The notes under the pieces: generated by a model | Database searches by the model: none | The model's input: the letters and a program-made list of their open reading frames with translations, nothing else | Told to the model about the DNA's origin: nothing | From: an uncultured Alistipes sp. | Lineage (GTDB): Bacteria; Bacteroidota; Bacteroidia; Bacteroidales; Rikenellaceae | Length of the DNA stretch: 64,000 nt | Assembly: GCA_944321185.1 (NCBI GenBank) | Contig: CALUKH010000004.1 | Location: 1 to 64,000, forward strand | Direction: 5' to 3' | Position numbers and translations under genes: made by a program | Part shown: one piece after another, positions 1-64,000 of the stretch | Layout of the letters: each line of letters starts with the position of its first letter | How positions within the stretch are numbered: position 1 is the first letter of the stretch

Positions 1-12
1 TCTTATTTTCTG

Positions 13-20
13 CAAATTTA
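13..20 (-). promoter_or_regulatory. -7 promoter element reading out of the window
   Basis: Read on the minus strand this is TAAATTTG, a match to the Bacteroidetes -7 consensus TAnnTTTG. It would drive a gene lying to the left of the window, divergent from pcrA. No gene can be supported between here and the pcrA start, so the first 296 bases look like an intergenic region with two divergent promoters. Confidence 0.35.
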
Positions 21-283
21 CGCTCTTGGAACCATATAAACAACTGTACTACAATATTTTAATTTATAGAACTCCTCGTTATTATTTTCTTCCGAAAATA
101 TTCCTGGTGCGGGGTGTTTTTCCGGTTTTGCGGGGAGCCGGTACGGGACGGGGAAGAGCGTACGGCGGGGCTCCAGCGGACGGGGCGGCATGCGGTTGGA
201 GTTCTGCCGGCGGGTGGAATCCGTCACCGCGCCATTGGAAAAATATCGACGGCCCGGTGCGCCACAGTTCGTCGAATTGTTAT

Positions 284-291
284 TACCTTTG
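284..291 (+). promoter_or_regulatory. -7 promoter element of pcrA, 5 bases from the start codon
   Basis: TAccTTTG matches the Bacteroidetes -7 consensus. It ends only 5 bases before the ATG at 297. Since transcription normally begins a few bases after this motif, the mRNA may be leaderless or nearly so. No clear TTTG -33 element is seen. Confidence 0.5.
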
Positions 292-296
292 CGGTC

Positions 297-2936
297 ATGG
301 AATCCAATGAATCACCGATACTGCAGGGTCTGAATCCGGCCCAGCGGGCGGCGGTCGTCAACTACGATTCGCCGTCGCTCATCATAGCGGGTGCGGGTTC
401 GGGCAAGACCCGGGTGCTCACCTCGCGCATCGCCTACATGATCGAACAGGGGGTCAAGCCGTGGAACATCCTGGCGCTGACCTTCACGAACAAGGCCGCC
501 GAGCAGATGCGCGAACGCATCGCCAGGATGCTGCCCGACAACCGCAGCCGCTACATCCGCATGGGGACGTTCCACTCGGTCTTTTCGCGCATTCTGCGTG
601 AGAATGCCGACCGGATCGGTTTCTCGGAGTCGTTCACCATCTACGACACGTCGGACAGCCGCAACTTGCTGAAGACCGTGATCCGGGAACTGAACCTTCC
701 GGACGAGAAATACAAGCCGGCATCGATCGCTTCGCGTATCTCGCTGGCCAAGAACAAGCTCATCACGCCGGGAGCCTACCTGGCCAACGCGTCGCTGGCG
801 GCCGAGGACCGGCAGATGCAGATCCCCGAATTCGGTAACGTCTACAACATCTACTGCCAGCGCTGCAAGCACAACGGTGCGATGGACTTCGACGACCTGC
901 TGCTGCAGACCAACATCCTGCTGCGCGACTGTCCCGACGTGCTGGCGCGCTACCAGGAGCTGTTCCAATATATTCTGGTCGACGAGTACCAGGATACGAA
1001 CTACGCGCAGTATGTCATCATCCGGCGGCTGTCGCAGCACCATGCGAAGGTGTGTGTCGTGGGCGACGACGCGCAGTCGATCTACTCGTTCCGCGGGGCG
1101 AAGATCGAGAACATTCTCTCGTTCCGCAACGACTACCCCACGGCGCAGGTCTTCAAGCTGGAGCAGAACTACCGTTCGACGCGGACGATCGTCGAGGCGG
1201 CCAATTCGGTCATCGTCCACAACTCGAAGCGCATGGAGAAGAACTGCTTCTCGGAGGGCCCCCGCGGAGAGAAGATCCGCATCCTGAAGGCCTACACCGA
1301 CCGCGAGGAGGCCGAGATGGTGGTCACGGACCTGCGCGACAAGGTGCGGGCGGCGGGCGACGAGTGGTCCGAGGCGGTGATTCTCTACCGCACGAACAAC
1401 CAGTCGGCCGTGCTGGAGGACAACCTCCGGCGCCACGGCATCCCCTACCGTATTTACAAGGGATCGTCGTTCTACGACCACAAGGAGGTCAAGGACATGA
1501 TGGCCTACATCCGGCTGGTGATCAATCCGCGCGACGACGAGGCCTTCCGGCGGATCGTCAACTACCCGGCGCGCGGCATCGGCGACACGACCGTGCAGCG
1601 CATAGCCGATCTGGCGGCCGCACGCGGGGTTTCGATGTGGGAGGCGGTCGATGCGCTGGTGGCCGAACCGACGACCGATGCCGTACAGCGGACCATCGCC
1701 CGCAAGGTGACGGATTTCGTGTCGATGATCCGTTCGCTGTCGCTCTCGCGGGCCGACAAGAGCCTCTACGACTTCGGACTGGAGGTGGCCACGCGTTCGG
1801 GGATCATTGCCGCCTACCGGGCCGAGAATACCCCGGAGGCGACCTCGGCGCTGGACAATATCGAGGAGCTGCTCAATTCGATGCAGGAGTTCAAGGAGCG
1901 GTGCGACGCCGAGATCCGCAACGGCGAGCGGCAGCCCGACGAGGAGGCGACCGTCGAGGAGTGGCTGCAGAACATGATGCTCATGTCGGACATGGACAAG
2001 GACGACCCCGAGAGCAGCAACAAGGTGACACTGATGACGGTCCATTCGGCCAAGGGGCTCGAATACAAATATGTCTATATCGTCGGCATGGAGGAGAATC
2101 TCTTCCCCTCGCAGCGGGCCGCCGAGACACCCGACGGCATCGAGGAGGAGCGGCGGCTGTTTTACGTGGCGCTGACGCGGGCGAAGGTCTCGGCGACGAT
2201 CTCCTACGCCGAGATGCGCTTCAAGTGGGGCAACATGGAGTTCACGCGGCCGAGCTGCTTCCTGCGCGAGATCGATCCGCGCTACGTCGAGAGCGAGATC
2301 GATCTGGATGAGGAGCGTGCACCCCGTCCCGGCAGCGAGGGCTCGTCGGCCATCGACGAACTGCGCCGCCGCTTCGACTACCGTTTCCAGCAGCAGAAGC
2401 AGGGCGGACGTTCCGGAGCTCCGGCCGGCGGTGCGAACGGTTACGGCGCGCGCGGCGGAGCCTCGTCCGGCTCGTATGGACGCGGCGGCTACGGCGGCAA
2501 TGCTTCGGGCTACGGCCGCGGGGGCAACTTCGCAGGCGGCGGTTCGCGTTCGGGATTCGGCGGCCGCAGTGCCGGTTTCAGCCCGGCCTCCGACGGCGAA
2601 TCGGGCCCGGCACGCCACTTTGCCCGTGCTTCGCAGCCACAGCGGCAGGCGGCTCCCGATCCGGAGCTGGTGCGTCCGCTGCGGACCCCGACCGAGGGGA
2701 TGCGGCGGGTCGGCATCCGACAGGCGGGCGCTGAGGCACCGGCCGGGGCAACGGCTCCGACGGGAGCCGTTCCGGGCGGATATGCGGAGGGCCAGCGGGT
2801 CGAACACCCGACGTTCGGCGCCGGCACCATCGAACGCATCGAGACCCTGGCCGCGGATCATAAACTGGTGGTGCGCTTCGACCGCGCGGGGGTGAAGACC
2901 CTGCTGGCGAAGTTCGCCAAACTGACCAAACTCTGA
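297..2936 (+). CDS. pcrA: UvrD/PcrA-type ATP-dependent DNA helicase
   Basis: Superfamily 1A 3'-5' DNA helicase acting in repair and in clearing stalled complexes. The 879-residue product has Walker A AGAGSGKT (31-38), motif II DEYQDTN (about 229), the QNYRST motif and the VALTRAK motif VI (about 623). About residues 700-770 form a Gly/Arg/Ser-rich low-complexity linker with GRGG-like repeats. The end (from VEHPTFGAGTIERIE) matches the small C-terminal fold that contacts RNA polymerase in PcrA. ATG 297 was chosen because the protein begins with a normal helicase N-terminus there and a promoter lies directly upstream; the frame is open back to 114 but that extension has no family similarity. 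The next gene starts 4 bases downstream. Confidence 0.93.
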   Translation: MESNESPILQGLNPAQRAAVVNYDSPSLIIAGAGSGKTRVLTSRIAYMIEQGVKPWNILALTFTNKAAEQMRERIARMLPDNRSRYIRMGTFHSVFSRILRENADRIGFSESFTIYDTSDSRNLLKTVIRELNLPDEKYKPASIASRISLAKNKLITPGAYLANASLAAEDRQMQIPEFGNVYNIYCQRCKHNGAMDFDDLLLQTNILLRDCPDVLARYQELFQYILVDEYQDTNYAQYVIIRRLSQHHAKVCVVGDDAQSIYSFRGAKIENILSFRNDYPTAQVFKLEQNYRSTRTIVEAANSVIVHNSKRMEKNCFSEGPRGEKIRILKAYTDREEAEMVVTDLRDKVRAAGDEWSEAVILYRTNNQSAVLEDNLRRHGIPYRIYKGSSFYDHKEVKDMMAYIRLVINPRDDEAFRRIVNYPARGIGDTTVQRIADLAAARGVSMWEAVDALVAEPTTDAVQRTIARKVTDFVSMIRSLSLSRADKSLYDFGLEVATRSGIIAAYRAENTPEATSALDNIEELLNSMQEFKERCDAEIRNGERQPDEEATVEEWLQNMMLMSDMDKDDPESSNKVTLMTVHSAKGLEYKYVYIVGMEENLFPSQRAAETPDGIEEERRLFYVALTRAKVSATISYAEMRFKWGNMEFTRPSCFLREIDPRYVESEIDLDEERAPRPGSEGSSAIDELRRRFDYRFQQQKQGGRSGAPAGGANGYGARGGASSGSYGRGGYGGNASGYGRGGNFAGGGSRSGFGGRSAGFSPASDGESGPARHFARASQPQRQAAPDPELVRPLRTPTEGMRRVGIRQAGAEAPAGATAPTGAVPGGYAEGQRVEHPTFGAGTIERIETLAADHKLVVRFDRAGVKTLLAKFAKLTKL

Positions 2937-2940
2937 ACCG

Positions 2941-3891
2941 ATGAAGGAGATGACAACCCCGCTGGTATCGGTCTGCATGACCACCTACAACCACGAACGC
3001 TACCTGCCGCAGGCCATCGAGAGCGTGCTCGAACAGCGCACGACGTTCGGTGTCGAGCTGGTGCTGGGCGAGGACTGCAGCACGGACTCCACACGGACGG
3101 TCTGCGAACGGTATGTCGCGCGCTATCCGGACCGGATCCGGCTGGTGACCTCCGACCACAACGTCGGCTGGCGGGCCAACTACCGCCGCACGTTCGAGGC
3201 GTGCCGCGGGAAGTATGTGGCCTATCTCGACGGAGACGACTGGTGGTGCGATCCGTTGAAACTGCAGCGGCAGGTCGACTGCCTGGAGGCTGATCCCGGC
3301 TGCGGGATGTGCTACACGCGTGCCTCGAACTACTGGCAGGCCGACGACCGTACGGAACCCGACCATCCGCTCCATTATACCGATTTCGACCATCTGCTCT
3401 GCAGCCTGACGATTGCCAACTGCGCGACGCTGGCCCGCCGCGAGCTGATCGCCCGCTACTACGCCGAGGTGCGTCCCGAGGAGCATCCCGAGTGGAAGAC
3501 CGACGATGCGCCGATGTGGCTGTGGTTCGCGGTGCGCAGCCGCATTGTCTGCCAGCCCGAGATCACGGCCGTCCACCGGCGGCTGCCCGACAGCGTGAGC
3601 CACAGCACGGCCTACCGCCGGCGGATCGCCTTCTGCGACTCGCTGATGGATATCAGCCTCTGGTTCGACGCCCACTACGGCACGGGCCGCAACCGGTTCC
3701 GCATTCTGCGGCGCCGCTCGTCGGTGGCGCTGTGGGTCCTCTCGTGGGAGGGGTCGGTCGGCGAGTACCTCGCACGGTGGTGGAGCGACGTGCGGCGCTG
3801 CCCGCGGCTGCTGCTCTGCCCCGAGGGGCCGGGGCTGCTGGTCAAGAAGATCCTCTTCCGCCGCAACCGTCAAAAATCCAAAAGCCGATGA
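2941..3891 (+). CDS. Family 2 glycosyltransferase
   Basis: The 316-residue GT-A glycosyltransferase opens with PLVSVCMTTYNHERYL, typical of GT2 nucleotide-sugar binding. It carries the metal-binding DGDD at 97-100, followed by WW. No membrane segment is evident, so it probably acts at the cytoplasmic face on a surface polysaccharide or glycolipid. It sits 4 bases after pcrA and overlaps nth by 4 bases (ATGA), so the three are likely co-transcribed although their functions are unrelated. An in-frame ATG at 2950 is an alternative start. Donor and acceptor cannot be told from sequence. Confidence 0.88.
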   Translation: MKEMTTPLVSVCMTTYNHERYLPQAIESVLEQRTTFGVELVLGEDCSTDSTRTVCERYVARYPDRIRLVTSDHNVGWRANYRRTFEACRGKYVAYLDGDDWWCDPLKLQRQVDCLEADPGCGMCYTRASNYWQADDRTEPDHPLHYTDFDHLLCSLTIANCATLARRELIARYYAEVRPEEHPEWKTDDAPMWLWFAVRSRIVCQPEITAVHRRLPDSVSHSTAYRRRIAFCDSLMDISLWFDAHYGTGRNRFRILRRRSSVALWVLSWEGSVGEYLARWWSDVRRCPRLLLCPEGPGLLVKKILFRRNRQKSKSR

Positions 3892-4601
3892 AAACCAAGG
3901 AACGCTACGAAGGCATCATTGCCTGGTTCTCGGAGCACATGCCCGTGGCCGAGAGCGAACTTCATTACGAAAACCCCTACCAGCTGCTGGTGGCGGTGGC
4001 CCTCTCGGCGCAATGCACCGACAAACGGGTCAACATGACCACGCCGGCGCTGTTCAAGGCCTTTCCCACGCCGCAGGCCATGGCCGCAGCCACCGCCGAG
4101 GAGATCTTCCCCTACATCCGGAGCATCTCCTACCCGAACAACAAGGCGCGGAATCTGGCCGCCATGGCGCGCAAACTCTGCACGGATTTCGGCGGTGAGG
4201 TGCCGAGCGACCTCAAGGCGCTGCAGTCGCTTCCGGGCGTGGGGCGCAAGACGGCCAACGTGCTGGGTGCGGTGCTGTGGCAGAAGCAGGTCATGCCGGT
4301 CGACACGCACGTTTTCCGCGTCTCGGAGCGCATCGGCCTCACGACGCGTTCGAAGACCCCGCTGCAGACCGAACTGACCCTCGAGAAGAACATCCCGGGC
4401 CGGCTGCTGCCCATCGCCCACCACTGGCTGATTCTCCACGGACGCTACGTCTGCACGGCCCGGGCTCCGAAATGCGCCGAGTGCGGCATCTCGGCCTGGT
4501 GCCGCAAGTATGCCGCCGACCACCGCGTCAAAACCGACGCTGCGACCGACCGTGCCTCCGAAACCGCGACCGGCACGCCGGCCTCCGAAACCGGGCGGTG
4601 A
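3888..4601 (+). CDS. nth: Endonuclease III (DNA glycosylase/AP lyase)
   Basis: Base-excision repair enzyme removing oxidized pyrimidines and nicking abasic sites. The 237-residue protein has the helix-hairpin-helix LPGVGRKTANV with the catalytic lysine at 121, the catalytic aspartate in VDTHVFR at 139, and a [4Fe-4S] site C-x6-C-x2-C-x5-C at 189, 196, 199 and 205. Each lies one or two residues from its E. coli Nth counterpart. The ATG overlaps the glycosyltransferase stop (ATGA), which fixes the start. A Thr/Ala-rich tail of about 30 residues after the cluster has no counterpart in E. coli Nth. Confidence 0.95.
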   Translation: MKTKERYEGIIAWFSEHMPVAESELHYENPYQLLVAVALSAQCTDKRVNMTTPALFKAFPTPQAMAAATAEEIFPYIRSISYPNNKARNLAAMARKLCTDFGGEVPSDLKALQSLPGVGRKTANVLGAVLWQKQVMPVDTHVFRVSERIGLTTRSKTPLQTELTLEKNIPGRLLPIAHHWLILHGRYVCTARAPKCAECGISAWCRKYAADHRVKTDAATDRASETATGTPASETGR

Positions 4602-4654
4602 ACCGCGCCGGCAGACCGGTGATCCGCACGACCGGCCCGCCGATCGGCACGCAA

Positions 4655-4685
4655 TTTGCTATGTTTCTCTTTTTTTGTATCTTTG
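4655..4685 (+). promoter_or_regulatory. Promoter of the DHH phosphoesterase gene
   Basis: A TTTG -33 element (4655-4658) is separated by exactly 19 bases from the -7 element TAtcTTTG (4678-4685). This is a textbook Bacteroidetes sigma-ABfr promoter. The ATG is 28 bases beyond the -7 element. Confidence 0.7.
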
Positions 4686-4713
4686 TCGGGCCCACCAACG
4701 TGTAAATTAGCCG

Positions 4714-5745
4714 ATGGAACTGTCGAAAGAGCATATCGAACGCCTGCGGGAGCTGCTTGCACGCCCCGCCCAGCATGTCGTCATTCTGTCCCATACCAAC
4801 CCCGACGGTGATGCCGTCGGATCGTCGCTCGCCTGGGCCGAGGTGCTGCGGGGAATGGGACACACGGTCACCTGCATCGTTCCGAACAAATACCCCTATT
4901 TCCTGGACTGGATGCCCGGCATCAGCGAGGTGGTGGTCTTCAAGACCGACGCCGAAGGCCGCGCCGCACGGGCCGTCGCCGAGGCCGACATCCTCTTCTG
5001 CCTCGACTTCAACGCCATATCACGGCTCGAAAACCTCAGCCAGACCATCGAACAGAACACCACGGCCGTGCGCGTGCTGATCGACCACCATCTCTCGCCC
5101 GACGAAGGGTTCGATCTCTCGTTCTCGCACCCCGATTCGTCGAGCACCTGCTTTCTGGTCTACAGCATCATCGAGGCGCTGTGCGGCACGCAGGCCATCA
5201 CGCGCAGCATGGCCGAACTGTTATACGTCGGCATGATGACCGATACGGGCAATTTCGCCTTCTCGTTCCTCACGCCCGAACTGTTCCGGGCCGTGGCCGT
5301 GCTCATCGAGAAGGGCATCGACATCCCCACGATCCACAACAACGTCTACAACGCCTATACCGAGGGCCGGGCGCGGCTGTTTGGCTACGCCATCAACCGC
5401 AAGATGCAGATCATCCAGAACGGCACGGTGGCCTACATGTCGCTGCTCGAGGGGGAGATGCGCCGCTTCCAGTTCCAGCAGGGCGACAGCGAGGGCTTCG
5501 TCAACTATGCACTGACGATCAAGACGGTCCGGATGTCGGCCATGTTCCTTGCCCACCGCAAGTTTATCCGCGTGTCGCTGCGTTCGCGCGGCGACGTGGA
5601 CGTCAACCTCTTCGCCCGCAAGTACTTCAACGGCGGCGGTCACAAGAATGCCGCCGGCGGCAAGTCGTTCGTCTCGATGCGCGAGACGATCGACCACTAC
5701 ATCCGTTCCGTGGCGGAGTTTGCGGCCGAGGGCCATCTGGGTTGA
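4714..5745 (+). CDS. DHH/DHHA1 phosphoesterase (NrnA-like oligoribonuclease/pAp phosphatase)
   Basis: Cytoplasmic DHH-superfamily phosphoesterase, likely degrading short oligonucleotides and/or 3'-phosphoadenosine 5'-phosphate. The 343-residue product has motif I SHTNPDGDAVG (from 26), a DFNA motif II, the signature DHH at 124-126, and the DHHA1 substrate loop GGGHKNAAG at 307-315. Length and motif order fit NrnA. It has its own promoter and is followed after 2 bases by a LysR gene. NrnA versus a narrower pAp phosphatase cannot be separated by eye. Confidence 0.88.
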   Translation: MELSKEHIERLRELLARPAQHVVILSHTNPDGDAVGSSLAWAEVLRGMGHTVTCIVPNKYPYFLDWMPGISEVVVFKTDAEGRAARAVAEADILFCLDFNAISRLENLSQTIEQNTTAVRVLIDHHLSPDEGFDLSFSHPDSSSTCFLVYSIIEALCGTQAITRSMAELLYVGMMTDTGNFAFSFLTPELFRAVAVLIEKGIDIPTIHNNVYNAYTEGRARLFGYAINRKMQIIQNGTVAYMSLLEGEMRRFQFQQGDSEGFVNYALTIKTVRMSAMFLAHRKFIRVSLRSRGDVDVNLFARKYFNGGGHKNAAGGKSFVSMRETIDHYIRSVAEFAAEGHLG

Positions 5746-5747
5746 CG

Positions 5748-6635
5748 ATGGACGACTTCCGCCTCAAGGTCTTCATCACGGCGGCCCGGACGCTGAGCTT
5801 CACGCGCACGGCCGAGCAGCTGGACATCTCGCAGCCGGCCGTCAGCAAACACATCGGCGAACTGGAGGCCCGTTATGCCGTGCAGCTGTTCACGCGCCGG
5901 GGGAGCCGTCTGGAGCTTACCGAGGCGGGGCGGCGACTGCTCGGGGCGGCCGAACGTGTGGCCGACGACTACCGCCGTCTGGAGTATGAAATGAGCCTCT
6001 GCACGGGTCAGACCGAGGGCGAACTGCGTCTCGGAGCCAGCACCACCATCTCGCAATATCTGTTGCCGCCGATTCTGGCGCGTTTTACGGCCCGCTTCCC
6101 GAAGGTGCGGGTTTCGGTGCTTTCGGGCAACAGCGGTCAGGTCGAACAGGCGCTGGGCGACCATCGCATCGATCTGGGGCTGGTCGAGAGCCTCAGCCGC
6201 CGACAGGGATTGCACTACACGCTCTTCCGGCCCGACGAACTGGTGCTTGTGGCGCGTTCGGGCGGGGCCGGTGCACGGATCGAATCGGTGACGCCCGAGG
6301 CCTTGTGCCGGATTCCGCTCGTGCTGCGCGAGAGCGGTTCGGGGACTCTCGAGGTGATCACGGCGGCACTCTCCCGGCTGGGCATGCGCCTCTCGCAACT
6401 GCATGTCGTGCTGCGCCTCGGCTCGACCGAGGGGATCAAGGGTTTCGTGCGCAACAGCGACGCCATGGCCATCGTTTCGGCCTTTTCGGTGGTCGACGAA
6501 CTGCGCAGCGGAGCGTTGCGGATCGTCGATCTGGAGGGGCTGAGCCTGTTGCGGGACTTTGTCTTCGTGCATGCCGAGGCCCATCCGGCGCGTCTCGTGC
6601 GCCAGTTCATGGATTTCGCCCTGGCAAGCCGCTGA
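5748..6635 (+). CDS. LysR-family transcriptional regulator
   Basis: The 295-residue LysR regulator has an N-terminal winged helix-turn-helix (SFTRTAEQLDISQPAVSKHI, about 17-36) and a periplasmic-binding-like effector domain from about residue 90. It precedes a YeiH-family exporter gene, the arrangement of the E. coli yeiE-yeiH pair, so it is probably its regulator. It starts 2 bases after the DHH gene, so it may be read from that promoter. The 179-bp gap to the exporter gene holds nested inverted repeats, a plausible operator. The ligand is not visible; sulfite or a sulfur species is a guess from the pairing. Confidence 0.85.
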   Translation: MDDFRLKVFITAARTLSFTRTAEQLDISQPAVSKHIGELEARYAVQLFTRRGSRLELTEAGRRLLGAAERVADDYRRLEYEMSLCTGQTEGELRLGASTTISQYLLPPILARFTARFPKVRVSVLSGNSGQVEQALGDHRIDLGLVESLSRRQGLHYTLFRPDELVLVARSGGAGARIESVTPEALCRIPLVLRESGSGTLEVITAALSRLGMRLSQLHVVLRLGSTEGIKGFVRNSDAMAIVSAFSVVDELRSGALRIVDLEGLSLLRDFVFVHAEAHPARLVRQFMDFALASR

Positions 6636-6719
6636 AGCCGCTCCGGGGTCTGCCCGCCTTCTGTTGACTGACCGGGACTTGCCACCGTCCTGCCTGCCCT
6701 GTCTCTACCCTGCCCCCTC

Positions 6720-6749
6720 CGTTATAACCCGAAGTTATTGGATATAACG
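6720..6749. promoter_or_regulatory. Candidate LysR operator: nested inverted repeats
   Basis: Two inverted repeats overlap here. CGTTATA (6720-6726) pairs with TATAACG (6743-6749), and ATAAC (6724-6728) pairs with GTTAT (6734-6738) around CCGAA. They adjoin the -7 element of the exporter gene at 6750, as expected for a LysR binding region. Binding by the neighbouring LysR is inferred. Confidence 0.5.
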
Positions 6750-6757
6750 TATTTTTG
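6750..6757 (+). promoter_or_regulatory. -7 promoter element of the YeiH-like exporter gene
   Basis: TAttTTTG matches the -7 consensus and begins right after the last inverted repeat arm. The start codon is 57 bases downstream. No -33 TTTG is seen at the expected spacing, which fits an activator-dependent promoter. Confidence 0.45.
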
Positions 6758-6814
6758 TTTGATGTCTCTTGAAAAGGTGCGATCTTTGCGGCTGGAAAAA
6801 GAAAAAGTTATCGT

Positions 6815-7906
6815 ATGTTGGAAAAAGGCAATCGGGCAAACACCCTCCACGGAATTCTTCTGATCGCATTGTTCTCGTTCGCGGCGTTCTATATCGCCGG
6901 ATTTCCCGTCGTCAAGCGGCTTTCGTTCAGCCCGCTGATCGTCGGCATCGTGCTGGGCATGCTCTATGCCAACAGCCTGCGCAACAAACTCCCCGAAACG
7001 TGGGTCCCGGGCATCAAGTTCTGTACGAAACAGGTGCTGCGCTGGGGTATCATCCTCTATGGATTCCGTCTGACGTTGGCACAGGTAGCCGCCGTGGGCA
7101 TTCCGGCCGTGGTGGTTGACCTGGTGGTGGTGACGGTGACGATCCTCGGAGGTGTGCTGCTGGGCCGCCTGCTGAAGATCGATCGCGACACGGCGCTGAT
7201 GACCTCGACGGGCAGTGCCATCTGCGGTGCGGCAGCCGTGCTGGGGGCCGAACCGGTCGTCCGCTGCGAGGGCTACAAGACCGCCATCGCCGTCTCGACG
7301 GTGGTCATCTTCGGAACCCTCTCGATGTTCCTCTACCCGATCATGTACCGCACGGGGCTGCTCGACGGCCTCTCGGACACGGGCGTGGCCATCTATACGG
7401 GCAGCACGCTCCACGAAGTGGCTCACGTGGCCGGCGCGGGCAATGCGATGGATCCGACCGATTCGCTGGGTATCGCCGGCACGGCCACCATCACGAAGAT
7501 GATCCGCGTAATGATGCTGGCTCCGGTGCTCGTGGTGATGAGCTTCGCACTGGCCGGACGCCGTCGTCGGGAGGCTGCCGCAGCCGCCGCTCAGGGCGCC
7601 AAGACCGAAAAAAGCCGTATCACGATTCCGTGGTTCGCCTTCGGATTCATCGCCGTGATCTGCCTCAATTCGCTGCTGCAGCACTGGTGCGGCGTGGAGA
7701 GCGTGCGCGAAATTCCGCTCAACGGCACGATCGAATACATCGATACCTTCCTGCTGACGATGGCCATGACGGCCCTTGGCACCGAGACGAGCCTCGACAA
7801 GTTCCGTCAGGCCGGAGCCAAGCCTTTCGTGCTGGCGGGTCTGCTCTACGTGTGGTTGGTCGTGGGGGGTTACTTCCTCACGAAGTGGGTCGTCGGGATG
7901 ATGTAG
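6815..7906 (+). CDS. YeiH/UPF0324-family putative sulfate exporter
   Basis: Polytopic inner-membrane protein of 363 residues with about ten hydrophobic helices. It resembles the YeiH family through SPLIVGIVLGMLYANS, a STGSAICGAAAVLGAEP segment and TGSTLHEVAHVAGAG in the middle. The family is annotated as putative sulfate exporter on limited experimental evidence. The LysR gene upstream and the nested palindromes in between suggest dedicated regulation. A strong hairpin terminator follows 30 bases after the stop, so this is the last gene of its unit. Confidence 0.85.
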   Translation: MLEKGNRANTLHGILLIALFSFAAFYIAGFPVVKRLSFSPLIVGIVLGMLYANSLRNKLPETWVPGIKFCTKQVLRWGIILYGFRLTLAQVAAVGIPAVVVDLVVVTVTILGGVLLGRLLKIDRDTALMTSTGSAICGAAAVLGAEPVVRCEGYKTAIAVSTVVIFGTLSMFLYPIMYRTGLLDGLSDTGVAIYTGSTLHEVAHVAGAGNAMDPTDSLGIAGTATITKMIRVMMLAPVLVVMSFALAGRRRREAAAAAAQGAKTEKSRITIPWFAFGFIAVICLNSLLQHWCGVESVREIPLNGTIEYIDTFLLTMAMTALGTETSLDKFRQAGAKPFVLAGLLYVWLVVGGYFLTKWVVGMM

Positions 7907-7935
7907 ACGCAGCCCGTCGTCCCGGTCCATCCGGG

Positions 7936-7971
7936 AAAGTCCGACAGAGAGACATCTGTCGGACTTTTTTT
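7936..7971 (+). terminator. Intrinsic terminator of the exporter gene
   Basis: A perfect 13-bp stem (AAAGTCCGACAGA, 7936-7948, with its complement at 7955-7967) closes a GAGACA loop and runs into seven T's. Confidence 0.9.
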
Positions 7972-7994
7972 ATGGTTGGGACCTCGGCGGCCGT

Positions 7995-8564
7995 TCAGTC
8001 GATGCGCGGCAGATCGGGCTGTTCGTGGTCGGAGTAGCGCAGGACGTGCTCGCGGATGAAGTCGGCGAAACGGCGCGCCTCGTCGTCGGTGAGTGGCTCG
8101 GGGCGGCTCATCAGCACCAGCCGGTGAGGGTGGAACGGCCGTCGGAACGAAGGGTGGATGTAGGGGTGGGGGTTGGTGACGAATCCCAGCCGCTGGTAGA
8201 AGTGCTGGCGGCGGATCGAGATCTCGTCCTCGGGCGGATCGATCTCCAGAATGACGCGTCTCCCCGGACAGAATTCACCGAGGATGCGCGAACCGAGGCT
8301 CTGCCCGCGCCGCAGGGGCGAGACGGCCAGGTGTTCGATGTAGTCGAATGCGTCGTGCGACCAGTGGAAGAGCAGCCCGACGAACTTGTCGCCGAGCCAC
8401 ACGCCGTCGGCCGCAAATGCCGGATCGGCAAAGGCCCGCTCGTAGGCCGATTCGTCCCAGCGTTCGCAGGCGGGGAAGGAGCTCTCGTAGAGTCTCCAGG
8501 CTTCGTCCCAGCCCTTGTCTCGGCGCGAGGTGAAGCGGATGAAGCGCAGTTCGGAGGAGTTCAT
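7995..8564 (-). CDS. GNAT-family N-acetyltransferase
   Basis: The 189-residue protein has the GNAT acetyl-CoA loop in LAVSPLRRGQSLGSRIL (R-x-x-G-x-G/A type) and the later QHFYQRLGF beta-strand motif near the end of the fold. Substrate is unknown. The start MNSSELRF at 8564 was preferred over an upstream in-frame ATG at 8723, because the extra 53 residues would cross the palindrome and have no GNAT similarity. It converges on the exporter gene and is divergent from the GH2 gene. Confidence 0.8.
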   Translation of the reverse strand: MNSSELRFIRFTSRRDKGWDEAWRLYESSFPACERWDESAYERAFADPAFAADGVWLGDKFVGLLFHWSHDAFDYIEHLAVSPLRRGQSLGSRILGEFCPGRRVILEIDPPEDEISIRRQHFYQRLGFVTNPHPYIHPSFRRPFHPHRLVLMSRPEPLTDDEARRFADFIREHVLRYSDHEQPDLPRID

Positions 8565-8627
8565 GATGTGTTCGGTTTTTGGGATCAAGATACATCGAAA
8601 ATTCGGGAAAATCAACCCTTTCCGGGA

Positions 8628-8660
8628 TGTCATAAAATCGTACTGTACGGTTTTATGACA
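8628..8660. promoter_or_regulatory. 33-bp near-perfect palindrome, candidate operator
   Basis: TGTCATAAAATCGTAC (8628-8643) and GTACGGTTTTATGACA (8645-8660) are inverted repeats with 15 of 16 positions paired around a single T. It lies between divergent GNAT and GH2 genes. There is no T-run after it, so it is not a terminator. The half-site recurs at 35853-35868 between SusC and the PUL regulator with one mismatch, suggesting a common DNA-binding protein. Confidence 0.6.
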
Positions 8661-8743
8661 AACGATGCGTCTTGCGGAGGCGGATCGAACGGAAAGTGTC
8701 ATTCCATGATGCAAATTTGTCATCTTCTTTGCGGAGGAAATAG

Positions 8744-8751
8744 TAAATTTG
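8744..8751 (+). promoter_or_regulatory. -7 promoter element of the GH2 gene
   Basis: TAaaTTTG matches the -7 consensus and lies 27 bases before the ATG at 8779. A TTTG occurs at 8716-8719, but its 24-base spacing is longer than usual. Confidence 0.55.
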
Positions 8752-8778
8752 TATCACGAAATTACCAATCAAAACTTC

Positions 8779-10638
8779 ATGAATGATATGAACGAACAAT
8801 CGATCCTCCGACCGGGGCGGGCACTCGCTGCACTGCTCGCGTCGGCACTGCTGCTGACCTCACTTCCGGGCCGGGCCCAGTGGAAACCGGCCGGCGACCG
8901 CATCCGCACCACGTGGGGCGAACAACTCGATCCGAATCAACCGCTGCCCGAATATCCGCGTCCGCAACTGGTGCGCGCCGAGTGGCAGAATCTCAACGGA
9001 CTGTGGAACTATGCCATCCTGCCGCTGGGCACGCAGCCCTCGGAGTGGGAGGGTGAGATTCTGGTTCCGTTTGCGGCCGAATCGTCGCTTTCGGGCGTCG
9101 GACGCCGTGTGGGCGCCGACCACGAACTGTGGTACGAACGGACGTTCAGCGTCTCGTCGAAATGGTCCGGCAAACGCGTTCTGCTGCACTTCGGAGCCGT
9201 TGACTGGCGGGCCGACGTCTGGGTCAACGGCGTGAGCGTTGGATCGCACAGCGGCGGCTTCACCCCCTTCGAATTCGACATCACCGAGGCCCTGAAGAAG
9301 GGCGACAATACGCTGCGTGTCCGCGTGTGGGACCCCACCAACGACGGCCCGCAGCCGCGCGGCAAGCAGGTCAACCGCCCCGAGGGTATCTGGTATACGC
9401 CGGTGACGGGCATCTGGCAGACCGTCTGGCTCGAAGCCGTGCCGCAGCAGTATGTCCGCAGCCTGAAGACGACGCCCGATCTCGACCGGAGCTGCTTCCG
9501 CGTTGAGGCCGACTTGTGCGGTGCACAGCCCGGCGACCGTCTCCGCGTGCGGCTGCTCGACGGTGAGACGTGTGTCGCCCAGGCCGAAGCCATGGCCGGT
9601 GCCGCAGCCGAACTCTACGTGGCCGAGCCCAAACTCTGGAGCCCCGATACGCCGCATCTCTACGACTTGAAGGTCTCGCTCGTCCGCAACGGCCGCACGA
9701 TCGACGAAGTGGCCAGCTATGCGGCCATGCGCAAGTTCTCGATCGGCCGCGACCGGGCCGGCATCATGCGTCTGCAACTCAACAACCGTCCGCTGTTCCA
9801 GTACGGTCCGCTCGATCAGGGCTGGTGGCCCGACGGTCTCTACACCGCACCGTCGGACGAGGCACTGGCCTTCGACGTGGTGAAGACCAAGGAGCTGGGC
9901 TACAACATGATCCGCAAGCATATCAAGGTCGAACCGGCCCGCTGGTACTGGCACTGTGACCGTCTGGGCATGATCGTATGGCAGGACATGCCGAGCGGCG
10001 ACCAGGCCGACGGCATGCCTCAGTGGCAGAGCCGCAACTACTTCACCGGCGAGGAGAAGCACCGTTCGCCCCTCTCGGAGCAGTACTACCGCAAGGAGTG
10101 GCGCGAGATCATCGACTGCCTCTACAACTTTCCGTCGATCGGCGTATGGATTCCCTTCAACGAGGCGTGGGGACAGTTCAAGACCCCGGAGATCGCCGAG
10201 TGGACCAAGGCCTATGACCCGACGCGTCTGGTCAACCCGGCCAGCGGCGGCAACCACTACCTGACGGGTGACATCCTCGACCTGCACCACTATCCCGCTC
10301 CGGAACTCTACCTCTACGACCACAACCGGGCGACGGTGCTGGGCGAATACGGCGGTATCGGACTGGTGCTGAAGGATCACCTCTGGGAGCCCGACCGCAA
10401 CTGGGGTTACGTGCGCTTCGATTCGCCGAAGGCCGTCACCGACGAGTATGAACGCTATGCCGAGATGCTCGAGCGACTGATTCCGAACGGTTTCTCGGCC
10501 GCCGTCTACACGCAGACCACCGACGTCGAGACCGAGGTCAACGGCCTGATGACCTACGACCGCAAGGTGATGAAGGTCGAGCCCGAACGCCTGCGCGAGA
10601 TCAACAGCCGGATCTGCCACTCGCTTGACGAAGAATAG
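8779..10638 (+). CDS. Secreted glycoside hydrolase family 2 enzyme
   Basis: The 619-residue exported beta-glycosidase has a signal peptide ending near PGRAQ, an N-terminal GH2 sugar-binding jelly roll, an Ig-like domain and a TIM barrel. The acid/base N461-E462 lies in WIPFNEAW and the probable nucleophile E523 in VLGEYGG. At about 600 residues it is a compact GH2; beta-galactosidase, beta-glucuronidase or beta-mannosidase-type activity cannot be separated. ATG 8779 is preferred; 8788 also gives an intact signal peptide, while the upstream TTG at 8749 falls within the -7 element. It stands alone, but the palindrome upstream shares a half-site with the PUL, so it may belong to that regulon. 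Confidence 0.85.
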   Translation: MNDMNEQSILRPGRALAALLASALLLTSLPGRAQWKPAGDRIRTTWGEQLDPNQPLPEYPRPQLVRAEWQNLNGLWNYAILPLGTQPSEWEGEILVPFAAESSLSGVGRRVGADHELWYERTFSVSSKWSGKRVLLHFGAVDWRADVWVNGVSVGSHSGGFTPFEFDITEALKKGDNTLRVRVWDPTNDGPQPRGKQVNRPEGIWYTPVTGIWQTVWLEAVPQQYVRSLKTTPDLDRSCFRVEADLCGAQPGDRLRVRLLDGETCVAQAEAMAGAAAELYVAEPKLWSPDTPHLYDLKVSLVRNGRTIDEVASYAAMRKFSIGRDRAGIMRLQLNNRPLFQYGPLDQGWWPDGLYTAPSDEALAFDVVKTKELGYNMIRKHIKVEPARWYWHCDRLGMIVWQDMPSGDQADGMPQWQSRNYFTGEEKHRSPLSEQYYRKEWREIIDCLYNFPSIGVWIPFNEAWGQFKTPEIAEWTKAYDPTRLVNPASGGNHYLTGDILDLHHYPAPELYLYDHNRATVLGEYGGIGLVLKDHLWEPDRNWGYVRFDSPKAVTDEYERYAEMLERLIPNGFSAAVYTQTTDVETEVNGLMTYDRKVMKVEPERLREINSRICHSLDEE

Positions 10639-10701
10639 TTCATCCGGCACATTCTGCCGGAAACGCGACGCAACACCTCATTCACACCATCCTTAGGGAT
10701 G

Positions 10702-10734
10702 AACGGCCCGGAGAAACATCTCCGGGCCGTTTTG
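10702..10734 (+). terminator. Intrinsic terminator of the GH2 gene
   Basis: A perfect 13-bp GC-rich stem (AACGGCCCGGAGA, 10702-10714, with 10719-10731) closes an AACA loop and is followed by TTTTG. Confidence 0.85.
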
Positions 10735-10809
10735 TTTGCGGATGGCGGCTCCGGAGCTGTTCGGAAGCACCTTTCCGGTGGCCGGGAGGTCGCGGTTTTC
10801 AGGTGCGGC

Positions 10810-10839
10810 TTTGAATGAACGTTTTTTTTGCTACTTTTG
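10810..10839 (+). promoter_or_regulatory. Promoter of the AmpG-like permease gene
   Basis: TTTG (10810-10813) and TActTTTG (10832-10839) are separated by 18 bases, close to the 19-base optimum. The start codon follows 35 bases after the -7 element. Confidence 0.6.
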
Positions 10840-10874
10840 TAGACAAAATCTACACGACCTGAAATCAAAACCTT

Positions 10875-12179
10875 ATGACTCGAAAAACCGCTTCACCGCT
10901 TGCATGGGTCCCGACGGCCTATTTCGCAATGGGTTTGCCGTTCATCATGCTCAATCTGGTGGCCCCGATCATGTTCAACGACTTCGGCATCAGCGATGCC
11001 CAGGTGGCCTTCTGGACCTCGCTGCTGATCCTGCCGTGGTCGTTGAAACCCTTCTGGAGCCCGCTGCTGGAGATGTATCGCACGAAGAAGTTCTTTGTCG
11101 TGGCGACGCAGCTGCTTTCGGGTGTTTCGCTGGCGCTGGTGGCCATGGCGCTGCCGCTCCCGAACTTTTTCCCCTACGTGGTGGCGGTCATGGCGATTCT
11201 GGCCTTCAGCGGCTCGACCCACGACATTGCCCTCGACGGTCTCTACATCCATGAACTCACCCCGACGCAGCAGGCCCAGTACATCGGCTGGCAGGGGGCC
11301 TTCTACAACATCGCCAAGGTGACGGCCATGGGCGGGCTGGTCTATCTGGCCGGAACACTCGAAGAGCATGTCGGCGTGCTTTACGCCTGGATGATCATCA
11401 TGGCGGCGAGCGGTCTGCTGCTCGTCGTGCTGGGGCTCTACCACCTGCGGGTGCTGCCCTCGGGCGGCGCCGCCACGGTCCAGGCCGCCCACGACCTGCG
11501 CGGTACGATGCGCGAGACGTGGGAGGTTTTCCGCCTCTTCTTCCGCAAACGCTACATCTGGATCTACATCGCGCTGATCGTCTTCTACCGTTTTGCCGAG
11601 GGGTTGGTCATCAAGATCGTGCCGCTGTTCCTCAAGTCGCCCATTGCCGAGCAGGGGTTGGCTCTGACCAAGAGCCAGATCGGTCTCTATTACGGTACGT
11701 TCGGCGTGGCGGCCTTCGTCATCGGATCGATTCTGGGCGGCTACTTCATCTCGTGGCGCGGGCTGCGCAAGGCCCTCTTCCCGCTGTGCTGCATCTTCAA
11801 CGTGCCGTTTGCGGTCTATGCGCTGCTGGCGTGGCTCCAGCCGACCAATCCGGTACTGGTCTGCGCGGCGATCGTCTTCGAGTACTTCAGCTACGGATTC
11901 GGATTCGTCGGGCTGACGCTCTTCATCATGCAGCAGGTCGCTCCCGGCAAGCACCAGATGGCCCACTACGCCTTCGGATCGGCACTGGCGAATCTGGGCG
12001 TGATGCTCCCGGGCATGATCAGCGGCGTCATCAGCGATGCGGTCGGTTATCGGGCCTTCTTTCTGTGGTCGCTGCTGGCGACGATTCCGGCCTTCATTCT
12101 GACGTGGGTGGTTCCCTTCTCGCACGATCCCGAAAAGGAGGCGCAGGAGGCAGCGGCCGGTGATGCGACGGCCGAATAG
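10875..12179 (+). CDS. AmpG-like MFS permease
   Basis: Inner-membrane major-facilitator transporter of 434 residues with about 12 transmembrane helices. The opening (WVPTAYFAMGLPF), the SLKPFWSPLLE loop and STHDIALDG resemble the AmpG/SLC33 branch, which imports muropeptides in proteobacteria. The usual role in Bacteroidetes would be peptidoglycan or sugar-fragment uptake; the true substrate is unknown. It has its own promoter and is monocistronic, followed by a hairpin shared with the convergent PUL. Confidence 0.75.
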   Translation: MTRKTASPLAWVPTAYFAMGLPFIMLNLVAPIMFNDFGISDAQVAFWTSLLILPWSLKPFWSPLLEMYRTKKFFVVATQLLSGVSLALVAMALPLPNFFPYVVAVMAILAFSGSTHDIALDGLYIHELTPTQQAQYIGWQGAFYNIAKVTAMGGLVYLAGTLEEHVGVLYAWMIIMAASGLLLVVLGLYHLRVLPSGGAATVQAAHDLRGTMRETWEVFRLFFRKRYIWIYIALIVFYRFAEGLVIKIVPLFLKSPIAEQGLALTKSQIGLYYGTFGVAAFVIGSILGGYFISWRGLRKALFPLCCIFNVPFAVYALLAWLQPTNPVLVCAAIVFEYFSYGFGFVGLTLFIMQQVAPGKHQMAHYAFGSALANLGVMLPGMISGVISDAVGYRAFFLWSLLATIPAFILTWVVPFSHDPEKEAQEAAAGDATAE

Positions 12180-12252
12180 GCGGGGCGCCGCCGAACAGGC
12201 GCTGCTGGCGCATCGGACGAAGGCCGTCGAGCCCGTCCGACACCGATACAAA

Positions 12253-12281
12253 AACGGCCCGGGGAATCACCCCGGGCCGTT
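12253..12281 (-). terminator. Terminator at the end of the PUL, shared with the convergent permease
   Basis: A 12-bp GC-rich stem (AACGGCCCGGGG at 12253-12264 with 12270-12281) has a 5-base loop. On the minus strand it runs into TTTTTGT, so it terminates the leftward PUL well. On the plus strand the tail is only TTGCCGTTTT, weaker for the permease gene. Confidence 0.8.
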
Positions 12282-12304
12282 GCCGTTTTACAGTCGTTGT
12301 GCCG

Positions 12305-14836
12305 CTATTGGTTGCGCCACTTGTCGAGCTTGCCTTCGAGCAGCTTGATGAAGTATCCGCCTACGACCGAACGGGCCTGGAATCCGACCTGACGCGGCGT
12401 GTCGGTGTAGACCCAGTCGGACATCGGCACACGGTCCGTCGTTTCGTTCATGAAGCGGTAGATCGGGTCGATGAAGAGCTCGAATTCGCCCGGACGGTCC
12501 GACAGGGTGGCGGTCCACATGATCCAGTCGGTCTTCGTGTAGGTGCGACGGTTGTCGAGCGGCAGACCGTAGGTGTTCTGCTTCGTCTGATAGTAGTCGA
12601 GTTCGGTGCGGGCGATCGAGGGGTCGAAGATTCCCAGTCCGAGGAGTTTGTCCCAGACGAGGTTGTACTTCTGGCTCCACGTGCCGGGCTTGTCGAACGT
12701 CAGGCGGTAGTGGTCGCCGTCGGCCGCCATCTCCTTCCATTTGGCCGCCATTTCGCGGGCCGAGGCGTAGGCCTTCTCGGCCTCCTCGGGCATCGAGAGC
12801 ATCTCGGCCAGCATGCCGTAGGAGGCGATGCCCATGATGGCCTTGATCGAGAGGTTGGCGTTGTGGGCGAAGTGGCCGGCGAAGTCGTCCGTGCAGAGCT
12901 GGTTTTCGGGATCGAGACCGTATTCGAGCAGATAGTCCTTCCACGTGGTCAGCACCTCCCAGTGCTTCTTCGCATAGTCGGCATTTCCCTCGACGGAGGC
13001 CAGTGCAGCCGTCAGGATGAGCATGTTGCCGCTCTCCTCGACGGGCATGTCGCCGCCGTAGGTCTGGCCGTTGGCCATGGGATAGGTGCCCACGTCATGA
13101 GCCGCAAAGGGTTTGGTCCAGCGGCCGCTTTCGCTGTAATAGAAGATGTGGTTGAGCATGCCCTTCACCAGTTCGGGGTTGTAGAGCAGGTAGAGCGGGG
13201 CCGACGGATAGGTGATGTCGACCGTACCGATCGAGCCGTTCGAGAAGTTCTCCTTCGAGAACCAGAGCAGTTCGCCGTCGGGTGATTCGACGAGCTTGTG
13301 GGCCGCGATCGACTGCCGGTAGGCCAGCGCGCAGAGCTCGGCATACTTCCGTCCGCCGGCCTTTTCGGTGGTCTGCATCAGCTGGCGGTCGAACTCCTCG
13401 CAACGCTTGAGCGTCGGGTTGTAGTTGTCGGCGGCGGCCTTCAGTTCGCGGGTGATCGAGTTCTGGCCCGTGCGGTTCCAGTAGGGGCGGAGATTCTGGC
13501 CGAAGTACTGGATCGAGTAGATGTCGTCGTAGCCGAGCATCACGTAGTCGCAGACGGTCTTGTCGCCCACCTCGCCCAGATTGTTGGCATAGGCCAGGGC
13601 GACGGGCTCCTTGAGCATGTTTTCGGTGCGGATCGAGGATTCGCCCAGCGGGAGGGTTCCCGTTGCGGTGAAGGTATCCTTCGTGTCGTAGTAACCGGCC
13701 AGAGCCAGCTGACCCTTGCCGGCGGGGGTTGCCAGGTAGAAGTAGCCCCAGTCGATGCGGACGTTGTCGCCCTTCTTGCCGAGGATCTTCTGGTCGACGG
13801 TTCCCGTGCGGAGGAACTCGACGCCGTCGCTGCTGCCGGCCTCGGAGACGACGGCCTGGCTCAGCTCGTCGACGGCCAGCTGCGGCGTGGCCTCGAGGTA
13901 GAGCTGCACGTCATGACGGGCTCCGTCGACCGCGCGCACCTGCCACGTGAAGTAGTTCACCGGACGCGACAACAGGGCCAGATCGTCCATCAGCAGCGGA
14001 GCCGTGAAGATGGCCTCGACCTCGACACCTCCGCACAGGAACGTGTAGACGGTGCGCGTGGGGAGGACGCTGACGGATTTCTGCTCGGCCACCAGTCCGA
14101 ACTCCTCGCGCGGAATCCGGCGGAAGAGACCGAAGTCGACGTAGGCACCGCCGACGGTGTTGTGGCAGTGGGCGGCGATGGTCACCTTGCCGGCCTTGAG
14201 CGTGGCGGCGGCATCGGCCGGCAGCGGCTTGCGGATGTAGGTCTCCCAGGAGTTGCCCGTGTCGGCGACCTTGACGCCGTTGACGTAGAGTTCGAAGACA
14301 TCGTCGTGCGAGTATTCGAGGATGAGATCTTCGGCCGAGAGGTCACGGTCGATCTCGAAGGTGCGGCGCACCCAGATATCGCGGCCGTCGCCCTGCCAGT
14401 CGGTTCCGATGCGCGGCATTTCGGGCGATCCGAAGGCACCGGGACCCGTCTGCCACGAAGCGTCGTCGTAGTCGGGAGCGGTCCAGTCGCCGGCGGGCTT
14501 GCGGTCCATGACATAGCGGGCCGTCCAGGGCTCGAGGGCGATGGTCGGGAGGATGGTTTCGAGTTCGGGGTTCTCCACACCGAGGATGCGGTAGGTGGTG
14601 CCGTCGACGCGTACGGCGCCGGTCAGCGGCTGATCGGTGCCGGTCCAGTGGTGGGTGGCCGATTCATTGAGGCGGTCGGAGCCCGACCACACCGAGAAGT
14701 AGGGATCGACGGTCACCAGCGGTACGGCAGGCGGCCGGATTGCGGTCGTCAGCGAGGTGTCGGTGCTTTCGATCGTCGTGCCGCAGGCTGCCAGGGCGGC
14801 CGAGGCGGCGCTGAAGAGGATGGTTGTGAGTTTCAT
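12305..14836 (-). CDS. DUF4965/DUF5127-family (glutaminase-A-like) lipoprotein
   Basis: The 843-residue lipoprotein has lipobox LAAC with the cysteine at 18. The N-terminus (PLVTVDPYFSVWSGSDRLNE) is typical of DUF4964. A galactose-binding-like jelly-roll insert (about 100-220) is followed by DUF5127/DUF4965 and a C-terminal six-hairpin domain. Relatives are annotated glutaminase A-like, but in Bacteroidetes they recur in PULs where the activity is unproven. The ATG at 14836 begins the lipoprotein signal, and longer in-frame readings run into the preceding sulfatase. It is the last gene of the leftward PUL, 5 bases after the sulfatase. Confidence 0.82.
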   Translation of the reverse strand: MKLTTILFSAASAALAACGTTIESTDTSLTTAIRPPAVPLVTVDPYFSVWSGSDRLNESATHHWTGTDQPLTGAVRVDGTTYRILGVENPELETILPTIALEPWTARYVMDRKPAGDWTAPDYDDASWQTGPGAFGSPEMPRIGTDWQGDGRDIWVRRTFEIDRDLSAEDLILEYSHDDVFELYVNGVKVADTGNSWETYIRKPLPADAAATLKAGKVTIAAHCHNTVGGAYVDFGLFRRIPREEFGLVAEQKSVSVLPTRTVYTFLCGGVEVEAIFTAPLLMDDLALLSRPVNYFTWQVRAVDGARHDVQLYLEATPQLAVDELSQAVVSEAGSSDGVEFLRTGTVDQKILGKKGDNVRIDWGYFYLATPAGKGQLALAGYYDTKDTFTATGTLPLGESSIRTENMLKEPVALAYANNLGEVGDKTVCDYVMLGYDDIYSIQYFGQNLRPYWNRTGQNSITRELKAAADNYNPTLKRCEEFDRQLMQTTEKAGGRKYAELCALAYRQSIAAHKLVESPDGELLWFSKENFSNGSIGTVDITYPSAPLYLLYNPELVKGMLNHIFYYSESGRWTKPFAAHDVGTYPMANGQTYGGDMPVEESGNMLILTAALASVEGNADYAKKHWEVLTTWKDYLLEYGLDPENQLCTDDFAGHFAHNANLSIKAIMGIASYGMLAEMLSMPEEAEKAYASAREMAAKWKEMAADGDHYRLTFDKPGTWSQKYNLVWDKLLGLGIFDPSIARTELDYYQTKQNTYGLPLDNRRTYTKTDWIMWTATLSDRPGEFELFIDPIYRFMNETTDRVPMSDWVYTDTPRQVGFQARSVVGGYFIKLLEGKLDKWRNQ

Positions 14837-14841
14837 ATTCG

Positions 14842-16540
14842 TTATTTGGTTTGAGTTTTCTGTTGTCCGGGATAGGGTTCGACCATGCAGCGCCGGGCCC
14901 AGGCCTCGTAGGCGGCGACCAGTTCGGCGAGCTTGTCGGGGTATTCGGCCGCGAGGTTGTGACGTTCGCTGCGGTCGTGGTTCAGGTCGTAGAGCTCCCA
15001 CGAAGCCCGTTCGCCGGGGCGGACGATCTTCCAGCCGTCGGCCGAGAGGTAGGCTCGCTCGTTGAAGTGTTCGAAGCCGATTCCTTCGCGATGCCCCTCG
15101 CGGTGTCCCTCGCGCAGCACGGGAACCAGGCTCAGCCCCTCCATCGGGATGATCTCATGCCCCCTTGTAGCGTTCGGGATAGGTGGCTCCGGCCAGTTCG
15201 ACACACGTGGCCATGATGTCCATGACGTGGCCCGCTTCCGTCGTGATCGTCCCCTTCAGACGGCGGTCCATGCCCTTCGGCCAGAAGGCGATCATCGGTG
15301 TGCAGACGCCGCCCTCGTACGATTTGGCCTTCCAGTAGCGGAACGGCGTGTTGGCGACGTTGGCCCACTTTGCACCCAGCGAGGCGTAGGTCGTCTCGGG
15401 GCCCGGGAGCACCTCCTTCTTCCGCGGATAGACCATCTCACGACCGTCGCGCGTACGGTCCGGGCGGTCGTTCTCACCCGGCGAATAGTCCTGGCAGACC
15501 TCGCTGCTGCAACCGTTGTCCGAGAGGAAGAGGATCAGCGTATTGTCGAGCTGGCGGGTCTCCTCGAGGGCCCGGATCACCTGTCCGATGCCCTGATCCA
15601 TGCGGTCGACCATCGCCGCATGGACGGCCATGGCCCGTGCATCCCACTCGGCCGTGGGGTTCTCCTCCCAGCGGTCGTTGAACTGACGCTCGGAGAGGAA
15701 ATCCTCCGCCTGGCCGAAGAGTTTCATCTGCCGCTGGCGTTCGTAACGCTCCTGGCGGATGCGCTCCCAGCCGACGGTGTAGGTATCCTTGTACTTTTCG
15801 ATGTCCTCGGGCAGGGCGTGCAGCGGCCAGTGTGGCGCCGTGTAGGCCAGGTACATGAAGAACGGACGATCGGACCGGGCATGCTGGCGAATCTCCTGCT
15901 CGGCGCGGTCCGAGAGGGCCTGGGTGATGTAGTAGCCCTCGGGCACCTCGCGGATGGGCACCTCGCCCTCCACCAGGCTGAACGGATCGAAGTAATCCAC
16001 CACGCCGTAGATCGTGCCGTAGTGGGTGTCGAAGCCCCGGTTGACGGGGTAGTTGCACAGGTCGGAGAAGGTCTCGTGGAAGACGCGGTGGTTCAGCCAG
16101 TCGCGCTGATCCGGCCGCAGCGGGGTCTCGGCGACGTGCCACTTGCCGACCATCGAGGTGGTGTAGCCCGCTTCGCGGAGCACCTCGGCGATGGTCACGG
16201 CATTGCGCGAGAGCGTGCCGCGGTAACCGGGCAGTCCGTCGTCGAAGGTCATGCGACCGATGCCGGCCTGATGCGGGTAGAGTCCCGTGAGCAGCGAGGC
16301 GCGGGTCGGGCAGCTGCGGCTCGTGTTGTAGAAGTGCGTGAAGCGGAGCCCCTGACTGGCCAGACGGTCGAGATTCGGCGTCTGGATCTCGCCTCCGTAG
16401 CATCCGAGGTCCGAATAGCCCAGATCGTCGCAGAGGATCACCAGGATGTTCGGGCGCTTGTCGGCCGGGCGTTTGGCGTCGGCCGGAGCCGTGGCGGCGG
16501 TCAGCAGGGCCGCCGGGATCATGATTCGTTTCAGTTCCAT
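14842..16540 (-). pseudogene. S1-family sulfatase interrupted by a single-base frameshift
   Basis: Two overlapping reading frames make up one secreted sulfatase. The N-terminal 461 residues (from 16540) carry a signal sequence, metal-binding DD at 38-39, and the activation motif SCPTR, with Ser76 as the residue to become formylglycine. This is a Ser-type site needing an anSME maturase. The frame ends after GATYPERYKGA at 15155. The normal continuation (HEIIPMEGLSLVP ...) lies in the other frame and runs to 14842. Removing one G from the G5 run (plus strand C's 15160-15164) restores ERYKGHEIIPMEG and a protein of 565 residues, a normal sulfatase length. True mutation, slippage site or sequencing error cannot be distinguished here. 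It lies between GH97 (9 bases) and the DUF4965 gene (5 bases). Confidence 0.85.
15160..15164 (-). other. G5 run at the sulfatase frameshift
   Basis: Five C's on the plus strand (five G's in the coding strand) sit exactly where the sulfatase reading frame breaks. Four G's would give an uninterrupted protein with the family-typical KGHEI segment. Confidence 0.8.
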
Positions 16541-16549
16541 GGCCGGGGG

Positions 16550-18544
16550 CTATTCGTTGACGGGTTCGAACGTGACGGCGCAGCCTCCGTCGGGGGCCAT
16601 CTCGATACGCAGCGTATCGGCGGCCGTCAGACGGCGCTCCTCGATGCGGTACGACGTGCGCAGCGTGTCGCCCGGCCGGTCGGCGTAGATGCGGGCCGTG
16701 TAGGAGACGCCGGGGCGCAGGAAGTCGAGGCTCTGGTCGATCGTGCGGGCTTCGGCATTCGTGCCGGCGCCGAGGTAGAAGCGGTCGCCGGCGCGGCGTG
16801 CCACGACGATCCAGTCGCCGATCTCACCCTGCAGCGCTTCGGACCAGTCGCAGTCGGCATCGAAGTCGCGGAAGAACTGGAAGGCCGGATGACCCTCGTA
16901 GTTCTCGATCAGGTCGGCCGCCATCTGCAGCGGCGAATAGATGATCACCCAGTTGGCGATCTGGCGGGCCAGCGTGGTCTTGATCGAGCAGTTGGTGTTG
17001 TCGCCGTTCCACTGGATGCGACCCGGATCGGCCTTGGCGCGGTCGTAGTAGATGTCGAAGATGCCGGGCGTGTAGTCCATCGGGCCGCTCAGCAGCCGCA
17101 CGTAGGGCAGCGTGCAGAGGTACTCCGAAGAGTTGCCCTCCGACCAGGCGTTCCACTCCATGCCGCGGCCTCCCTCGCGGGTCATCATGTTGGGCCACGT
17201 GCGGCGGATGCCGGTCTCCTTGATCGGTTCGTGAACGTCGAGCATCAGCTGGTAGCGTGCGGCCATCTCCACGACGCGCTGGTAGTGCCGTACGCCGTAC
17301 TGCGAGTGGTGCGAGTAGCCGCCCTTGACGCCGCCGGCGTAACCCGTCTTGAGGGTATGGACGCCCAGTTCGGCGTAGCGCTTCATGGCCTCCTCCATGC
17401 GGGCTTCGTAGTCGGGGATGTTGCCGCCGGTTTCGTTGTGCATCCAGAGTTCGATGCCCTTTTCGGCGGCGTAGCGGGCGATGCGCTCCAGATCGAAGTC
17501 GGCGTAGGGTTCCACGTAGTCGAACTGCTGGTTGCCGCCCCAGTTCTCCCAGCCGCGGTTCCAGCCCTCGAACAGAACGCCCTGGATGTTGTTTGCGGCG
17601 GCGAAATCGATGTGACGGATGGCATTTTCGGTCGTGGCGCCGTGACGCGGACCCATGGTCCAGACCTGCGTGCCGAGGTGCATGCCCCACCATACGCCGA
17701 CGTACTTCTGGGGTTTGATCCACGACGTGTCGGCGATCTTCGACGGCTCGTTCAGGTTGAGGATCAGCGCCGAGTTGATCAGGTCGACGGCGCGGTGGCC
17801 GATCTGCAGCGTGCGCCACGGCGTGGTGAAGCTTCCTCCGACGCGGGCCTTCACGCCGTCGGGCAGCGGGGCCAGCTCGGCCTTGAACGAGAGCGAATCC
17901 TGCCGGAGCAGGTGCATCTCGGGATAGTCATACAGGGCTGCTTCGTGGATGCTGCCGTAGAGGTCGTCGACACGGAACGTAAAGGGCGTGTTGGCGCGTT
18001 CGACGGCCGAGATGGCCTGCTCGCGATAGGGAAGTTCGTAGGTGTCGTAATTGCCGTCGATGCTCCACGAGAGGCCGTCGCGGGCGAAGTTCATCTGCGT
18101 GAGTTCGTCCATGATGAGCAGCGAATCGGCCGGCGTGTCGTATTCGTAGCGGAAGCCGACGCCGTCGTCGAAGGCCCGGATGCGCAGTGTCAGGGCCACC
18201 CCCTCCGGGTTGCGCATCTTGACGGCGATTTCGTTGTGGCAGTCGTGGATTTCGCGGTTTTCGCCCCAGGGCTGGGTCCAGGTTTCGTCGCGGTGATCCT
18301 TTTCGACGGTTTCGATCTCGAATCCCGAGGCGAGGTTCAGATCGGCGGCTTCGAGGCCCAGGCGCGACGGTGCGATCAGCATCTGCCTGTCGACCTCGAC
18401 GCTCAGCGAGGGAACGCCAGCCTCATCCAGCGTGACGGTGGTTTGGATACGGCCGTCGGGCGAAGTGACCTTGACGTCGTTGCTGCATCCGATCATCGTG
18501 ACGGCGCCTGCAGCGGCCGTCAGCAGTGTAAATAATTTCATCAT
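16550..18544 (-). CDS. Glycoside hydrolase family 97 lipoprotein
   Basis: The 664-residue enzyme resembles SusB-type GH97 alpha-glucosidases and alpha-galactosidases. A lipobox (MIGC, Cys20) predicts a lipoprotein. The N-terminal beta-sandwich begins with VTSPDGRIQ. The barrel holds GVWWGMHLG, VLFEGWNRGWENWG, WMHNETGG, then HEPIKETGIRRTWPN and GMEWNAW, all characteristic of GH97. A LKTGYAGG stretch, without an Asp at a possible nucleophile position, hints at the inverting subgroup, but this assignment is tentative. The gene begins 145 bases after GH43, with a hairpin between, and 9 bases before the sulfatase. Confidence 0.87.
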   Translation of the reverse strand: MMKLFTLLTAAAGAVTMIGCSNDVKVTSPDGRIQTTVTLDEAGVPSLSVEVDRQMLIAPSRLGLEAADLNLASGFEIETVEKDHRDETWTQPWGENREIHDCHNEIAVKMRNPEGVALTLRIRAFDDGVGFRYEYDTPADSLLIMDELTQMNFARDGLSWSIDGNYDTYELPYREQAISAVERANTPFTFRVDDLYGSIHEAALYDYPEMHLLRQDSLSFKAELAPLPDGVKARVGGSFTTPWRTLQIGHRAVDLINSALILNLNEPSKIADTSWIKPQKYVGVWWGMHLGTQVWTMGPRHGATTENAIRHIDFAAANNIQGVLFEGWNRGWENWGGNQQFDYVEPYADFDLERIARYAAEKGIELWMHNETGGNIPDYEARMEEAMKRYAELGVHTLKTGYAGGVKGGYSHHSQYGVRHYQRVVEMAARYQLMLDVHEPIKETGIRRTWPNMMTREGGRGMEWNAWSEGNSSEYLCTLPYVRLLSGPMDYTPGIFDIYYDRAKADPGRIQWNGDNTNCSIKTTLARQIANWVIIYSPLQMAADLIENYEGHPAFQFFRDFDADCDWSEALQGEIGDWIVVARRAGDRFYLGAGTNAEARTIDQSLDFLRPGVSYTARIYADRPGDTLRTSYRIEERRLTAADTLRIEMAPDGGCAVTFEPVNE

Positions 18545-18607
18545 CTCTTGTTCCGGTTTCCTGATTGTAGCGTTTGTTCGGTTTCTGGTCTTGTGCAGGG
18601 GTTAAAC

Positions 18608-18635
18608 GAAGCCCTTCCCCGACGGGAAGGGCTTC
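18608..18635 (-). terminator. Hairpin inside the PUL between GH43 and GH97
   Basis: A perfect 12-bp stem (GAAGCCCTTCCC with its complement) closes a 4-base loop. On the minus strand only GTTTAAC follows, so it may be a partial terminator or an RNA-stability element separating the SusC-to-GH43 genes from GH97, the sulfatase and DUF4965. No clear -7 element is seen before GH97. Confidence 0.6.
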
Positions 18636-18689
18636 GGGCAATCCTTGCAAATGGGTATGTTTCGGTCGTTTCCGTCCGGGCGCCCCTCC

Positions 18690-20453
18690 TTACGGACGGG
18701 TGTTGAAGACGGGACGGTCGACCGATTGCGACGTGGGCTGCAGGCCGGGTGAAACGGGCCAGCCGTCCACCCAGTTGATGCGGTCGAGCATCAGACAGCG
18801 GTAGTCCTTGTCGTTCGGGTAGGCGTGGTAGAGGATCCAGTCCTGACCGGCGTCATCGGTGATGATGCGCGAGCAGTGGCCGGGCGACGAGAAGGTGTCG
18901 TTGCCCTGCAGGATGAGTTCGTCGTGCACGCTCATCATGTCGTTTCCGTCCTTGTCGACGTAGGGGCCGAAGAGGTTCTGCGAACGTCCCACAACCAGTC
19001 GGTAGGTGCCGCCCTTCGAGTAGTCGCCCGTCGAGACGATCAGGTAGTACCATCCGTCGCGTTTGACGACAACCGTCGCTTCGTACTGACCGCCGGCCAC
19101 TTCGCGGCGTTTCTGCGTTGCCTTGTTCTTGATGGCCAGACCGTCTTCGGTCAGCTCCAGCACGCTGATGCTGCGGAAGCTGCCCCAGAAGAGGTAGTTG
19201 TGACCGTTCTCCTGGTAGAGGTAGGCGTCGATGGAGATGTCAACCCCCTGCTCGTTGCTGTCGATGAGCTTGCCCAGGTCCCGGAACGGACCCGTCGGCG
19301 AGTCCGATACGGCCACACCGATGGCATGCTTGTAGTTGTTGCCCGGCTGCGAGTAGTAGATGACATACTGGTTGCCGACACGGTTGACCGAAGGGGCCCA
19401 GATGCCGGCGTTCTGATCGGTGATCTGGGGATGGGTGGCATCGGTGAAGACCGAACCCACACGCGTCCAGTTCATCAGGTCGGACGAACGCATGATCGGC
19501 ACGTTGCGCATGTTGGCATCGTTGCGGTTGTGCTCCGTGGCGTAGAGGTAGAAGTAGCCGTCGTCGGCGCGGATCACATCCGGATCGGGCAGCGAGAAGG
19601 CCGTGAAGATCGAGTTCGAGTAGGCGACGGGCAGCGTCGTGACGGTCAGCGTGTTGGTCTGCGAGGCCAGCCACGAGTTGTCCTCCACGCGGGTGCGGAC
19701 GCTCCAGATGACGGCGAGCGTCTTCTCGCCGGCTGCGGCGTTCTGGTCGAAGAGCGACTGCACCTGCTCCTTGGTGAGCGTGTACTCGGTCTGCTGGCCG
19801 GCGTCGAACGAAGCCAGCGGCTGCGAGAAGTCGCCCTCCGCACGATCGATCAGCAGCGTGTAGCTCGGGGTTTTCTGACCGTTGCTGCGGGCTGCCGACC
19901 AGCTGAAGGTGAGCGATTCGCCGAGCAGCACCAGGTCGGCGCGGCTGTTGTTCTCGGGGGTGAAGAGCGCCTCGACAACGTAGGGCTCGACCGTATTGGT
20001 GATGGTCATCGTTCGGTGGACGGGACTGTCGTAGCGGGTCTGTCCGGCCACCGTCCGCACGCTCCATACGAGCGAAGCTTCGCCGTTTGTCTGCGTGGCC
20101 TCGTAGACTGTTTTCAGATCCTGATACGAGAGCGAGAGCTGCGTGGAGCTCTTGCCCTGGGTCGGGAACGTGGCTACGGGATTCGTGAAGTCCCCTTCGG
20201 CGCGGTCGAAGACCACTTCGTAGCTGTCAAATTCGCCCCGGGCAGCCTCCCACCAGAAGGTGAGGTTGTTCAGCGCGTCGAGGTTGACCGTAAGTCCCTC
20301 CTTGGGGGCCGTGAGCGTCTCGACGACGGGTTCCGTGCCCGTGGCCTGCTCGCCCGGGCCGGTCGGAGTATCACTCTCCGACCCGCCGCAGGCGGACAGG
20401 ATGCCGGCACCGAGCATGACAAGCAGTGCAGTCATTTTCCCGGGTTTATTCAT
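18690..20453 (-). CDS. Lipoprotein with two SusE-like modules fused to a GH43 catalytic domain
   Basis: The 587-residue surface lipoprotein has lipobox LSAC (Cys22). Residues about 45-160 and 160-275 are two SusE-like Ig modules, each with an F.W...SY...DRAEGDF..P signature. From about 283 comes a GH43 five-bladed propeller: SLPDPDVIRADDG with the base Asp at about 290-292, NAGIWAPSV, and the acid in GGQYEATVV at about 458. GH43 enzymes are usually arabinofuranosidases or xylosidases; specificity is not readable. The start ATG at 20453 overlaps the upstream gene by 8 bases; 20459 is also possible. Fusion of a surface glycan-binding part to an enzyme is unusual. Confidence 0.85.
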   Translation of the reverse strand: MNKPGKMTALLVMLGAGILSACGGSESDTPTGPGEQATGTEPVVETLTAPKEGLTVNLDALNNLTFWWEAARGEFDSYEVVFDRAEGDFTNPVATFPTQGKSSTQLSLSYQDLKTVYEATQTNGEASLVWSVRTVAGQTRYDSPVHRTMTITNTVEPYVVEALFTPENNSRADLVLLGESLTFSWSAARSNGQKTPSYTLLIDRAEGDFSQPLASFDAGQQTEYTLTKEQVQSLFDQNAAAGEKTLAVIWSVRTRVEDNSWLASQTNTLTVTTLPVAYSNSIFTAFSLPDPDVIRADDGYFYLYATEHNRNDANMRNVPIMRSSDLMNWTRVGSVFTDATHPQITDQNAGIWAPSVNRVGNQYVIYYSQPGNNYKHAIGVAVSDSPTGPFRDLGKLIDSNEQGVDISIDAYLYQENGHNYLFWGSFRSISVLELTEDGLAIKNKATQKRREVAGGQYEATVVVKRDGWYYLIVSTGDYSKGGTYRLVVGRSQNLFGPYVDKDGNDMMSVHDELILQGNDTFSSPGHCSRIITDDAGQDWILYHAYPNDKDYRCLMLDRINWVDGWPVSPGLQPTSQSVDRPVFNTRP

Positions 20454-22824
20454 GTGCATTGACGAATTCGTGCGTGTAGTGACCCTTGTCGTCGTTCATG
20501 TAGAGGTAGAGATCGGCGTACCAGCGGGTCAGGTTGTTGCCGTCGCACAGCTCGTTGGGATATTTGAAGGCGGTAGTCCAGTTGTCGCCGGTTCCGGGCT
20601 GCAGATACCAGTAGGTTGCTGCGGTCGAGAAGCTGGGGCGTTCACCGTTCGAATCCATGCGGCCGTAGTACTGCGACTCGCCGCCGAGGACGAACTGGAA
20701 CTTGTAGCGCTCGTCGAATCCCCAGCTGGCCGACTGCAGTTTGATGTTGAGGTCGTGGATGGCCCAGACGCCCTTGCCTTCGTAGGTCATTTCAGTCGTT
20801 CCCGAGGTCCAGCAGAAGAAGTGCGAAACCTTGTCCACCGAGACGATATAGGCCTTGCCCGTAGCGACGTTGAAGCGGATACGGTAGATGCCGGTCTCGG
20901 CGATGGGAGCCTCGGCCTCGTCAGCCGAAGCGATCTCCTTGACCTGCGTGCCGTCGGCCGAGAGGGTGTAGAAGGCGTTCGAGAACTGCGAACGGAAGTA
21001 GAACTTGCTGCCGCCTTCGATGCGGGTGAAGATCTCGTATTTGTAGTCTTCGTCCTTGAAGCTGTCGATTTCGCCACCGGCCTGGTCGATGCCCGGGTTG
21101 TACGAATCGGCCGTGATGTAGGACATCTTCTGTCCGGCCTCGGTGCCGGTGCCGTCGATGTAGAGGGCGTCGCCGTCGCTGAAGTCCTTCACCTCGGTGG
21201 GGTTCACGAACTCATGCGTGTAATGGCCCTTGTCGGCGTTCATGTAGAGGTTGACGTCGGCAGCCCACTTGCCCAGATTCGAGTCGTCGCACAGCCAGGC
21301 CGGATACTTGAATACCCAGAAGTCCCAGCCCGTGTAGGAGAGCTGCAGCTCCCAGTAGGCGGGATCCTCGCTCTGGCTCGGGCGATCGTTGGTAACCGAG
21401 CCCTCGTTGTTCTTCGAGAGGCCCTGAACCGATTCGATGCCTTCGAGCTTCATCACGAAGCGGTAGCGGTCCTCCTTGTAGGAGCCCATGTCGCGCAGCT
21501 GGATGTGGTACTGCGAGAGCGTCCAGAGACCCTTGCCGGCGTAGTTCATCTCGGCATCGGTGTAGTTGTTCTGGTCGTAGCCGCCCCATGCGAAACGCAG
21601 GTTGATGTACTCGACCTTGCGCATGTCGAACTTGTTCGTGCCGTCGGCCTTGAAGCGGATGCGGTAGATACCGGCCTCTTCAACCGTGGTGTAGGTCTCG
21701 GCCTCATCCTCCTTCTCGACGAAACCGTCATTCGAGTCGGCCTTGAAGAAGTGGGTCTTTTCCTGATCCTCGTTCGTTGCGTAGAAGGCGTACTTCTCAC
21801 CGGCCTCCAGGCGCGTGAAGATCTCGTAATAGGGGAAGTCGTTCCAGTTCTGGCCTACCTTCTCCATGCGGTCGTGCCAGCTGTCGTTGTTGGTGGCGTA
21901 GTAGCCCTGGTCGATGTAGGAGGCCTTCTGACCGTTCTCGGTCGAGCCTTCGATGGCGATGTAGAGGTCATCGCCCTCGGAGAAGACGCCCACCTTCTTT
22001 TTCGGGATGATCGAGAAGTTGCGTACCTCCTCCGAGATCATCTCCGTCTGGTCGATGCTTGCGTAGACGGCCCACTTGAGCATGTAGGCATCCTCCGTGG
22101 CGGCAACCGACGAAGCGTTGTAGAGTTCGGTGAGCTGCTCCTTTGTGACGGTGGTCTGCGTGGCGGCAGCGGCGTCGGAGGTCGGGTTGATCTCGACGCT
22201 CAGCAGCGGATTCGTGAAGTCCTTGTCGGCGGCGTCGATGACCAGTCGGTAGGAGATCAGCTTCTCATCGCCGAGCCATACGGGCTCCGACCACGAGAAG
22301 GTGACGTCACCTTCGAGCTCCTTGAGGTTGATCACCTGATCCTTTTCGGGCGAGATGAGCGACTCGACGGCCACTTCCGAACGGGTCGTGAGGTTCATCG
22401 TCCGGGTTTCGGTCGAAGCCAGACGCCCCTGGTTCGAGGTGGTGTAGACGCGCCAGTCGAGCAGGGCCGATTCGCCGGCCTGATCGACATTCTCATCGAA
22501 GAGCTTCTGGACGTCCTCCAGTTGCAGCGTGTAGTTGCTTTCCGTGGTGGTGAAGCTGGCAACGGGGGCCGAGAAGTCGCCACCGTTCTTGTCGAATACC
22601 AGGTCGTAGCTTACTCCCTCGCCGACGGGCTGCCATTCGAAACGAATGCCCTCGAAGGCGTTGGGGTCAATCAGCAGCATGCTGACTTTCAGATTGTTTT
22701 TCGGAGCTTCCAGTTTCTGGACGCAGGCTGAACTCATGCTTTCAGAGTTCGTGTCGTCCGTCGAGCAGGAGACGAGCGTCGCTGCCAGTGCAAAGACGGA
22801 TAACAACGTTTTTTGAAGTGTCAT
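20446..22824 (-). CDS. Large SusE/SusF-like surface glycan-binding lipoprotein
   Basis: The 792-residue protein has lipobox LVSC (Cys20). Two N-terminal SusE-type Ig modules (about 40-150 and 155-275) carry the FxW...SY...FDK..GDF signature. Two long C-terminal repeats follow. Each has DGDALYI-like, YYEIFTR, GIYRIRF and a final LYMN-DKGHYTHEFVN block, the last being nearly identical in both. This fits SusE/SusF starch-binding proteins, which hold glycan at the cell surface without catalysis. It lies 46 bases after GH115 and overlaps GH43. The ligand is presumably the same glycan degraded by the PUL enzymes. Confidence 0.82.
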   Translation of the reverse strand: MTLQKTLLSVFALAATLVSCSTDDTNSESMSSACVQKLEAPKNNLKVSMLLIDPNAFEGIRFEWQPVGEGVSYDLVFDKNGGDFSAPVASFTTTESNYTLQLEDVQKLFDENVDQAGESALLDWRVYTTSNQGRLASTETRTMNLTTRSEVAVESLISPEKDQVINLKELEGDVTFSWSEPVWLGDEKLISYRLVIDAADKDFTNPLLSVEINPTSDAAAATQTTVTKEQLTELYNASSVAATEDAYMLKWAVYASIDQTEMISEEVRNFSIIPKKKVGVFSEGDDLYIAIEGSTENGQKASYIDQGYYATNNDSWHDRMEKVGQNWNDFPYYEIFTRLEAGEKYAFYATNEDQEKTHFFKADSNDGFVEKEDEAETYTTVEEAGIYRIRFKADGTNKFDMRKVEYINLRFAWGGYDQNNYTDAEMNYAGKGLWTLSQYHIQLRDMGSYKEDRYRFVMKLEGIESVQGLSKNNEGSVTNDRPSQSEDPAYWELQLSYTGWDFWVFKYPAWLCDDSNLGKWAADVNLYMNADKGHYTHEFVNPTEVKDFSDGDALYIDGTGTEAGQKMSYITADSYNPGIDQAGGEIDSFKDEDYKYEIFTRIEGGSKFYFRSQFSNAFYTLSADGTQVKEIASADEAEAPIAETGIYRIRFNVATGKAYIVSVDKVSHFFCWTSGTTEMTYEGKGVWAIHDLNIKLQSASWGFDERYKFQFVLGGESQYYGRMDSNGERPSFSTAATYWYLQPGTGDNWTTAFKYPNELCDGNNLTRWYADLYLYMNDDKGHYTHEFVNAHE

Positions 22825-22870
22825 AAGCAGGGTTTTAGAGGTTTACAATTAGTTATGCTTATTTTGGTGT

Positions 22871-25855
22871 TTAGTTTTCGTTTTTTGCGGCATGCTCCGA
22901 CACGCGGGTCGAGGAGGGACCGAGATAGGAGCGTCGGAGGCCGCCGAAGTCGATTACGATCTTCTGGATGACCATGCCGGGATCGCCCGTGCGGATACGC
23001 AGCGTGTGGCGGCCCGGTTTGTCGACATACAGCGTCGAGCGGTTGACGACGCTGTTTCGCAACACGCTCTCGTACCACAGCTGGCTGTACTCCTCATGCG
23101 AGGAGGAGGGGGTTGCGATGGCGCCGTTGTCGATCTGGACGCTGTATTTCGTATCGGAGTTGGTGTTCTCCGGGAGCCGGAAGTCGCGGTCCGTGCTGAG
23201 CGGGAAGAGCGGCAGCACGCACGTGTAGACGTCGACCAGCCCGGCATCGAAGCAGTAGAAGTCGTATTCGGCCGTCGGGGTGTTTTCGTCGCGGTAGTTC
23301 TGCAGCGGAGCCGTCGGGTCACCCAGCTGGAGAGCATCGCCTTCGGGGGCCAGTCCTGCGACCGGGCGGATCCGGATGGTGCCGTTGCCGGTGATGCGGT
23401 GGTATTCGGCGGCCGGAATCGAGACGCAGCCGTCGCTCTGGACGTAAATCCCCTCCAGCTCCCGGCGCGTCGGGGTTGACGGGTTGAAGACCGAGACGAG
23501 GATCTGCTCCTGACAGCCGTTCGCCCGTACGCGGATCTCTCCCAGCGGGGAGATCGTCGCGGGCAGACGCGACCAGTCGATGCGCACCTCGATCCGGGTC
23601 TCATCGCGGGTCGAGCCCCGGCTCTGCGAGAGGAGGATCCACGGGTCGGAGACCTCGGCCTGCCAGTCGATCACGCCGTTGCCGGTGTTGTAGATCTCGA
23701 AGCTGCGGCTCTGGCGCATGTAGCCGTCGATGACGGGCAGTGCATGGAAGCTGCGCACGCCGCTGACCCCTTCGCCCTCGACAGCCACCCGGGCCACGGC
23801 CGGACCTGCGGGATCGTACTGCTGCAGATCGGGGAGCCGGAAGTAGGCGCTCGTGTTGTCGTAGTTCTGACGCAGCGACATCATGTGACGCCACTTGCCG
23901 CCGAGCAGCGAGTTGTATTCGCGGGTGATCATCTCGAGCGAATCGTGGCAGGCGCGGACCTGATCGGCCACGCGGTTGGTCGACGCACGGTGCTGACGGG
24001 CATACAGGCGGTTGAGCTGGCCGCCGATCGTCATGCGGTTCATCAGGTCGGTGCCCAGGAAGGGGTACCAGACCAGCTGACAGAAGGCCGGACGTGCGGT
24101 CTCGGGCAGCGAATCGTATACGCGGCGGGCATATCGGCCCAACTCGCGGCAGGCCTCCACGCGGCGGCGGGCCTCCCCGTAGTTGACCAGCGAGAAGTCG
24201 GTGTCGGTGAGCTGTTCGCAGCCCGATCCGTAGTGGTTCCAGTGGTATCCCCAGCCCATGTATTCGGGTTTGCGCTGGAAGGCCAGTTCGAGCATCGTGT
24301 CGTAGTGGCGGCGCAGACCGTCGTAGAGCTCCTCGCCGAAGAAGCCGCTCAGCCAGCGGGCCGGGAATTCGACGACGTTTTGGGCCGTGAAGCGGTCCAG
24401 ATCGTAGGCCATGGCCAGGAAGAGTGCCACCTGCATCTCGCAACCCTTCAGGTCGCCGCAGTTGAGCAGCCAGTAGCGGTCGGCCGTCGTGTCGTAGGCC
24501 TTGCGCAGCTCCTCGTACATCAGGGCCGGGTGCGTCGTGCTGAACCACAGGTAGCTGTGCGGCACGCCCAGGTAGGAGACGTGGTAGTAGACGCCCGAAC
24601 GTCCCGCGCGTTTGCGTTCGCGGGCATCGCTCAGCCGTTTCATGTAGCCGTAGTTGTCGTCGGGCCAGACGATCGTCACGTCGTCGGGCAGCTCCAGTCC
24701 GTTCGAGTAGATCTCCAGCACCTCCTTGTAGGGGGTGAAGGCCTGCGGAATGCGGTCGATCTCGTCGCCGATCTCCTCCGCAAGGATCCTGCGCTGGTCT
24801 TCGAGCGCCTCGGAGAGCATGCGCACCTTCTCGCGCATCGGGATTCCGTTGGCCATGACGGCGTCGTGCAATCCCCGAAGCGCCAGCGGGTAGGCATTTT
24901 CGTAGGGGGCAGCCTCGCGTACGCGCTGGGCCAGCACCCGGTTCATCGTTTCGCGATTGGTGTCGTAGTTCCATTCGCCCATCGTCTTGCGGTCCCATTC
25001 GCGGGCCGTGTTGAAGAGCAGCGGCTCGCAGTGGGTCGAGGTCATGACGATGGCAAACGAATCGGCCACCATGCGGTTTTCGGCGATGCTGTGGAAGGGG
25101 GTCGAGACGGGGTGCATGGCCGGAGCCAGCATGTTGGCCTTCAACCGCAGCAGCAGTTCGCAGATCTTGGCGTAGGTCCGCGGACCGATGTTGCCGCGCT
25201 CCTTTTCGAACGTCTTCGAGGCCCAGGGGGTGAGTCCCCAGTCCTCGTCGTTGAGGAAGATGCCGCGGTAACGCACCGAAGGCTCCTTCGAGCAGTAGCC
25301 GTCGGCCTCGACGTAGAGGCGGTCGTGGTGTTGTACGGGGACATCGGCCCACCAGCTCCAGGGGCTGACGCCGATCATCTCCGAGAGCGACAGCAGTCCG
25401 TAGGCGGCACCGCGCCGGTCGCTGCCGACGATCACCAGCGCCTCTTTCATCCCCGGCATCGGGTGGCGTACGCTCTGAATCAGGTAGCGTTCCCATCCGC
25501 CGCGGATCGGCGTCGGATCGATCTTGCCCGCGTCAACCAGCTCCCGGATCCATTCGCATCCCTCCAGCGTGCCGACCAGTACGCAGCTTCGAAGCCCCTC
25601 CGTCGACTCCGTGACCCGGGCTTCGCGGCCCGTGACGGCGCGAAGATCCCCGGCAAAGAGCTCGGCAGCCTTGCGCACGACGATGGCATCCCGGCCGTCA
25701 ATCAAAATGGCCGGACTTTGATCGGGTCCGGCCAGATAGAAATCCGTGCTGCGCCTCCCGTCCTTTTGGTCCATGTATACCCGTACCGGCCCGGCCTCCA
25801 GGTTCTGGAGACCGAGCAGGGCGAGCATGCATGCAAACGACAGAATGCGTTTCAT
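22871..25855 (-). CDS. Glycoside hydrolase family 115 alpha-glucuronidase
   Basis: The 994-residue secreted enzyme has a signal peptide ending near NLEAG. It matches GH115 by length and by segments such as GVSPWSWWADVPV, VRYRGIFLNDEDWGL, ANMLAPAMHPV, IVMTSTHCEPLL and the late YNSLLGGKWRHMM. GH115 enzymes remove alpha-1,2-linked glucuronic acid (or its 4-O-methyl form) from polymers, classically xylan; here the polymer is more likely mannan-based because of the neighbours. It follows GH125 by 10 bases. Confidence 0.88.
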   Translation of the reverse strand: MKRILSFACMLALLGLQNLEAGPVRVYMDQKDGRRSTDFYLAGPDQSPAILIDGRDAIVVRKAAELFAGDLRAVTGREARVTESTEGLRSCVLVGTLEGCEWIRELVDAGKIDPTPIRGGWERYLIQSVRHPMPGMKEALVIVGSDRRGAAYGLLSLSEMIGVSPWSWWADVPVQHHDRLYVEADGYCSKEPSVRYRGIFLNDEDWGLTPWASKTFEKERGNIGPRTYAKICELLLRLKANMLAPAMHPVSTPFHSIAENRMVADSFAIVMTSTHCEPLLFNTAREWDRKTMGEWNYDTNRETMNRVLAQRVREAAPYENAYPLALRGLHDAVMANGIPMREKVRMLSEALEDQRRILAEEIGDEIDRIPQAFTPYKEVLEIYSNGLELPDDVTIVWPDDNYGYMKRLSDARERKRAGRSGVYYHVSYLGVPHSYLWFSTTHPALMYEELRKAYDTTADRYWLLNCGDLKGCEMQVALFLAMAYDLDRFTAQNVVEFPARWLSGFFGEELYDGLRRHYDTMLELAFQRKPEYMGWGYHWNHYGSGCEQLTDTDFSLVNYGEARRRVEACRELGRYARRVYDSLPETARPAFCQLVWYPFLGTDLMNRMTIGGQLNRLYARQHRASTNRVADQVRACHDSLEMITREYNSLLGGKWRHMMSLRQNYDNTSAYFRLPDLQQYDPAGPAVARVAVEGEGVSGVRSFHALPVIDGYMRQSRSFEIYNTGNGVIDWQAEVSDPWILLSQSRGSTRDETRIEVRIDWSRLPATISPLGEIRVRANGCQEQILVSVFNPSTPTRRELEGIYVQSDGCVSIPAAEYHRITGNGTIRIRPVAGLAPEGDALQLGDPTAPLQNYRDENTPTAEYDFYCFDAGLVDVYTCVLPLFPLSTDRDFRLPENTNSDTKYSVQIDNGAIATPSSSHEEYSQLWYESVLRNSVVNRSTLYVDKPGRHTLRIRTGDPGMVIQKIVIDFGGLRRSYLGPSSTRVSEHAAKNEN

Positions 25856-25865
25856 GTTTTGCGGA

Positions 25866-27284
25866 TTATTTTACTTCGATCGAGTTGAGCAGATCGAGCT
25901 TTCCGTCGTGGATGAGCTTCAGAATCAGTTCGCCGAAGAGCGTGTTCTGCCAGGCAAACCACGGACGGGTGAACTTCGTGGGGTCGTCCTTGTGGAAGGA
26001 TTCGTGCATGAAGCCCGTGCCGGCATCGGTGGTCATCAGCATCTCGATGCACTCCTTGATTTCGGCATCGTCGGTCGACGTGAAGGCGCGCATCATGATG
26101 CTCATCGGCCAAACCATGTCGTAACCGATGTGCGGGCCGCCGATTCCTTCGCCGGCCTTGCCGCGGAAGAAGTAGGGGTTGGCCTCGCTCCAGACGAAGC
26201 GGCGCGTATTCTGGTAGATCGGGTCCGTGAGCTTGACATCACCCAGGTAGGGCATGGCCAGCAGGCTCGGCACATTGGCATCGTCCATCAGGAAGCGGTT
26301 GCCGAAGCCGTCCACCTCGAAGGCGTAGATCTTGCCGAACTGCGGGTGCTCCACGACGGCATACTTCTTCAGGGCAGCCTCGACCTCGTCGGCCAGAGCC
26401 GTGCACTCCTTGGCCAGGGCCTTTTCGCCGTTGACCTTGCGGAGGATCTCGGCGGCCTTGTGCAGCGACGAGACGGCCATGAAGTTCGACGGTACGAGGA
26501 AATCGAACGTCGTGGCGTCGTCCGACGGGCGGAACGACGAGACGATCAGTCCAACGGGATTGACCGGATTGCCCCAGCCGTCGCAGCACTTCGTGTCGAG
26601 CTGACGGTCGGTCATGCGGCGGAAGTAGTACGGGCCGTTTCCGTCGCGGCGCTGCTGCGTGCGCAACGTCGTGAGGATGTTCCGTACGGCGTCGATCCAG
26701 GCCTGGCCGAAGATCGATTCATCGCCCGTGGTCTTCCAGTAGTGGTAGGCCAGACGCAGCGGATAGCAGTGCGAGTCGATCTCCCACTTGCGCTCGTGCA
26801 CCTCGGGAAGGATCGGCGATCCGGTCTGGTCCGACTCCCAGTGGCTACCCGTCGCCCCGTCGTTGAAGGCGTTGGCGTAGGGATCCGTGTTGATGAGCTT
26901 GAACTGACGCACGATCACACCGGCAATCATGTTGCGCAGGTGTTCGTCTTGCGGAGCCAGCTGTACGTAGGGCCAAACCTGGGCACCCGAGTCGCGCAGC
27001 CACATGGCGTGGATGTCGCCCGTGTAGACAAACGTGTCGTAGAGACCGTCTTCACCCTTGTCCTTGAAGTGGACCGTGGTGTCGAGCGTGTTGGGGAAGC
27101 AGTTGCCGAACATCCAGGCCAGCTTGGGATTGGTCAGCTGGCTCTGGACTTCGGCGATCGTCTGCTCGACGGCTTCCGATACGAAGAGCCGATCCTGCGG
27201 TGCAGGGCGCTGCGACTCATAGTTTTGAGCCGCGAGCGCGCCGATGCACAGCAGACCGGAAAAGGTCAGAAGGAGTCGTTTCAT
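25866..27284 (-). CDS. Glycoside hydrolase family 125 exo-alpha-1,6-mannosidase
   Basis: The 472-residue protein has a signal peptide (cleavage near ALAAQ) and the GH125 hallmarks FVYTGDIHAMWLRDSGAQVW, DGATGSHWESDQT, WEIDSHCYPL, SSFRPSDDATTFDFLVPSN and SFHKDDPTKFTRPWFAWQN. GH125 enzymes release mannose from alpha-1,6-linked mannosides with inversion. Together with GH76 upstream this points to an alpha-1,6-mannan backbone. It begins 8 bases after the second SusE-like gene, consistent with tight co-transcription. Confidence 0.92.
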   Translation of the reverse strand: MKRLLLTFSGLLCIGALAAQNYESQRPAPQDRLFVSEAVEQTIAEVQSQLTNPKLAWMFGNCFPNTLDTTVHFKDKGEDGLYDTFVYTGDIHAMWLRDSGAQVWPYVQLAPQDEHLRNMIAGVIVRQFKLINTDPYANAFNDGATGSHWESDQTGSPILPEVHERKWEIDSHCYPLRLAYHYWKTTGDESIFGQAWIDAVRNILTTLRTQQRRDGNGPYYFRRMTDRQLDTKCCDGWGNPVNPVGLIVSSFRPSDDATTFDFLVPSNFMAVSSLHKAAEILRKVNGEKALAKECTALADEVEAALKKYAVVEHPQFGKIYAFEVDGFGNRFLMDDANVPSLLAMPYLGDVKLTDPIYQNTRRFVWSEANPYFFRGKAGEGIGGPHIGYDMVWPMSIMMRAFTSTDDAEIKECIEMLMTTDAGTGFMHESFHKDDPTKFTRPWFAWQNTLFGELILKLIHDGKLDLLNSIEVK

Positions 27285-27292
27285 CGCTGCGA

Positions 27293-28468
27293 TTATTTGT
27301 CACGGAACGAACGTTCGTGGTAATAGTCGGCCTCGTCGGTGTTGTTCATGTGGACACGGAACGTGGCCAGCTGACCGACACCTTCGCTGTCGCTCTTCGA
27401 CTTCCAGGAGTGATCCCACTCGTCGAGCGAGTTGTGCGTGAAGCGGTAGATGTTGTAGAACTTCGGATCGGCCTCCGGCGTAGCGTTGTTGCGGCAGTCG
27501 TCGTCCCAGAACGACCAGCGCTCGACGCTTTCGTCGTCGTAGGTGGCGATGAAGTAGTAACGCGTGTCGTTGCTGCTGCCGTTGGTGACAACCCATGCGA
27601 AGTCGACGAGCTCCCAAACGCCGTTGCCCGTGTAGGTCATCTCCTCCAGGCTGGAGGCGCCGAACCAGGGGTGGTTCCAGAACTCAACCTTGGCGATCTT
27701 CTTCATCGTCCAGGTCATGGTGTTGAAGTTCAGGTAGATCCAGTAGATGCCCTCGTCGGTAACCTCGTTGTTGGTCACCTCCTCGTAGGTGCAGCGCAGC
27801 GTACCGCCCTCCTCGAGAGCGTAGTAGCGGTCGAGGTTGTCCTTGACGGTGAACTGGCCGGCCGTCAGACGCGTGAAGCACTCCATGGCGCCCTGTTCGC
27901 GATCGGCGATGTGCTGACCCTTGGTCGTGCCGACGGGAAGTGCGGCGTTGAGTTTCACGACGCTCTGGTTTTCGGTAGCCGTACCTTCGATCGAGAGGGC
28001 TGCCGGCAGCGGGTCGACCGTATTGGGCAGCGTGATCTTGATCGTGCGGTAGTTCTGCGTGTCGACGATCTGGTTCATGCCCTGCATCGTGCGCACGGTC
28101 CATTTGATGGTCGTCGTCTCACCGGGCATGCCGCCGCACAGCGATACGATGGTCGAAAGCGTAGCCGTTTCGAGTTCAAGCGAGGGCTCGAAGCCGTTCG
28201 AGCCGCTCGTTGCGATGTAGGCCGGGTTGGAGAAGTCGCCCTCTTCCGAGTCGAAGAGCACCTGGTAGGCAACGCTGCCTGCCGAGGAGCTGGCCCACTC
28301 GAAGATGACCGACAGACCCGTCGAGGTTTCAATCGTATATTGATCTCTGGGGAAGTAGAGCTCGGGCGAGGTCAGTTCACCCGACTGCCCGTTCGATTCG
28401 TCGGAATCGCACGCCGTGGCGGTGAAGGCCAGCACGGCGGCCGTAAACAGATACAATATGTGTTTCAT
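27293..28468 (-). CDS. SusE-like outer-membrane lipoprotein (second copy)
   Basis: The 391-residue protein has lipobox TATAC (Cys20), one SusE-type module (VIFEWASS ... YQVLFDSEEGDFSNPAY), a linker, then a SusF-like carbohydrate-binding region ending in FRVHMNNTDEADYYHERSF. It probably binds the target glycan at the cell surface. It shares overall layout with the copy at 29754-30917, suggesting duplication. It sits 14 bases after GH76 and 8 bases before GH125. Confidence 0.75.
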   Translation of the reverse strand: MKHILYLFTAAVLAFTATACDSDESNGQSGELTSPELYFPRDQYTIETSTGLSVIFEWASSSAGSVAYQVLFDSEEGDFSNPAYIATSGSNGFEPSLELETATLSTIVSLCGGMPGETTTIKWTVRTMQGMNQIVDTQNYRTIKITLPNTVDPLPAALSIEGTATENQSVVKLNAALPVGTTKGQHIADREQGAMECFTRLTAGQFTVKDNLDRYYALEEGGTLRCTYEEVTNNEVTDEGIYWIYLNFNTMTWTMKKIAKVEFWNHPWFGASSLEEMTYTGNGVWELVDFAWVVTNGSSNDTRYYFIATYDDESVERWSFWDDDCRNNATPEADPKFYNIYRFTHNSLDEWDHSWKSKSDSEGVGQLATFRVHMNNTDEADYYHERSFRDK

Positions 28469-28482
28469 GGTTCAGTTCGGGA

Positions 28483-29739
28483 TTATTGGTATTTTTCAAT
28501 GAGCCACATCGACTCGATGGCCTGTGCGGCGCTGGCGTAAGCACCCTGCGAGCCGCCGGTACCGGGGTCACGGGGCGTCGTGCATTTTACACCGAAGTAG
28601 GAATCCTTCCATCCAACCGGGCTCTTGTCGATGCCGATGGTCCAGTAGTAGGAGGCGTGGCGCAGCACGTAGCGGCTCAGCTCCTGACGGATCGTCGGGT
28701 CAACGGCGTCGATATCCTTGTCGATGGCCATGCGGGCGGCCCAGTGGAAGAATACGGCGTGGAAGATCGAGTTGTTCTCGTCGGTACCCTCGTCGCGCAT
28801 GATACGCTCGCCGTTGTAGGTCTCGTTCATCGACGAAGAGGTCATCTGGCCGCGGGCAGCCGAGATTGCCTTCTGCAGGAAGCCGGTCTCACCGGTGAGT
28901 TTCCACAGCAGACGTCCGGCCTCCATGCAGGTACCCTGCGTGTAGCTCAGGGGTGGGTTGTCGAGCGTACCGTCGGAGTTCATGGCGTGGATGTTCTGGT
29001 CGAAGCAGGTCTGCGACTCGATCAGATACTGGTTGTACTCCTCGACGTTGCCGGCCTCCTTGGCATACTGGGCCAGCAAGGCCGAAGCGATGGCGCCGGG
29101 ACCGTTCGTACACGAGTTGGCACCCGTGTCGGTCATCTTCCACGGCAGCCAGCCGTACTTGTTCAGTGCGAAGCGGGGGCGTACGCACTCATCCCACGTC
29201 AGTTTGGCAGCGGTGTAGTAGGTCTGGTCGCCCGTTGCGTCGTACATCTGCAGCAGGGCGATGGTGATCCACAGCGTATCGTCCGTGAAGTCGTTGCCGA
29301 AGCCCGACGAGCCGCGCCACGTCGAGTTGCCCTCGTAGTTGTTGCCGCGCTTGTCGTACCAGCGCTTGAAGTAGCTGCGGATTACGGCTGCTTCGTCCGG
29401 GTCGGAGAGCTTGATTCGGTTGTAGTAGTCAACCATGGCAGCCATGGCGTGAGCCTGCTGCCAGTAGTTGTTACCGTTGTTCTTGTCGTTGTTGTATTCG
29501 CTGTAGGAGAATACACCGTCTGCGCCGTTGCGATTCGAGCTGCAGTAGAACCGTTCGATGAATGCGGTCGACACCGAATCCGCAGCCTCGGTCCAGTCGA
29601 TGTCGTAATCGGCATAGGCATTGGCCTTCTGTTCGGTCTTGGGGTTGGTGATCGACATGTAGTCTTCCTCGCAGGCGACGGGAAGGACGGCAAGCATTGA
29701 CAATACGAACAGGGTTCCCATGGATTTATTAAGTTTCAT
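28483..29739 (-). CDS. Glycoside hydrolase family 76 endo-alpha-1,6-mannanase
   Basis: The 418-residue lipoprotein (lipobox PVAC, Cys23) has GH76 motifs: YWQQAHAM (92-99), the catalytic Asp pair in NDFTDDTLW (153-154), NGPGAIASALL, YTQGTCMEAG and a C-terminal AQAIESMWL. GH76 cleaves internal alpha-1,6-mannosidic bonds, and surface anchoring fits an enzyme that makes oligosaccharides for SusC import. Start ATG 29739 begins the signal; the frame extends to 29781 but would overlap the upstream gene. Flanked by SusE-like genes on both sides at 14 bases. Confidence 0.92.
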   Translation of the reverse strand: MKLNKSMGTLFVLSMLAVLPVACEEDYMSITNPKTEQKANAYADYDIDWTEAADSVSTAFIERFYCSSNRNGADGVFSYSEYNNDKNNGNNYWQQAHAMAAMVDYYNRIKLSDPDEAAVIRSYFKRWYDKRGNNYEGNSTWRGSSGFGNDFTDDTLWITIALLQMYDATGDQTYYTAAKLTWDECVRPRFALNKYGWLPWKMTDTGANSCTNGPGAIASALLAQYAKEAGNVEEYNQYLIESQTCFDQNIHAMNSDGTLDNPPLSYTQGTCMEAGRLLWKLTGETGFLQKAISAARGQMTSSSMNETYNGERIMRDEGTDENNSIFHAVFFHWAARMAIDKDIDAVDPTIRQELSRYVLRHASYYWTIGIDKSPVGWKDSYFGVKCTTPRDPGTGGSQGAYASAAQAIESMWLIEKYQ

Positions 29740-29753
29740 AGTGTTCCGGTTGT

Positions 29754-30917
29754 TTATTTGAATTTGTATTCGTGCCACCACGTTCCGGCCGGGTTGTCAC
29801 CGTTCAGGTAGAGGTAGCAATCCAATGCGCGACCGCAGTCGCTCGAGAGGAAGTTGTAGGTTTTGTCCCAATCGACGTTACCGATCGTCTCGCTGGTGTA
29901 GAGTTTCACCTTCAGGTAGTCGGTCGTGTATTCCGATCCGAGGCTGCTCTGCGTACCCAGGTAGAGCTTCGAGCCATCGCCGAGCGTTGCGTTGAAGCGG
30001 TGACGCGTGTCGTTGGCCGAGTTGTCCGAGATGGTGTTCTCGTAGTCGAGCAGCACCCAAACGCCCTTGCCGGCATAGGTCATCGGCTCGCGTACGGTCG
30101 ACATCTTGTTGTCGGCCCAGGCGGCGGCGTAGTACTCGATGCTGGTGACGGTGTTCGACTCCCAGGTCATCACGCCGAAGTCGACCTTGATCCAGTAGAT
30201 GGCCTCCGACGGCATGCGGTTGTTGACCGGCGTTTCGGAGTAGGTGATCGTACCGTCGTTGTTCAGGGCGTAGTAGCGGCCCAGATCGTCGACGACGGTG
30301 AAGTCGGTGCTGCCCTTGATCTTGGTGAAGCACTCGAACGTACCCTCCGTAGCGGCGGTGTTGTCGATACCGGGCGATACGATCATCGGGATGCCGGCCG
30401 TCGGGTCTTCAACGGCGTCGCCCATCAGGGTGACGGTCTGCGGCAGCGGCGACATGGAGTTCATCGTCGTGACGGTGATCAGACGCGATTCCGTGTAGAC
30501 GCTTCCGTTGATGCCTTTCGAGGCGCGGACCGTCCAGCGCAGTTTGCCGGTCTCCATGATTCCGAGACCTGCGGCCTGGGCCACCGAGTTGAGTTCCTTG
30601 GCCGTGACGCTCAGATAGGTCTGCGAGCCGGTCAGCTGGCTGGTCATGGCGGCCAGCGGCTGTGAGAAGTCGCCGTTTTCGCGGTCGAAGAGCAGTTCGT
30701 AGGAGACGAATCCGTTGTCTTCGGCTACCGACGGGCTCCACTCGAAGCGTACGTCCGAACCCAGCGAAAGGTCATACTCGGCGTCGTTCTTCGGCAGATA
30801 GAGTTTGTCTCCGGTCTGGATGTTGTAGTTGATCTCATTGCCTTCGTCGCTGCATCCGGTGGCGAACGGCGCGGCCGCAAGGGCCAGGATCGTTATGTTT
30901 CGCAATAAGGTGTTCAT
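29754..30917 (-). CDS. SusE-like outer-membrane lipoprotein (first copy)
   Basis: The 387-residue protein has lipobox ATGC (Cys22), a SusE-type module (VRFEWSPS ... YELLFDRENGDFSQPLAA) and a SusF-like C-terminal region (MTYAGKGVWVLLDYENT, LDCYLYLNGDN). It follows susD by 35 bases, the usual position of SusE. Start 30917 gives a proper lipoprotein signal; the in-frame ATG at 30959 would overlap susD. It resembles the 27293-28468 copy in layout. Confidence 0.8.
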   Translation of the reverse strand: MNTLLRNITILALAAAPFATGCSDEGNEINYNIQTGDKLYLPKNDAEYDLSLGSDVRFEWSPSVAEDNGFVSYELLFDRENGDFSQPLAAMTSQLTGSQTYLSVTAKELNSVAQAAGLGIMETGKLRWTVRASKGINGSVYTESRLITVTTMNSMSPLPQTVTLMGDAVEDPTAGIPMIVSPGIDNTAATEGTFECFTKIKGSTDFTVVDDLGRYYALNNDGTITYSETPVNNRMPSEAIYWIKVDFGVMTWESNTVTSIEYYAAAWADNKMSTVREPMTYAGKGVWVLLDYENTISDNSANDTRHRFNATLGDGSKLYLGTQSSLGSEYTTDYLKVKLYTSETIGNVDWDKTYNFLSSDCGRALDCYLYLNGDNPAGTWWHEYKFK

Positions 30918-30952
30918 AATCTTCGGTTCGTTAGGATTGTTGCGGCAGAGAT

Positions 30953-32611
30953 CTACCATCCGGGATTCTGCGTGAGGTTGCTGTTGATATCCCGTTCGCT
31001 CTGCGGAATCGGGAACCAGTATTTCATGTTGTAGGGAGCCGGGCAGATGATGTTGCTGCCGTCATCGAGGAACGGGGCACCCGTAGCCTGCGAGGTCAGA
31101 TAGGCGGCGCCGGTGCTCTTGAGCGAGGGGTTGTCCATCAGGGCCCAGCGGCGGATGTCGAAGCAGCGGCGGCCCTCCAGGGCAAGCTCCGCACGACGCT
31201 CGTCGCGGATCGTCTGACGCAGATCCTGACCGTCGCCCGGGTATGCGCAGTAGGCTTCGTCGAATCCGGCGCGCTCACGCAGCGGACGGATCGTGGCGTT
31301 CCATACGTCGGCGCTCATCCGGCCGGTTTCGTACATCGACTCGGCGTACATGAGCAGTACGTCGGCATAACGCATCTCCATCAGGGGTTTGTACGAGCCG
31401 CCGCCGGCACCAACCGTGTTGGCCACGTAGTTCTTGATGTTGTAGTAACCCGTCTGCGTACGGTCCTGCGTGCTGTTGTACGAGTCGGCCAGTGCGGGGT
31501 CGGTCTGCTGAGCGATGGCTTCGTCATCGGGGTTGGTCCAGCAGGTGTAGGTACCTTTGCCGACGCCCTCCGAACCGATGATCTTGCAGGACTTGGCCTC
31601 GGGGATCTCGATCGTGCTGCCGTTGTAGGCGATCGTGGCGTAGAAGCGCAGGTCACGGTTCTCGTAATCCGTATCGTCGGCTACCGAGCCGTCGGTCTTG
31701 CGGAAGCAGTCCACGAGCTCCTGCGTGGGCGAGAACGAGACGATGCCGCCCGAGCCGATCGACTGCGGAACACGGCTACCGGTATCCCAGCTGCGCTTGA
31801 TGTCCTCCACGCCGCCTTCGTAGGCGAATTCGAGGGTCAGGATCGACTCCGGACCGTAGTGGCCCGAGCGGAAGAGTTCGGCATAGTCCGCAGCCAGGGC
31901 GTAGGTGCCGTATTCGGTGCTGTTGATGAGCTTCTCGCACTCGCGGGCGCAGTTCTCGAAGTCGTTGTCCAGCAGGTAGGCGCGGGCGTTCAGGGCCACG
32001 GCCGTACCGCACGTGACGCGGCCGTTCTCATCCGTGGGGATCTCGGTGTTCTTGGGCAGGATGTGCGATACCTCCTCCAGCTCCGAGTGGATGAAGGCCT
32101 TGATCTCATCGGCGCTCGTACGCGAAACGGCCTTCGATTCGGGGAGCGTGGGGTTGCTCGTCAGGAAGGGCACGTCACCGAACCACGTCGTCAGACGCAT
32201 GTAGGTGAAGGCCCGGAAGAGCCGCAGCTCGGCCACCAGACGCGTCTTGACGCTTTCGTCGATGTTCATGCGGTTCTGGTTGTCCAGCGCCGTGTGGATC
32301 GTACGCAGCTCCTGGTAGCACTGGTTCCATTCATCGGAGAAGCGGCCTCCGCTGGTGGTGGACAGACCCGTCACCGTGTTGGTCGAGTTCGACGAGTGGC
32401 GGCTTCCGTAGACGTCATCCGATAGGATGTTGTTGCCGAAGTACATGTCGGCATTCCAGTATTGGTTGTAGGCGAGGTAGAGGGCTGCCATGCAGTTGTC
32501 CTCGTAGTTCCAGAAAGTCTCGTCGGTGAAGGAGTTGGTGGGGTATTGCTCGATGCCGACGCAACCGACCAGTCCCAACATCAGTAACGAGAGTATGGCG
32601 TGTTTTTTCAT
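30953..32611 (-). CDS. SusD/RagB-family nutrient-binding lipoprotein
   Basis: The 552-residue outer-membrane lipoprotein has lipobox LVGC (Cys17), an opening IEQYPTNSFTDETFW typical of SusD, the TPR-containing SusD-like N-terminal domain, and the C-terminal RagB fold (ALEGRRCFDIRRWALM, then FPIPQSERDIN). SusD caps the SusC barrel and delivers oligosaccharide. It follows susC by 16 bases. Confidence 0.95.
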   Translation of the reverse strand: MKKHAILSLLMLGLVGCVGIEQYPTNSFTDETFWNYEDNCMAALYLAYNQYWNADMYFGNNILSDDVYGSRHSSNSTNTVTGLSTTSGGRFSDEWNQCYQELRTIHTALDNQNRMNIDESVKTRLVAELRLFRAFTYMRLTTWFGDVPFLTSNPTLPESKAVSRTSADEIKAFIHSELEEVSHILPKNTEIPTDENGRVTCGTAVALNARAYLLDNDFENCARECEKLINSTEYGTYALAADYAELFRSGHYGPESILTLEFAYEGGVEDIKRSWDTGSRVPQSIGSGGIVSFSPTQELVDCFRKTDGSVADDTDYENRDLRFYATIAYNGSTIEIPEAKSCKIIGSEGVGKGTYTCWTNPDDEAIAQQTDPALADSYNSTQDRTQTGYYNIKNYVANTVGAGGGSYKPLMEMRYADVLLMYAESMYETGRMSADVWNATIRPLRERAGFDEAYCAYPGDGQDLRQTIRDERRAELALEGRRCFDIRRWALMDNPSLKSTGAAYLTSQATGAPFLDDGSNIICPAPYNMKYWFPIPQSERDINSNLTQNPGW

Positions 32612-32627
32612 AGACTTGTACGTGTTT

Positions 32628-35600
32628 TTAGAAAGTCAGATTGATACCGCCGCCCCAGTAGCGAAGGGTCGGGTAGTTACGCAGGGAGTTGGCGCCGGAT
32701 TTGCCCATGTTGCTTCCGAACTCCGAGCTTTCGGGATCGAAGAACCCGTATTTGGTAAAGGTCAGCGGGTTCTGAGCGTCGAGATAGATGCGCAGGCTCT
32801 TGCAGCCGAACTTCTTGGTCCAGCGCTCGGGCAGCGTGTAGCCCAGCTGAATGTTCTTCACGCGCAGGTAGGCCGTCTCAACCATGTTGAGCTCCGAACC
32901 GGGCTGATCCCAGTTGTTGGTGTTGCTGACGGTGCCGTTGACGGCCAGACGAGGCCATCTTGCATCGGTGTTCTGCGGGGTCCAGTAGTCGAGCTGGTGC
33001 TCGTACATCGTCAGACCGTAGTCGGCGTGGAACGGCTGCACGAGCTCACCGCGGATGGCCTGCGTACGCTTCATGACGCCCTGGAGCATGATGCCCAGAT
33101 CGATGCCCTTCCAGCTGACGTTGTAGCTGAAGCCGTAGGTGTAGCGCGGGAAGGCGTAGCCCAGATAGGTACGGTCGTCGTTGTCGATTACGCCGTCCTC
33201 GTTGATATCCAGGTAGCGGACGTCACCCGGACGCAGCTGCGAGCGGTCGATCGTCGAGGGGATGGCGGCGTTCTGAATCTCTTCGTAGTTCGAGAACAGG
33301 CCGACAACCTTGTAGCCGTAGTAGGAGTTGAGCGGAAGACCCTCCTGAATGATGGTGGTCACACCGTCGACCGAAGCGATGTTCGGCGTACCGTAGGTAA
33401 CGACCTCGTTCTTCGAGTCGGCGAGGTTGAGCGAGAAGCGGTGCTTCCAGGCGCCGCGGTTCAGATCGTAGTTGATCGTCACCTCCCAACCGCGGTTGTC
33501 CATCACGCCTCGGTTCTCCTTGGCGATGCTGGCGCCGAAGACGCCCGGAACGATGGCCGGCAGCAGGATGTCCGACGTACGCTTGTAGAAGTAGTCGAAG
33601 TTGACGTTCAGGGTGTTGTGGAAGAACGAGGCATCAAGACCGACGTTGAAGGTCTTCGAGCGCTCCCACGTCAGGGCTTCGTTACCCATCGTGAACATCA
33701 GGCCCGGAACCGTGCTTCCGTTGAAGCCGTAGGCATCGGTCCAGATTCCGTAGGTGGTCATGAAGTCGTACAGACCCACATCCTGCTGGTTACCGTTGAT
33801 ACCGTACGAAGCACGGAACTTCAGGTCGCCGACCTTGTTGCGGTAGTCACCCATGAACTCCTCTTCGGAGAGGCGCCATCCGAGCGATACGGCCGGGAAG
33901 AAACCGCCGTTGCGCTCCTTGAGGAACTTCGACGACATATCGTAACGGGCCGTGAACTCCACGTAGTATTTGTCGGCGTAGGAGTATCCCACACGGCCGA
34001 ACCACGACTGAAGGGCCTGACGCGTGTTGTCCTGCGACGAAAGGGTCGTACCGCTGTCGCTGGTCACGGTGCCTTCACCGGGCTGGTTCAGGTCGTTCAG
34101 ATAGGTCTTCGAGGCGTTGATCGAGTAGTGCTTCTTCGACTCCTGCGACCAACCGAACAGGGCCGTTACGTTGTGCTTTTCGGCGAACGTGCGGTTGAAG
34201 TCCAGCAGGACCTGACCGTTGAGATAGGTGTCGCGACCTACCCAGTCGTCGGCGGGCGTCGTGGTGCTTCCCGAGAGGACGGCCGTCGAGGGATCGGACC
34301 AGTTGGCACCGTTGTCCGTTACGACGTAATAGGTCATGTGGTCCGAGAAACGGTGCTCGGTACGCGTCTCGGCGCTGAGTACACCGCGGAGTTTCAGACC
34401 CTTGAAGATCTCCAGATCGGCATTGAAGATACCGCTCAGATAGTCGTTGTCATACTTGTTGTACCCCCCCCCGACAAGTCCGGCCAATACGGCACCGCTG
34501 CCGCCATACTTATAGTTATTGCCGTAGAAGATGCCGTTTTCGTCCATCGTACGCATGAAGTAATAGGTCGGGTAGCGCGACAGGTCGGCGAAGAGGAATC
34601 CCGACGTGGTAGGCGATTTGGTTTCGGAACGCGTGTAGCTGATGTTGGCGCCGACCTTCAGGCGACCCCACTCGGTCGTGAGGTTCGAACGCACGTTGTA
34701 ACGCTGACGACCGTAGTCCGGGCCGATGTAGTTGGACTCCTGATCGAAGTAACCGGCCGAGAGCATGTAGGTCGAGTGTTTCGTACCGCCCGATACGGAG
34801 AGGTTGTAGTTCTGCTGCAGGGCGTTCTTCATGGCCTGGTTGACGTAGGGTTCGCAGTCGCCGTGAATGTACATGTCCTGGATCTCGGCGGCCGAGAAGA
34901 TCGGCTCGCGGCCCGAGTTGGTCAGGGCCTCGTTGCGCAGAATCGAGTTCTGATACGAAGGAACGGGCTCGAAGAGGATGTGCGGATCCTGCACGCCGAG
35001 CTGAGCGCTGAACGAAATGGTCGGATCCATTTCGCGGTGGCCCTGCTTGGTGGTGATCAGGATGACACCGTTCGACGAGCGGGCACCGTAGATGGCGGCC
35101 GAACCGGCATCCTTGAGGATGTTGACCGACTCGATGTCGTTGGGGTTGAGCTCGTTCATTCGCGAAGCATCGGCCTGAGGCACACCGTCGATAACCACCA
35201 GCGGGGTGTTGTTACCCATGGTGTTGACGCCTCGGATCGAAAGGTTCATCTGGTCGCCGCCCGTCGGGTCGTAGTTGCGGGTCTGAATGATCAGGTTGGC
35301 CGCCGTACCCTGCAGGGCCTGTTGGATGTTGGCCACGGGTCGGTCGGCGAGGTCTTCGCGATTGACCGTCGAGATGGCCGAGGTGATGTGACGACGCGTG
35401 GTGGTACCGTATCCGATAACGACCACTTCGTCCAGGTAGCTCGTGTCTTCGGTCATGGTCAGCGAGATTTCGGTTTTCGTACCGACGCTCTCCGTGACGG
35501 TTTTGTAGCCGAGGTAGACGAACTTCAGCTGGTCGGAGTCCTTGACTCCCTTGATGAGATAGGTACCGTCGGCACCGGTGGCCGTACCGTTGACCGTTCC

Positions 35601-35759
35601 GTCGACGATCACGGAGACTCCGACAAGCGGTTGCCCCTTCTCATCCACGATTCTGCCGCTTACCGATTTGGTTGCGGACTGCCCGTAAGCTCCGTTGATC
35701 CCGATAGCGATCAGACACCACAGCAATGCGAGCATGCATGAAATCGATTTCTTGATCAT
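32628..35759 (-). CDS. SusC/RagA-family TonB-dependent transporter
   Basis: The 1043-residue outer-membrane transporter has a signal peptide (ending ...AYGQS), a carboxypeptidase-regulatory-like domain (SGRIVDEKGQPLVGVSV, about 33-105), the SusC signature DEVVVIGYGTTTRR, a plug domain with SIRGVNTMG and a 22-strand-type barrel ending in GGINLTF. With SusD it imports oligosaccharides using TonB energy. Codons 430-432 are an uninterrupted G9 run (Gly-Gly-Gly), a possible slippage site; it is in frame here. First gene of the leftward operon; it has a -7 element at 35823-35830. Confidence 0.95.
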   Translation of the reverse strand: MIKKSISCMLALLWCLIAIGINGAYGQSATKSVSGRIVDEKGQPLVGVSVIVDGTVNGTATGADGTYLIKGVKDSDQLKFVYLGYKTVTESVGTKTEISLTMTEDTSYLDEVVVIGYGTTTRRHITSAISTVNREDLADRPVANIQQALQGTAANLIIQTRNYDPTGGDQMNLSIRGVNTMGNNTPLVVIDGVPQADASRMNELNPNDIESVNILKDAGSAAIYGARSSNGVILITTKQGHREMDPTISFSAQLGVQDPHILFEPVPSYQNSILRNEALTNSGREPIFSAAEIQDMYIHGDCEPYVNQAMKNALQQNYNLSVSGGTKHSTYMLSAGYFDQESNYIGPDYGRQRYNVRSNLTTEWGRLKVGANISYTRSETKSPTTSGFLFADLSRYPTYYFMRTMDENGIFYGNNYKYGGSGAVLAGLVGGGYNKYDNDYLSGIFNADLEIFKGLKLRGVLSAETRTEHRFSDHMTYYVVTDNGANWSDPSTAVLSGSTTTPADDWVGRDTYLNGQVLLDFNRTFAEKHNVTALFGWSQESKKHYSINASKTYLNDLNQPGEGTVTSDSGTTLSSQDNTRQALQSWFGRVGYSYADKYYVEFTARYDMSSKFLKERNGGFFPAVSLGWRLSEEEFMGDYRNKVGDLKFRASYGINGNQQDVGLYDFMTTYGIWTDAYGFNGSTVPGLMFTMGNEALTWERSKTFNVGLDASFFHNTLNVNFDYFYKRTSDILLPAIVPGVFGASIAKENRGVMDNRGWEVTINYDLNRGAWKHRFSLNLADSKNEVVTYGTPNIASVDGVTTIIQEGLPLNSYYGYKVVGLFSNYEEIQNAAIPSTIDRSQLRPGDVRYLDINEDGVIDNDDRTYLGYAFPRYTYGFSYNVSWKGIDLGIMLQGVMKRTQAIRGELVQPFHADYGLTMYEHQLDYWTPQNTDARWPRLAVNGTVSNTNNWDQPGSELNMVETAYLRVKNIQLGYTLPERWTKKFGCKSLRIYLDAQNPLTFTKYGFFDPESSEFGSNMGKSGANSLRNYPTLRYWGGGINLTF
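34464..34472 (-). repeat. G9 homopolymer run inside susC
   Basis: Nine C's on the plus strand are nine G's in the coding strand, encoding Gly430-432. This is the longest homopolymer noticed within a gene of the window. Loss or gain of a base would truncate SusC at about 40 percent of its length. Confidence 0.85.
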
Positions 35760-35822
35760 AGGTGGTTAGTGGTTATTGGTAAATTCAGTTATGGAGGCGG
35801 GAACCTTTCCCGTTTCCGAGAA

Positions 35823-35830
35823 CAAATGTA
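35823..35830 (-). promoter_or_regulatory. -7 promoter element of the susC operon
   Basis: On the minus strand this reads TACATTTG, matching TAnnTTTG. The susC ATG is 63 bases downstream. No -33 TTTG is seen at normal spacing, consistent with activation by the divergent regulator. Confidence 0.65.
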
Positions 35831-35850
35831 TTTAATAAATGTATTCTTGA

Positions 35851-35879
35851 TTGTACGATTTTATGCCATTTCAGTACAA
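35851..35879. promoter_or_regulatory. Candidate regulator binding site between susC and the HTCS gene
   Basis: GTACGATTTTATGCCA (35853-35868) matches one arm of the palindrome at 8628-8660 in 15 of 16 positions. It is enclosed by a short inverted repeat TTGTAC (35851-35856) and GTACAA (35874-35879). It lies 22 bases upstream of the susC -7 element, where an activator would replace the -33 element. Confidence 0.55.
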
Positions 35880-35884
35880 AAATA

Positions 35885-35892
35885 TACTTTTG
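35885..35892 (+). promoter_or_regulatory. -7 promoter element (distal) of the regulator gene
   Basis: TActTTTG matches the consensus. It starts 5 bases after the inverted repeat site, so binding there could also affect the regulator's own transcription. Confidence 0.4.
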
Positions 35893-35917
35893 GCGTGTTT
35901 TGTGTTGGAAAAAAGCT

Positions 35918-35925
35918 TACATTTG
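35918..35925 (+). promoter_or_regulatory. -7 promoter element (proximal) of the regulator gene
   Basis: TAcaTTTG lies 18 bases before the chosen ATG at 35944. It supports that start over the open frame reaching back to 35851. Confidence 0.45.
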
Positions 35926-35943
35926 AGGGTAAATAGTACGATT

Positions 35944-38900
35944 ATGGACATGAGACCCCTGTTTCGGACGGTTTTGGCGAGTACGCTGGCCGTTGTGTCG
36001 CTGTCGGGGCTTCGGGCCGGGAATCTGCGGATGATTTCCAGCCGCGAGGGGATCAGCAACAACTCCGTTTTGTGCCTGGATCAGGATGCGGAGGGCTTCA
36101 TCTGGCTCGGGACCTGCGAGGGTCTCAACTTCTGGGACGGACAGCAAATGGGCTGTTATCCGCCCGAGGGGAGCGGCATGAAGCCCCTGTCGGGCAATCT
36201 GATCGAGAAGATCCATCCGACACTGGACCACTACAGCTGGCTGCGCACCAACTACGGGCTGGATCTGATGCATCGCAACCGCGTCATCGAACAGCACAAG
36301 GAGTTTCAGGGAATCTACTACCTGATCTGCCGGAACCGCTCCGAGACGATCGTCCTCACGCAGGGCGATGCCTTCTACGGTTACTGCGAGGAGGACTCGA
36401 CGTTCCGGCGCATCGAGACCCTCTTCCCGTTCGAGAGCTATATCGCCTCCTGGGCCGGGGCCGGCGACGAGGTCTATCTTTTCCGCACGGATGGAATCTT
36501 CCGGACCTCGTTTGCCGAGCGTCAGCCCGGACAATCGTGCCGGCTGCGGGCGATGGAGTGTGTGCAGCCGATGGGGTTGAGCTATGCCTTCGCCGATCAG
36601 GACCAGGTGTTGCTGATCGACGAGCGGGGCTACCTCTATACCTTCGATCCGAAGAACGAGGTGTTGGAGTACATCGACGACATCAGCGGCGAGATCGCCC
36701 GCTACGGCAAGGTCTCCTATGCCATTCGCCACGGCGACGATTTCCTGGTGTCGTTCCTCTTCGACGGCGTCACGAAGCTCCGCTTCACGCCCGAGAATCC
36801 GCGCCGCTATGTCACCGAACGGCTCGACATCAATTGCGGTGTCTTCTGTCTGCTGAAGGATGCCAAACAGGATGTCGTCTGGATCGGCAGCGACGGCCAG
36901 GGCCTCTTCATGTATGCCAATGACGAGCTCTCGTTCCATTCGTACACCTACGACAAACTCCCCTACAACCTCTCCAAACCGGTCCGCAGTCTGCTGCTGG
37001 ACTCCACCGGCAAGCTGTGGGTGGCCACCAAGGGGGAGGGCATTGTCCAGATTCCGGACTTCTCGACGGCCCGCAAACCTGATGAGTTCGTGCAGATCAA
37101 CGGACGCGGATCGGGTTTGGCCGATCACGCCGTCTTTGCGCTGGAGGAGAGTGCCCGCGGGGTGGTCTGGATCGGATCCGAGGGGTACGGACTCAACTAC
37201 CAGTCGCTGGCGGGCGGACCGGTTCGGACGCTGGAGGGCGATTTGCCGCCCGATCTGCGCTACGTGCATGCCATTCACGAGAGCCATCGCGATACGCTGT
37301 GGGTGGCTACGGTGGGTTGCGGGGTCTTTCGCCTGACGCTCGGACAGCGGGGCGGTCAGCCTTACGTCCGGGCGTGGAAGAAACTGGACTTCGGACCCAA
37401 TCTCGAGAACAAGACCTTCTTCTTCACGCTGGTCGAGGACAGCGACCATACGCTCTGGATCGGTAACCGCGGCGGAGGCCTGATCCACTACTTCCCGGAC
37501 CGGGACTCCTGCACGGTGACCTCCTTCTCCGATTCGCGGGCCGAGATTGCCAACGACGTCTGGGCCATTCACCGCGCGGCCGACGGCCGGCTGTGGATCG
37601 GCACGAGCTGGGGGCTGCTGTCACTGGCGGCCGACGGACGGGTGAGCGAGACGCCGATCCGCAACATCGTCCACGGCATCCTGGAGGATGGCGACGGAAA
37701 GCTCTACCTCTCGACCAACAGCGGACTGGTGCGCTACGATCCCGAGTCGCAGTCGCATGCCCGCTACGGCTACTCGTACGGCATCAACACGATCGAATAC
37801 AGCGACGGCGCCGCCTGGAAGGATCCCGCGACCGGACAGCTCTTTTTCGGCGGCACGAACGGGTTCGTGGTCGTCGAGCAGACCCGTTACCGGAGCGAAC
37901 CCTTCTACCCCGAACTGCTCTTCCGCTACGTGCGGATCAACGAGCGGCTGATCCCTTTTGACGATGTCGTCACGCGCGACAGCATCCTCGTCGTGCGTCC
38001 CCGCCAGCGGCTCTACGACGTGGGGGTCATCGCCCTCGACTACATCAACGGCAGCAATTACACCTATCTCTACAACGTCGAGGGGATGGAGAACCGCTGG
38101 CTCGAATCCTCGTCGGTGGTTCAGTTTGCCGAGCGGCACCCGGGGCGCTACCGGCTCAACGTGCGCTACAAGAATGTGGTGACGGGGGATCTGGGACCGA
38201 TCCGCTCGCTGCTGGTCGTCATCCGCGCACCGTGGTATACGAGCGTGGTGGCCAAAATTCTGTATGCCCTGTCGTTCGTGTTCGTGACGACGGTGGTCAG
38301 CCGTTACTGGTACCGCCGCCGGCAGCGGCAGCAGGCGGCCGCCCTGGAGCGCATCGAGGCCAAACGCAAGGAGGAGATCCTCGATTCGAAACTCCATCTG
38401 ATGGAGAATCTGGCCCAGCAGATGGCCGGTCCGGTCTTCATGATCTCGGTGCCGTGCCAGCAGATGCTCGACTACGCGCAGTCGGACGACTACATCCGCC
38501 GCCGGTCGAGGCGGATCCTCCGCCAGGGCGAGAAGCTGTCGAACATCATCCACATGCTGCACAACTTCCGCGAATCGAGCGAATCGGGCAACAACATCAA
38601 CGTGAAGATCTTCTCCGTGACGGAGTATGTCACGGAGATCGCCAAGAGCTACGAATCGCTGGCCCGCGAGCGGGAGATCCGCTTCGAGATGCAGCTTCCC
38701 GAGGAGCTGCTCTGGACGAGCGATCCGAAGCGGGTCTCCTCGATCGTGGACATGAGCATGACCAATGCCTTCCTGCACGTGGCCCGGCGCGGGCGGATCG
38801 CCCTCCGTGTGGCGGCCGAACAGGAGCAGCTCGTCATCCGGCTCGAGGTCGAGGGCCACTGGCTCGACGGCGAGGAGTTCGGACGTCTGACCGACCGTTA

Positions 38901-40083
38901 CGACATGATGGACGATTTCCAGCGGTCGGGCGAACGCGGCGAGTCGTTCCAGGACGAGATGCGACTGGTGGTCTGCTACAACTACGTGACGGGTCTGGGC
39001 GGAACGATGCATCTGGAGAATGCCGAGGGGCATTTCACCCTTCAGATTGCGCTCCCGTCGCTGAGCATCGCCTCGTCGGAGGCCGAATCGGCCGGGGAGT
39101 TCTCCGAGGAGTATCTGCCCAACAGTCACATCCTGATGATCGACAAGGAGAAGATCCGCCAGTTTGACACGGCGTCGGACCGCCCGAAGATGTTCATCAT
39201 CGGTACCGATGCCGGCATCATCAACTCCATCGCCGAGATGTTCTCCGAGGAGTACAACATCCGCACGTTCCGCCATGCGGACAAGTTCACGGAGGAGATG
39301 CAGGCCGGCTATCCGGACATCATCCTCTGCGAGAACATCACCATGAAGGAGGAGCTCTCGGAGCTGATGGCTTCGGTCAAGCGCGACCGCATGACGGTGA
39401 AGATCCCCATCATCCTGATCACGAGCCTGCAGCATGCCGATTCGCTGACCGACGAGTATGCGGATTCGGTGCTGTCGCTGCCGATCAACGTCAAGACGCT
39501 GCAGTTCACCGTCAAGCAGAATCTGAACCGGATCAGTTCGCTGCGCGAGTATTACAATTCGGCGGTGAGTGTCTACGAGTTCAGCGACGGCAAGATGCTG
39601 CACAGCGACGACCGGATGTTCCTCGAGAAGCTCTTCAAGATCATCCAGGAGAACCTCTCGGACAGCAGCATGACCACCGCGACGATCGCCGAGCGGATGG
39701 GCATGAGCCTGCGCAATCTCTACCACCGGCTCAACGGGCTGGTGAATGTCTCGCCGAGCAACATCATTCGCGAGTACCGGCTGGCCTATGCCGAGCATCT
39801 GCTGACGAAGACCAAGCTTTCGGTCGACGAGATCATCTACAAGTCGGGCTTCACGAACCGCGGCACCTTCTTCAAGAACTTTTCGGCCAAGTACGGCTGT
39901 ACGCCGCGCACCTACCGCAGCCGGAAGATGGAGGATCTCTCCGAGTCGGGCGAACTGTCCGGGCCGGAGGCTGCGGATCAATCGCCGGCCGGGTCCGCTT
40001 CCGCGGGATCGGGGGCCGATGCGCCGGGTGAGGCTGCGCCCTCCGCGGATGCCGGGGCGGACGATCCGTCGCGCCAGTCCTGA
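35944..40083 (+). CDS. Hybrid two-component regulator with degenerate kinase and receiver domains
   Basis: The 1379-residue inner-membrane regulator has a signal peptide and periplasmic sensor propellers with repeated W[IV]G/A..G.G motifs (GFIWLGTCEGLN, VVWIGSDGQGL, KLWVATKGEG, TLWIGNRGGG, RLWIGTSWG). A Y_Y_Y-type domain and one membrane helix (about 764-788) follow. The kinase H-box reads NLAQQMAGP where NISHEFRTP is usual, placing Gln825 at the phosphoacceptor His. The ATPase region lacks DTGIG-like glycines. The receiver (about 1083-1200) has PDIILCENITM, Glu1130 replacing the Asp, and LPIN in place of KPF. The C-terminal AraC-type HTH (about 1240-1335) looks intact. Divergent from susC, it presumably controls the PUL in response to an oligosaccharide. 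Confidence 0.9.
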   Translation: MDMRPLFRTVLASTLAVVSLSGLRAGNLRMISSREGISNNSVLCLDQDAEGFIWLGTCEGLNFWDGQQMGCYPPEGSGMKPLSGNLIEKIHPTLDHYSWLRTNYGLDLMHRNRVIEQHKEFQGIYYLICRNRSETIVLTQGDAFYGYCEEDSTFRRIETLFPFESYIASWAGAGDEVYLFRTDGIFRTSFAERQPGQSCRLRAMECVQPMGLSYAFADQDQVLLIDERGYLYTFDPKNEVLEYIDDISGEIARYGKVSYAIRHGDDFLVSFLFDGVTKLRFTPENPRRYVTERLDINCGVFCLLKDAKQDVVWIGSDGQGLFMYANDELSFHSYTYDKLPYNLSKPVRSLLLDSTGKLWVATKGEGIVQIPDFSTARKPDEFVQINGRGSGLADHAVFALEESARGVVWIGSEGYGLNYQSLAGGPVRTLEGDLPPDLRYVHAIHESHRDTLWVATVGCGVFRLTLGQRGGQPYVRAWKKLDFGPNLENKTFFFTLVEDSDHTLWIGNRGGGLIHYFPDRDSCTVTSFSDSRAEIANDVWAIHRAADGRLWIGTSWGLLSLAADGRVSETPIRNIVHGILEDGDGKLYLSTNSGLVRYDPESQSHARYGYSYGINTIEYSDGAAWKDPATGQLFFGGTNGFVVVEQTRYRSEPFYPELLFRYVRINERLIPFDDVVTRDSILVVRPRQRLYDVGVIALDYINGSNYTYLYNVEGMENRWLESSSVVQFAERHPGRYRLNVRYKNVVTGDLGPIRSLLVVIRAPWYTSVVAKILYALSFVFVTTVVSRYWYRRRQRQQAAALERIEAKRKEEILDSKLHLMENLAQQMAGPVFMISVPCQQMLDYAQSDDYIRRRSRRILRQGEKLSNIIHMLHNFRESSESGNNINVKIFSVTEYVTEIAKSYESLAREREIRFEMQLPEELLWTSDPKRVSSIVDMSMTNAFLHVARRGRIALRVAAEQEQLVIRLEVEGHWLDGEEFGRLTDRYDMMDDFQRSGERGESFQDEMRLVVCYNYVTGLGGTMHLENAEGHFTLQIALPSLSIASSEAESAGEFSEEYLPNSHILMIDKEKIRQFDTASDRPKMFIIGTDAGIINSIAEMFSEEYNIRTFRHADKFTEEMQAGYPDIILCENITMKEELSELMASVKRDRMTVKIPIILITSLQHADSLTDEYADSVLSLPINVKTLQFTVKQNLNRISSLREYYNSAVSVYEFSDGKMLHSDDRMFLEKLFKIIQENLSDSSMTTATIAERMGMSLRNLYHRLNGLVNVSPSNIIREYRLAYAEHLLTKTKLSVDEIIYKSGFTNRGTFFKNFSAKYGCTPRTYRSRKMEDLSESGELSGPEAADQSPAGSASAGSGADAPGEAAPSADAGADDPSRQS

Positions 40084-40115
40084 GACGGGGGCTTGCCGGG
40101 CGGGAAGCCCGCGTG

Positions 40116-40149
40116 AAAGACGCTTCGGGGTTGACCGGAGCGTCTTTTA
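40116..40149 (+). terminator. Intrinsic terminator of the regulator gene
   Basis: AAAGACGCT (40116-40124) pairs with AGCGTCTTT (40139-40147), extended by TCGG/CCGG pairing with a wobble, and is followed by TTTTATTTT. Confidence 0.8.
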
Positions 40150-40259
40150 TTTTGCGAGGGGGCGGCGACGCGGGAAGGTGATTCGCCCGGCGGTCGATTT
40201 CCCGAGGTGCAAAGGGCCCTTTTTCAGCGGTTCGGGCGGACAATCTGCCGCAAAAATGC

Positions 40260-40267
40260 TATCTTTG
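40260..40267 (+). promoter_or_regulatory. -7 promoter element of the first metallophosphoesterase gene
   Basis: TAtcTTTG matches the consensus and lies 80 bases before the chosen ATG, leaving a fairly long leader. Confidence 0.5.
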
Positions 40268-40347
40268 TAATCGGGTGGCTGCCTGTGCCGGGAACGATCC
40301 CGATGCGTGACGGCGGCCCGTTGTCCAACCTTTGCTACCTTAACCCT

Positions 40348-41769
40348 ATGAACGGACGTCTCATGGCCGCACTGGCGGCCCTCTTTTTCGGCGCTGGAGT
40401 CAGTGCCTCACCCGTCGGAATCACCGTGCGGGGCCGGATTACGGATGACGGCGGTAAGCCGCTGGCCGGGGTGCCCGTGACCGACGGTCACGACATCGTG
40501 AAGACCGATCGCCGCGGTCGCTACGAGCTGCGCACAACGCCGGATGCCGACTGTGTCTACTATACGCTCCCGGCGGGGTATGCCCCCGAGGGGTATGACC
40601 GTACCGTGCCGAAGTTCTATGCGCCGATCGACCCCGACAAGGCCGATCAGCGCATCGACTTCACCCTCGTGAAGCAGACGCGTGACCAGGACCGCCATGT
40701 GCTGGTGGTGTGGGCCGATCCGCAGATCTATCTCCAGGAGGAGTTTGCGGAGCTGGACGAGGTGGTTGCCGACATGAAGCAGCTGATCGACGGATATGAC
40801 GTCCCGGTGCTGGCCCTCAGTGCCGGGGACAACCTCTTCGAGAAGCCCGAACTGATCGAGACGTACAAAAACTGCATCGCACCGCTCGACATCCCCTTCT
40901 ACCACGTCATCGGAAATCACGACATGGACTTCGACCAGCGCAGCAACCGCGCCTCGGACCGGACCTATACGCAGCATTTCGGACCGTCGCACTACGCCTT
41001 CAACGTGGGCCGGGTCCACTACGTGGTGCTGAAGGATATCTTCTACTACGGCTACCGGCACGACTATATCGGCTATCTGACGGAGGATCAGCTCGACTGG
41101 CTGGAGCGGGATCTGGCCGACGTCGCGAAGGGCAGCACGGTCTTCGTCGGGATGCACATCCCGGCCGTCTACGGCGACACGGAGAAGGTGTCGGACCTCG
41201 GGCGGATGCGCAATTCGCTGATGAACACCGGGGCGCTGCTCCGCATTCTGGAGGGTTACCGCGTCCATATCCTTTCGGGCCACAGCCATATCCAGTGGAA
41301 TACGGTCATCTCGGACCACGTCATCGAACATACGCACGGTGCGGCGAGCGGAGCCTGGTGGCAGGGGCCGGTGGGGCTCGACGGAACACCGAAGGGCTAT
41401 ACCGTCTACGAGATTGACGGCAGCGACGTAAGCTGGTATTTCAAAGGGGCGGGATTCGACCGTACGGATCAGTTCCGGGTCTATGTCGACGGTCCGAACG
41501 TCGTGGTCAACGTCTACAACTACGACCCTGAGTGGAGGGTCGAACTGTTCGAAAACGGACGCTCGCTGGGTGAAATGGAGCGTTACTGGGGGGCCGATCC
41601 GATGGCCAAAGGCCTCTATCCGCCGGGCGGCTGCAAGCTCCATCGGTGGCTCTGCTACGGGGAGACCCACCACCTGTTCCGCGGCCGGATCTCCGATCCG
41701 GAGGCTGAAATCCGGGTTGTGGTGACCGATCGTTTCGGGAACGTCTACGAACGGCGCCTCGGCGACTGA
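40348..41769 (+). CDS. Secreted calcineurin-like metallophosphoesterase with N- and C-terminal accessory domains
   Basis: The 473-residue exported protein has a signal peptide (AALAALFFGAGVSAS), a carboxypeptidase-regulatory-like beta domain (VRGRITDDGGKPLAGVPV) and a metallophosphoesterase core. Core motifs are DPQIY (usual DxH has Gln here), SAGDNLFE, VIGNHDMD, GMHIP and SGHSHIQWN. A C-terminal beta domain resembles the metallophosphoesterase C-terminal family. Substrate is unknown, probably a phosphoester outside the cytoplasm. ATG 40348 gives the signal peptide; the frame is open back to 40207. It is followed by a strong palindromic terminator. Confidence 0.82.
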   Translation: MNGRLMAALAALFFGAGVSASPVGITVRGRITDDGGKPLAGVPVTDGHDIVKTDRRGRYELRTTPDADCVYYTLPAGYAPEGYDRTVPKFYAPIDPDKADQRIDFTLVKQTRDQDRHVLVVWADPQIYLQEEFAELDEVVADMKQLIDGYDVPVLALSAGDNLFEKPELIETYKNCIAPLDIPFYHVIGNHDMDFDQRSNRASDRTYTQHFGPSHYAFNVGRVHYVVLKDIFYYGYRHDYIGYLTEDQLDWLERDLADVAKGSTVFVGMHIPAVYGDTEKVSDLGRMRNSLMNTGALLRILEGYRVHILSGHSHIQWNTVISDHVIEHTHGAASGAWWQGPVGLDGTPKGYTVYEIDGSDVSWYFKGAGFDRTDQFRVYVDGPNVVVNVYNYDPEWRVELFENGRSLGEMERYWGADPMAKGLYPPGGCKLHRWLCYGETHHLFRGRISDPEAEIRVVVTDRFGNVYERRLGD

Positions 41770-41866
41770 CCGCCGGTTCGAAACAGACTCGCCGTTCGGC
41801 AGCGGTGCGGGTGTACGGCCTTCAGGCCCGGAGCACCGCGGCTTTTCGCCAGGGTCTTCCGAAATG

Positions 41867-41899
41867 AGAGCGGAGGCTGATATCAGCCTCCGCTCTTTT
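41867..41899 (+). terminator. Terminator between the convergent phosphoesterase and TonB-receptor genes
   Basis: A 30-bp perfect palindrome (AGAGCGGAGGCTGAT and its complement, 41867-41896) is followed by TTTT. It would fold into a long GC-rich hairpin. Confidence 0.85.
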
Positions 41900-42002
41900 A
41901 TGCCGGAATCCGATGAGGGGGGGGTGAGGATCTGTCAACCGCCTTGGGGTTTATCCCTCCTGAGGCGTTTCTGACTCCCGGCGGATTGTGTTTCGAACGA
42001 CC

Positions 42003-44858
42003 TCAGAAGCGAACCTTGGCACCGATCGAGCAGCGGATGCCATAGTATTCGGCTTGCCGCACGCGATCCTTCGTGCCTTGATAGTAGCGCAGGGGCTGAT
42101 TCAGCAGATTGCCCACCTCGGCAAAGATCGAAATATGCTTCGTGGCGCGCACCGAGAGGTTGGCGTCGAGGTAGTTGACACTGTCGTAGTAGCGGTCGGT
42201 GAAGGCCGTCATACCCATCTCCTCGTTGTCGAGGAACGAACTTGCGTAGTTGTACGAGAGGGTTGCCGTGAGGCGTTTGTTCTCGAAGTAGAGCGAGGCA
42301 TTGACCGTATGCTCGGGGGTTCCGGGCAGCTGGATGTCGTCGGCCGAACGCCCGGCAAAGATCGGATCGGTCAGACGCGTTACCTTCGAATGGTTGTAGG
42401 TGTAGTTGGTGTAGATTCCGAGGTTCTTCAGGGCCGGGGCGATGAAGCCCAGGTCACGCTGGAAGGCCACCTCGAATCCGAGCAGAGTGGCGTCGCCGGC
42501 ATTGACGGCCTTGTAGAGCTCCTTGAACTCGGTGCCGCCGATCGTCTGATCCTCGATCATGGCGTCGACGATGAAGTCGGAGATCTCCTTGTAGTAGACG
42601 CCGGCCGAAACCAGACCGATCGACTTGAAGTAGTATTCGAACATCAGGTCGTAGTTGTTCGATATGGTGTTGCGCAGGTCGGGATTCCCCATCGTGTACT
42701 CCTCGTCGGCCAGATTGACGCGGTCACCCGGCACCATCTGGCTGAATTTCGGACGGGAGAGCGTCGTGGTGAAGCTGGCCCGGAGAATCAGATCGTCAAT
42801 CGGTTCGTACTTGAGCAGTACCGAGGGGAGCCAGTTGTTGACATCCGTCTTGCGCCAGGCCGGCGTCGAGGTGATGTTCTCCTCGTCGGCGTCGATGTTG
42901 AGGGCATTTCCCGTATAGTCGTAGGTGGTGTGTTCGAGGCGGAGGCCGGCGATGAGTTTCAACCGGTTGCCGAACTGCTGGTCGTAGCGCAGGTAAGCCG
43001 CGTGGATGGTTTCATGACCGGTGTAGTTTTCGGCCTCCTCCATCGGGTTGCGTGAACGGCTGAACTGCGAGGCGTCGGCAAAGTCGAGGTGGGAGAGATA
43101 CTCCTTGCTGACGAAATCGCCGGCGGTATAATTCCCGGCATAGAAATTCCGGCGCGTGGCGTTGTAGGTGTTGCCGGCGCTCATGGCCTGGGCGATGAAC
43201 GAGGTCTCGTCGGCGGGTTCTACGTCGTAGAAGGTGATCAGTTTCGACTTGTCCTTGTCCTGGAGCTTGTATCCGGCGCGGAGCGTTCCGGCGAAGGTTC
43301 CCGTGAAGAGGCGCGCCTTCAGATCGATATGGGCCTTGTATTCGGTCTCTTCGATCTCGCTGAACGACTCGGTCAGTTCGTCGAGTTTGATGAAGTTCGT
43401 CGTGTTGAGATCCATGAGCGAGGCTTCGGACGGCGTGAAGCGCGGTTCGCGTTCGTTCGAGAGGTCGACGTCGAAGCGGATCGGATTGTCTTCGTCACTC
43501 TCCAGACCGATGTAGCGTTCGTTGGGCCGGTCCTCCGAGGCGCGGGCGTAGTCGACGCCCCACTCGACACCCAGCCAGCCGAGATTGTGATCGCCCGAGA
43601 GCGAGATGTCGGCCGTCTGCTGGCGTTCCAGGCGGGCGAATTTCGTGTCGGGAGATCCGCCCTTGGTCTGTCGCCGCAGATAGGCTGTGGCCGTACCGTC
43701 CTCCTGAGGGGTGATGTCCTTGTAGGTCAGGCGGTAACGGTTCTCCCAGTCGTTGCGCCGGTTGTACATGCCGCGCAGTTCGATCTTGTGATTTTCGTTG
43801 AATTTCCAGTCGAACGAGAGCGAGTAGCTCTGGCGTTCGCGATGCACGTAATACTGGCGGATCTCAAACTCGTCGACGTAGGCATTTCCGTTGTCATCCT
43901 GTTTCCAGGTGGCCTCGATATTGTCCGAACCGATCGGGTTGTTGTGGTAGGCCAGCGAGGCCATCACGCCCAGCTTGTCCTTGAAGAAGCGCGAACCCCA
44001 GCTTGCCGATCCGTTGAAGGTGACGCGTTGCGAGACGGGGTTGTAACCGGCGCCGAGCGTGGCGGCTACGGTCTGACGGTAGGGCGAGTTTTTCGTGACG
44101 AGGTTGACCGCACCGCCGATCGCATCGCCGTCCATGTCGGCCGTGACGACCTTGTGGACCTCGATGGTCTGGATCATGTCCGTGGGGATGAGGTCCAGCT
44201 GTGCGGCGCGCGAATCGCCTTCGGCCGAGGGTAGACGGTTGCCGTTGAGTGTTACGGAGGTGAGATCGGGAGCCGTACCCCGGATCTGTCCGAAGCGGGC
44301 CTCGCCCTGGTCGTACTGGACGTTGATGCCGGGGATTCGCTTCATGGCGTCGCCGATGTTGGCATCGGCGAATCGGCTCATCTGATCGGCGGCAACGATG
44401 TTGCTTACGCCGTCGTTGTTCTTCTGGATCGAGAGGGCCCGGCGCTGTCCCTCGACAATGCCCGAGACGACCACACTGCCGATGGCCATGCCTTCGTGGA
44501 GGATGAATTCGCAGCGCTCGGTCTGTCCCATGCGAATGTCGTAGTTCTTGCAGATCTGTTCATAACCGACGTAGTTGACACAGACCTCGTATTTGCCTTC
44601 GGGAATGCCTCGGAGCGAGAAACTGCCGTCGGACGAGGTGACGGCTCCCAGATTGAGCGAGGCGATGTAGACTACGGCACCCTGAATGGCGTGGCGGTTG
44701 TCGTCGAGGACGACGCCGGTGAGCGAACCGCGGGCTGCTGCGGCCGAGGCGGAGAGGTCTTCGGCTTCGGTTTCACCGACGGGAGCGGCCTCCGCAAACT
44801 GAGGGGCCAGGCTGCTCACTGCAAGGGTGAAGAGCAGGGGAATGCAATGTTTCTTCAT
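42003..44858 (-). CDS. TonB-dependent receptor, TonB-Xanth-Caul type
   Basis: The 951-residue outer-membrane receptor has a signal peptide (ending ...FAEAAP) and a carboxypeptidase-regulatory-like domain (GVVLDDNRHAIQGAVVYI). Its plug carries IGDAMKRIPGINVQ, QIRGTAPDLTSVTLNG and EVHKVVTADMDGDAIGGAVN, typical of the TonB-Xanth-Caul subfamily rather than SusC. The barrel ends in SIGAKVRF. No susD follows. It is divergent from a secreted acid-phosphatase-like gene across a region with Pho-box-like repeats, so a role in phosphate-compound uptake is likely but inferred. Start 44858 begins the signal peptide. Confidence 0.88.
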   Translation of the reverse strand: MKKHCIPLLFTLAVSSLAPQFAEAAPVGETEAEDLSASAAAARGSLTGVVLDDNRHAIQGAVVYIASLNLGAVTSSDGSFSLRGIPEGKYEVCVNYVGYEQICKNYDIRMGQTERCEFILHEGMAIGSVVVSGIVEGQRRALSIQKNNDGVSNIVAADQMSRFADANIGDAMKRIPGINVQYDQGEARFGQIRGTAPDLTSVTLNGNRLPSAEGDSRAAQLDLIPTDMIQTIEVHKVVTADMDGDAIGGAVNLVTKNSPYRQTVAATLGAGYNPVSQRVTFNGSASWGSRFFKDKLGVMASLAYHNNPIGSDNIEATWKQDDNGNAYVDEFEIRQYYVHRERQSYSLSFDWKFNENHKIELRGMYNRRNDWENRYRLTYKDITPQEDGTATAYLRRQTKGGSPDTKFARLERQQTADISLSGDHNLGWLGVEWGVDYARASEDRPNERYIGLESDEDNPIRFDVDLSNEREPRFTPSEASLMDLNTTNFIKLDELTESFSEIEETEYKAHIDLKARLFTGTFAGTLRAGYKLQDKDKSKLITFYDVEPADETSFIAQAMSAGNTYNATRRNFYAGNYTAGDFVSKEYLSHLDFADASQFSRSRNPMEEAENYTGHETIHAAYLRYDQQFGNRLKLIAGLRLEHTTYDYTGNALNIDADEENITSTPAWRKTDVNNWLPSVLLKYEPIDDLILRASFTTTLSRPKFSQMVPGDRVNLADEEYTMGNPDLRNTISNNYDLMFEYYFKSIGLVSAGVYYKEISDFIVDAMIEDQTIGGTEFKELYKAVNAGDATLLGFEVAFQRDLGFIAPALKNLGIYTNYTYNHSKVTRLTDPIFAGRSADDIQLPGTPEHTVNASLYFENKRLTATLSYNYASSFLDNEEMGMTAFTDRYYDSVNYLDANLSVRATKHISIFAEVGNLLNQPLRYYQGTKDRVRQAEYYGIRCSIGAKVRF

Positions 44859-44891
44859 GTTATTGATAATGTGTGGATTCTGTTTCTGCGG

Positions 44892-44899
44892 CAAAAGTA
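44892..44899 (-). promoter_or_regulatory. -7 promoter element of the TonB-receptor gene
   Basis: On the minus strand this is TACTTTTG. There is no -33 TTTG; the tandem 11-bp repeats begin 27 bases further upstream. Confidence 0.6.
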
Positions 44900-44926
44900 T
44901 GGCCTGCTTGTTACTCCGATTTTATG

Positions 44927-44970
44927 ATTGTGTAACATCTTGCTTACCATTATGTTACAATGATGTTAAG
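44927..44970 (-). promoter_or_regulatory. Four tandem 11-bp units resembling a Pho box
   Basis: On the minus strand four consecutive 11-mers read CTTAACATCAT, TGTAACATAAT, GGTAAGCAAGA and TGTTACACAAT. Two match TGTnACAnAAT closely and two loosely. The 11-base period and the 7+4 pattern are those of PhoB-type sites. The array lies between the two divergent -7 elements, so it could control both genes. Confidence 0.55.
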
Positions 44971-45006
44971 TTTCCCGGGGCTGCGGTCGGGCATTGGATT
45001 AATGAC

Positions 45007-45014
45007 TATATTTG
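45007..45014 (+). promoter_or_regulatory. -7 promoter element of the second metallophosphoesterase gene
   Basis: TAtaTTTG matches the consensus and lies 30 bases before the ATG. No standard -33 element is seen. Confidence 0.55.
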
Positions 45015-45044
45015 CCGCCGGAAAACCGTTAATACTTTTCTTTT

Positions 45045-45998
45045 ATGAAAAAAATCTGTTTGGTCTTGTTGACTGTGGTTCTGGCCTCCTGTACGACCAC
45101 CGCTCCGGAAAAGCGGGCTGCTGAAGGGGTCTATGATGGAGAACTCAATATTCTGATGCTGTCGGATGCCGGCCGCAACGGCTCCTACGATCAGCGTCTG
45201 ATTGGCGAGTGGATGGGGGTCTATGCCGATGCGCTGGGTCCCGAGTTTGTCATTTCATGCGGGGATCTGTTCCATTATCAGGGAATTCAGTCGACCGAGG
45301 ATCCGCTCTTGTGGAGCAACTTCGAGAGCATCTACACGCATGGTGAACTGCAGTGCCCGTGGTACGGCGTACTGGGGAACCACGAGTATCGCGGCAATAC
45401 GCAGGCGATGATCGACTATTCCCGGGTAAGCCGCCGTTGGAACATGCCCGACCGCTATTATACCTTTGCCGCGCCGCTCGATGACGATGAGCCGGATTGC
45501 GACCGCGTGCGATTTGTCTTTATCGATACGGCCCCGCTGATTGACAAGTATCGCAACGATCCGGAGCAGTACCCCGACGTGCAGTTGGTGGATCCCGATG
45601 TCGAAGTACGATGGATCGACAGCGTGCTGCGTGTTTCGACCGAAAAATGGAAGATCGTCGTTGGTCACCATCCGATGTATACCTATGACAAGAAGGACGA
45701 CATCGAACAGGAAAACATGCGGGCGCGTCTGGAGGAGGTCTTCCGTCGCAATGGGGTCGATGCCTACTTCTGCGGCCATATCCACACGTTCCAGCATATT
45801 CGGACGGGACAGGATCGTATCGACTACGTGGTCAACACCTCGGCCTCGAAGCAGCGGGCACCCCAGCGTGGGCCTCTGACGCAGTATGCGAGTGAGAATT
45901 CGGGATTCGGGCTGCTCTCCTTTGATGAAGGGGTGATGCATTATACGCTGGTTAACAGCCGCGGAGAGCTGGAATACGAGATCGAACGGCGCAAGTAA
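45045..45998 (+). CDS. Secreted acid-phosphatase-like metallophosphoesterase lipoprotein
   Basis: The 317-residue protein has lipobox LASC (Cys16) and a metallophosphoesterase core with SDAGRNGSYDQ, SCGDLFHY, GVLGNHEYRGN, VVGHHPMYT and FCGHIHTFQH. The order resembles tartrate-resistant (purple) acid phosphatases. It probably releases phosphate from organic esters at the cell surface. Divergent from a TonB receptor, with Pho-box-like repeats in between, it would make a coherent phosphate-scavenging pair. A strong terminator follows. Confidence 0.83.
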   Translation: MKKICLVLLTVVLASCTTTAPEKRAAEGVYDGELNILMLSDAGRNGSYDQRLIGEWMGVYADALGPEFVISCGDLFHYQGIQSTEDPLLWSNFESIYTHGELQCPWYGVLGNHEYRGNTQAMIDYSRVSRRWNMPDRYYTFAAPLDDDEPDCDRVRFVFIDTAPLIDKYRNDPEQYPDVQLVDPDVEVRWIDSVLRVSTEKWKIVVGHHPMYTYDKKDDIEQENMRARLEEVFRRNGVDAYFCGHIHTFQHIRTGQDRIDYVVNTSASKQRAPQRGPLTQYASENSGFGLLSFDEGVMHYTLVNSRGELEYEIERRK

Positions 45999-46131
45999 CC
46001 GGCAATTCGGTTGTTGCACCGGTGCTCATCCGGACAAGCGTTGTGGCTGAAGGCGGCCGTGCGATGGTCGATTGTGTGCTGAGGGAGGCCTGAGGCGTTC
46101 GTGAATACTTTCGCACGGAACCGTTTGTTTG

Positions 46132-46164
46132 AAAGGTTGGCAGAGTTTTCTGCCAACCTTTTTT
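46132..46164 (+). terminator. Intrinsic terminator of the second metallophosphoesterase gene
   Basis: A perfect 13-bp stem (AAAGGTTGGCAGA at 46132-46144 with 46149-46161) has a GTTT loop and is followed by TTTTTG. Confidence 0.9.
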
Positions 46165-46192
46165 GTTGGTGGAATTGCGGACCCGGAAAACG

Positions 46193-46222
46193 AAAAACCG
46201 CGTCAAACTTTCGTTTAACGCG
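46193..46222 (-). terminator. Intrinsic terminator of tRNA-Leu
   Basis: On the minus strand CCGCGTTAAAC pairs with GTTTGACGCGG (one G-T wobble) across a GAAA loop and is followed by TTTTT. It begins just after the tRNA 3' end. Confidence 0.8.
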
Positions 46223-46227
46223 GCTCA

Positions 46228-46316
46228 TGGTGCCCAGGACAAGACTCGAACTTGCACGAACGCAATTGTTCACTACCCCCTCAAAGTAGCGTGTCTACCA
46301 ATTTCACCACCTGGGC
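46228..46316 (-). tRNA. tRNA-Leu, anticodon GAG
   Basis: On the minus strand the acceptor stem GCCCAGG pairs with CCTGGGC, followed by discriminator A and an encoded CCA (46228-46230). The D-arm contains GAAATTGGTAGACA. The anticodon stem CTACT/GGTAG (one mismatch-tolerant pair) holds the loop TTGAGGG, giving anticodon GAG. A long variable arm and GTTCGAGTC in the T-arm complete a class II leucine tRNA. It decodes CUC/CUU. Confidence 0.95.
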
Positions 46317-46360
46317 ATTGCACACCTGTGTGCGCCCTCCCGATTTATCTTTCGGGCCTG

Positions 46361-46391
46361 CAAATATAGGCACTATTTTGCGATTTGCAAA
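46361..46391 (-). promoter_or_regulatory. Promoter of tRNA-Leu
   Basis: On the minus strand TTTG (46388-46391) is followed after exactly 19 bases by TATATTTG (46361-46368). The mature tRNA begins 45 bases downstream of the -7 element. Confidence 0.75.
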
Positions 46392-46457
46392 ATTTTCGGT
46401 GAAAAAACTCTTTTTTGTGCGGATATTTGGGTTGCCCCGCCTCCGGTAGCGGGGGGC

Positions 46458-46490
46458 GGGCGTCGGGTTGGCCATCCGGACCCGACGCCC
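46458..46490 (-). terminator. GC-rich hairpin downstream of the DPP11 gene
   Basis: GGGCGTCGGGT (46458-46468) pairs perfectly with ACCCGACGCCC (46480-46490). It lies 20 bases past the stop of the leftward operon but has no T-run on either strand, so it may be a factor-dependent terminator or mRNA-protecting hairpin. Confidence 0.4.
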
Positions 46491-46509
46491 GAACTCGCGT
46501 GTACGGATC

Positions 46510-48480
46510 CTATTTGATCGTCATCTCACGGATGAGGTAATCGGCCTTGCCGATACGGTCGATGACGAACAGCACGTAACGGATGTCGACGGCGATATTT
46601 CGGCAGATCGAGGGGTCGAAGGCGATGTCGCTCATCGTCGAACGCCACGTGCGGTCGAAGTTGATGCCGATCAGTTCGCCCCGGGCGTTCAGAACGGGTG
46701 ATCCGGAGTTTCCGCCCGTGGTGTGGTTCGAGGCCAGGAAGCAGACCGGAACCGTCCGTCGTCCGTCGATCTTCACACCCCAGCGGCCGTAGTCCTTCGA
46801 GGCCCAGAGGTCGCGCAGCGCCTGCGGGATGTCGTAGTCATAGATGGCGGGGTTGTCCTTGGCGATGATGCCGTCGAGGGTGGTCTGCGGCTTGTGGTAC
46901 TCGCCGTCGGCATACTCGTAGCCGGCGATCGAGCCGTAGGCCACGCGCAGCGTCAGGTTGGCATCGGGATAGAAGGGCTGATCGGGCCACGTGTGGCGCA
47001 GTTCGTGGACGTAGTCGCGGTAGAGCGTGTTGAGGTGTTTGCTCGTGAGGTTGCGCAGGCGCTTGGTGCCCAGCAGCCACGTGATGTGGCCGATCATGCG
47101 GCGGGTGCCGCTGCGCAGCGAATCGGCCAGCGGCGTTTTGCCGCCGTTCCAGACCTCGTCGAAGACTCGTTCGGCGAAGGCTTCGGGCGTTCCGCTCTCG
47201 GCCACACCGTCGAGGAACTCCGGCACCTGGTACTGCACCGGACAGCGGCGGGCATACTCGCCGAAGAGCCATCCGAACAGGGCGCGTTCGGTCTCGCGGC
47301 GGGCCTGGAAAACCGCCTCGGCCCGCTCTTCGTCCGTATATTTGACGGGCAGGGCCAGCAGGGTTTCGGCCGTGATCTCGCGGGCGAAATAGGGGGTCAT
47401 GATGCGCTGGTATTCGGCCTTCATCTGCTGCAGAAGTTCCTTGCCGCGGGGATTCTCACGGCAGAACTGCTCCTCCCGTGCCCGTTTCGTGTCGGCGGTC
47501 TTCATACGCGTGAGTCCCAGCACCTCGCCCTGCCACTTCTTCCAGGCATTGGCGATCGAGGCATGTTTGGCGGCGTAGTGGATGCGCAGGGCTGGATCGC
47601 TCTCCTGGGCGCGGGAGATGATCTCGAGGCGGCCGTCGCGGATGGCGATCTTCGCCGGATCGGATTGCAAGGCGATGTAGTCGACGGCATCCGAGAGGAT
47701 ATACTCCTGCGTATTGCCCGGGAAGCCGTAGATCATCGTGAAGTCCCCCTCGCGGAATCCGCGGGTCGAGATGGTGAAGTGTTTCCGGGGGCGGTAGGGG
47801 ACATTGTCGGGCGAATAGGCGGCCGGTTTGTTCTCCTTCGAGGCGTAGATGCGGAAGATCGAGAAGTCGCCCGTATGGCGGGGCCAGATCCAGTTGTCGG
47901 TGTCGCCGCCGAACTTGCCGATCGACGAGGGCGGTGCCGCCACCAGCCGCACGTCGTCGAACTGTTCGTAGAGGAAGAGGAACTGCTGGTCGCCGTAGTA
48001 CATCTGTTCGACGGTGGCCTTGTAGCCGGCGCCTTCGGCCTCGGCGCGGGCGATGATCTGTTCGGGGGTCTCACCGGCGGCGATGCGGTCGGTGACCTCC
48101 TCCATGCGCACCAGGAAGCGGACGTTGAGGTCCTTGTTCGGGAGCTCCTCGGCGCGCGAACGGGCCCAGAAACCGTGGGTCAGGTAGTCGTGTTCGACGG
48201 TCGAATGGCGCTGGATGGCGTCGTAACCGCAGTGGTGGTTCGTCAGCAGAAGCCCCTGGTCGGAGACCAGTTCGCCGGTGCATCCGCCGTCGAAGAGGAC
48301 CACGGCATCCTTCATCGAGGCGCGGTTGATCGAGTAGATGTCTTCGGCCGTGAGGCGGAAGCCCTTGGCGCGCATGTCGTCGATGCGCGAGGCGATGAGG
48401 CTCGGGAGCCACATGCCCTCGTCGGCCGCCGCGGGTAGCAGGCAGACCAGGGCCAGAAGCGTGAGTAGCGTGCGTTTCAT
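46510..48480 (-). CDS. dpp11: S46-family dipeptidyl-peptidase, DPP11 type
   Basis: Periplasmic serine exopeptidase of 656 residues with signal peptide (ending ...PAAADEG). The catalytic triad is His83 in TNHHCGY, Asp205 in RHTGDF and Ser592 in TGGNSGSP. Arg610, 18 residues after the serine in INFDRTW, occupies the position where Arg marks Asp/Glu-specific DPP11 and Gly marks DPP7. It supplies acidic dipeptides to asaccharolytic-type metabolism. It is shorter than the usual approximately 700 residues, probably in the helical domain. Start 48480 overlaps the Maf stop by 4 bases; the frame is open to 48777 but that is Maf sequence. Confidence 0.92.
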   Translation of the reverse strand: MKRTLLTLLALVCLLPAAADEGMWLPSLIASRIDDMRAKGFRLTAEDIYSINRASMKDAVVLFDGGCTGELVSDQGLLLTNHHCGYDAIQRHSTVEHDYLTHGFWARSRAEELPNKDLNVRFLVRMEEVTDRIAAGETPEQIIARAEAEGAGYKATVEQMYYGDQQFLFLYEQFDDVRLVAAPPSSIGKFGGDTDNWIWPRHTGDFSIFRIYASKENKPAAYSPDNVPYRPRKHFTISTRGFREGDFTMIYGFPGNTQEYILSDAVDYIALQSDPAKIAIRDGRLEIISRAQESDPALRIHYAAKHASIANAWKKWQGEVLGLTRMKTADTKRAREEQFCRENPRGKELLQQMKAEYQRIMTPYFAREITAETLLALPVKYTDEERAEAVFQARRETERALFGWLFGEYARRCPVQYQVPEFLDGVAESGTPEAFAERVFDEVWNGGKTPLADSLRSGTRRMIGHITWLLGTKRLRNLTSKHLNTLYRDYVHELRHTWPDQPFYPDANLTLRVAYGSIAGYEYADGEYHKPQTTLDGIIAKDNPAIYDYDIPQALRDLWASKDYGRWGVKIDGRRTVPVCFLASNHTTGGNSGSPVLNARGELIGINFDRTWRSTMSDIAFDPSICRNIAVDIRYVLFVIDRIGKADYLIREMTIK

Positions 48481-49073
48481 TGATCGAGGAATTTGTTCAG
48501 TTCGGTGTATACTTTCTGGATGGGGAGTCCCATGACGTTGTAGAACGACCCTTCGATGCGTTCGATGGCGGCGTATCCGATCCACTCCTGAATGCCGTAC
48601 GAGCCGGCCTTGTCGAACGGGTGGAACGTGTCGACGTAGTAGGTGATCTCCTCCTCTTCGAGTTGTCGCAGCCAGACGCTCGTGCGGGCATCGAACGTGC
48701 GCATGCAGTGCGGCGAGCGGAGCGTGACGCCCGAGACGACCGTATGGCGGCGGCCGCCCAGGCGGCGCAGCATGCACAGCGCATCCTCCCGGTCACGGGG
48801 TTTGCCGAGGACCTCGCCGTCGAGGATCACCACGGTGTCGGCCGTCAGCAGAATCTCCTTTTCGCCGAGCGGCACGGGATAGGCGCGGCTTTTGAGTTGC
48901 GAGAGGTAGAGCGGGACCTCCTCGGCCGTCAGATCGGCCGGATAGATCTCTTCGCAGTCGTATTTCGGGGTCGGTTCGAAGGGGAGTCCGCACCCGGAGA
49001 TCAGCTCCCGGCGTCGGGGCGACTGCGAGGCCAGCAGCAGTCGGTAAGGGCGTAGTTTGTCGTGCAGTAGCAT
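48477..49073 (-). CDS. maf: Maf-family nucleoside triphosphate pyrophosphatase
   Basis: House-cleaning nucleotide pyrophosphatase of 198 residues, acting on dTTP/UTP or modified nucleotides. The N-terminus LLLASQSPRRRELI is the Maf signature. LLTADTVVILDGEVLGKP carries the catalytic Asp. DKAGSYGIQEWIG and EGSFYNVMGLP complete the family pattern. It lies 13 bases after the FAH-family gene and overlaps DPP11 by 4 bases, implying translational coupling. Confidence 0.93.
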   Translation of the reverse strand: MLLHDKLRPYRLLLASQSPRRRELISGCGLPFEPTPKYDCEEIYPADLTAEEVPLYLSQLKSRAYPVPLGEKEILLTADTVVILDGEVLGKPRDREDALCMLRRLGGRRHTVVSGVTLRSPHCMRTFDARTSVWLRQLEEEEITYYVDTFHPFDKAGSYGIQEWIGYAAIERIEGSFYNVMGLPIQKVYTELNKFLDQ

Positions 49074-49086
49074 GGATGTCAGGGTT

Positions 49087-49719
49087 TTATCGGATGTCGA
49101 AATCGAGCAGGCAGCGCCCTTCGAGCGAGGCGCGGAGGTTTTCGCCGGGCTTTACGGCGCCGACTCCGGCCGGAGTTCCGGTGAAGAGCAGGTCGCCCAT
49201 GCGCAGCGTGACGTACTGCGAGACGGCGGCGATCAGGCGGTCGACCGTGAAGATCATCTCGGCGGTCGAGCCCGTCTGGCGGCGCTGACCGTCGATGTCG
49301 AGCGAGAAGTGCAGCTGCTGGACGTCGCCGCCCAGCTCGGCCAGCGGAACGAACTGCGGCGAGAGGGCCGCTGAGTGGTCGAAGGCCTTTGCGCGCTCCC
49401 AGGGCAGCCCCTGTGCGATGGCTTCGCGCTGCAGGTCGCGGGCCGTGAAGTCGATGCCGAGCCCCACCTCGTCGTAATAGCGGTGGGCGAAGCGCTCGGA
49501 AATGGCTCGCCCGACGCGGTTGATACGCACGACCAGTTCGCATTCGTAGTGGATCTCCTGCGAAAAGGCCGGAATGTAGAACGGATCGTTGTTGCGCAGC
49601 AGTGCCGTGTCGGGTTTCATGAACCAGAGGGGTTCGGCGCCGTTTTCGGCCAGACCAGTCGTGTGGTGGAGTTCTTCGGCGTGGTCGCGGTAGTTGCGGC
49701 CGATGCAGATGATCTTCAT
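49087..49719 (-). CDS. Fumarylacetoacetate-hydrolase-family protein
   Basis: The 210-residue cytoplasmic FAH-fold enzyme begins MKIICIGRNYRDHAEEL and has metal ligands in HYECELVVRI (His57, Glu59, Glu61), AGLGIDFTARDLQ-type and GDLLFTGTPAGVG motifs. The size matches FAHD1-like acylpyruvase or oxaloacetate decarboxylase. The substrate is not determinable. Its ATG overlaps the LpxB stop by 4 bases. Confidence 0.88.
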   Translation of the reverse strand: MKIICIGRNYRDHAEELHHTTGLAENGAEPLWFMKPDTALLRNNDPFYIPAFSQEIHYECELVVRINRVGRAISERFAHRYYDEVGLGIDFTARDLQREAIAQGLPWERAKAFDHSAALSPQFVPLAELGGDVQQLHFSLDIDGQRRQTGSTAEMIFTVDRLIAAVSQYVTLRMGDLLFTGTPAGVGAVKPGENLRASLEGRCLLDFDIR

Positions 49720-50852
49720 GAGTCGTGGTTTTTAAGCAGTTCGACCATGCGGCGTGCGAACCGGTCGCTGGCGCCCGGGCCTCCGATGATGCGGCGCAGT
49801 TCGTCGAAATCGGCCATCATGCGTTGGCGCTTTTCGCCGCCGGGGAGGATGGCACGCAGTTCGCGTTCGGCGCGCGAGATGTCGAGGTTCGACTGGAGCA
49901 CCTCGGCGACCGATTCGCGACCGAGGTTGAGGTTGACCAGCGAGACCCACGGGCAGCGTACGACCAGCGGCATGCCGTGGTATTCGAACCACGAGAGGCG
50001 GTAGACGACCACCTCGGGAATCCCGAGCAGGGCGGTTTCGAGCGTGGCGGTGCCCGACGCAACGACGGCGGCCTCCGATGCCGTGAGGGTTTCGTAGGTC
50101 TGGTCGCGCACGCAGCGGATCGGGCTGCCGGCCAGATACTCCTCGTAGAGTGACGGTTCGAGCCACGAGACGCCGGCCACGACGAACTGATGCTCGGGGA
50201 ATCGCCGTGCGAGGGCCGTCATCAGCGGGAGGTTGCGGCGGATCTCCGAACGGCGGCTGCCGGCCAGCAGGGCGATGATCGGCCGTTGATCGAGTCCGTT
50301 CCGGCGGCGGAACTCCTCGGGCGAGGGGAGGTTGGGGATGCGGGCCGCGAGGGCATCGACGAGCGGATTGCCTTCGAAGAGGGGCTGGATGCCGTGGCGC
50401 GGGAAGTAGTCGCACTCGAAGGGGAAGATGACGAACAGCCGGTCGACATAGCGCTGGATCCCCCGGATGCGCCCCTCGCGCGAGGCCCAGACCTTCGGGG
50501 CGATGTAGTAGAAGGTGCGCAGACCGTGCTGTTTGGCCCAGCGGGCCATTTTCATGTTGAAGCCCGGATAGTCGATCAGGATCAGCACGTCGGGGGCGAA
50601 GTCGGCGACGTCGTGCTGACACTCTTCCATCTGGCGGCGGATCGTCCTGAGGTTGCAGAGAACCTGCACCACGCCGAAGAACGACGTCTCGCGATAGTGT
50701 TTGCGCAGGTTCCCGCGCCCGCCGGCTTCGGCCATGCGGTCACCGCCCCAGAAGCGGAACTGCGCCTCGGGATCGGCCTTCCTGAGACCGTAGATGAGGT
50801 TTGCGCCGTGCAGGTCGCCCGAAGGCTCGCCGGCAATGAGGTAGTATTTCAT
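49716..50852 (-). CDS. lpxB: Lipid-A-disaccharide synthase
   Basis: Peripheral inner-membrane glycosyltransferase joining UDP-2,3-diacylglucosamine to lipid X in lipid A synthesis. The 378-residue protein starts with YYLIAGEPSGDLHGANL, the LpxB signature, followed by RFWGGDRMAEAGG, YYIAPKVWASREGR, FPFECDYF and FEGNPLVDAL; a late VASGTATLETAL motif binds the nucleotide sugar. It starts a four-gene unit (lpxB-FAH-maf-dpp11) with short overlaps. No clear -7 element was seen in the 90-base gap upstream. Confidence 0.95.
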   Translation of the reverse strand: MKYYLIAGEPSGDLHGANLIYGLRKADPEAQFRFWGGDRMAEAGGRGNLRKHYRETSFFGVVQVLCNLRTIRRQMEECQHDVADFAPDVLILIDYPGFNMKMARWAKQHGLRTFYYIAPKVWASREGRIRGIQRYVDRLFVIFPFECDYFPRHGIQPLFEGNPLVDALAARIPNLPSPEEFRRRNGLDQRPIIALLAGSRRSEIRRNLPLMTALARRFPEHQFVVAGVSWLEPSLYEEYLAGSPIRCVRDQTYETLTASEAAVVASGTATLETALLGIPEVVVYRLSWFEYHGMPLVVRCPWVSLVNLNLGRESVAEVLQSNLDISRAERELRAILPGGEKRQRMMADFDELRRIIGGPGASDRFARRMVELLKNHDS

Positions 50853-50942
50853 GAGCAGATTGCTTGTTGGCGGTCCGATGCGGGGAAGGCTCTCCTGTCG
50901 CGTGTCGCGAGGCGGAGAGGTTGCCTTCCGGGCATCGTGCCG

Positions 50943-51620
50943 TTATTTTTCCAGCAGATCGGGACGCAGCTGCCGTGTACGTTCGTAGGCCTGTTCGTCC
51001 TGCCACTTCTCGATCTGGGCGAAGTTGCCCGACAGCAGCACGTCCGGGACCCGCCATCCGCGGAACTCGGCCGGACGCGTGTAGATGGGCGGCGCCAGCA
51101 GGTTGTCCTGGAACGAATCGGTCAGGGCCGAAGCCTCGTCGCCGATCGCCCCCGGGATGAGCCGCACCACCGAATCGGCAATGATGCAGGCGGCCAGTTC
51201 GCCCCCCGTGAGGACGTAGTCGCCGATCGAGATCTCGCGCGTGACGAGGTGCTCGCGGATGCGGTGGTCGATGCCCTTGTAGTGGCCGCAGAGGATGATG
51301 ATGTTTTCGAGCATCGAGAGGCGGTTGGCCTCGTGCTGGTCGTAGCGAATGCCGTCGGGCGAGGTGTAGATGATCTCGTCGTAGGGGCGTTCGCTCTGGA
51401 GCTTCTCGACCAGTTCGAAGACCGGCTCGCACTTCATGACCATGCCCGCTTCGCCGCCGAACGGATAGTCGTCGGTGGTTTTGCGGCGGTCGTGGGCGTA
51501 GTCGTGGAGGTTGTGGACGACGATCTCGACGAGCCCCTTCTCCTGCGCGCGCCGCAGGATCGACTCGTTCAGGGGCGAGGTCATCAGGTCGGGAACCGAG
51601 GATATGATGTCAATGCGCAT
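50943..51620 (-). CDS. trmD: tRNA (guanine-37-N1)-methyltransferase
   Basis: SPOUT-family enzyme of 225 residues methylating G37 in tRNAs. It has [13 protein letters not shown], the [13 protein letters not shown] loop, and [17 protein letters not shown] with the trefoil-knot AdoMet site. [11 protein letters not shown] and [10 protein letters not shown] are near the end, all as in TrmD. It overlaps the upstream FkbM gene by 11 bases rather than lying in the common rpsP-rimM-trmD-rplS cluster. Confidence 0.96.
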
Positions 51621-52341
51621 GTCGGAAGATGATGTCTTTGGTGGATTGGGGCGTGAGCGGCACTTCGCGTCCGTGGTCGAGCGTGAAGCCCCGGTAGCCC
51701 AGAGAGGTGAAGAGGTCGATGATCCGGGGGCGGTTCTCGCCGCCGGTCTCGATCAGCACCGTGGGGTGGAAGCGTTCGAGCAGCGGCCGCATCTCGTTCA
51801 TGACCACCACTTCGTAGCCTTCGATGTCGCACTTGATGAAATCCAGCCGTTGCAGCTGTGCGAAGAGTTCGCTGCCGCGGCGCATCCGGGCGACGAACTC
51901 CACGTCGGTCCTGCGGCCCGATTCGTTGACGAAGTTCTGTCCCGTGCCGAAGTATCCGCTCTCGCGGGCCGAATCGTTTCCCATGATCACGTCGCGGTCC
52001 TCGGTGCCGAGGGCATAGGGGAGGATCTCGACGTTGGCGCAGCGGCGGAGGTTGCGGCTCAGCACCTTGCGGATCGGCGCCACGGGCTCCACGGCCCATA
52101 CCTGCCCGGATCTCCCGGCCAGGCGCGAGATCGTGCGGGCGTAGTAGCCGAGGTTGGCGCCGATGTCGATGCACACGTCGTCCGCACGGACCAGCTGCGG
52201 CAGGTGGTAGACATACTCCGTGGCGGGGGCATGGCGTCCGATGCCGAGCCGCTGCCAGAGGAAGAACAGCCGGCTCACCACGCGCAGGTAGCCCTCGAGC
52301 GGGAGCATGCGGTAGAGCAGACGGTGGATCAGCGCCTTCAT
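51610..52341 (-). CDS. FkbM-family methyltransferase
   Basis: The 243-residue AdoMet-dependent methyltransferase has [17 protein letters not shown] (motif I, Gly61-Gly65), VWAVEPV (motif II), and the FkbM signature [14 protein letters not shown]. FkbM relatives methylate sugars or other small hydroxyls, often in surface glycan or natural-product pathways; the target is unknown here. Start ATG 52341 overlaps the MBL stop by 4 bases (ATGA); the frame is open far upstream but is MBL sequence. Confidence 0.88.
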
Positions 52342-53009
52342 CGGTTGCGGTAGTTGACCTCCTCGTTGAGGACCTCGACGATGAAGGGGTTGTAGAGCAG
52401 TTCGTGACCGATGGTGGTTTCGGGGCCGTGACCCGGGTAGACGTGCACCTCCTCGCCCAGCGGGACGATCACGTCGAGGATCGAGCGCATGATCCACGAG
52501 TAGTCGCCGCCGGGCAGGTCCGTGCGGCCGATCGATTCGCGGAAGAGCGTGTCGCCCGTGAAGAGCGACTTCGACTGGGGTTCGTAGAAGGCCACGTGAC
52601 CGGGCGTGTGGCCCGGGGTGCGGAGGATCTGCAGGCGGGTGTTGCCGAAGCGGATCTCGTCCTGCTGTTCGAGGTCGATGTCGGTCGAGGGCATCGCGCC
52701 GATCTTCACGCCGAAGACCGAACCGCTCGTGGCGGCGTTGTCGACCAGGAAGCGGTCCTTCGACGAGAGGGCGAAGGGGATTCCGTAGCGTTGTTTGAGG
52801 TGTTCGACGCCGAGCGTATGGTCGAAGTGCCCGTGGGTGTTGGCGGCCAGGACGGGTTTGAGTCCGTGGCGGGCGATGAAGTCGTCCAGGGCGGCATCCT
52901 CGCGGGGCGTACTGTTTCCGGCGTCGATGACGACGCATTCCGAGGTCTCGTCCCAGAGGATGTAGGAGTTCTCCTGGATCGGATTGAAGGGCAGGCAGGC
53001 GATTTTCAT
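52338..53009 (-). CDS. MBL-fold hydrolase (glyoxalase II-like)
   Basis: The 223-residue metallo-beta-lactamase-fold hydrolase has NTHGHFDHT (the HxHxDH metal motif, His59-His64), LRTPGHTPGHVAFY, LFTGDTLFRESIGRTDLPGG and VYPGHGPET. This pattern is typical of YcbL/glyoxalase II-like thioester hydrolases. Start 53009 gives the family N-terminus MKIACLPFNPIQENSYI; the longer frame to 53072 would span the promoter. It heads the MBL-FkbM-trmD unit. Confidence 0.88.
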   Translation of the reverse strand: MKIACLPFNPIQENSYILWDETSECVVIDAGNSTPREDAALDDFIARHGLKPVLAANTHGHFDHTLGVEHLKQRYGIPFALSSKDRFLVDNAATSGSVFGVKIGAMPSTDIDLEQQDEIRFGNTRLQILRTPGHTPGHVAFYEPQSKSLFTGDTLFRESIGRTDLPGGDYSWIMRSILDVIVPLGEEVHVYPGHGPETTIGHELLYNPFIVEVLNEEVNYRNR

Positions 53010-53046
53010 AATTTCGATAAATGACGTTTTGCGGTCGCTGTTCGGA

Positions 53047-53054
53047 CAAAGATA
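53047..53054 (-). promoter_or_regulatory. -7 promoter element of the MBL-FkbM-trmD operon
   Basis: On the minus strand this is TATCTTTG, 37 bases before the MBL ATG. An identical TATCTTTG lies at 53119-53126 on the same strand and could be a second promoter. Confidence 0.55.
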
Positions 53055-53233
53055 CGAAAAAGAGCGTTGCAAAACGGAGCTCTTCGCGGGATTTTTGCCG
53101 AACGACGCGTATCACCGGCAAAGATAGCGAAAGCCGGGGGTTATGCCAAATGCCGGCGGGGGTTTCCGGCCGGAGAGGGGCGGACGAGGTGCTCTTTTCG
53201 ACGGGAGGTGTGCTTTTTTTGCGGGATTTTGCC

Positions 53234-53241
53234 TACCTTTA
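53234..53241 (+). promoter_or_regulatory. Imperfect -7 element of the esterase gene
   Basis: TAccTTTA differs from TAnnTTTG only in the last base and lies 52 bases before the ATG. Confidence 0.3.
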
Positions 53242-53293
53242 TGCCACGAACCCGTCTCGAAACGAAATTCAGAAAATAAAAACAAACTGACCT

Positions 53294-54118
53294 ATGAAAC
53301 GATTCCTGCTGATTTTTGCCGTGCTGCTGTTCTGCGGCACGGATCTTTGGGCGCAACCGGCTGCCGTGCGCACGGTGCGCGACATCGCCTACCGCAAGGC
53401 CGGAGATCCGGCGGCCGAGGATCCGCTCTGCCGGCTCGACCTGAGCCTGCCGACCGACCGCAAGGGCTTTGCCACGGTGATCTGGTTCCACGGCGGCGGG
53501 CTGACCGGCGGCCGCCGCGAACTCCCCGCGGCACTGTGCGGACAGGGATTCGCCGTCGTCGGGGTCGATTACCGGCTGGTTCCGCAGGTGACCGTCGCAC
53601 AGTGCGTCGAGGATGCCGCGGCGGCCGCCGCATGGGTCGTCGAACACATTGCCGAATACGGCGGCGATCCGCGTCTGATCTTCGTGGCGGGCCACTCCGC
53701 CGGCGGTTACCTGACCTCGATGATCGGTCTGGACAAGCGCTGGCTGGAACCCTACGGCATCGATCCCGACCGGGCCTTTGCGGCGCTGATCCCCTACAGC
53801 GGCCAGGTGGTGACGCACTTCTCGCGCCGTGCCGAACTGGGCCTTCCCGATACGCAGCCGCTGGTCGACGACATGGCCCCGCTGAACCACGTGCGCGCGG
53901 ACTGCCCGCCGATTCTGATCCTCTCGGGCGACCGCGAACAGGAGATGCTCGGCCGCTACGAGGAGAACGCCTATTTCTGGCGGATGATGAAGGTGGTCGG
54001 CCATCCCGATGTCCAGATCCGTGAATTCGACGGCTTCGACCACGGGAACATGCCCCAGGCGGGCCATTTCGTGGCGATCCGCTACATCCGTGACCGGGTG
54101 GCGCGTCTGACCCGTTGA
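53294..54118 (+). CDS. Secreted alpha/beta-hydrolase (carboxylesterase-like)
   Basis: The 274-residue exported protein has a signal peptide ending ...DLWAQPA. It has an oxyanion-hole HGGG (66-69), nucleophile Ser135 in GHSAGG, an Asp in ILSGDRE and a probable catalytic His in FDGFDHGNM. This is the hormone-sensitive-lipase/acetyl-esterase layout, so it may remove acetyl or other acyl groups from glycans, or hydrolyse small esters. It stands alone between divergent and convergent housekeeping genes. Confidence 0.85.
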   Translation: MKRFLLIFAVLLFCGTDLWAQPAAVRTVRDIAYRKAGDPAAEDPLCRLDLSLPTDRKGFATVIWFHGGGLTGGRRELPAALCGQGFAVVGVDYRLVPQVTVAQCVEDAAAAAAWVVEHIAEYGGDPRLIFVAGHSAGGYLTSMIGLDKRWLEPYGIDPDRAFAALIPYSGQVVTHFSRRAELGLPDTQPLVDDMAPLNHVRADCPPILILSGDREQEMLGRYEENAYFWRMMKVVGHPDVQIREFDGFDHGNMPQAGHFVAIRYIRDRVARLTR

Positions 54119-54168
54119 TCCTCCGTCGCGCCCGGCGGACGGATGGCTTCCGAAGCGCGATTTTTTTC

Positions 54169-54176
54169 TATCTTTG
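54169..54176 (+). promoter_or_regulatory. -7 promoter element of the rRNA methyltransferase gene
   Basis: TAtcTTTG matches the consensus and lies 20 bases before the ATG at 54197. Confidence 0.6.
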
Positions 54177-54196
54177 CACCCCGAAATCTGAAATCG

Positions 54197-55606
54197 ATGG
54201 CAAGAAAGAAAGCGAACTACCCCCTGATCGAGGGGCTTGAGATTACGACCCTGGCGGCCGAGGGCAAGGCCATGGGACGCTGGAACGACGTGGTGGTCTT
54301 CGTGCCGATGACCGTGCCGGGCGACGTGGTGGACGTGCAGATCCGCGTCAAGCGCCGCCGCTTCATGGAGGGCTACGTCGTCCGCTACGTCAAACGCTCG
54401 CCGCTGCGCGAGGAGCCCTTCTGCGAACACTTCGGCGTGTGCGGAGGCTGCAAGTGGCAGAACCTCCCCTACGAGGAGCAGTTGCGCTTCAAGACTTTGC
54501 AGGTCCGTGACCAGCTGACCCGCATCGGCAAACTCGAACTGCCGGAGATTGCCCCCTGTCTGGGATCGGCCTCTACGCGCTTCTACCGTAACAAACTCGA
54601 ATTCACCTTCGCCGACCGCCGCTGGCTGACGCGCGAGGAGGTCGAGAGCGGAGCCGATCTCGAGGCTTCGCCGGCCGTGGGATTCCACATCCCCGGGATG
54701 TTCGACAAGGTGCTCGACATCCGCAAGTGCTGGCTGCAGCCCGAGCCGTCGAACGAAATCCGCCTCGAGACCAAGCGTTTCTGTCTCGAACACGGATATA
54801 CGTTCCACAACGCCCGCGAGCACACGGGGCTGATGCGCAACATGATCATCCGCACGGCCTCGACCGGCGAGGTGATGGTGATCGTGGTTTTCGGGCAGGA
54901 GGACCGTCCGCGCCGCGAGGCGCTGCTCGACCATCTTGCCGGGCGTTTTCCGCAGATCACCTCGCTCTTCTACATCGTCAACACGAAGCTGAACGACTCG
55001 GTCGGTGATCTGGATCCGGTCTGCTACCGCGGCAAGGACCACATCATCGAACAGATGGAGGGGCTGCGCTTCAAGGTGGGACCCAAGTCCTTCTACCAGA
55101 CCAATTCGGCCCAGGCCTACGAACTCTACAAGGTGGCGCGCACGTTCGCCGATCTGCATCCGGACGAGGTGCTCTACGACCTCTACACCGGAACGGGTAC
55201 GATCGCCAACTTCTGCGCCGCACGCTGTGCGCGGGTGGTGGGCATCGAGTATGTGCCCGAAGCGATTGCCGACGCGAAGATCAACTCCGAACTGAACGGT
55301 ATCCGCAATACGGCGTTCTATGCCGGCGACATGAAGGCGGTGCTCGACGATGCGTTCGTCGAGGCGAACGGCCGTCCGGATGTCGTCATTCTCGATCCGC
55401 CGCGTGCCGGGGTCGACGAGCCGGTGATCGACGTGATTCTGCGTGCCGCCCCCGGGCGGATCGTCTACGTGAGCTGCAATCCGGCGACCCAGGCCCGCGA
55501 TCTGGCCCTGATGAACGGTGCCTACCGCGTCGAGGCGGTGCAGCCCGTCGACATGTTCCCCCACACGCACCATGTGGAAAATGTCGTGAAACTCGTGCGC
55601 CGCTGA
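54197..55606 (+). CDS. rlmD: 23S rRNA (uracil-C5)-methyltransferase, RlmD/RumA family
   Basis: The 469-residue AdoMet-dependent RNA m5U methyltransferase has an N-terminal TRAM domain (about 10-65), a [4Fe-4S] site beginning CEHFGVCGGCKWQ, and the AdoMet motif LYDLYTGTGTIANF. The catalytic motif ILDPPRAG precedes nucleophile Cys in YVSCNPATQARDL. RlmD and RlmC cannot be told apart by eye. Start 54197 follows a clear promoter; the open frame from 54143 overlaps it. Confidence 0.92.
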   Translation: MARKKANYPLIEGLEITTLAAEGKAMGRWNDVVVFVPMTVPGDVVDVQIRVKRRRFMEGYVVRYVKRSPLREEPFCEHFGVCGGCKWQNLPYEEQLRFKTLQVRDQLTRIGKLELPEIAPCLGSASTRFYRNKLEFTFADRRWLTREEVESGADLEASPAVGFHIPGMFDKVLDIRKCWLQPEPSNEIRLETKRFCLEHGYTFHNAREHTGLMRNMIIRTASTGEVMVIVVFGQEDRPRREALLDHLAGRFPQITSLFYIVNTKLNDSVGDLDPVCYRGKDHIIEQMEGLRFKVGPKSFYQTNSAQAYELYKVARTFADLHPDEVLYDLYTGTGTIANFCAARCARVVGIEYVPEAIADAKINSELNGIRNTAFYAGDMKAVLDDAFVEANGRPDVVILDPPRAGVDEPVIDVILRAAPGRIVYVSCNPATQARDLALMNGAYRVEAVQPVDMFPHTHHVENVVKLVRR

Positions 55607-55770
55607 CGCAGTATTTCCGGGTTCTTCCCGTTTTTCTGTCAGAAATGCCTCTTGCGGCGGGCAGCCCGAAAGGATGGGCGGTTTCGGATCCTACCGGGAG
55701 CCGGTCCCGACCGGAGCCTGTCCGACACGCCGGGGCGAGGAAAATGTGGTTTGCTCAAATCCGAAAGATT

Positions 55771-56460
55771 ATGAAACGACTGATTTTATGGGCTGTTGCG
55801 GTGCTTGTGGCGCTGCCGGCCGCCGCGCAGATGCAGGAGGCCTTCCCGAGCTATGTCCAGGTCTACGGACGCGCCGAGAAGGAGATTACCCCCGATGAAT
55901 TCTACCTGCAGATCATCATCAACGAACGCGACTCGAAGGGCAAGATCTCGGTCGAGAGTCAGCAGCGCGACATGATCGCCGCCCTGAAGAAGCTGGGTGT
56001 CGATGTCGACCGGCAGCTCAAGGTGGCCAACCTTTCGAGCGAATTCTTCAAGAAGAAGAGCTCGGTGGCCACGGCCAAGTATCAGTTGCAACTGGGTTCG
56101 TCGGCCGAGGTGGCCCGCGTGTGGCAGTCGCTGGACGAGCTGGGGATCTCGAACGTCTCGATCCTGAAGGTTTCGCACTCGAAGATCGATCAGTATAAGG
56201 AGGAGGTGCGCGTCGAGGCGATCCGCAATGCGCAGCGGAATGCCGCCACGCTGGCCGAGGCGATCGGTCAGAAGGTGGGCCGGTGCTTCTACATCTACGA
56301 TTCGAACAGCAACGTGCTGCCGACGGTCTACGACAATGCCGTGCTGATGCGCAGTGCCAAGGCCGCCGGCGTGGTCGAGATGCAGGCCGAGGAGGATCCG
56401 CTCGAATTCAAGACCCTGCGCCTGGAGTACGGCGTGCAGGCGAAGTTCGTGCTCGAGTAG
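55771..56460 (+). CDS. Periplasmic SIMPL-domain (DUF541) protein
   Basis: The 229-residue exported protein has a signal peptide ending LPAAAQ, then the SIMPL fold with YVQVYGRAEKEITPDEFYLQI at the start and a NAATLAEAIGQKVGRC segment typical of the family. SIMPL proteins are periplasmic or outer-membrane proteins of poorly known function; no enzyme activity is implied. ATG 55771 was chosen for the signal peptide. A terminator lies 22 bases downstream. Confidence 0.82.
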   Translation: MKRLILWAVAVLVALPAAAQMQEAFPSYVQVYGRAEKEITPDEFYLQIIINERDSKGKISVESQQRDMIAALKKLGVDVDRQLKVANLSSEFFKKKSSVATAKYQLQLGSSAEVARVWQSLDELGISNVSILKVSHSKIDQYKEEVRVEAIRNAQRNAATLAEAIGQKVGRCFYIYDSNSNVLPTVYDNAVLMRSAKAAGVVEMQAEEDPLEFKTLRLEYGVQAKFVLE

Positions 56461-56481
56461 CGCGCCCGGTCCGCAAGTCTG

Positions 56482-56532
56482 AATCCCGGACGGAGGAGGT
56501 TCGCGAAACGGCCCCTTCCGTCCGGGATTTTT
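56482..56532 (+). terminator. Intrinsic terminator of the SIMPL gene
   Basis: AATCCCGGACGGA (56482-56494) pairs perfectly with 56517-56529 across a 22-base loop and is followed by a run of T's (ATTTTTG). Confidence 0.8.
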
Positions 56533-56584
56533 GTCCTGGAGCGCACCACACACCCCTGTTCACCCTCCCCCGGAAGAGGAGCTG

Positions 56585-56640
56585 TTGCGGGATTCGGAAA
56601 TATTGTTTACCTTTGTTGTTCACCCTGCAAAAAGGAGGAG
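56585..56640 (+). promoter_or_regulatory. Promoter and strong ribosome-binding site of cdd
   Basis: TTG (56585-56587) is 20 bases before TAccTTTG (56608-56615). AAGGAGGAG (56632-56640) sits 2 bases before the ATG, a Shine-Dalgarno sequence much stronger than elsewhere in this window. Confidence 0.65.
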
Positions 56641-56642
56641 TT

Positions 56643-57098
56643 ATGGAAAAGCAGTACCGTATCGATTATGAACATTATGCGGCGCTGTCGGAACTTCCCG
56701 AGGCCGACCGCCGTCTGGTCGCCGAGGCCCGTCAGGCCACCGAGCGATCCTATGCACCCTATTCGAAATTCCGTGTGGGCGCTGCGGCGCGTCTGCGCAG
56801 CGGACGGATCCTGCACGGCAGCAACTCCGAGAGCGAAGTCTTCCCGGCCGGACTCTGCGCCGAGCGGACGCTGCTCTTCTACGCCGAGGCCAACCATGCC
56901 GACGATCCGATCGAGGCACTGGCCATCGCCTCCGACCCCTCCGAACGCGAATGCTACCCTTGCGGACAGTGCCGCCAGGTGCTGGTCGACGTCGAACGGC
57001 GCCAGGGAAGCCCGATCCGCGTCATCATGAGCGGCAACGGCTCGGCGTCGGTCGTGGACGAGGCTGCCAAACTGCTCCCCTTCACCTTCATTCTCTGA
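56643..57098 (+). CDS. cdd: Cytidine deaminase
   Basis: Zinc hydrolase of 151 residues converting cytidine and deoxycytidine to uridine in salvage. The zinc motif CAE (Cys72, Glu74 as proton shuttle) is in PAGLCAERTLLF and the second zinc pair in YPCGQCRQVL (Cys107, Cys110). SYAPYSKFRVGAA is the substrate-binding segment. Start 56643 is fixed by the strong Shine-Dalgarno. It is 6 bases upstream of the RluA-family gene. Confidence 0.94.
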   Translation: MEKQYRIDYEHYAALSELPEADRRLVAEARQATERSYAPYSKFRVGAAARLRSGRILHGSNSESEVFPAGLCAERTLLFYAEANHADDPIEALAIASDPSERECYPCGQCRQVLVDVERRQGSPIRVIMSGNGSASVVDEAAKLLPFTFIL

Positions 57099-57104
57099 TT
57101 GCGG

Positions 57105-57791
57105 ATGTTCCACCCGAACGACATACTCTACGAAGACAACCACCTGCTCGTCGTGAATAAACACGCCGGTGACCTCGTGCAGCCCGATCCTTCGGGCGAG
57201 AGCGCGCTGGAGGATCAGATCAAGGCGTTCCTCAAGGAGCGCGATGCCAAACCGGGCGCCGTCTTTCTGGGGGTGGTCCACCGCATCGACCGTCCGGTGA
57301 GCGGTGCGGTCCTCTTCGCCAAGACCTCGAAGGCCCTCACGCGGCTGAACGAAATGCTGCGCGAAGGACGTATCCACAAAATCTACTGGGCACTGACCGA
57401 GGCGACCCCCGTCCCCGAACAGGGCGAACTGTGCCACTACATCCTGCGCGACGGCCGGACGAACCGTTCGCGGGCCCTGGACGCTCCGAAGGGCGATGCG
57501 AAGCTGGCGCGGCTGCGTTACGAGACGCGCGGCCGCGGGCGCAACTATACGCTCGTCGAGGTGGAACTCCTCACGGGCCGCCACCATCAGATCCGGGCCC
57601 AGCTTGCCAGGATCGGCTGCCCGATCCGCGGCGACCTGAAGTACGGTGCGCGGCGTTCGCTGCCCGGCGGCGGCATCTCGCTCCATTCGCGACGGGTGGA
57701 GTTCGAACACCCGGTGCGCCACGAGATGATCTCGGTGGTGGCTCCCGTTCCGGCGGGCGACAACCTCTGGGCCGCCTTCGAAAACCTGTAG
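57105..57791 (+). CDS. RluA-family RNA pseudouridine synthase
   Basis: The 228-residue enzyme has the RluA catalytic motif HRIDRPVSGAVLFAKT with catalytic Asp62, a middle LTGRHHQIRAQLARIG and YGARRSLPGGGISLHSRRVEF. It lacks an N-terminal S4 domain, like RluA and TruC types. The target uridine in rRNA or tRNA is unknown. ATG 57105 is preferred over the in-frame TTG at 57099. Confidence 0.92.
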   Translation: MFHPNDILYEDNHLLVVNKHAGDLVQPDPSGESALEDQIKAFLKERDAKPGAVFLGVVHRIDRPVSGAVLFAKTSKALTRLNEMLREGRIHKIYWALTEATPVPEQGELCHYILRDGRTNRSRALDAPKGDAKLARLRYETRGRGRNYTLVEVELLTGRHHQIRAQLARIGCPIRGDLKYGARRSLPGGGISLHSRRVEFEHPVRHEMISVVAPVPAGDNLWAAFENL

Positions 57792-57824
57792 TCCGGGCGG
57801 ACGGTCCGACAAAATTCCGACGAC

Positions 57825-58277
57825 ATGCGACTGTTGATACAACGTGTAAGACACGCCTCCGTGACGATCGGCGGCGAACTCCACGCCCGGATCGGGGCGG
57901 GACTGCTGGTGCTGGTCGGCATCGGCTGTGACGATACGGACGAGGATCTCGAATACCTGGCCGGAAAACTCGTGCGGCTGCGGATCTTCGACGACGAGCA
58001 GGGGGTGATGAACCTCGACGTCCGGCAGACCGATGGCGAAATCCTGGTCGTTAGTCAGTTCACGCTCCTGGCCTCGACGCGCAAGGGCAACCGTCCGAGC
58101 TACATCAAGGCGGCGCCGGAGGCCGTTTCGCGTCCGCTCTACGAACGCTTCGCCGCCCGGGTCGGGGAGCTGACCGGTCGTCCCGCAGCCACGGGCGTAT
58201 TCGGCGCCGACATGCAGGTCGAACTCCTCAACGACGGTCCGGTCACCATCTGGATCGACTCCAAAAACCGGGAATAG
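57825..58277 (+). CDS. dtd: D-aminoacyl-tRNA deacylase
   Basis: Cytoplasmic proofreading enzyme of 150 residues that removes D-amino acids and glycine mischarged on tRNA. Hallmarks are the opening MRLLIQRVRHASVTIG, the active-site SQFTLLAST with the catalytic Thr, and the C-terminal NDGPVTIWID cross-subunit loop. It follows the RluA-family gene by 33 bases and is likely in the same unit with cdd. Confidence 0.96.
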   Translation: MRLLIQRVRHASVTIGGELHARIGAGLLVLVGIGCDDTDEDLEYLAGKLVRLRIFDDEQGVMNLDVRQTDGEILVVSQFTLLASTRKGNRPSYIKAAPEAVSRPLYERFAARVGELTGRPAATGVFGADMQVELLNDGPVTIWIDSKNRE

Positions 58278-58326
58278 AACCCCGCCCGCAAGAACAGAAC
58301 CCAACCCATCATTCACGCGACTGACC

Positions 58327-59283
58327 ATGAAGAAGACCTTGCTGCTGATCTGGCTGGCCGGAGCCGTAGCTTCCGGCTTTGCCTCCTGTGGAACCGACAA
58401 GTCCGATACGGAAGCCGCCCTGCCCGGTACCGGTGACAGCGATGGCGGTGCCGGCGGCGATGCGGGGGATGATGCCGACCGGCCGGATCCCGCGGTGGAG
58501 AGCCGTGATCTTTCGGTCTATACGGGATGGGCCGAACTCCCGGCGGTGGATCCCGCCTCGGAGGAGCTCTTCTATGCGGCCCACCGCTGCGAGGGGCTTC
58601 CCGGCGGCCGCAACTACTCGACCTGCTACGACGTCGAGGGGCGCATCGGCCTGTGGTCGGCCTTCCCGCTGCACGCGTGCTACCGCGGCGATCAGACGCG
58701 GACCGACAAGTGGGCCTACGACCCCGAAGTCCCGCAATCGATCCAGCCGAATCTGCTGAAGAAGTCCTATCAGCCGCAGCCCGGCTACTCGAAGGGACAT
58801 CTGCTGGCGTCGGAGGATCGCACGGTGAGCTATGCGGCCAACGTGCAGACCTTCTACGTGACGAACGTCGCGCCGCAATGGCAGAACAGCTTCAACAGCG
58901 GCGTGTGGTCGTCGCTCGAGGCCGACTGCTGGGAGAATGTCTGCGCCGATACGCTCTACGTGGTGTCGGGGGTGTGGGGTGTGCACGCTTCGGATCAGGT
59001 GACCGATCCCGACGGGGTGCCGTGCCGGGTTCCGAGCCATTTCTTCCGGGTGCTGCTGCGCTCGAAGGCGGGCGATACGGGACGGCCCGTATGGGAACTG
59101 CCGGCCGAGGAGCTTCAGTGTGTGGGCTTCTGGTTCGAGAACCGCGCCTACCCGAAGGGCAAGGCCTCGGCCAACATGGTGGCCGTGTCGGAGATTGAGG
59201 AGCGGACCGGCATGCGTTTCTTCGTCAATGTCCCCGAGGCGCCGAAGGATCGTTTCGATGCCTCGGAGTGGACGTTCCGATGA
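58327..59283 (+). CDS. Lipoprotein DNA/RNA non-specific endonuclease (first of a tandem pair)
   Basis: The 318-residue lipoprotein has lipobox FASC (Cys21) and an acidic Gly/Asp-rich linker (about 35-55), then a beta-beta-alpha metal nuclease domain. The usual DRGH motif reads SKGHLLASEDR with catalytic His158. The metal-binding segment is TNVAPQWQNSFN. It probably degrades extracellular nucleic acids at the cell surface. Its neighbour at 59330 is a paralogue with extra FN3-like domains. The overall core is intact. Confidence 0.85.
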   Translation: MKKTLLLIWLAGAVASGFASCGTDKSDTEAALPGTGDSDGGAGGDAGDDADRPDPAVESRDLSVYTGWAELPAVDPASEELFYAAHRCEGLPGGRNYSTCYDVEGRIGLWSAFPLHACYRGDQTRTDKWAYDPEVPQSIQPNLLKKSYQPQPGYSKGHLLASEDRTVSYAANVQTFYVTNVAPQWQNSFNSGVWSSLEADCWENVCADTLYVVSGVWGVHASDQVTDPDGVPCRVPSHFFRVLLRSKAGDTGRPVWELPAEELQCVGFWFENRAYPKGKASANMVAVSEIEERTGMRFFVNVPEAPKDRFDASEWTFR

Positions 59284-59329
59284 GGCCGCGTGCGGTTTCC
59301 GATGGTTGAAAAAAGACATCAATGGATCT

Positions 59330-60856
59330 ATGAAACAAATCTTTACCCTTTTGATCGGCGGCCTGGCCGCCCTGCTGGTTGCCTGCGATTCCGACAAGAC
59401 GGAGACGGGCGGCAGCGAATGGTTTGCCGTGCCGGAGTGCACGGTGGACGGTACGGTGGTGACGGCGCGTTGCGAAACGAAGTTCGGCGAAGGCATCCTG
59501 AACGCTTCGAATGCGGGCTTTGCCTATGCCGAAGTCACTGCGACGGGAGTGGGCGCCTACGAAACGGCCTCCAATGTGTCGGTGACGGGCAACCTGCTGA
59601 CGGCTACGCTCGACGGTCTGCAGCCCGAAACGCTCTATGTGATCTATGCCTATGTGGATTTCGGCTCGAGCCGCATGCAGAGTACGGCGGCTTCGTTCCG
59701 TACGGGGCAGGCTGCGGCGCTTCCGGATCCCGATCCCGACCGTCCGGCCTTCGGAACTCCCACGGCCTCGGAGATCTCGGCCTCGGGGGCGACGCTGAGC
59801 TGCGGATTCACCTTCGGCGAACTGCCGTCGGACTATACGCTCCGCTTCGAATACCGCGCCGCCTCGGCCTCCGGCTACGAGAGCCAGCCGGTCGAATCGG
59901 GCACGGGTGTCAAGAGCGTGACACTGACCGGACTGTCGGCCTCGACCGAGTATGAATTCCGCCTCTGTGCCGAGTGGGAGGGCAACACCTACACGAGCCC
60001 GACGGCCCGCTTCACGACCCTGGCCTCTGGCGGCGACACCCCTTCGGGGCTGACGAAATATGCGGGTTGGGCGGAGCTGCCGGTCGAGAAGGGCGATCCC
60101 GACCTCTATTACGCCCATCACATTTGTCCCGATTTCCGGGTCGGCGGCCATCTGGCCCGCAACTATACGGTCTGCTTCAGCGGCGAACACCACTGCCCGG
60201 TATGGGTGGCCGCGCCGCGGCATGACTGCTACGAGGGATCGGCCAACCGCACGGATGCCTATCGGGCGGATCCCGATATCCCCTCCGACCTTCAGTATTA
60301 CAGCAAGAATACGGGCGGCGGCTGCAACAAGGGTCACATGCTCGGATCGGCCGAGCGGACCTGTACGTCGGCCGTCAACCGCCAGGTCTTCTACTACACG
60401 AACATCGCGCCGCAATACTCCAACTCCTTCAATACGGGCGGTGGCGGATGGAACATCCTCGAGGACTGGATCGACACGAAGGTCTGCGCCGATACGACCT
60501 ACCTGGTCATCGGCACCTACTTCGAGCGGTATACCGATCGCTACGGCAATACGGCCTCGCCCAAGAGGATCTCGTTTGGCGATCGGAACGATGTCTCGTG
60601 CCCGACGATGTTCTACATCGCGGCGTTGCGGACCAAGTCGGGTCGGACGGGCAAGTCGGTCATGGAGTGTTCGGCCGATGAGCTGATGTGTGCCGTTTTC
60701 GTGCGCTGCCACCACAGCAACCTCAAGGGGGTCAAGGTCTCGTCCAAGGACATGATCAGCCTCGCGGAGCTGGAACAACTCACCGGATTCCAATACTTCG
60801 CCAACGTCCCGAACGTCCCGAAGAGTGATTACAACCCCGCGGACTGGGGACTTTAA
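59330..60856 (+). CDS. Lipoprotein endonuclease with two FN3-like domains (second of a tandem pair)
   Basis: The 508-residue lipoprotein (lipobox LVAC, Cys19) has two fibronectin-III-like modules (about 30-125 and 138-230, each ending near TLYVIYAYV or TEYEFRLCAEW). A DNA/RNA non-specific nuclease domain similar to the upstream gene follows. The motif reads CNKGHMLGSAERT with His336, and TNIAPQYSNSFN follows. Both proteins share a KYAGWAELP-like and VYTGWAELP-like entry to the nuclease domain. It starts 46 bases after its neighbour. The longer frame from 59120 overlaps that gene and is not used. Confidence 0.85.
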   Translation: MKQIFTLLIGGLAALLVACDSDKTETGGSEWFAVPECTVDGTVVTARCETKFGEGILNASNAGFAYAEVTATGVGAYETASNVSVTGNLLTATLDGLQPETLYVIYAYVDFGSSRMQSTAASFRTGQAAALPDPDPDRPAFGTPTASEISASGATLSCGFTFGELPSDYTLRFEYRAASASGYESQPVESGTGVKSVTLTGLSASTEYEFRLCAEWEGNTYTSPTARFTTLASGGDTPSGLTKYAGWAELPVEKGDPDLYYAHHICPDFRVGGHLARNYTVCFSGEHHCPVWVAAPRHDCYEGSANRTDAYRADPDIPSDLQYYSKNTGGGCNKGHMLGSAERTCTSAVNRQVFYYTNIAPQYSNSFNTGGGGWNILEDWIDTKVCADTTYLVIGTYFERYTDRYGNTASPKRISFGDRNDVSCPTMFYIAALRTKSGRTGKSVMECSADELMCAVFVRCHHSNLKGVKVSSKDMISLAELEQLTGFQYFANVPNVPKSDYNPADWGL

Positions 60857-60889
60857 CGGAGCGGAGTTGGTTCTGCGATACGTGGTGCG

Positions 60890-61864
60890 ATGATCTATCC
60901 GTGGGGTGACAGTCGGCGGTTCAACTCCTATGCGGGGTATTTCCGCCGGCGGTTCGGCGGCCGGGTGCAGAAGCTCTCGGTCGATGCGGGCTTCACCTGT
61001 CCGAACCGCGACGGAACGGTCGGCCGGGGCGGCTGCACGTTCTGCATCAACGGCGCCTTCACGCCGTCGTACTGCTCGCCGGTCAAAAGCATCACCCGAC
61101 AGATCGACGAGGGGATCGAGTTCCACCGCAACCGCTACCGCACGGCCCGGCAGTATCTGGTCTACTTCCAGTCCTATTCGAACACCTATGCGCCGCTCGA
61201 GCGTCTGAAGGAGCTCTACGGCGAGGCGCTGCGCCATCCGGGGGTCGCGGGGATCGTCATCGGCACGCGTCCCGACTGCGTCGACGAGCGGAAACTCGAC
61301 TATCTGGCCGAGGTGGCCCGCGACCGTTATGTGGCCGTCGAGTACGGCATCGAGTCGACCTTCGATGCGACTCTGCGCGCCGTGAACCGCGGCCACGACT
61401 TCGCGGCGGCCGAACGGGCCGTGCGGATGACCGCCGAACGGGGGCTCTCCGTCGGCGGGCACTTCATCCTGGGGCTCCCGGGCGAGAGCGACCGGATGCT
61501 CGTCGAACAGACGGCGCGGATCAACGCCCTGCCCCTGACGACGGTGAAGTTCCATCAGCTGCAGGTCTTCCGCTCGACGGCCATGGCCGCCGAGTATGAT
61601 GCCCACCCCGAACGGTTCCGCTTCTGGACGCTTGATGCCTATCTCGACCTGTTCATCGAGATTCTGCGTCGGCTGCGCCCCGATCTGGTGGTCGAACGCT
61701 TCGCCTCGGAGGCCCCGCCGCGCTACCACTACGGCCGAAACTGGGGCCTGGTGCGCAACGAACAACTCTTGTCGATGCTCGAAAAAAGATTGGAGGAACG
61801 GGATGCATGGCAAGGCGAAATTTTTACTACCTTTGTGGAAAATAAAGAAAACAATCCCCGATAG
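60890..61864 (+). CDS. YhcC-type radical SAM protein (TIGR01212 family)
   Basis: The 324-residue radical AdoMet protein has three cluster cysteines (37, 49, 52) in the pattern C-x11-C-x2-C within CPNRDGTVGRGGCTFC. The YFQSYSNTYAP and GTRPDCVDE motifs, VAVEYGIESTFDATLRAVNRGH, and FHQLQVFRSTAMA are typical of TIGR01212. The function of this family is not established. The -7 element of the next gene lies inside its 3' end. Confidence 0.88.
   Translation: MIYPWGDSRRFNSYAGYFRRRFGGRVQKLSVDAGFTCPNRDGTVGRGGCTFCINGAFTPSYCSPVKSITRQIDEGIEFHRNRYRTARQYLVYFQSYSNTYAPLERLKELYGEALRHPGVAGIVIGTRPDCVDERKLDYLAEVARDRYVAVEYGIESTFDATLRAVNRGHDFAAAERAVRMTAERGLSVGGHFILGLPGESDRMLVEQTARINALPLTTVKFHQLQVFRSTAMAAEYDAHPERFRFWTLDAYLDLFIEILRRLRPDLVVERFASEAPPRYHYGRNWGLVRNEQLLSMLEKRLEERDAWQGEIFTTFVENKENNPR
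61828..61835 (+). promoter_or_regulatory. -7 promoter element of the YitT-family gene
   Basis: TAccTTTG matches the consensus. It lies inside the last codons of the radical SAM gene, 105 bases before the YitT start. Confidence 0.5.
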
Positions 61865-61940
61865 CGTGCCCGTGTTGTGCCGGATCGCCGAACGGTGAAG
61901 GCGGCCGGCGGGCAGCGCGTCGCGGAATAATCGATCGTCC

Positions 61941-62837
61941 ATGAAACCTAAAATTACCCCGGAACTGGTGCTGAAGACCTTCAAGGAGTACTTCCTGATG
62001 TTTTTCGGCATGATGCTCTATTCGTTCGGCTGGATCGGCTGTATCCTCCCGGCTAACGGTGTCGGCGGCGGTGCCGCAGGTCTTTCACTGGTGCTCTGCA
62101 CGGCGCTCGAAAACATCGGCATCCACATTCAGATCGGTACGATGGTCTTCCTGATCAATGCCGTGCTGCTGATCGTTGCGGGTTTCATCGTGGGGTGGAA
62201 CTTCGGCATCAAGACGATCTACTGCGTGCTGGTCATCTCCGTGGGGATGAACTTCTGGCAGGATGTCCTCCCCGAAGGCAACTTCCTGGGCATTGACAGT
62301 CTGCTGGCCATCGTCCTGGGCGGTATCATGGCCGGTGCGGGTATTGCGTTGTGCTTCTCGCAGGGCGGCTCGACCGGCGGCACGGACATCGTGGCGATGA
62401 TCATCAACAAGTACCGGACGATCAGCTACGGCAAGATCCTCATCTATTCGGACTTCGTCATCATCGCCTCGTCGCTGCTGGTCGACAAGGGCATCAGCAC
62501 GGTGATCTACGGTTACGTGATGACGGCCGTCGTCGGCTATACGGTCGACATGATCATGGCCGGCAGCCAGCAGTCGAGCCAGGTGCTCATCGTCACGCAC
62601 GACTACGAGAAGATGGCCGACGCCATTGCGCAGAACATCCACCGCGGCGTGACGCTCATCGACTCGCAGGGCTGGTACTCGAAGGAGAAGTCGAAGATCG
62701 TCATGGTGGTCTGCCGCAAGAGTGAAACGGCCATGATCCTCAAGTTCGTGAAGACGATCGATCCGGATGCCTTCCTGACCGTCGGTTCGGTCATGGGCGT
62801 CTACGGCAAGGGATTCCAGGCCATCAACAAGGTCTGA
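61941..62837 (+). CDS. YitT-family (DUF161/DUF2179) membrane protein
   Basis: The 298-residue protein has about five transmembrane helices in the first 190 residues (including FFGMMLYSFGWIGCI and LAIVLGGIMAGAGIAL) and the QGGSTGGTDIVAMI motif of the YitT family. A cytoplasmic C-terminal DUF2179 domain (TLIDSQGWYSKEKSKIVM) follows. Transport substrate or signalling role is unknown. Its stop overlaps the priA start (TGATG). Confidence 0.9.
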   Translation: MKPKITPELVLKTFKEYFLMFFGMMLYSFGWIGCILPANGVGGGAAGLSLVLCTALENIGIHIQIGTMVFLINAVLLIVAGFIVGWNFGIKTIYCVLVISVGMNFWQDVLPEGNFLGIDSLLAIVLGGIMAGAGIALCFSQGGSTGGTDIVAMIINKYRTISYGKILIYSDFVIIASSLLVDKGISTVIYGYVMTAVVGYTVDMIMAGSQQSSQVLIVTHDYEKMADAIAQNIHRGVTLIDSQGWYSKEKSKIVMVVCRKSETAMILKFVKTIDPDAFLTVGSVMGVYGKGFQAINKV

Positions 62838-64000
62838 TGCCGCGCTATGCCGATATTGTCCTTCCGCTGGCTCAGCCGGCCTATACGTTTGCGGTCCCCG
62901 AGGGGCTGAACGTGTGTGAGGGGCAGGCCGTGGCGGTGCGGTTCGGACGTCTCAACAAATACTATACGGGCATCGTCTGGCGGCTGCACGAGCAGCGGCC
63001 CGACTTTCCGCGTGTGAAATCCATCGAACGCGTTCTCTACGACGAACCGCTGCTGTCGGAGGCTCAGCGCCGACTGTGGGAGTGGATGGCGTCGTACTAC
63101 CTGTGCAGTGTGGGCGAGGTGATGCGCGTGGCGCTGCCCTCGCTGATGAAGCCCTCGGGCGACACCGAGGAGGAGTTTACGGAGGAGGAGTTCCGCCCGC
63201 GGATGGAGAGCTACGTGGCGCTGGCTCCGGAGCTGCACGACGAAGCGGCGTTTCACGACGTGTGCGAGCGTCTCGAGCGGCGTGCCCCGAAGCAGTATGC
63301 GGCGCTGCTGGAGATTGCCGCGGCGGGCGACGGAACGCGCATTGCGACGGGAGAGGTGGCCCGACGGCTGTTGCAGGCCGATTCGGGCGTGCTGCTCACC
63401 CTGGAGCGCAAGGGGCTCATCCGGCGTACGGACCATGAACGAACGGTCGAATACGGCGGTGCGGTTTTCCGCCTGCCGGAGTTGAGCCCTCACCAACAGG
63501 AGGCGCTCGAGGCCCTGCGCAGCCAGTTCGCCGCGGGTAAAAGCACGGCCCTGTTGCAGGGCATCACGGGCTCCGGAAAGACGGAGATCTATATTCATCT
63601 GATTGCCGAGGTGCTGGCACGGGGCGGCGACGTACTGCTGCTGGTCCCGGAGATTGCGCTGACCACCCAGCTGATCGAACGCATGGAGCGCATCTTCGGC
63701 AGCCGCGTCACGGCCTACCACTCGAAACTCACGAACCGCCGCCGCACGGAGACTTACCTGCGGTTGAGCCGTTCGCAGGGGGGCGAGTTCGTCGTCGGGG
63801 TGCGGTCGTCGATCTTCCTGCCGCTGAAGCATCTGCAGCTGATCGTGGTCGACGAGGAGCACGACACGAGTTACAAACAGGTCGATCCGGCGCCGCGTTA
63901 CAACGCGCGGGACTGCGCCGTGGTGATGGCGCGTCTGACCGGCGGCCGCACGCTGCTCGGGAGCGCCACGCCTTCGCTCGAGACGTGGTCGAACGCCGCT
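62837..64000 (+). CDS. priA: Primosomal protein N' (replication restart helicase PriA), 5' part
   Basis: The first 388 codons of PriA, cut by the window end. The N-terminal DNA-binding domain begins YADIVLPLAQPAYTFAVP and contains GRLNKYYTGIVW. A winged-helix segment follows. The helicase Walker A is GITGSGKTEIYI and the motif II is VVDEEHDTSYKQ. PriA recognises stalled forks and loads the replisome. The start codon overlaps the YitT stop by one base. No stop codon occurs before the edge. Confidence 0.96.
   Translation, partial: MPRYADIVLPLAQPAYTFAVPEGLNVCEGQAVAVRFGRLNKYYTGIVWRLHEQRPDFPRVKSIERVLYDEPLLSEAQRRLWEWMASYYLCSVGEVMRVALPSLMKPSGDTEEEFTEEEFRPRMESYVALAPELHDEAAFHDVCERLERRAPKQYAALLEIAAAGDGTRIATGEVARRLLQADSGVLLTLERKGLIRRTDHERTVEYGGAVFRLPELSPHQQEALEALRSQFAAGKSTALLQGITGSGKTEIYIHLIAEVLARGGDVLLLVPEIALTTQLIERMERIFGSRVTAYHSKLTNRRRTETYLRLSRSQGGEFVVGVRSSIFLPLKHLQLIVVDEEHDTSYKQVDPAPRYNARDCAVVMARLTGGRTLLGSATPSLETWSNAA

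Follow-up and report, generated by a model that had tools for sequence, protein, structure and literature searches.

A HTCS-derived regulator without phospho-accepting His and Asp beside an α-mannan-type PUL of an uncultured Alistipes sp.

Described systems and the locus

A hybrid two-component regulator (HTCS) without a phospho-accepting His is already known, and the regulator described here is a further variant. BT4236 of B. theta has Gln at the phospho-His place and was suggested in 2024 to act independently of phosphorylation, and deviation from the inhibitory motif can free HTCS DNA binding from phosphorylation (discussion of PMC11253607). The HTCS_Man regulators of Bacteroides (BT2628, BT3302 and BT3786) adjoin α-mannan-type PULs; their predicted operators pair two sites of 16 bp, separated by a 5-bp spacer (PMC3878776), and all three are listed among the HTCS with a non-consensus motif (PMC11253607). 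Receiver folds without phosphorylation residues occur in ChxR, HP1043, FrzS and the plant PRRs (PMC12632262, section 4), while base rates of 0.9% for HisKA domains without His and 2.0% for receivers without Asp are given in section 6 of the same review. No HTCS without His or Asp is mentioned in passages of PMC3404733, PMC4395418 and PMC11784079.

The window, a stretch of 64,000 nucleotides from a MAG that is 79% complete, carries the regulator as an open frame of 1379 aa facing an α-mannan-type PUL. ATG 35944 is its likely start, since a conserved non-coding block lies directly upstream in the eight sequences aligned from its group of close relatives (group A). The features of the locus are as follows, the minus-strand genes having been assigned by Pfam:
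16550..18544 (-), GH97
18690..20459 (-), GH43 with SusE domains
20446..22824 (-), SusE-domain protein
22871..25855 (-), GH115
25866..27284 (-), GH125 α-mannosidase
27293..28468 (-), SusE-like surface protein
28483..29781 (-), GH76
29754..30959 (-), SusE-like surface protein
30953..32611 (-), SusD-like protein
32628..35759 (-), SusC-like TonB receptor
35853..35887 (no strand), conserved operator-like block in the gap separating susC from the regulator, with a GTAC pair at 21-bp spacing (alignment)
35944..40083 (+), HTCS-derived regulator without phospho-His and phospho-Asp (Pfam, MAFFT alignments)

The susC/susD-GH76 synteny was present in all four group A neighbourhoods fetched, and a canonical relative (L060) adjoins GH125 (72%), GH76, susC and susD. 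A Pfam scan of 39 further ORFs of the window (156 listed) detected no other two-component or AraC protein.

Domains and the phosphotransfer residues

The order of domains, namely propeller, Y_Y_Y, membrane helix, kinase, receiver and AraC helix-turn-helix (HTH), is the HTCS layout, as in the HTCS_Man regulators. Domains and key residues are located as follows:
36016..37923 (+), periplasmic propeller region, residues about 25-660 (Reg_prop, 95 bits; structures 4a2l and 3v9f match)
38038..38208 (+), Y_Y_Y domain, residues about 699-755 (Pfam, 24.3 bits, slightly below the cut-off of 26.6)
38245..38313 (+), membrane helix, residues about 768-790 (hydrophobic run in the translation, by eye)
38365..38598 (+), DHp helices, residues about 808-885 (two long helices in the model; histidine kinase fold matches)
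38416..38418 (+), Gln825, codon CAG, at the phospho-His place (MAFFT alignments)
38599..39063 (+), degenerate HATPase, residues about 886-1040, with Asn941 present and the G1 and G2 boxes lost (Pfam, alignment, model)
39193..39543 (+), pseudo-receiver, residues about 1084-1200, with an α4 region three residues shorter (model, alignment)
39202..39207 (+), Gly1087-Thr1088 replacing the acid pair (52-protein alignment)
39331..39333 (+), Glu1130, codon GAG, at the phospho-Asp place (MAFFT alignments)
39397..39408 (+), VKIP replacing the inhibitory S/CHIP loop motif (alignment; motif from PMC11253607)
39478..39486 (+), Leu1179-Pro-Ile1181 replacing Lys-Pro-Phe (alignment)
39685..39924 (+), AraC-type HTH (HTH_18, 71.1 bits; 3lsg match, TMt 0.88)

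The sensor and output ends, which a sequence-only reading had described as intact, indeed score strongly with Reg_prop and HTH_18, and the regulator has both the Reg_prop and Y_Y_Y sensor (the latter just below its cut-off) and the AraC-type output of an HTCS. The DHp/HATPase kinase is recognised by predicted fold, the Pfam score for HATPase_c being below threshold (20.0 bits, cut-off 26.4), as is that for Response_reg (12.3 bits, cut-off 30.2). Kinase, receiver and HTH folds were predicted in two models with mean pLDDT of 78.3 and 81.4, interdomain confidence being low in both (pTM 0.52 and 0.50). Fold matches of the kinase model include RetS and DivL along with many ordinary kinases. RetS is a pseudo-histidine kinase and, like DivL, tunes other kinases, whereas the kinase fold of the regulator is fused to a DNA-binding output. 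DivL has also been termed a pseudo-histidine kinase in the literature. The solved HTCS receiver and HTH structure 12aw was absent among the best 50 Foldseek matches listed for the receiver-HTH model (pTM 0.50).

Residue columns were read from MAFFT alignments of 31 and of 52 proteins. In both, Gln825 falls on the canonical His column, the place proposed for it from sequence, and the H-box Glu at +1 is likewise replaced by Gln (826) in 9/9 group A rows. Three other histidines stand in the DHp helices, all outside the H-box register: His818, seven residues before the H-box place and present in every group A row of the 31-protein alignment, and His870 and His873 on the second helix. The N-box Asn941 is retained, and the glycine boxes of the ATP site are as unrecognisable as had been claimed, G1 (N-x-G-x-G) reading VEGHWLD and G2 (GLGLA) reading DEMRLV.

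In the receiver, Glu1130 and the Leu1179 of LPIN, previously put forward as replacements of Asp and KPF, lie on the canonical Asp and Lys columns of both alignments. In a separate phmmer alignment to 12aw, LCEN is set against ISDV, and LPIN against KPFS. Gly1087 stands where the metal pocket would have its first acid, and Thr1160 is retained. The domain accordingly has none of the receiver Asp, acid pair and Lys of an HTCS (Glu1130, Gly1087-Thr1088 and Leu1179) and, with its fold taken from prediction, is a receiver fold without catalytic residues, i.e., a pseudo-receiver. Nor does it have the S/CHIP-DK motif for REC-DBD inhibition, which is common but not universal in HTCS, VKIP standing instead with Asp1223 and Arg1262. 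Among 33 canonical relatives the Ser/Cys of this motif was found in 7, the His in 24, the α6 Asp in 22 and the α8 Lys in 25, so that with a motif this loose only the change of His to Lys is telling. HIP has become KIP, and the K+2 position has changed from Phe to Ile, in 9/9 group A rows, and the α4 region is short by three residues in 9/9 as against 0/42 other receiver-bearing rows. The K+2 Ile, the VKIP loop and the shortened α4 probably bias the group A receiver to a released, active-like state, to which Glu1130 perhaps contributes.

Set beside the known systems by their descriptions, the regulator shares Gln at the phospho-His place with BT4236, for which only the loss of His is mentioned and the motif is CSIP-EK (PMC11253607), and it differs from BT2628, BT3302 and BT3786 in that no loss of His or Asp is reported for these. 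Unlike the named pseudo-receivers, it has its own degenerate kinase and a glycan sensor in the same chain.

Relatives and the losses of His, Asp and Lys

The question of whether close relatives share the substitutions is answered by group A, in which His, Asp and Lys are replaced in 9/9 rows. One group A member (L042) comes from the record of A. montrealensis, a cultured Alistipes. The regulator's clade has support of 100/100, and its grouping with eight canonical relatives (100/99) indicates common descent with the HTCS. Within the clade the receiver Lys is lost in 18/18 receivers, His in 17/19 members and Asp in 16/18 (L030 ends before its receiver), whereas both His and Asp are kept in 33/33 outsiders compared. 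These counts are lower bounds because only the top two candidates per genome were scored. A class-wide draw of 395 genomes gave no new clade members (E ≤ 1e-150), and the four HTCS paralogues in the regulator's own genome are just 23-24% identical to it. L026, 76% identical to the query and with all group A residues, was counted in the residue tally and is in neither tree; the first tree holds 36 of the 52 rows and the AU-test tree 29. Eight identical proteins had been dropped from the 52-protein alignment.

Group C, in the same clade, keeps His and Asp, and phosphate may thus remain relevant to some of the clade's members. In the seven His-less sister receivers Asp is replaced by Gly (3), Glu, Ala, Thr or Asn (1 each). 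Glu is fixed at this place only in group A, where a single codon encodes it in the seven members examined. The AU test rejects a tree that unites all His-less members in one clade (p 0.0012, or 0.0016 with the long branch removed), a result in keeping with parallel losses; a single clade of A and B is rejected only marginally (AU p 0.049); these tests were run after the first tree was known, with the His-less set defined by residue and not by tree. By parsimony two changes suffice, which may represent a single loss followed by regain in group C, and with regain disallowed the best tree has four losses (A, B, B′ and L021). L021, a long branch whose gene is broken into two ORFs that overlap in different frames, is given little weight. 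On these trees His seems to have been lost on more than one branch, and the phospho-parts repeatedly within a small lineage.

Probable signalling without phosphotransfer and its alternatives

The regulator is likely a pseudo-HTCS, a membrane-anchored conformational regulator that has dropped His-Asp phosphotransfer. Sequence supplies the residue loss, conservation, selection, clade and PUL linkage behind this view, and prediction supplies the fold. Such a protein would probably signal by changing shape, without phosphorylation. Oligosaccharide would bind the periplasmic propellers, and Y_Y_Y together with the membrane helix would relay the signal to the DHp dimer; this in turn would shift the tethered pseudo-receiver and the attached AraC domain. 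The regulator dimer could then occupy an operator in the interval separating susC from its own gene. We infer the lack of phosphorylation in the cell, the control by ligand through shape only, the DNA target and the substrate. Against this reading stand the off-register DHp histidines, the low interdomain confidence of the models, the looseness of the S/CHIP-DK motif among canonical relatives and the His and Asp kept in group C.

The loss of so many catalytic residues, along with the split L021, might suggest a gene decaying towards a pseudogene, yet this is barely credible: every domain of the group A regulators is under purifying selection (mean dN/dS of 0.133 for the propeller, 0.126 DHp, 0.225 HATPase, 0.149 REC and 0.111 HTH, and 0.11-0.31 across all segments; 7/9 group A and 4/5 group B sampled, with finite whole-protein dS in 15/21 A pairs), frames of 1340-1384 aa are open in 9/9 group A rows, and the upstream block and PUL synteny are conserved. 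The same values bear on a regulator locked on or off, binding DNA constitutively as activator or repressor and no longer controlled by ligand sensing. The K+2 Ile and VKIP of group A are in keeping with this, as are the loop substitutions that give phosphate-free DNA binding and the repression of its own PUL by BT2391, a non-consensus HTCS (PMC11253607). However, selection on the propeller is about as strong as on the other domains, an indication that sensing remains in use, and a locked state appears unlikely.

The mimicry of phospho-Asp by Glu proposed in the sequence-only reading, here a built-in phosphomimic turning the receiver on, is compatible with a pseudo-HTCS and has in its favour that Glu is fixed in group A together with the active-like K+2 Ile and KIP, and that receivers without Asp carry it more often than any other substitute (PMC12632262, section 18). 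As a general account it fares poorly, since the acid pocket is lost, as is the Lys thought to help hold Glu at the Asp place (same section), which is missing in 18/18 clade receivers, since the His-less sister lines mostly have other residues, and since phosphomimic ideas have been disproved in some cases (same review). Mimicry could apply only to receivers that carry Glu and is weakened by the loss of Lys, and even for group A we regard it as doubtful, if a little less so than locking. Mixed dimers with another kinase or HTCS, in which the protein would lend DNA binding or tune its partner, are quite improbable; the DHp fold is kept and its fold matches include RetS and DivL together with many ordinary kinases, but the 39 window ORFs scanned hold no candidate partner and the distant identity of the own-genome paralogues makes such pairing unexpected.

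The pseudo-HTCS reading extends to the lineage of glycan sensors, for which we give even chances to a stepwise passage, taken several times in parallel, in which purely allosteric gene control across the membrane replaced the His-Asp phosphorelay. The switch Lys and the first metal acid would have been lost first, uncoupling phosphate from output, with His and Asp decaying independently later, and groups C (with His and Asp), B and A would be living intermediates at related α-mannan loci. With sensor, degenerate kinase and receiver, and DNA-binding output in one chain, and with canonical or partly degraded relatives next to related PULs, a natural series is available for testing the loss of phosphotransfer; phosphate signalling cannot be assumed for HTCS genes in gut genomes.

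Conservation makes the 35-bp block at 35853..35887 a suggestive candidate operator. It is conserved in the eight group A sequences aligned, with the GTAC pair spaced 21 bp in seven (L043 has GTGC), which is the published mean HTCS spacing; no comparable pair was seen in ten upstream stretches from groups B and C and canonical loci. A direct-repeat operator was considered and rejected, the 16-mers of the block being a poor repeat and the best pairs of 21-bp period lying elsewhere. A 25-base pattern from the block alignment occurs once in the regulator's own genome at up to three mismatches.

Substitutions in the kinase and receiver and their occurrence in relatives

35944-40083 (+): open reading frame encoding the regulator, 1379 aa
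35853-35887: 35-bp conserved block between susC and the regulator

The regulator possesses Reg_prop (95 bits), Y_Y_Y (24.3 bits) and HTH_18 (71.1 bits) domains, with HATPase_c (20.0 bits, cut-off 26.4) and Response_reg (12.3 bits, cut-off 30.2) falling below the Pfam threshold. Among solved structures, its relatives include sensor domains of two-component systems (4a2l, 3v9f) and the receiver and HTH of a hybrid two-component regulator (HTCS), 12aw. Translation likely starts at the ATG at 35944; the mechanical ORF runs on upstream via a TTG (35851-35943), across the conserved non-coding block.

Two alignments (31 and 52 proteins) place Gln825 at the phospho-His and Gln826 at the following Glu, Gly1087-Thr1088 at the receiver acid pair, Glu1130 at the phospho-Asp and Leu1179 at the receiver Lys, with Thr1160 and Asn941 retained and the glycine boxes unrecognisable. 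The register of the receiver against 12aw (phmmer) agrees. The sequence-only reading had named Gln825, Glu1130 and a Leu for the Lys, and had called the ATP-binding glycine box unrecognisable, and was right in each of these. Close relatives share the substitutions, the His, Asp and Lys replacements being identical in all nine group A proteins (the query and eight proteins that match it at 64-87% identity), and on these alignments the losses are no artefact. Seven of the eight named close relatives are recorded as Alistipes, the remaining one as a Bacteroidales bacterium.

Among 33 canonical proteins from outside the clade, picked by similarity to the query and not a random HTCS sample, His and Asp are retained in 33/33 and Lys in 32/33. 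Published base rates are 0.9% of HisKA domains lacking His and 2.0% of receivers lacking Asp (PMC12632262). HTCS-like genes without the His were also found (E ≤ 1e-12) in two Alistipes genomes, three of seven in G163 (L083, L094, L095) and one of six in G054, so degenerate HTCS occur outside the clade of the query as well. L094 looks degenerate, with Tyr for both His and the N-box Asn while Asp and Lys are retained, as does L095 (Arg for His, Glu for Asp, Asn for Lys), the kinase part of which aligns poorly. A paralogue in the query's own genome (L002, C1:60331-63432) retains His and Asp, but its receiver Lys is replaced by Met (MPLS) and its acid pair is altered.

Among the titles, abstract openings and passages of open-licence papers searched, none described an HTCS lacking His and Asp together, or an Alistipes example. 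The nearest precedent in print in that literature is a single sentence on BT4236 of B. theta, which like the query has Gln (Gln848) for His (PMC11253607).

Graded loss within a single clade

In a tree of 36 rows, with the diagnostic columns left out, lineages A, B, B′, C and L021 form a single clade of 18 rows (support 100/100), with eight canonical relatives next to it. Each of the 18 clade receivers has Leu for Lys, lacks the first acid and carries Arg for the HTH Lys, the last also seen in 8 of the 33 outsiders. Group C (L020, L029) retains His and Asp, its G2 box already being GDLALA. In group B (L018, L027, L028, L030, L046) the His is replaced by Gln and the Asp by Gly (3) or Glu (1), L030 ending before the receiver. 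In group B′ (L062, L068) Arg stands in place of the His, either Ala or Thr in place of the Asp, and Tyr in place of the N-box Asn. In L021 the His position holds Thr and the Asp position Asn; the regulator at this locus (L021/L057, G086) is broken into two ORFs that overlap in different reading frames, and may be a decaying or misread clade member.

A single clade of all His-less rows was rejected (AU p 0.00122), also without L021 (p 0.00161), rejection being only marginal for A plus B (p 0.0493), and A groups with C at 84/84. This puts the number of His losses at two or more, unless both His and Asp came back in group C. The pattern fits an order in which the Lys and the metal acid were lost first, together with part of the glycine box, and His and Asp afterwards. 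Clade members were present in at least 16 of the 268 genomes of the family search (A 8, B 5, C 2, L021 1); in a search of 393 genomes, two further families were represented, one by group A (G631) and the other by B′ (G290, G403).

Mean dN/dS in group A (seven of nine members, 13 to 17 of 21 pairs finite, synonymous differences of 0.51-0.66 per site nearing saturation) was 0.133 for the propeller, 0.222 for Y_Y_Y, 0.203 for membrane/coil, 0.126 for DHp, 0.225 for HATPase, 0.314 for the linker, 0.149 for the receiver and 0.111 for the HTH. Such low values show that the degenerate kinase and receiver are being maintained. Group B is under weaker constraint (0.300 overall). The group A stem is long (1.15-1.22 changes per column) relative to its tips, consistent with rapid change when the group arose and little since.

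Predicted structure and possible mode of action

AlphaFold models of the cytoplasmic part (pLDDT 78.3, pTM 0.52) and of the receiver-HTH (81.4, 0.50) contain DHp helices, a HATPase fold, a receiver and an AraC HTH. Foldseek matches of the former include ShkA, RetS (TMt about 0.80) and DivL, along with many ordinary kinases; the latter matched receivers and AraC domains. Receiver alpha4 is modelled as a 4-residue helix (local pLDDT about 71-73), and a 3-residue deletion in this region occurs in 9/9 group A proteins versus 0/42 other rows with a receiver. Ile replaces Phe at K+2, the second residue after the receiver Lys, in 9/9; one of the 42 others is non-Phe (Leu).

The HTH of B. theta HTCS is inhibited by the receiver across an interface, predicted to have an S/CHIP-DK motif at its centre, where substitutions increase DNA binding without phosphorylation; non-consensus members include BT2391 (a repressor), BT2628, BT3302, BT3786 and BT4236 (PMC11253607), of which BT2628, BT3302 and BT3786 regulate mannan use (PMC3878776). 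Active conformations of CheY are favoured when K+2 is Ile, Val, Leu or Ala (PMC12632262). Group A carries VKIP, Ile at K+2 and Glu1130, each of which could favour a released receiver. The motif is loose in the canonical relatives (Ser/Cys 7, His 24, Asp 22 and Lys 25, each of 33), so its deviation in group A deserves limited weight. The proposal that Glu1130 mimics a phosphorylated Asp may hold in part: such mimicry could contribute in group A, but its Lys partner is absent and most sister lines lack the Glu. On the preferred reading, DNA-binding competence would be built into the regulator, with the propeller controlling it via the geometry of the membrane-bound dimer; a regulator that simply acts constitutively is a real rival to such propeller control.

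Candidate target and the associated PUL

The 35-bp block is conserved in eight aligned group A sequences, and the pattern derived from it occurs once in the query's own genome, which is a MAG. The two GTAC of the block are spaced 21 bp apart, the published mean for HTCS sites (PMC3878776), the repeat itself being weak.

The regulator gene and a susC/susD-like pair point away from each other, and beyond the pair lie GH76, GH125, GH115, GH43, GH97 and SusE-like proteins. GH76 and GH125 are associated with alpha-mannan, and their presence suggests this as the PUL substrate. Fourteen regulator neighbourhoods were compared, those of group A as 18-kb stretches. The susC/susD-GH76 arrangement is kept in 4/4 group A neighbourhoods (L047-L050) and GH125 in 3/4, while in those of group B (four) and group C (two) GH125 (74-78%) lies no more than about 5 kb from the regulator. 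The canonical L060 locus has GH125 (72%) and GH76, so that a locus of similar make-up houses at least one canonical regulator. At canonical L058 there are GH76-like genes, with GH125 absent from the compared stretch, and neither family was found in the neighbourhoods of canonical L059 and clade member L057. Past the PUL GH97, on the same strand, 12305-16540 encodes a glutaminase-like protein of the GtaA type alongside a sulfatase; the target glycan might be sulfated.
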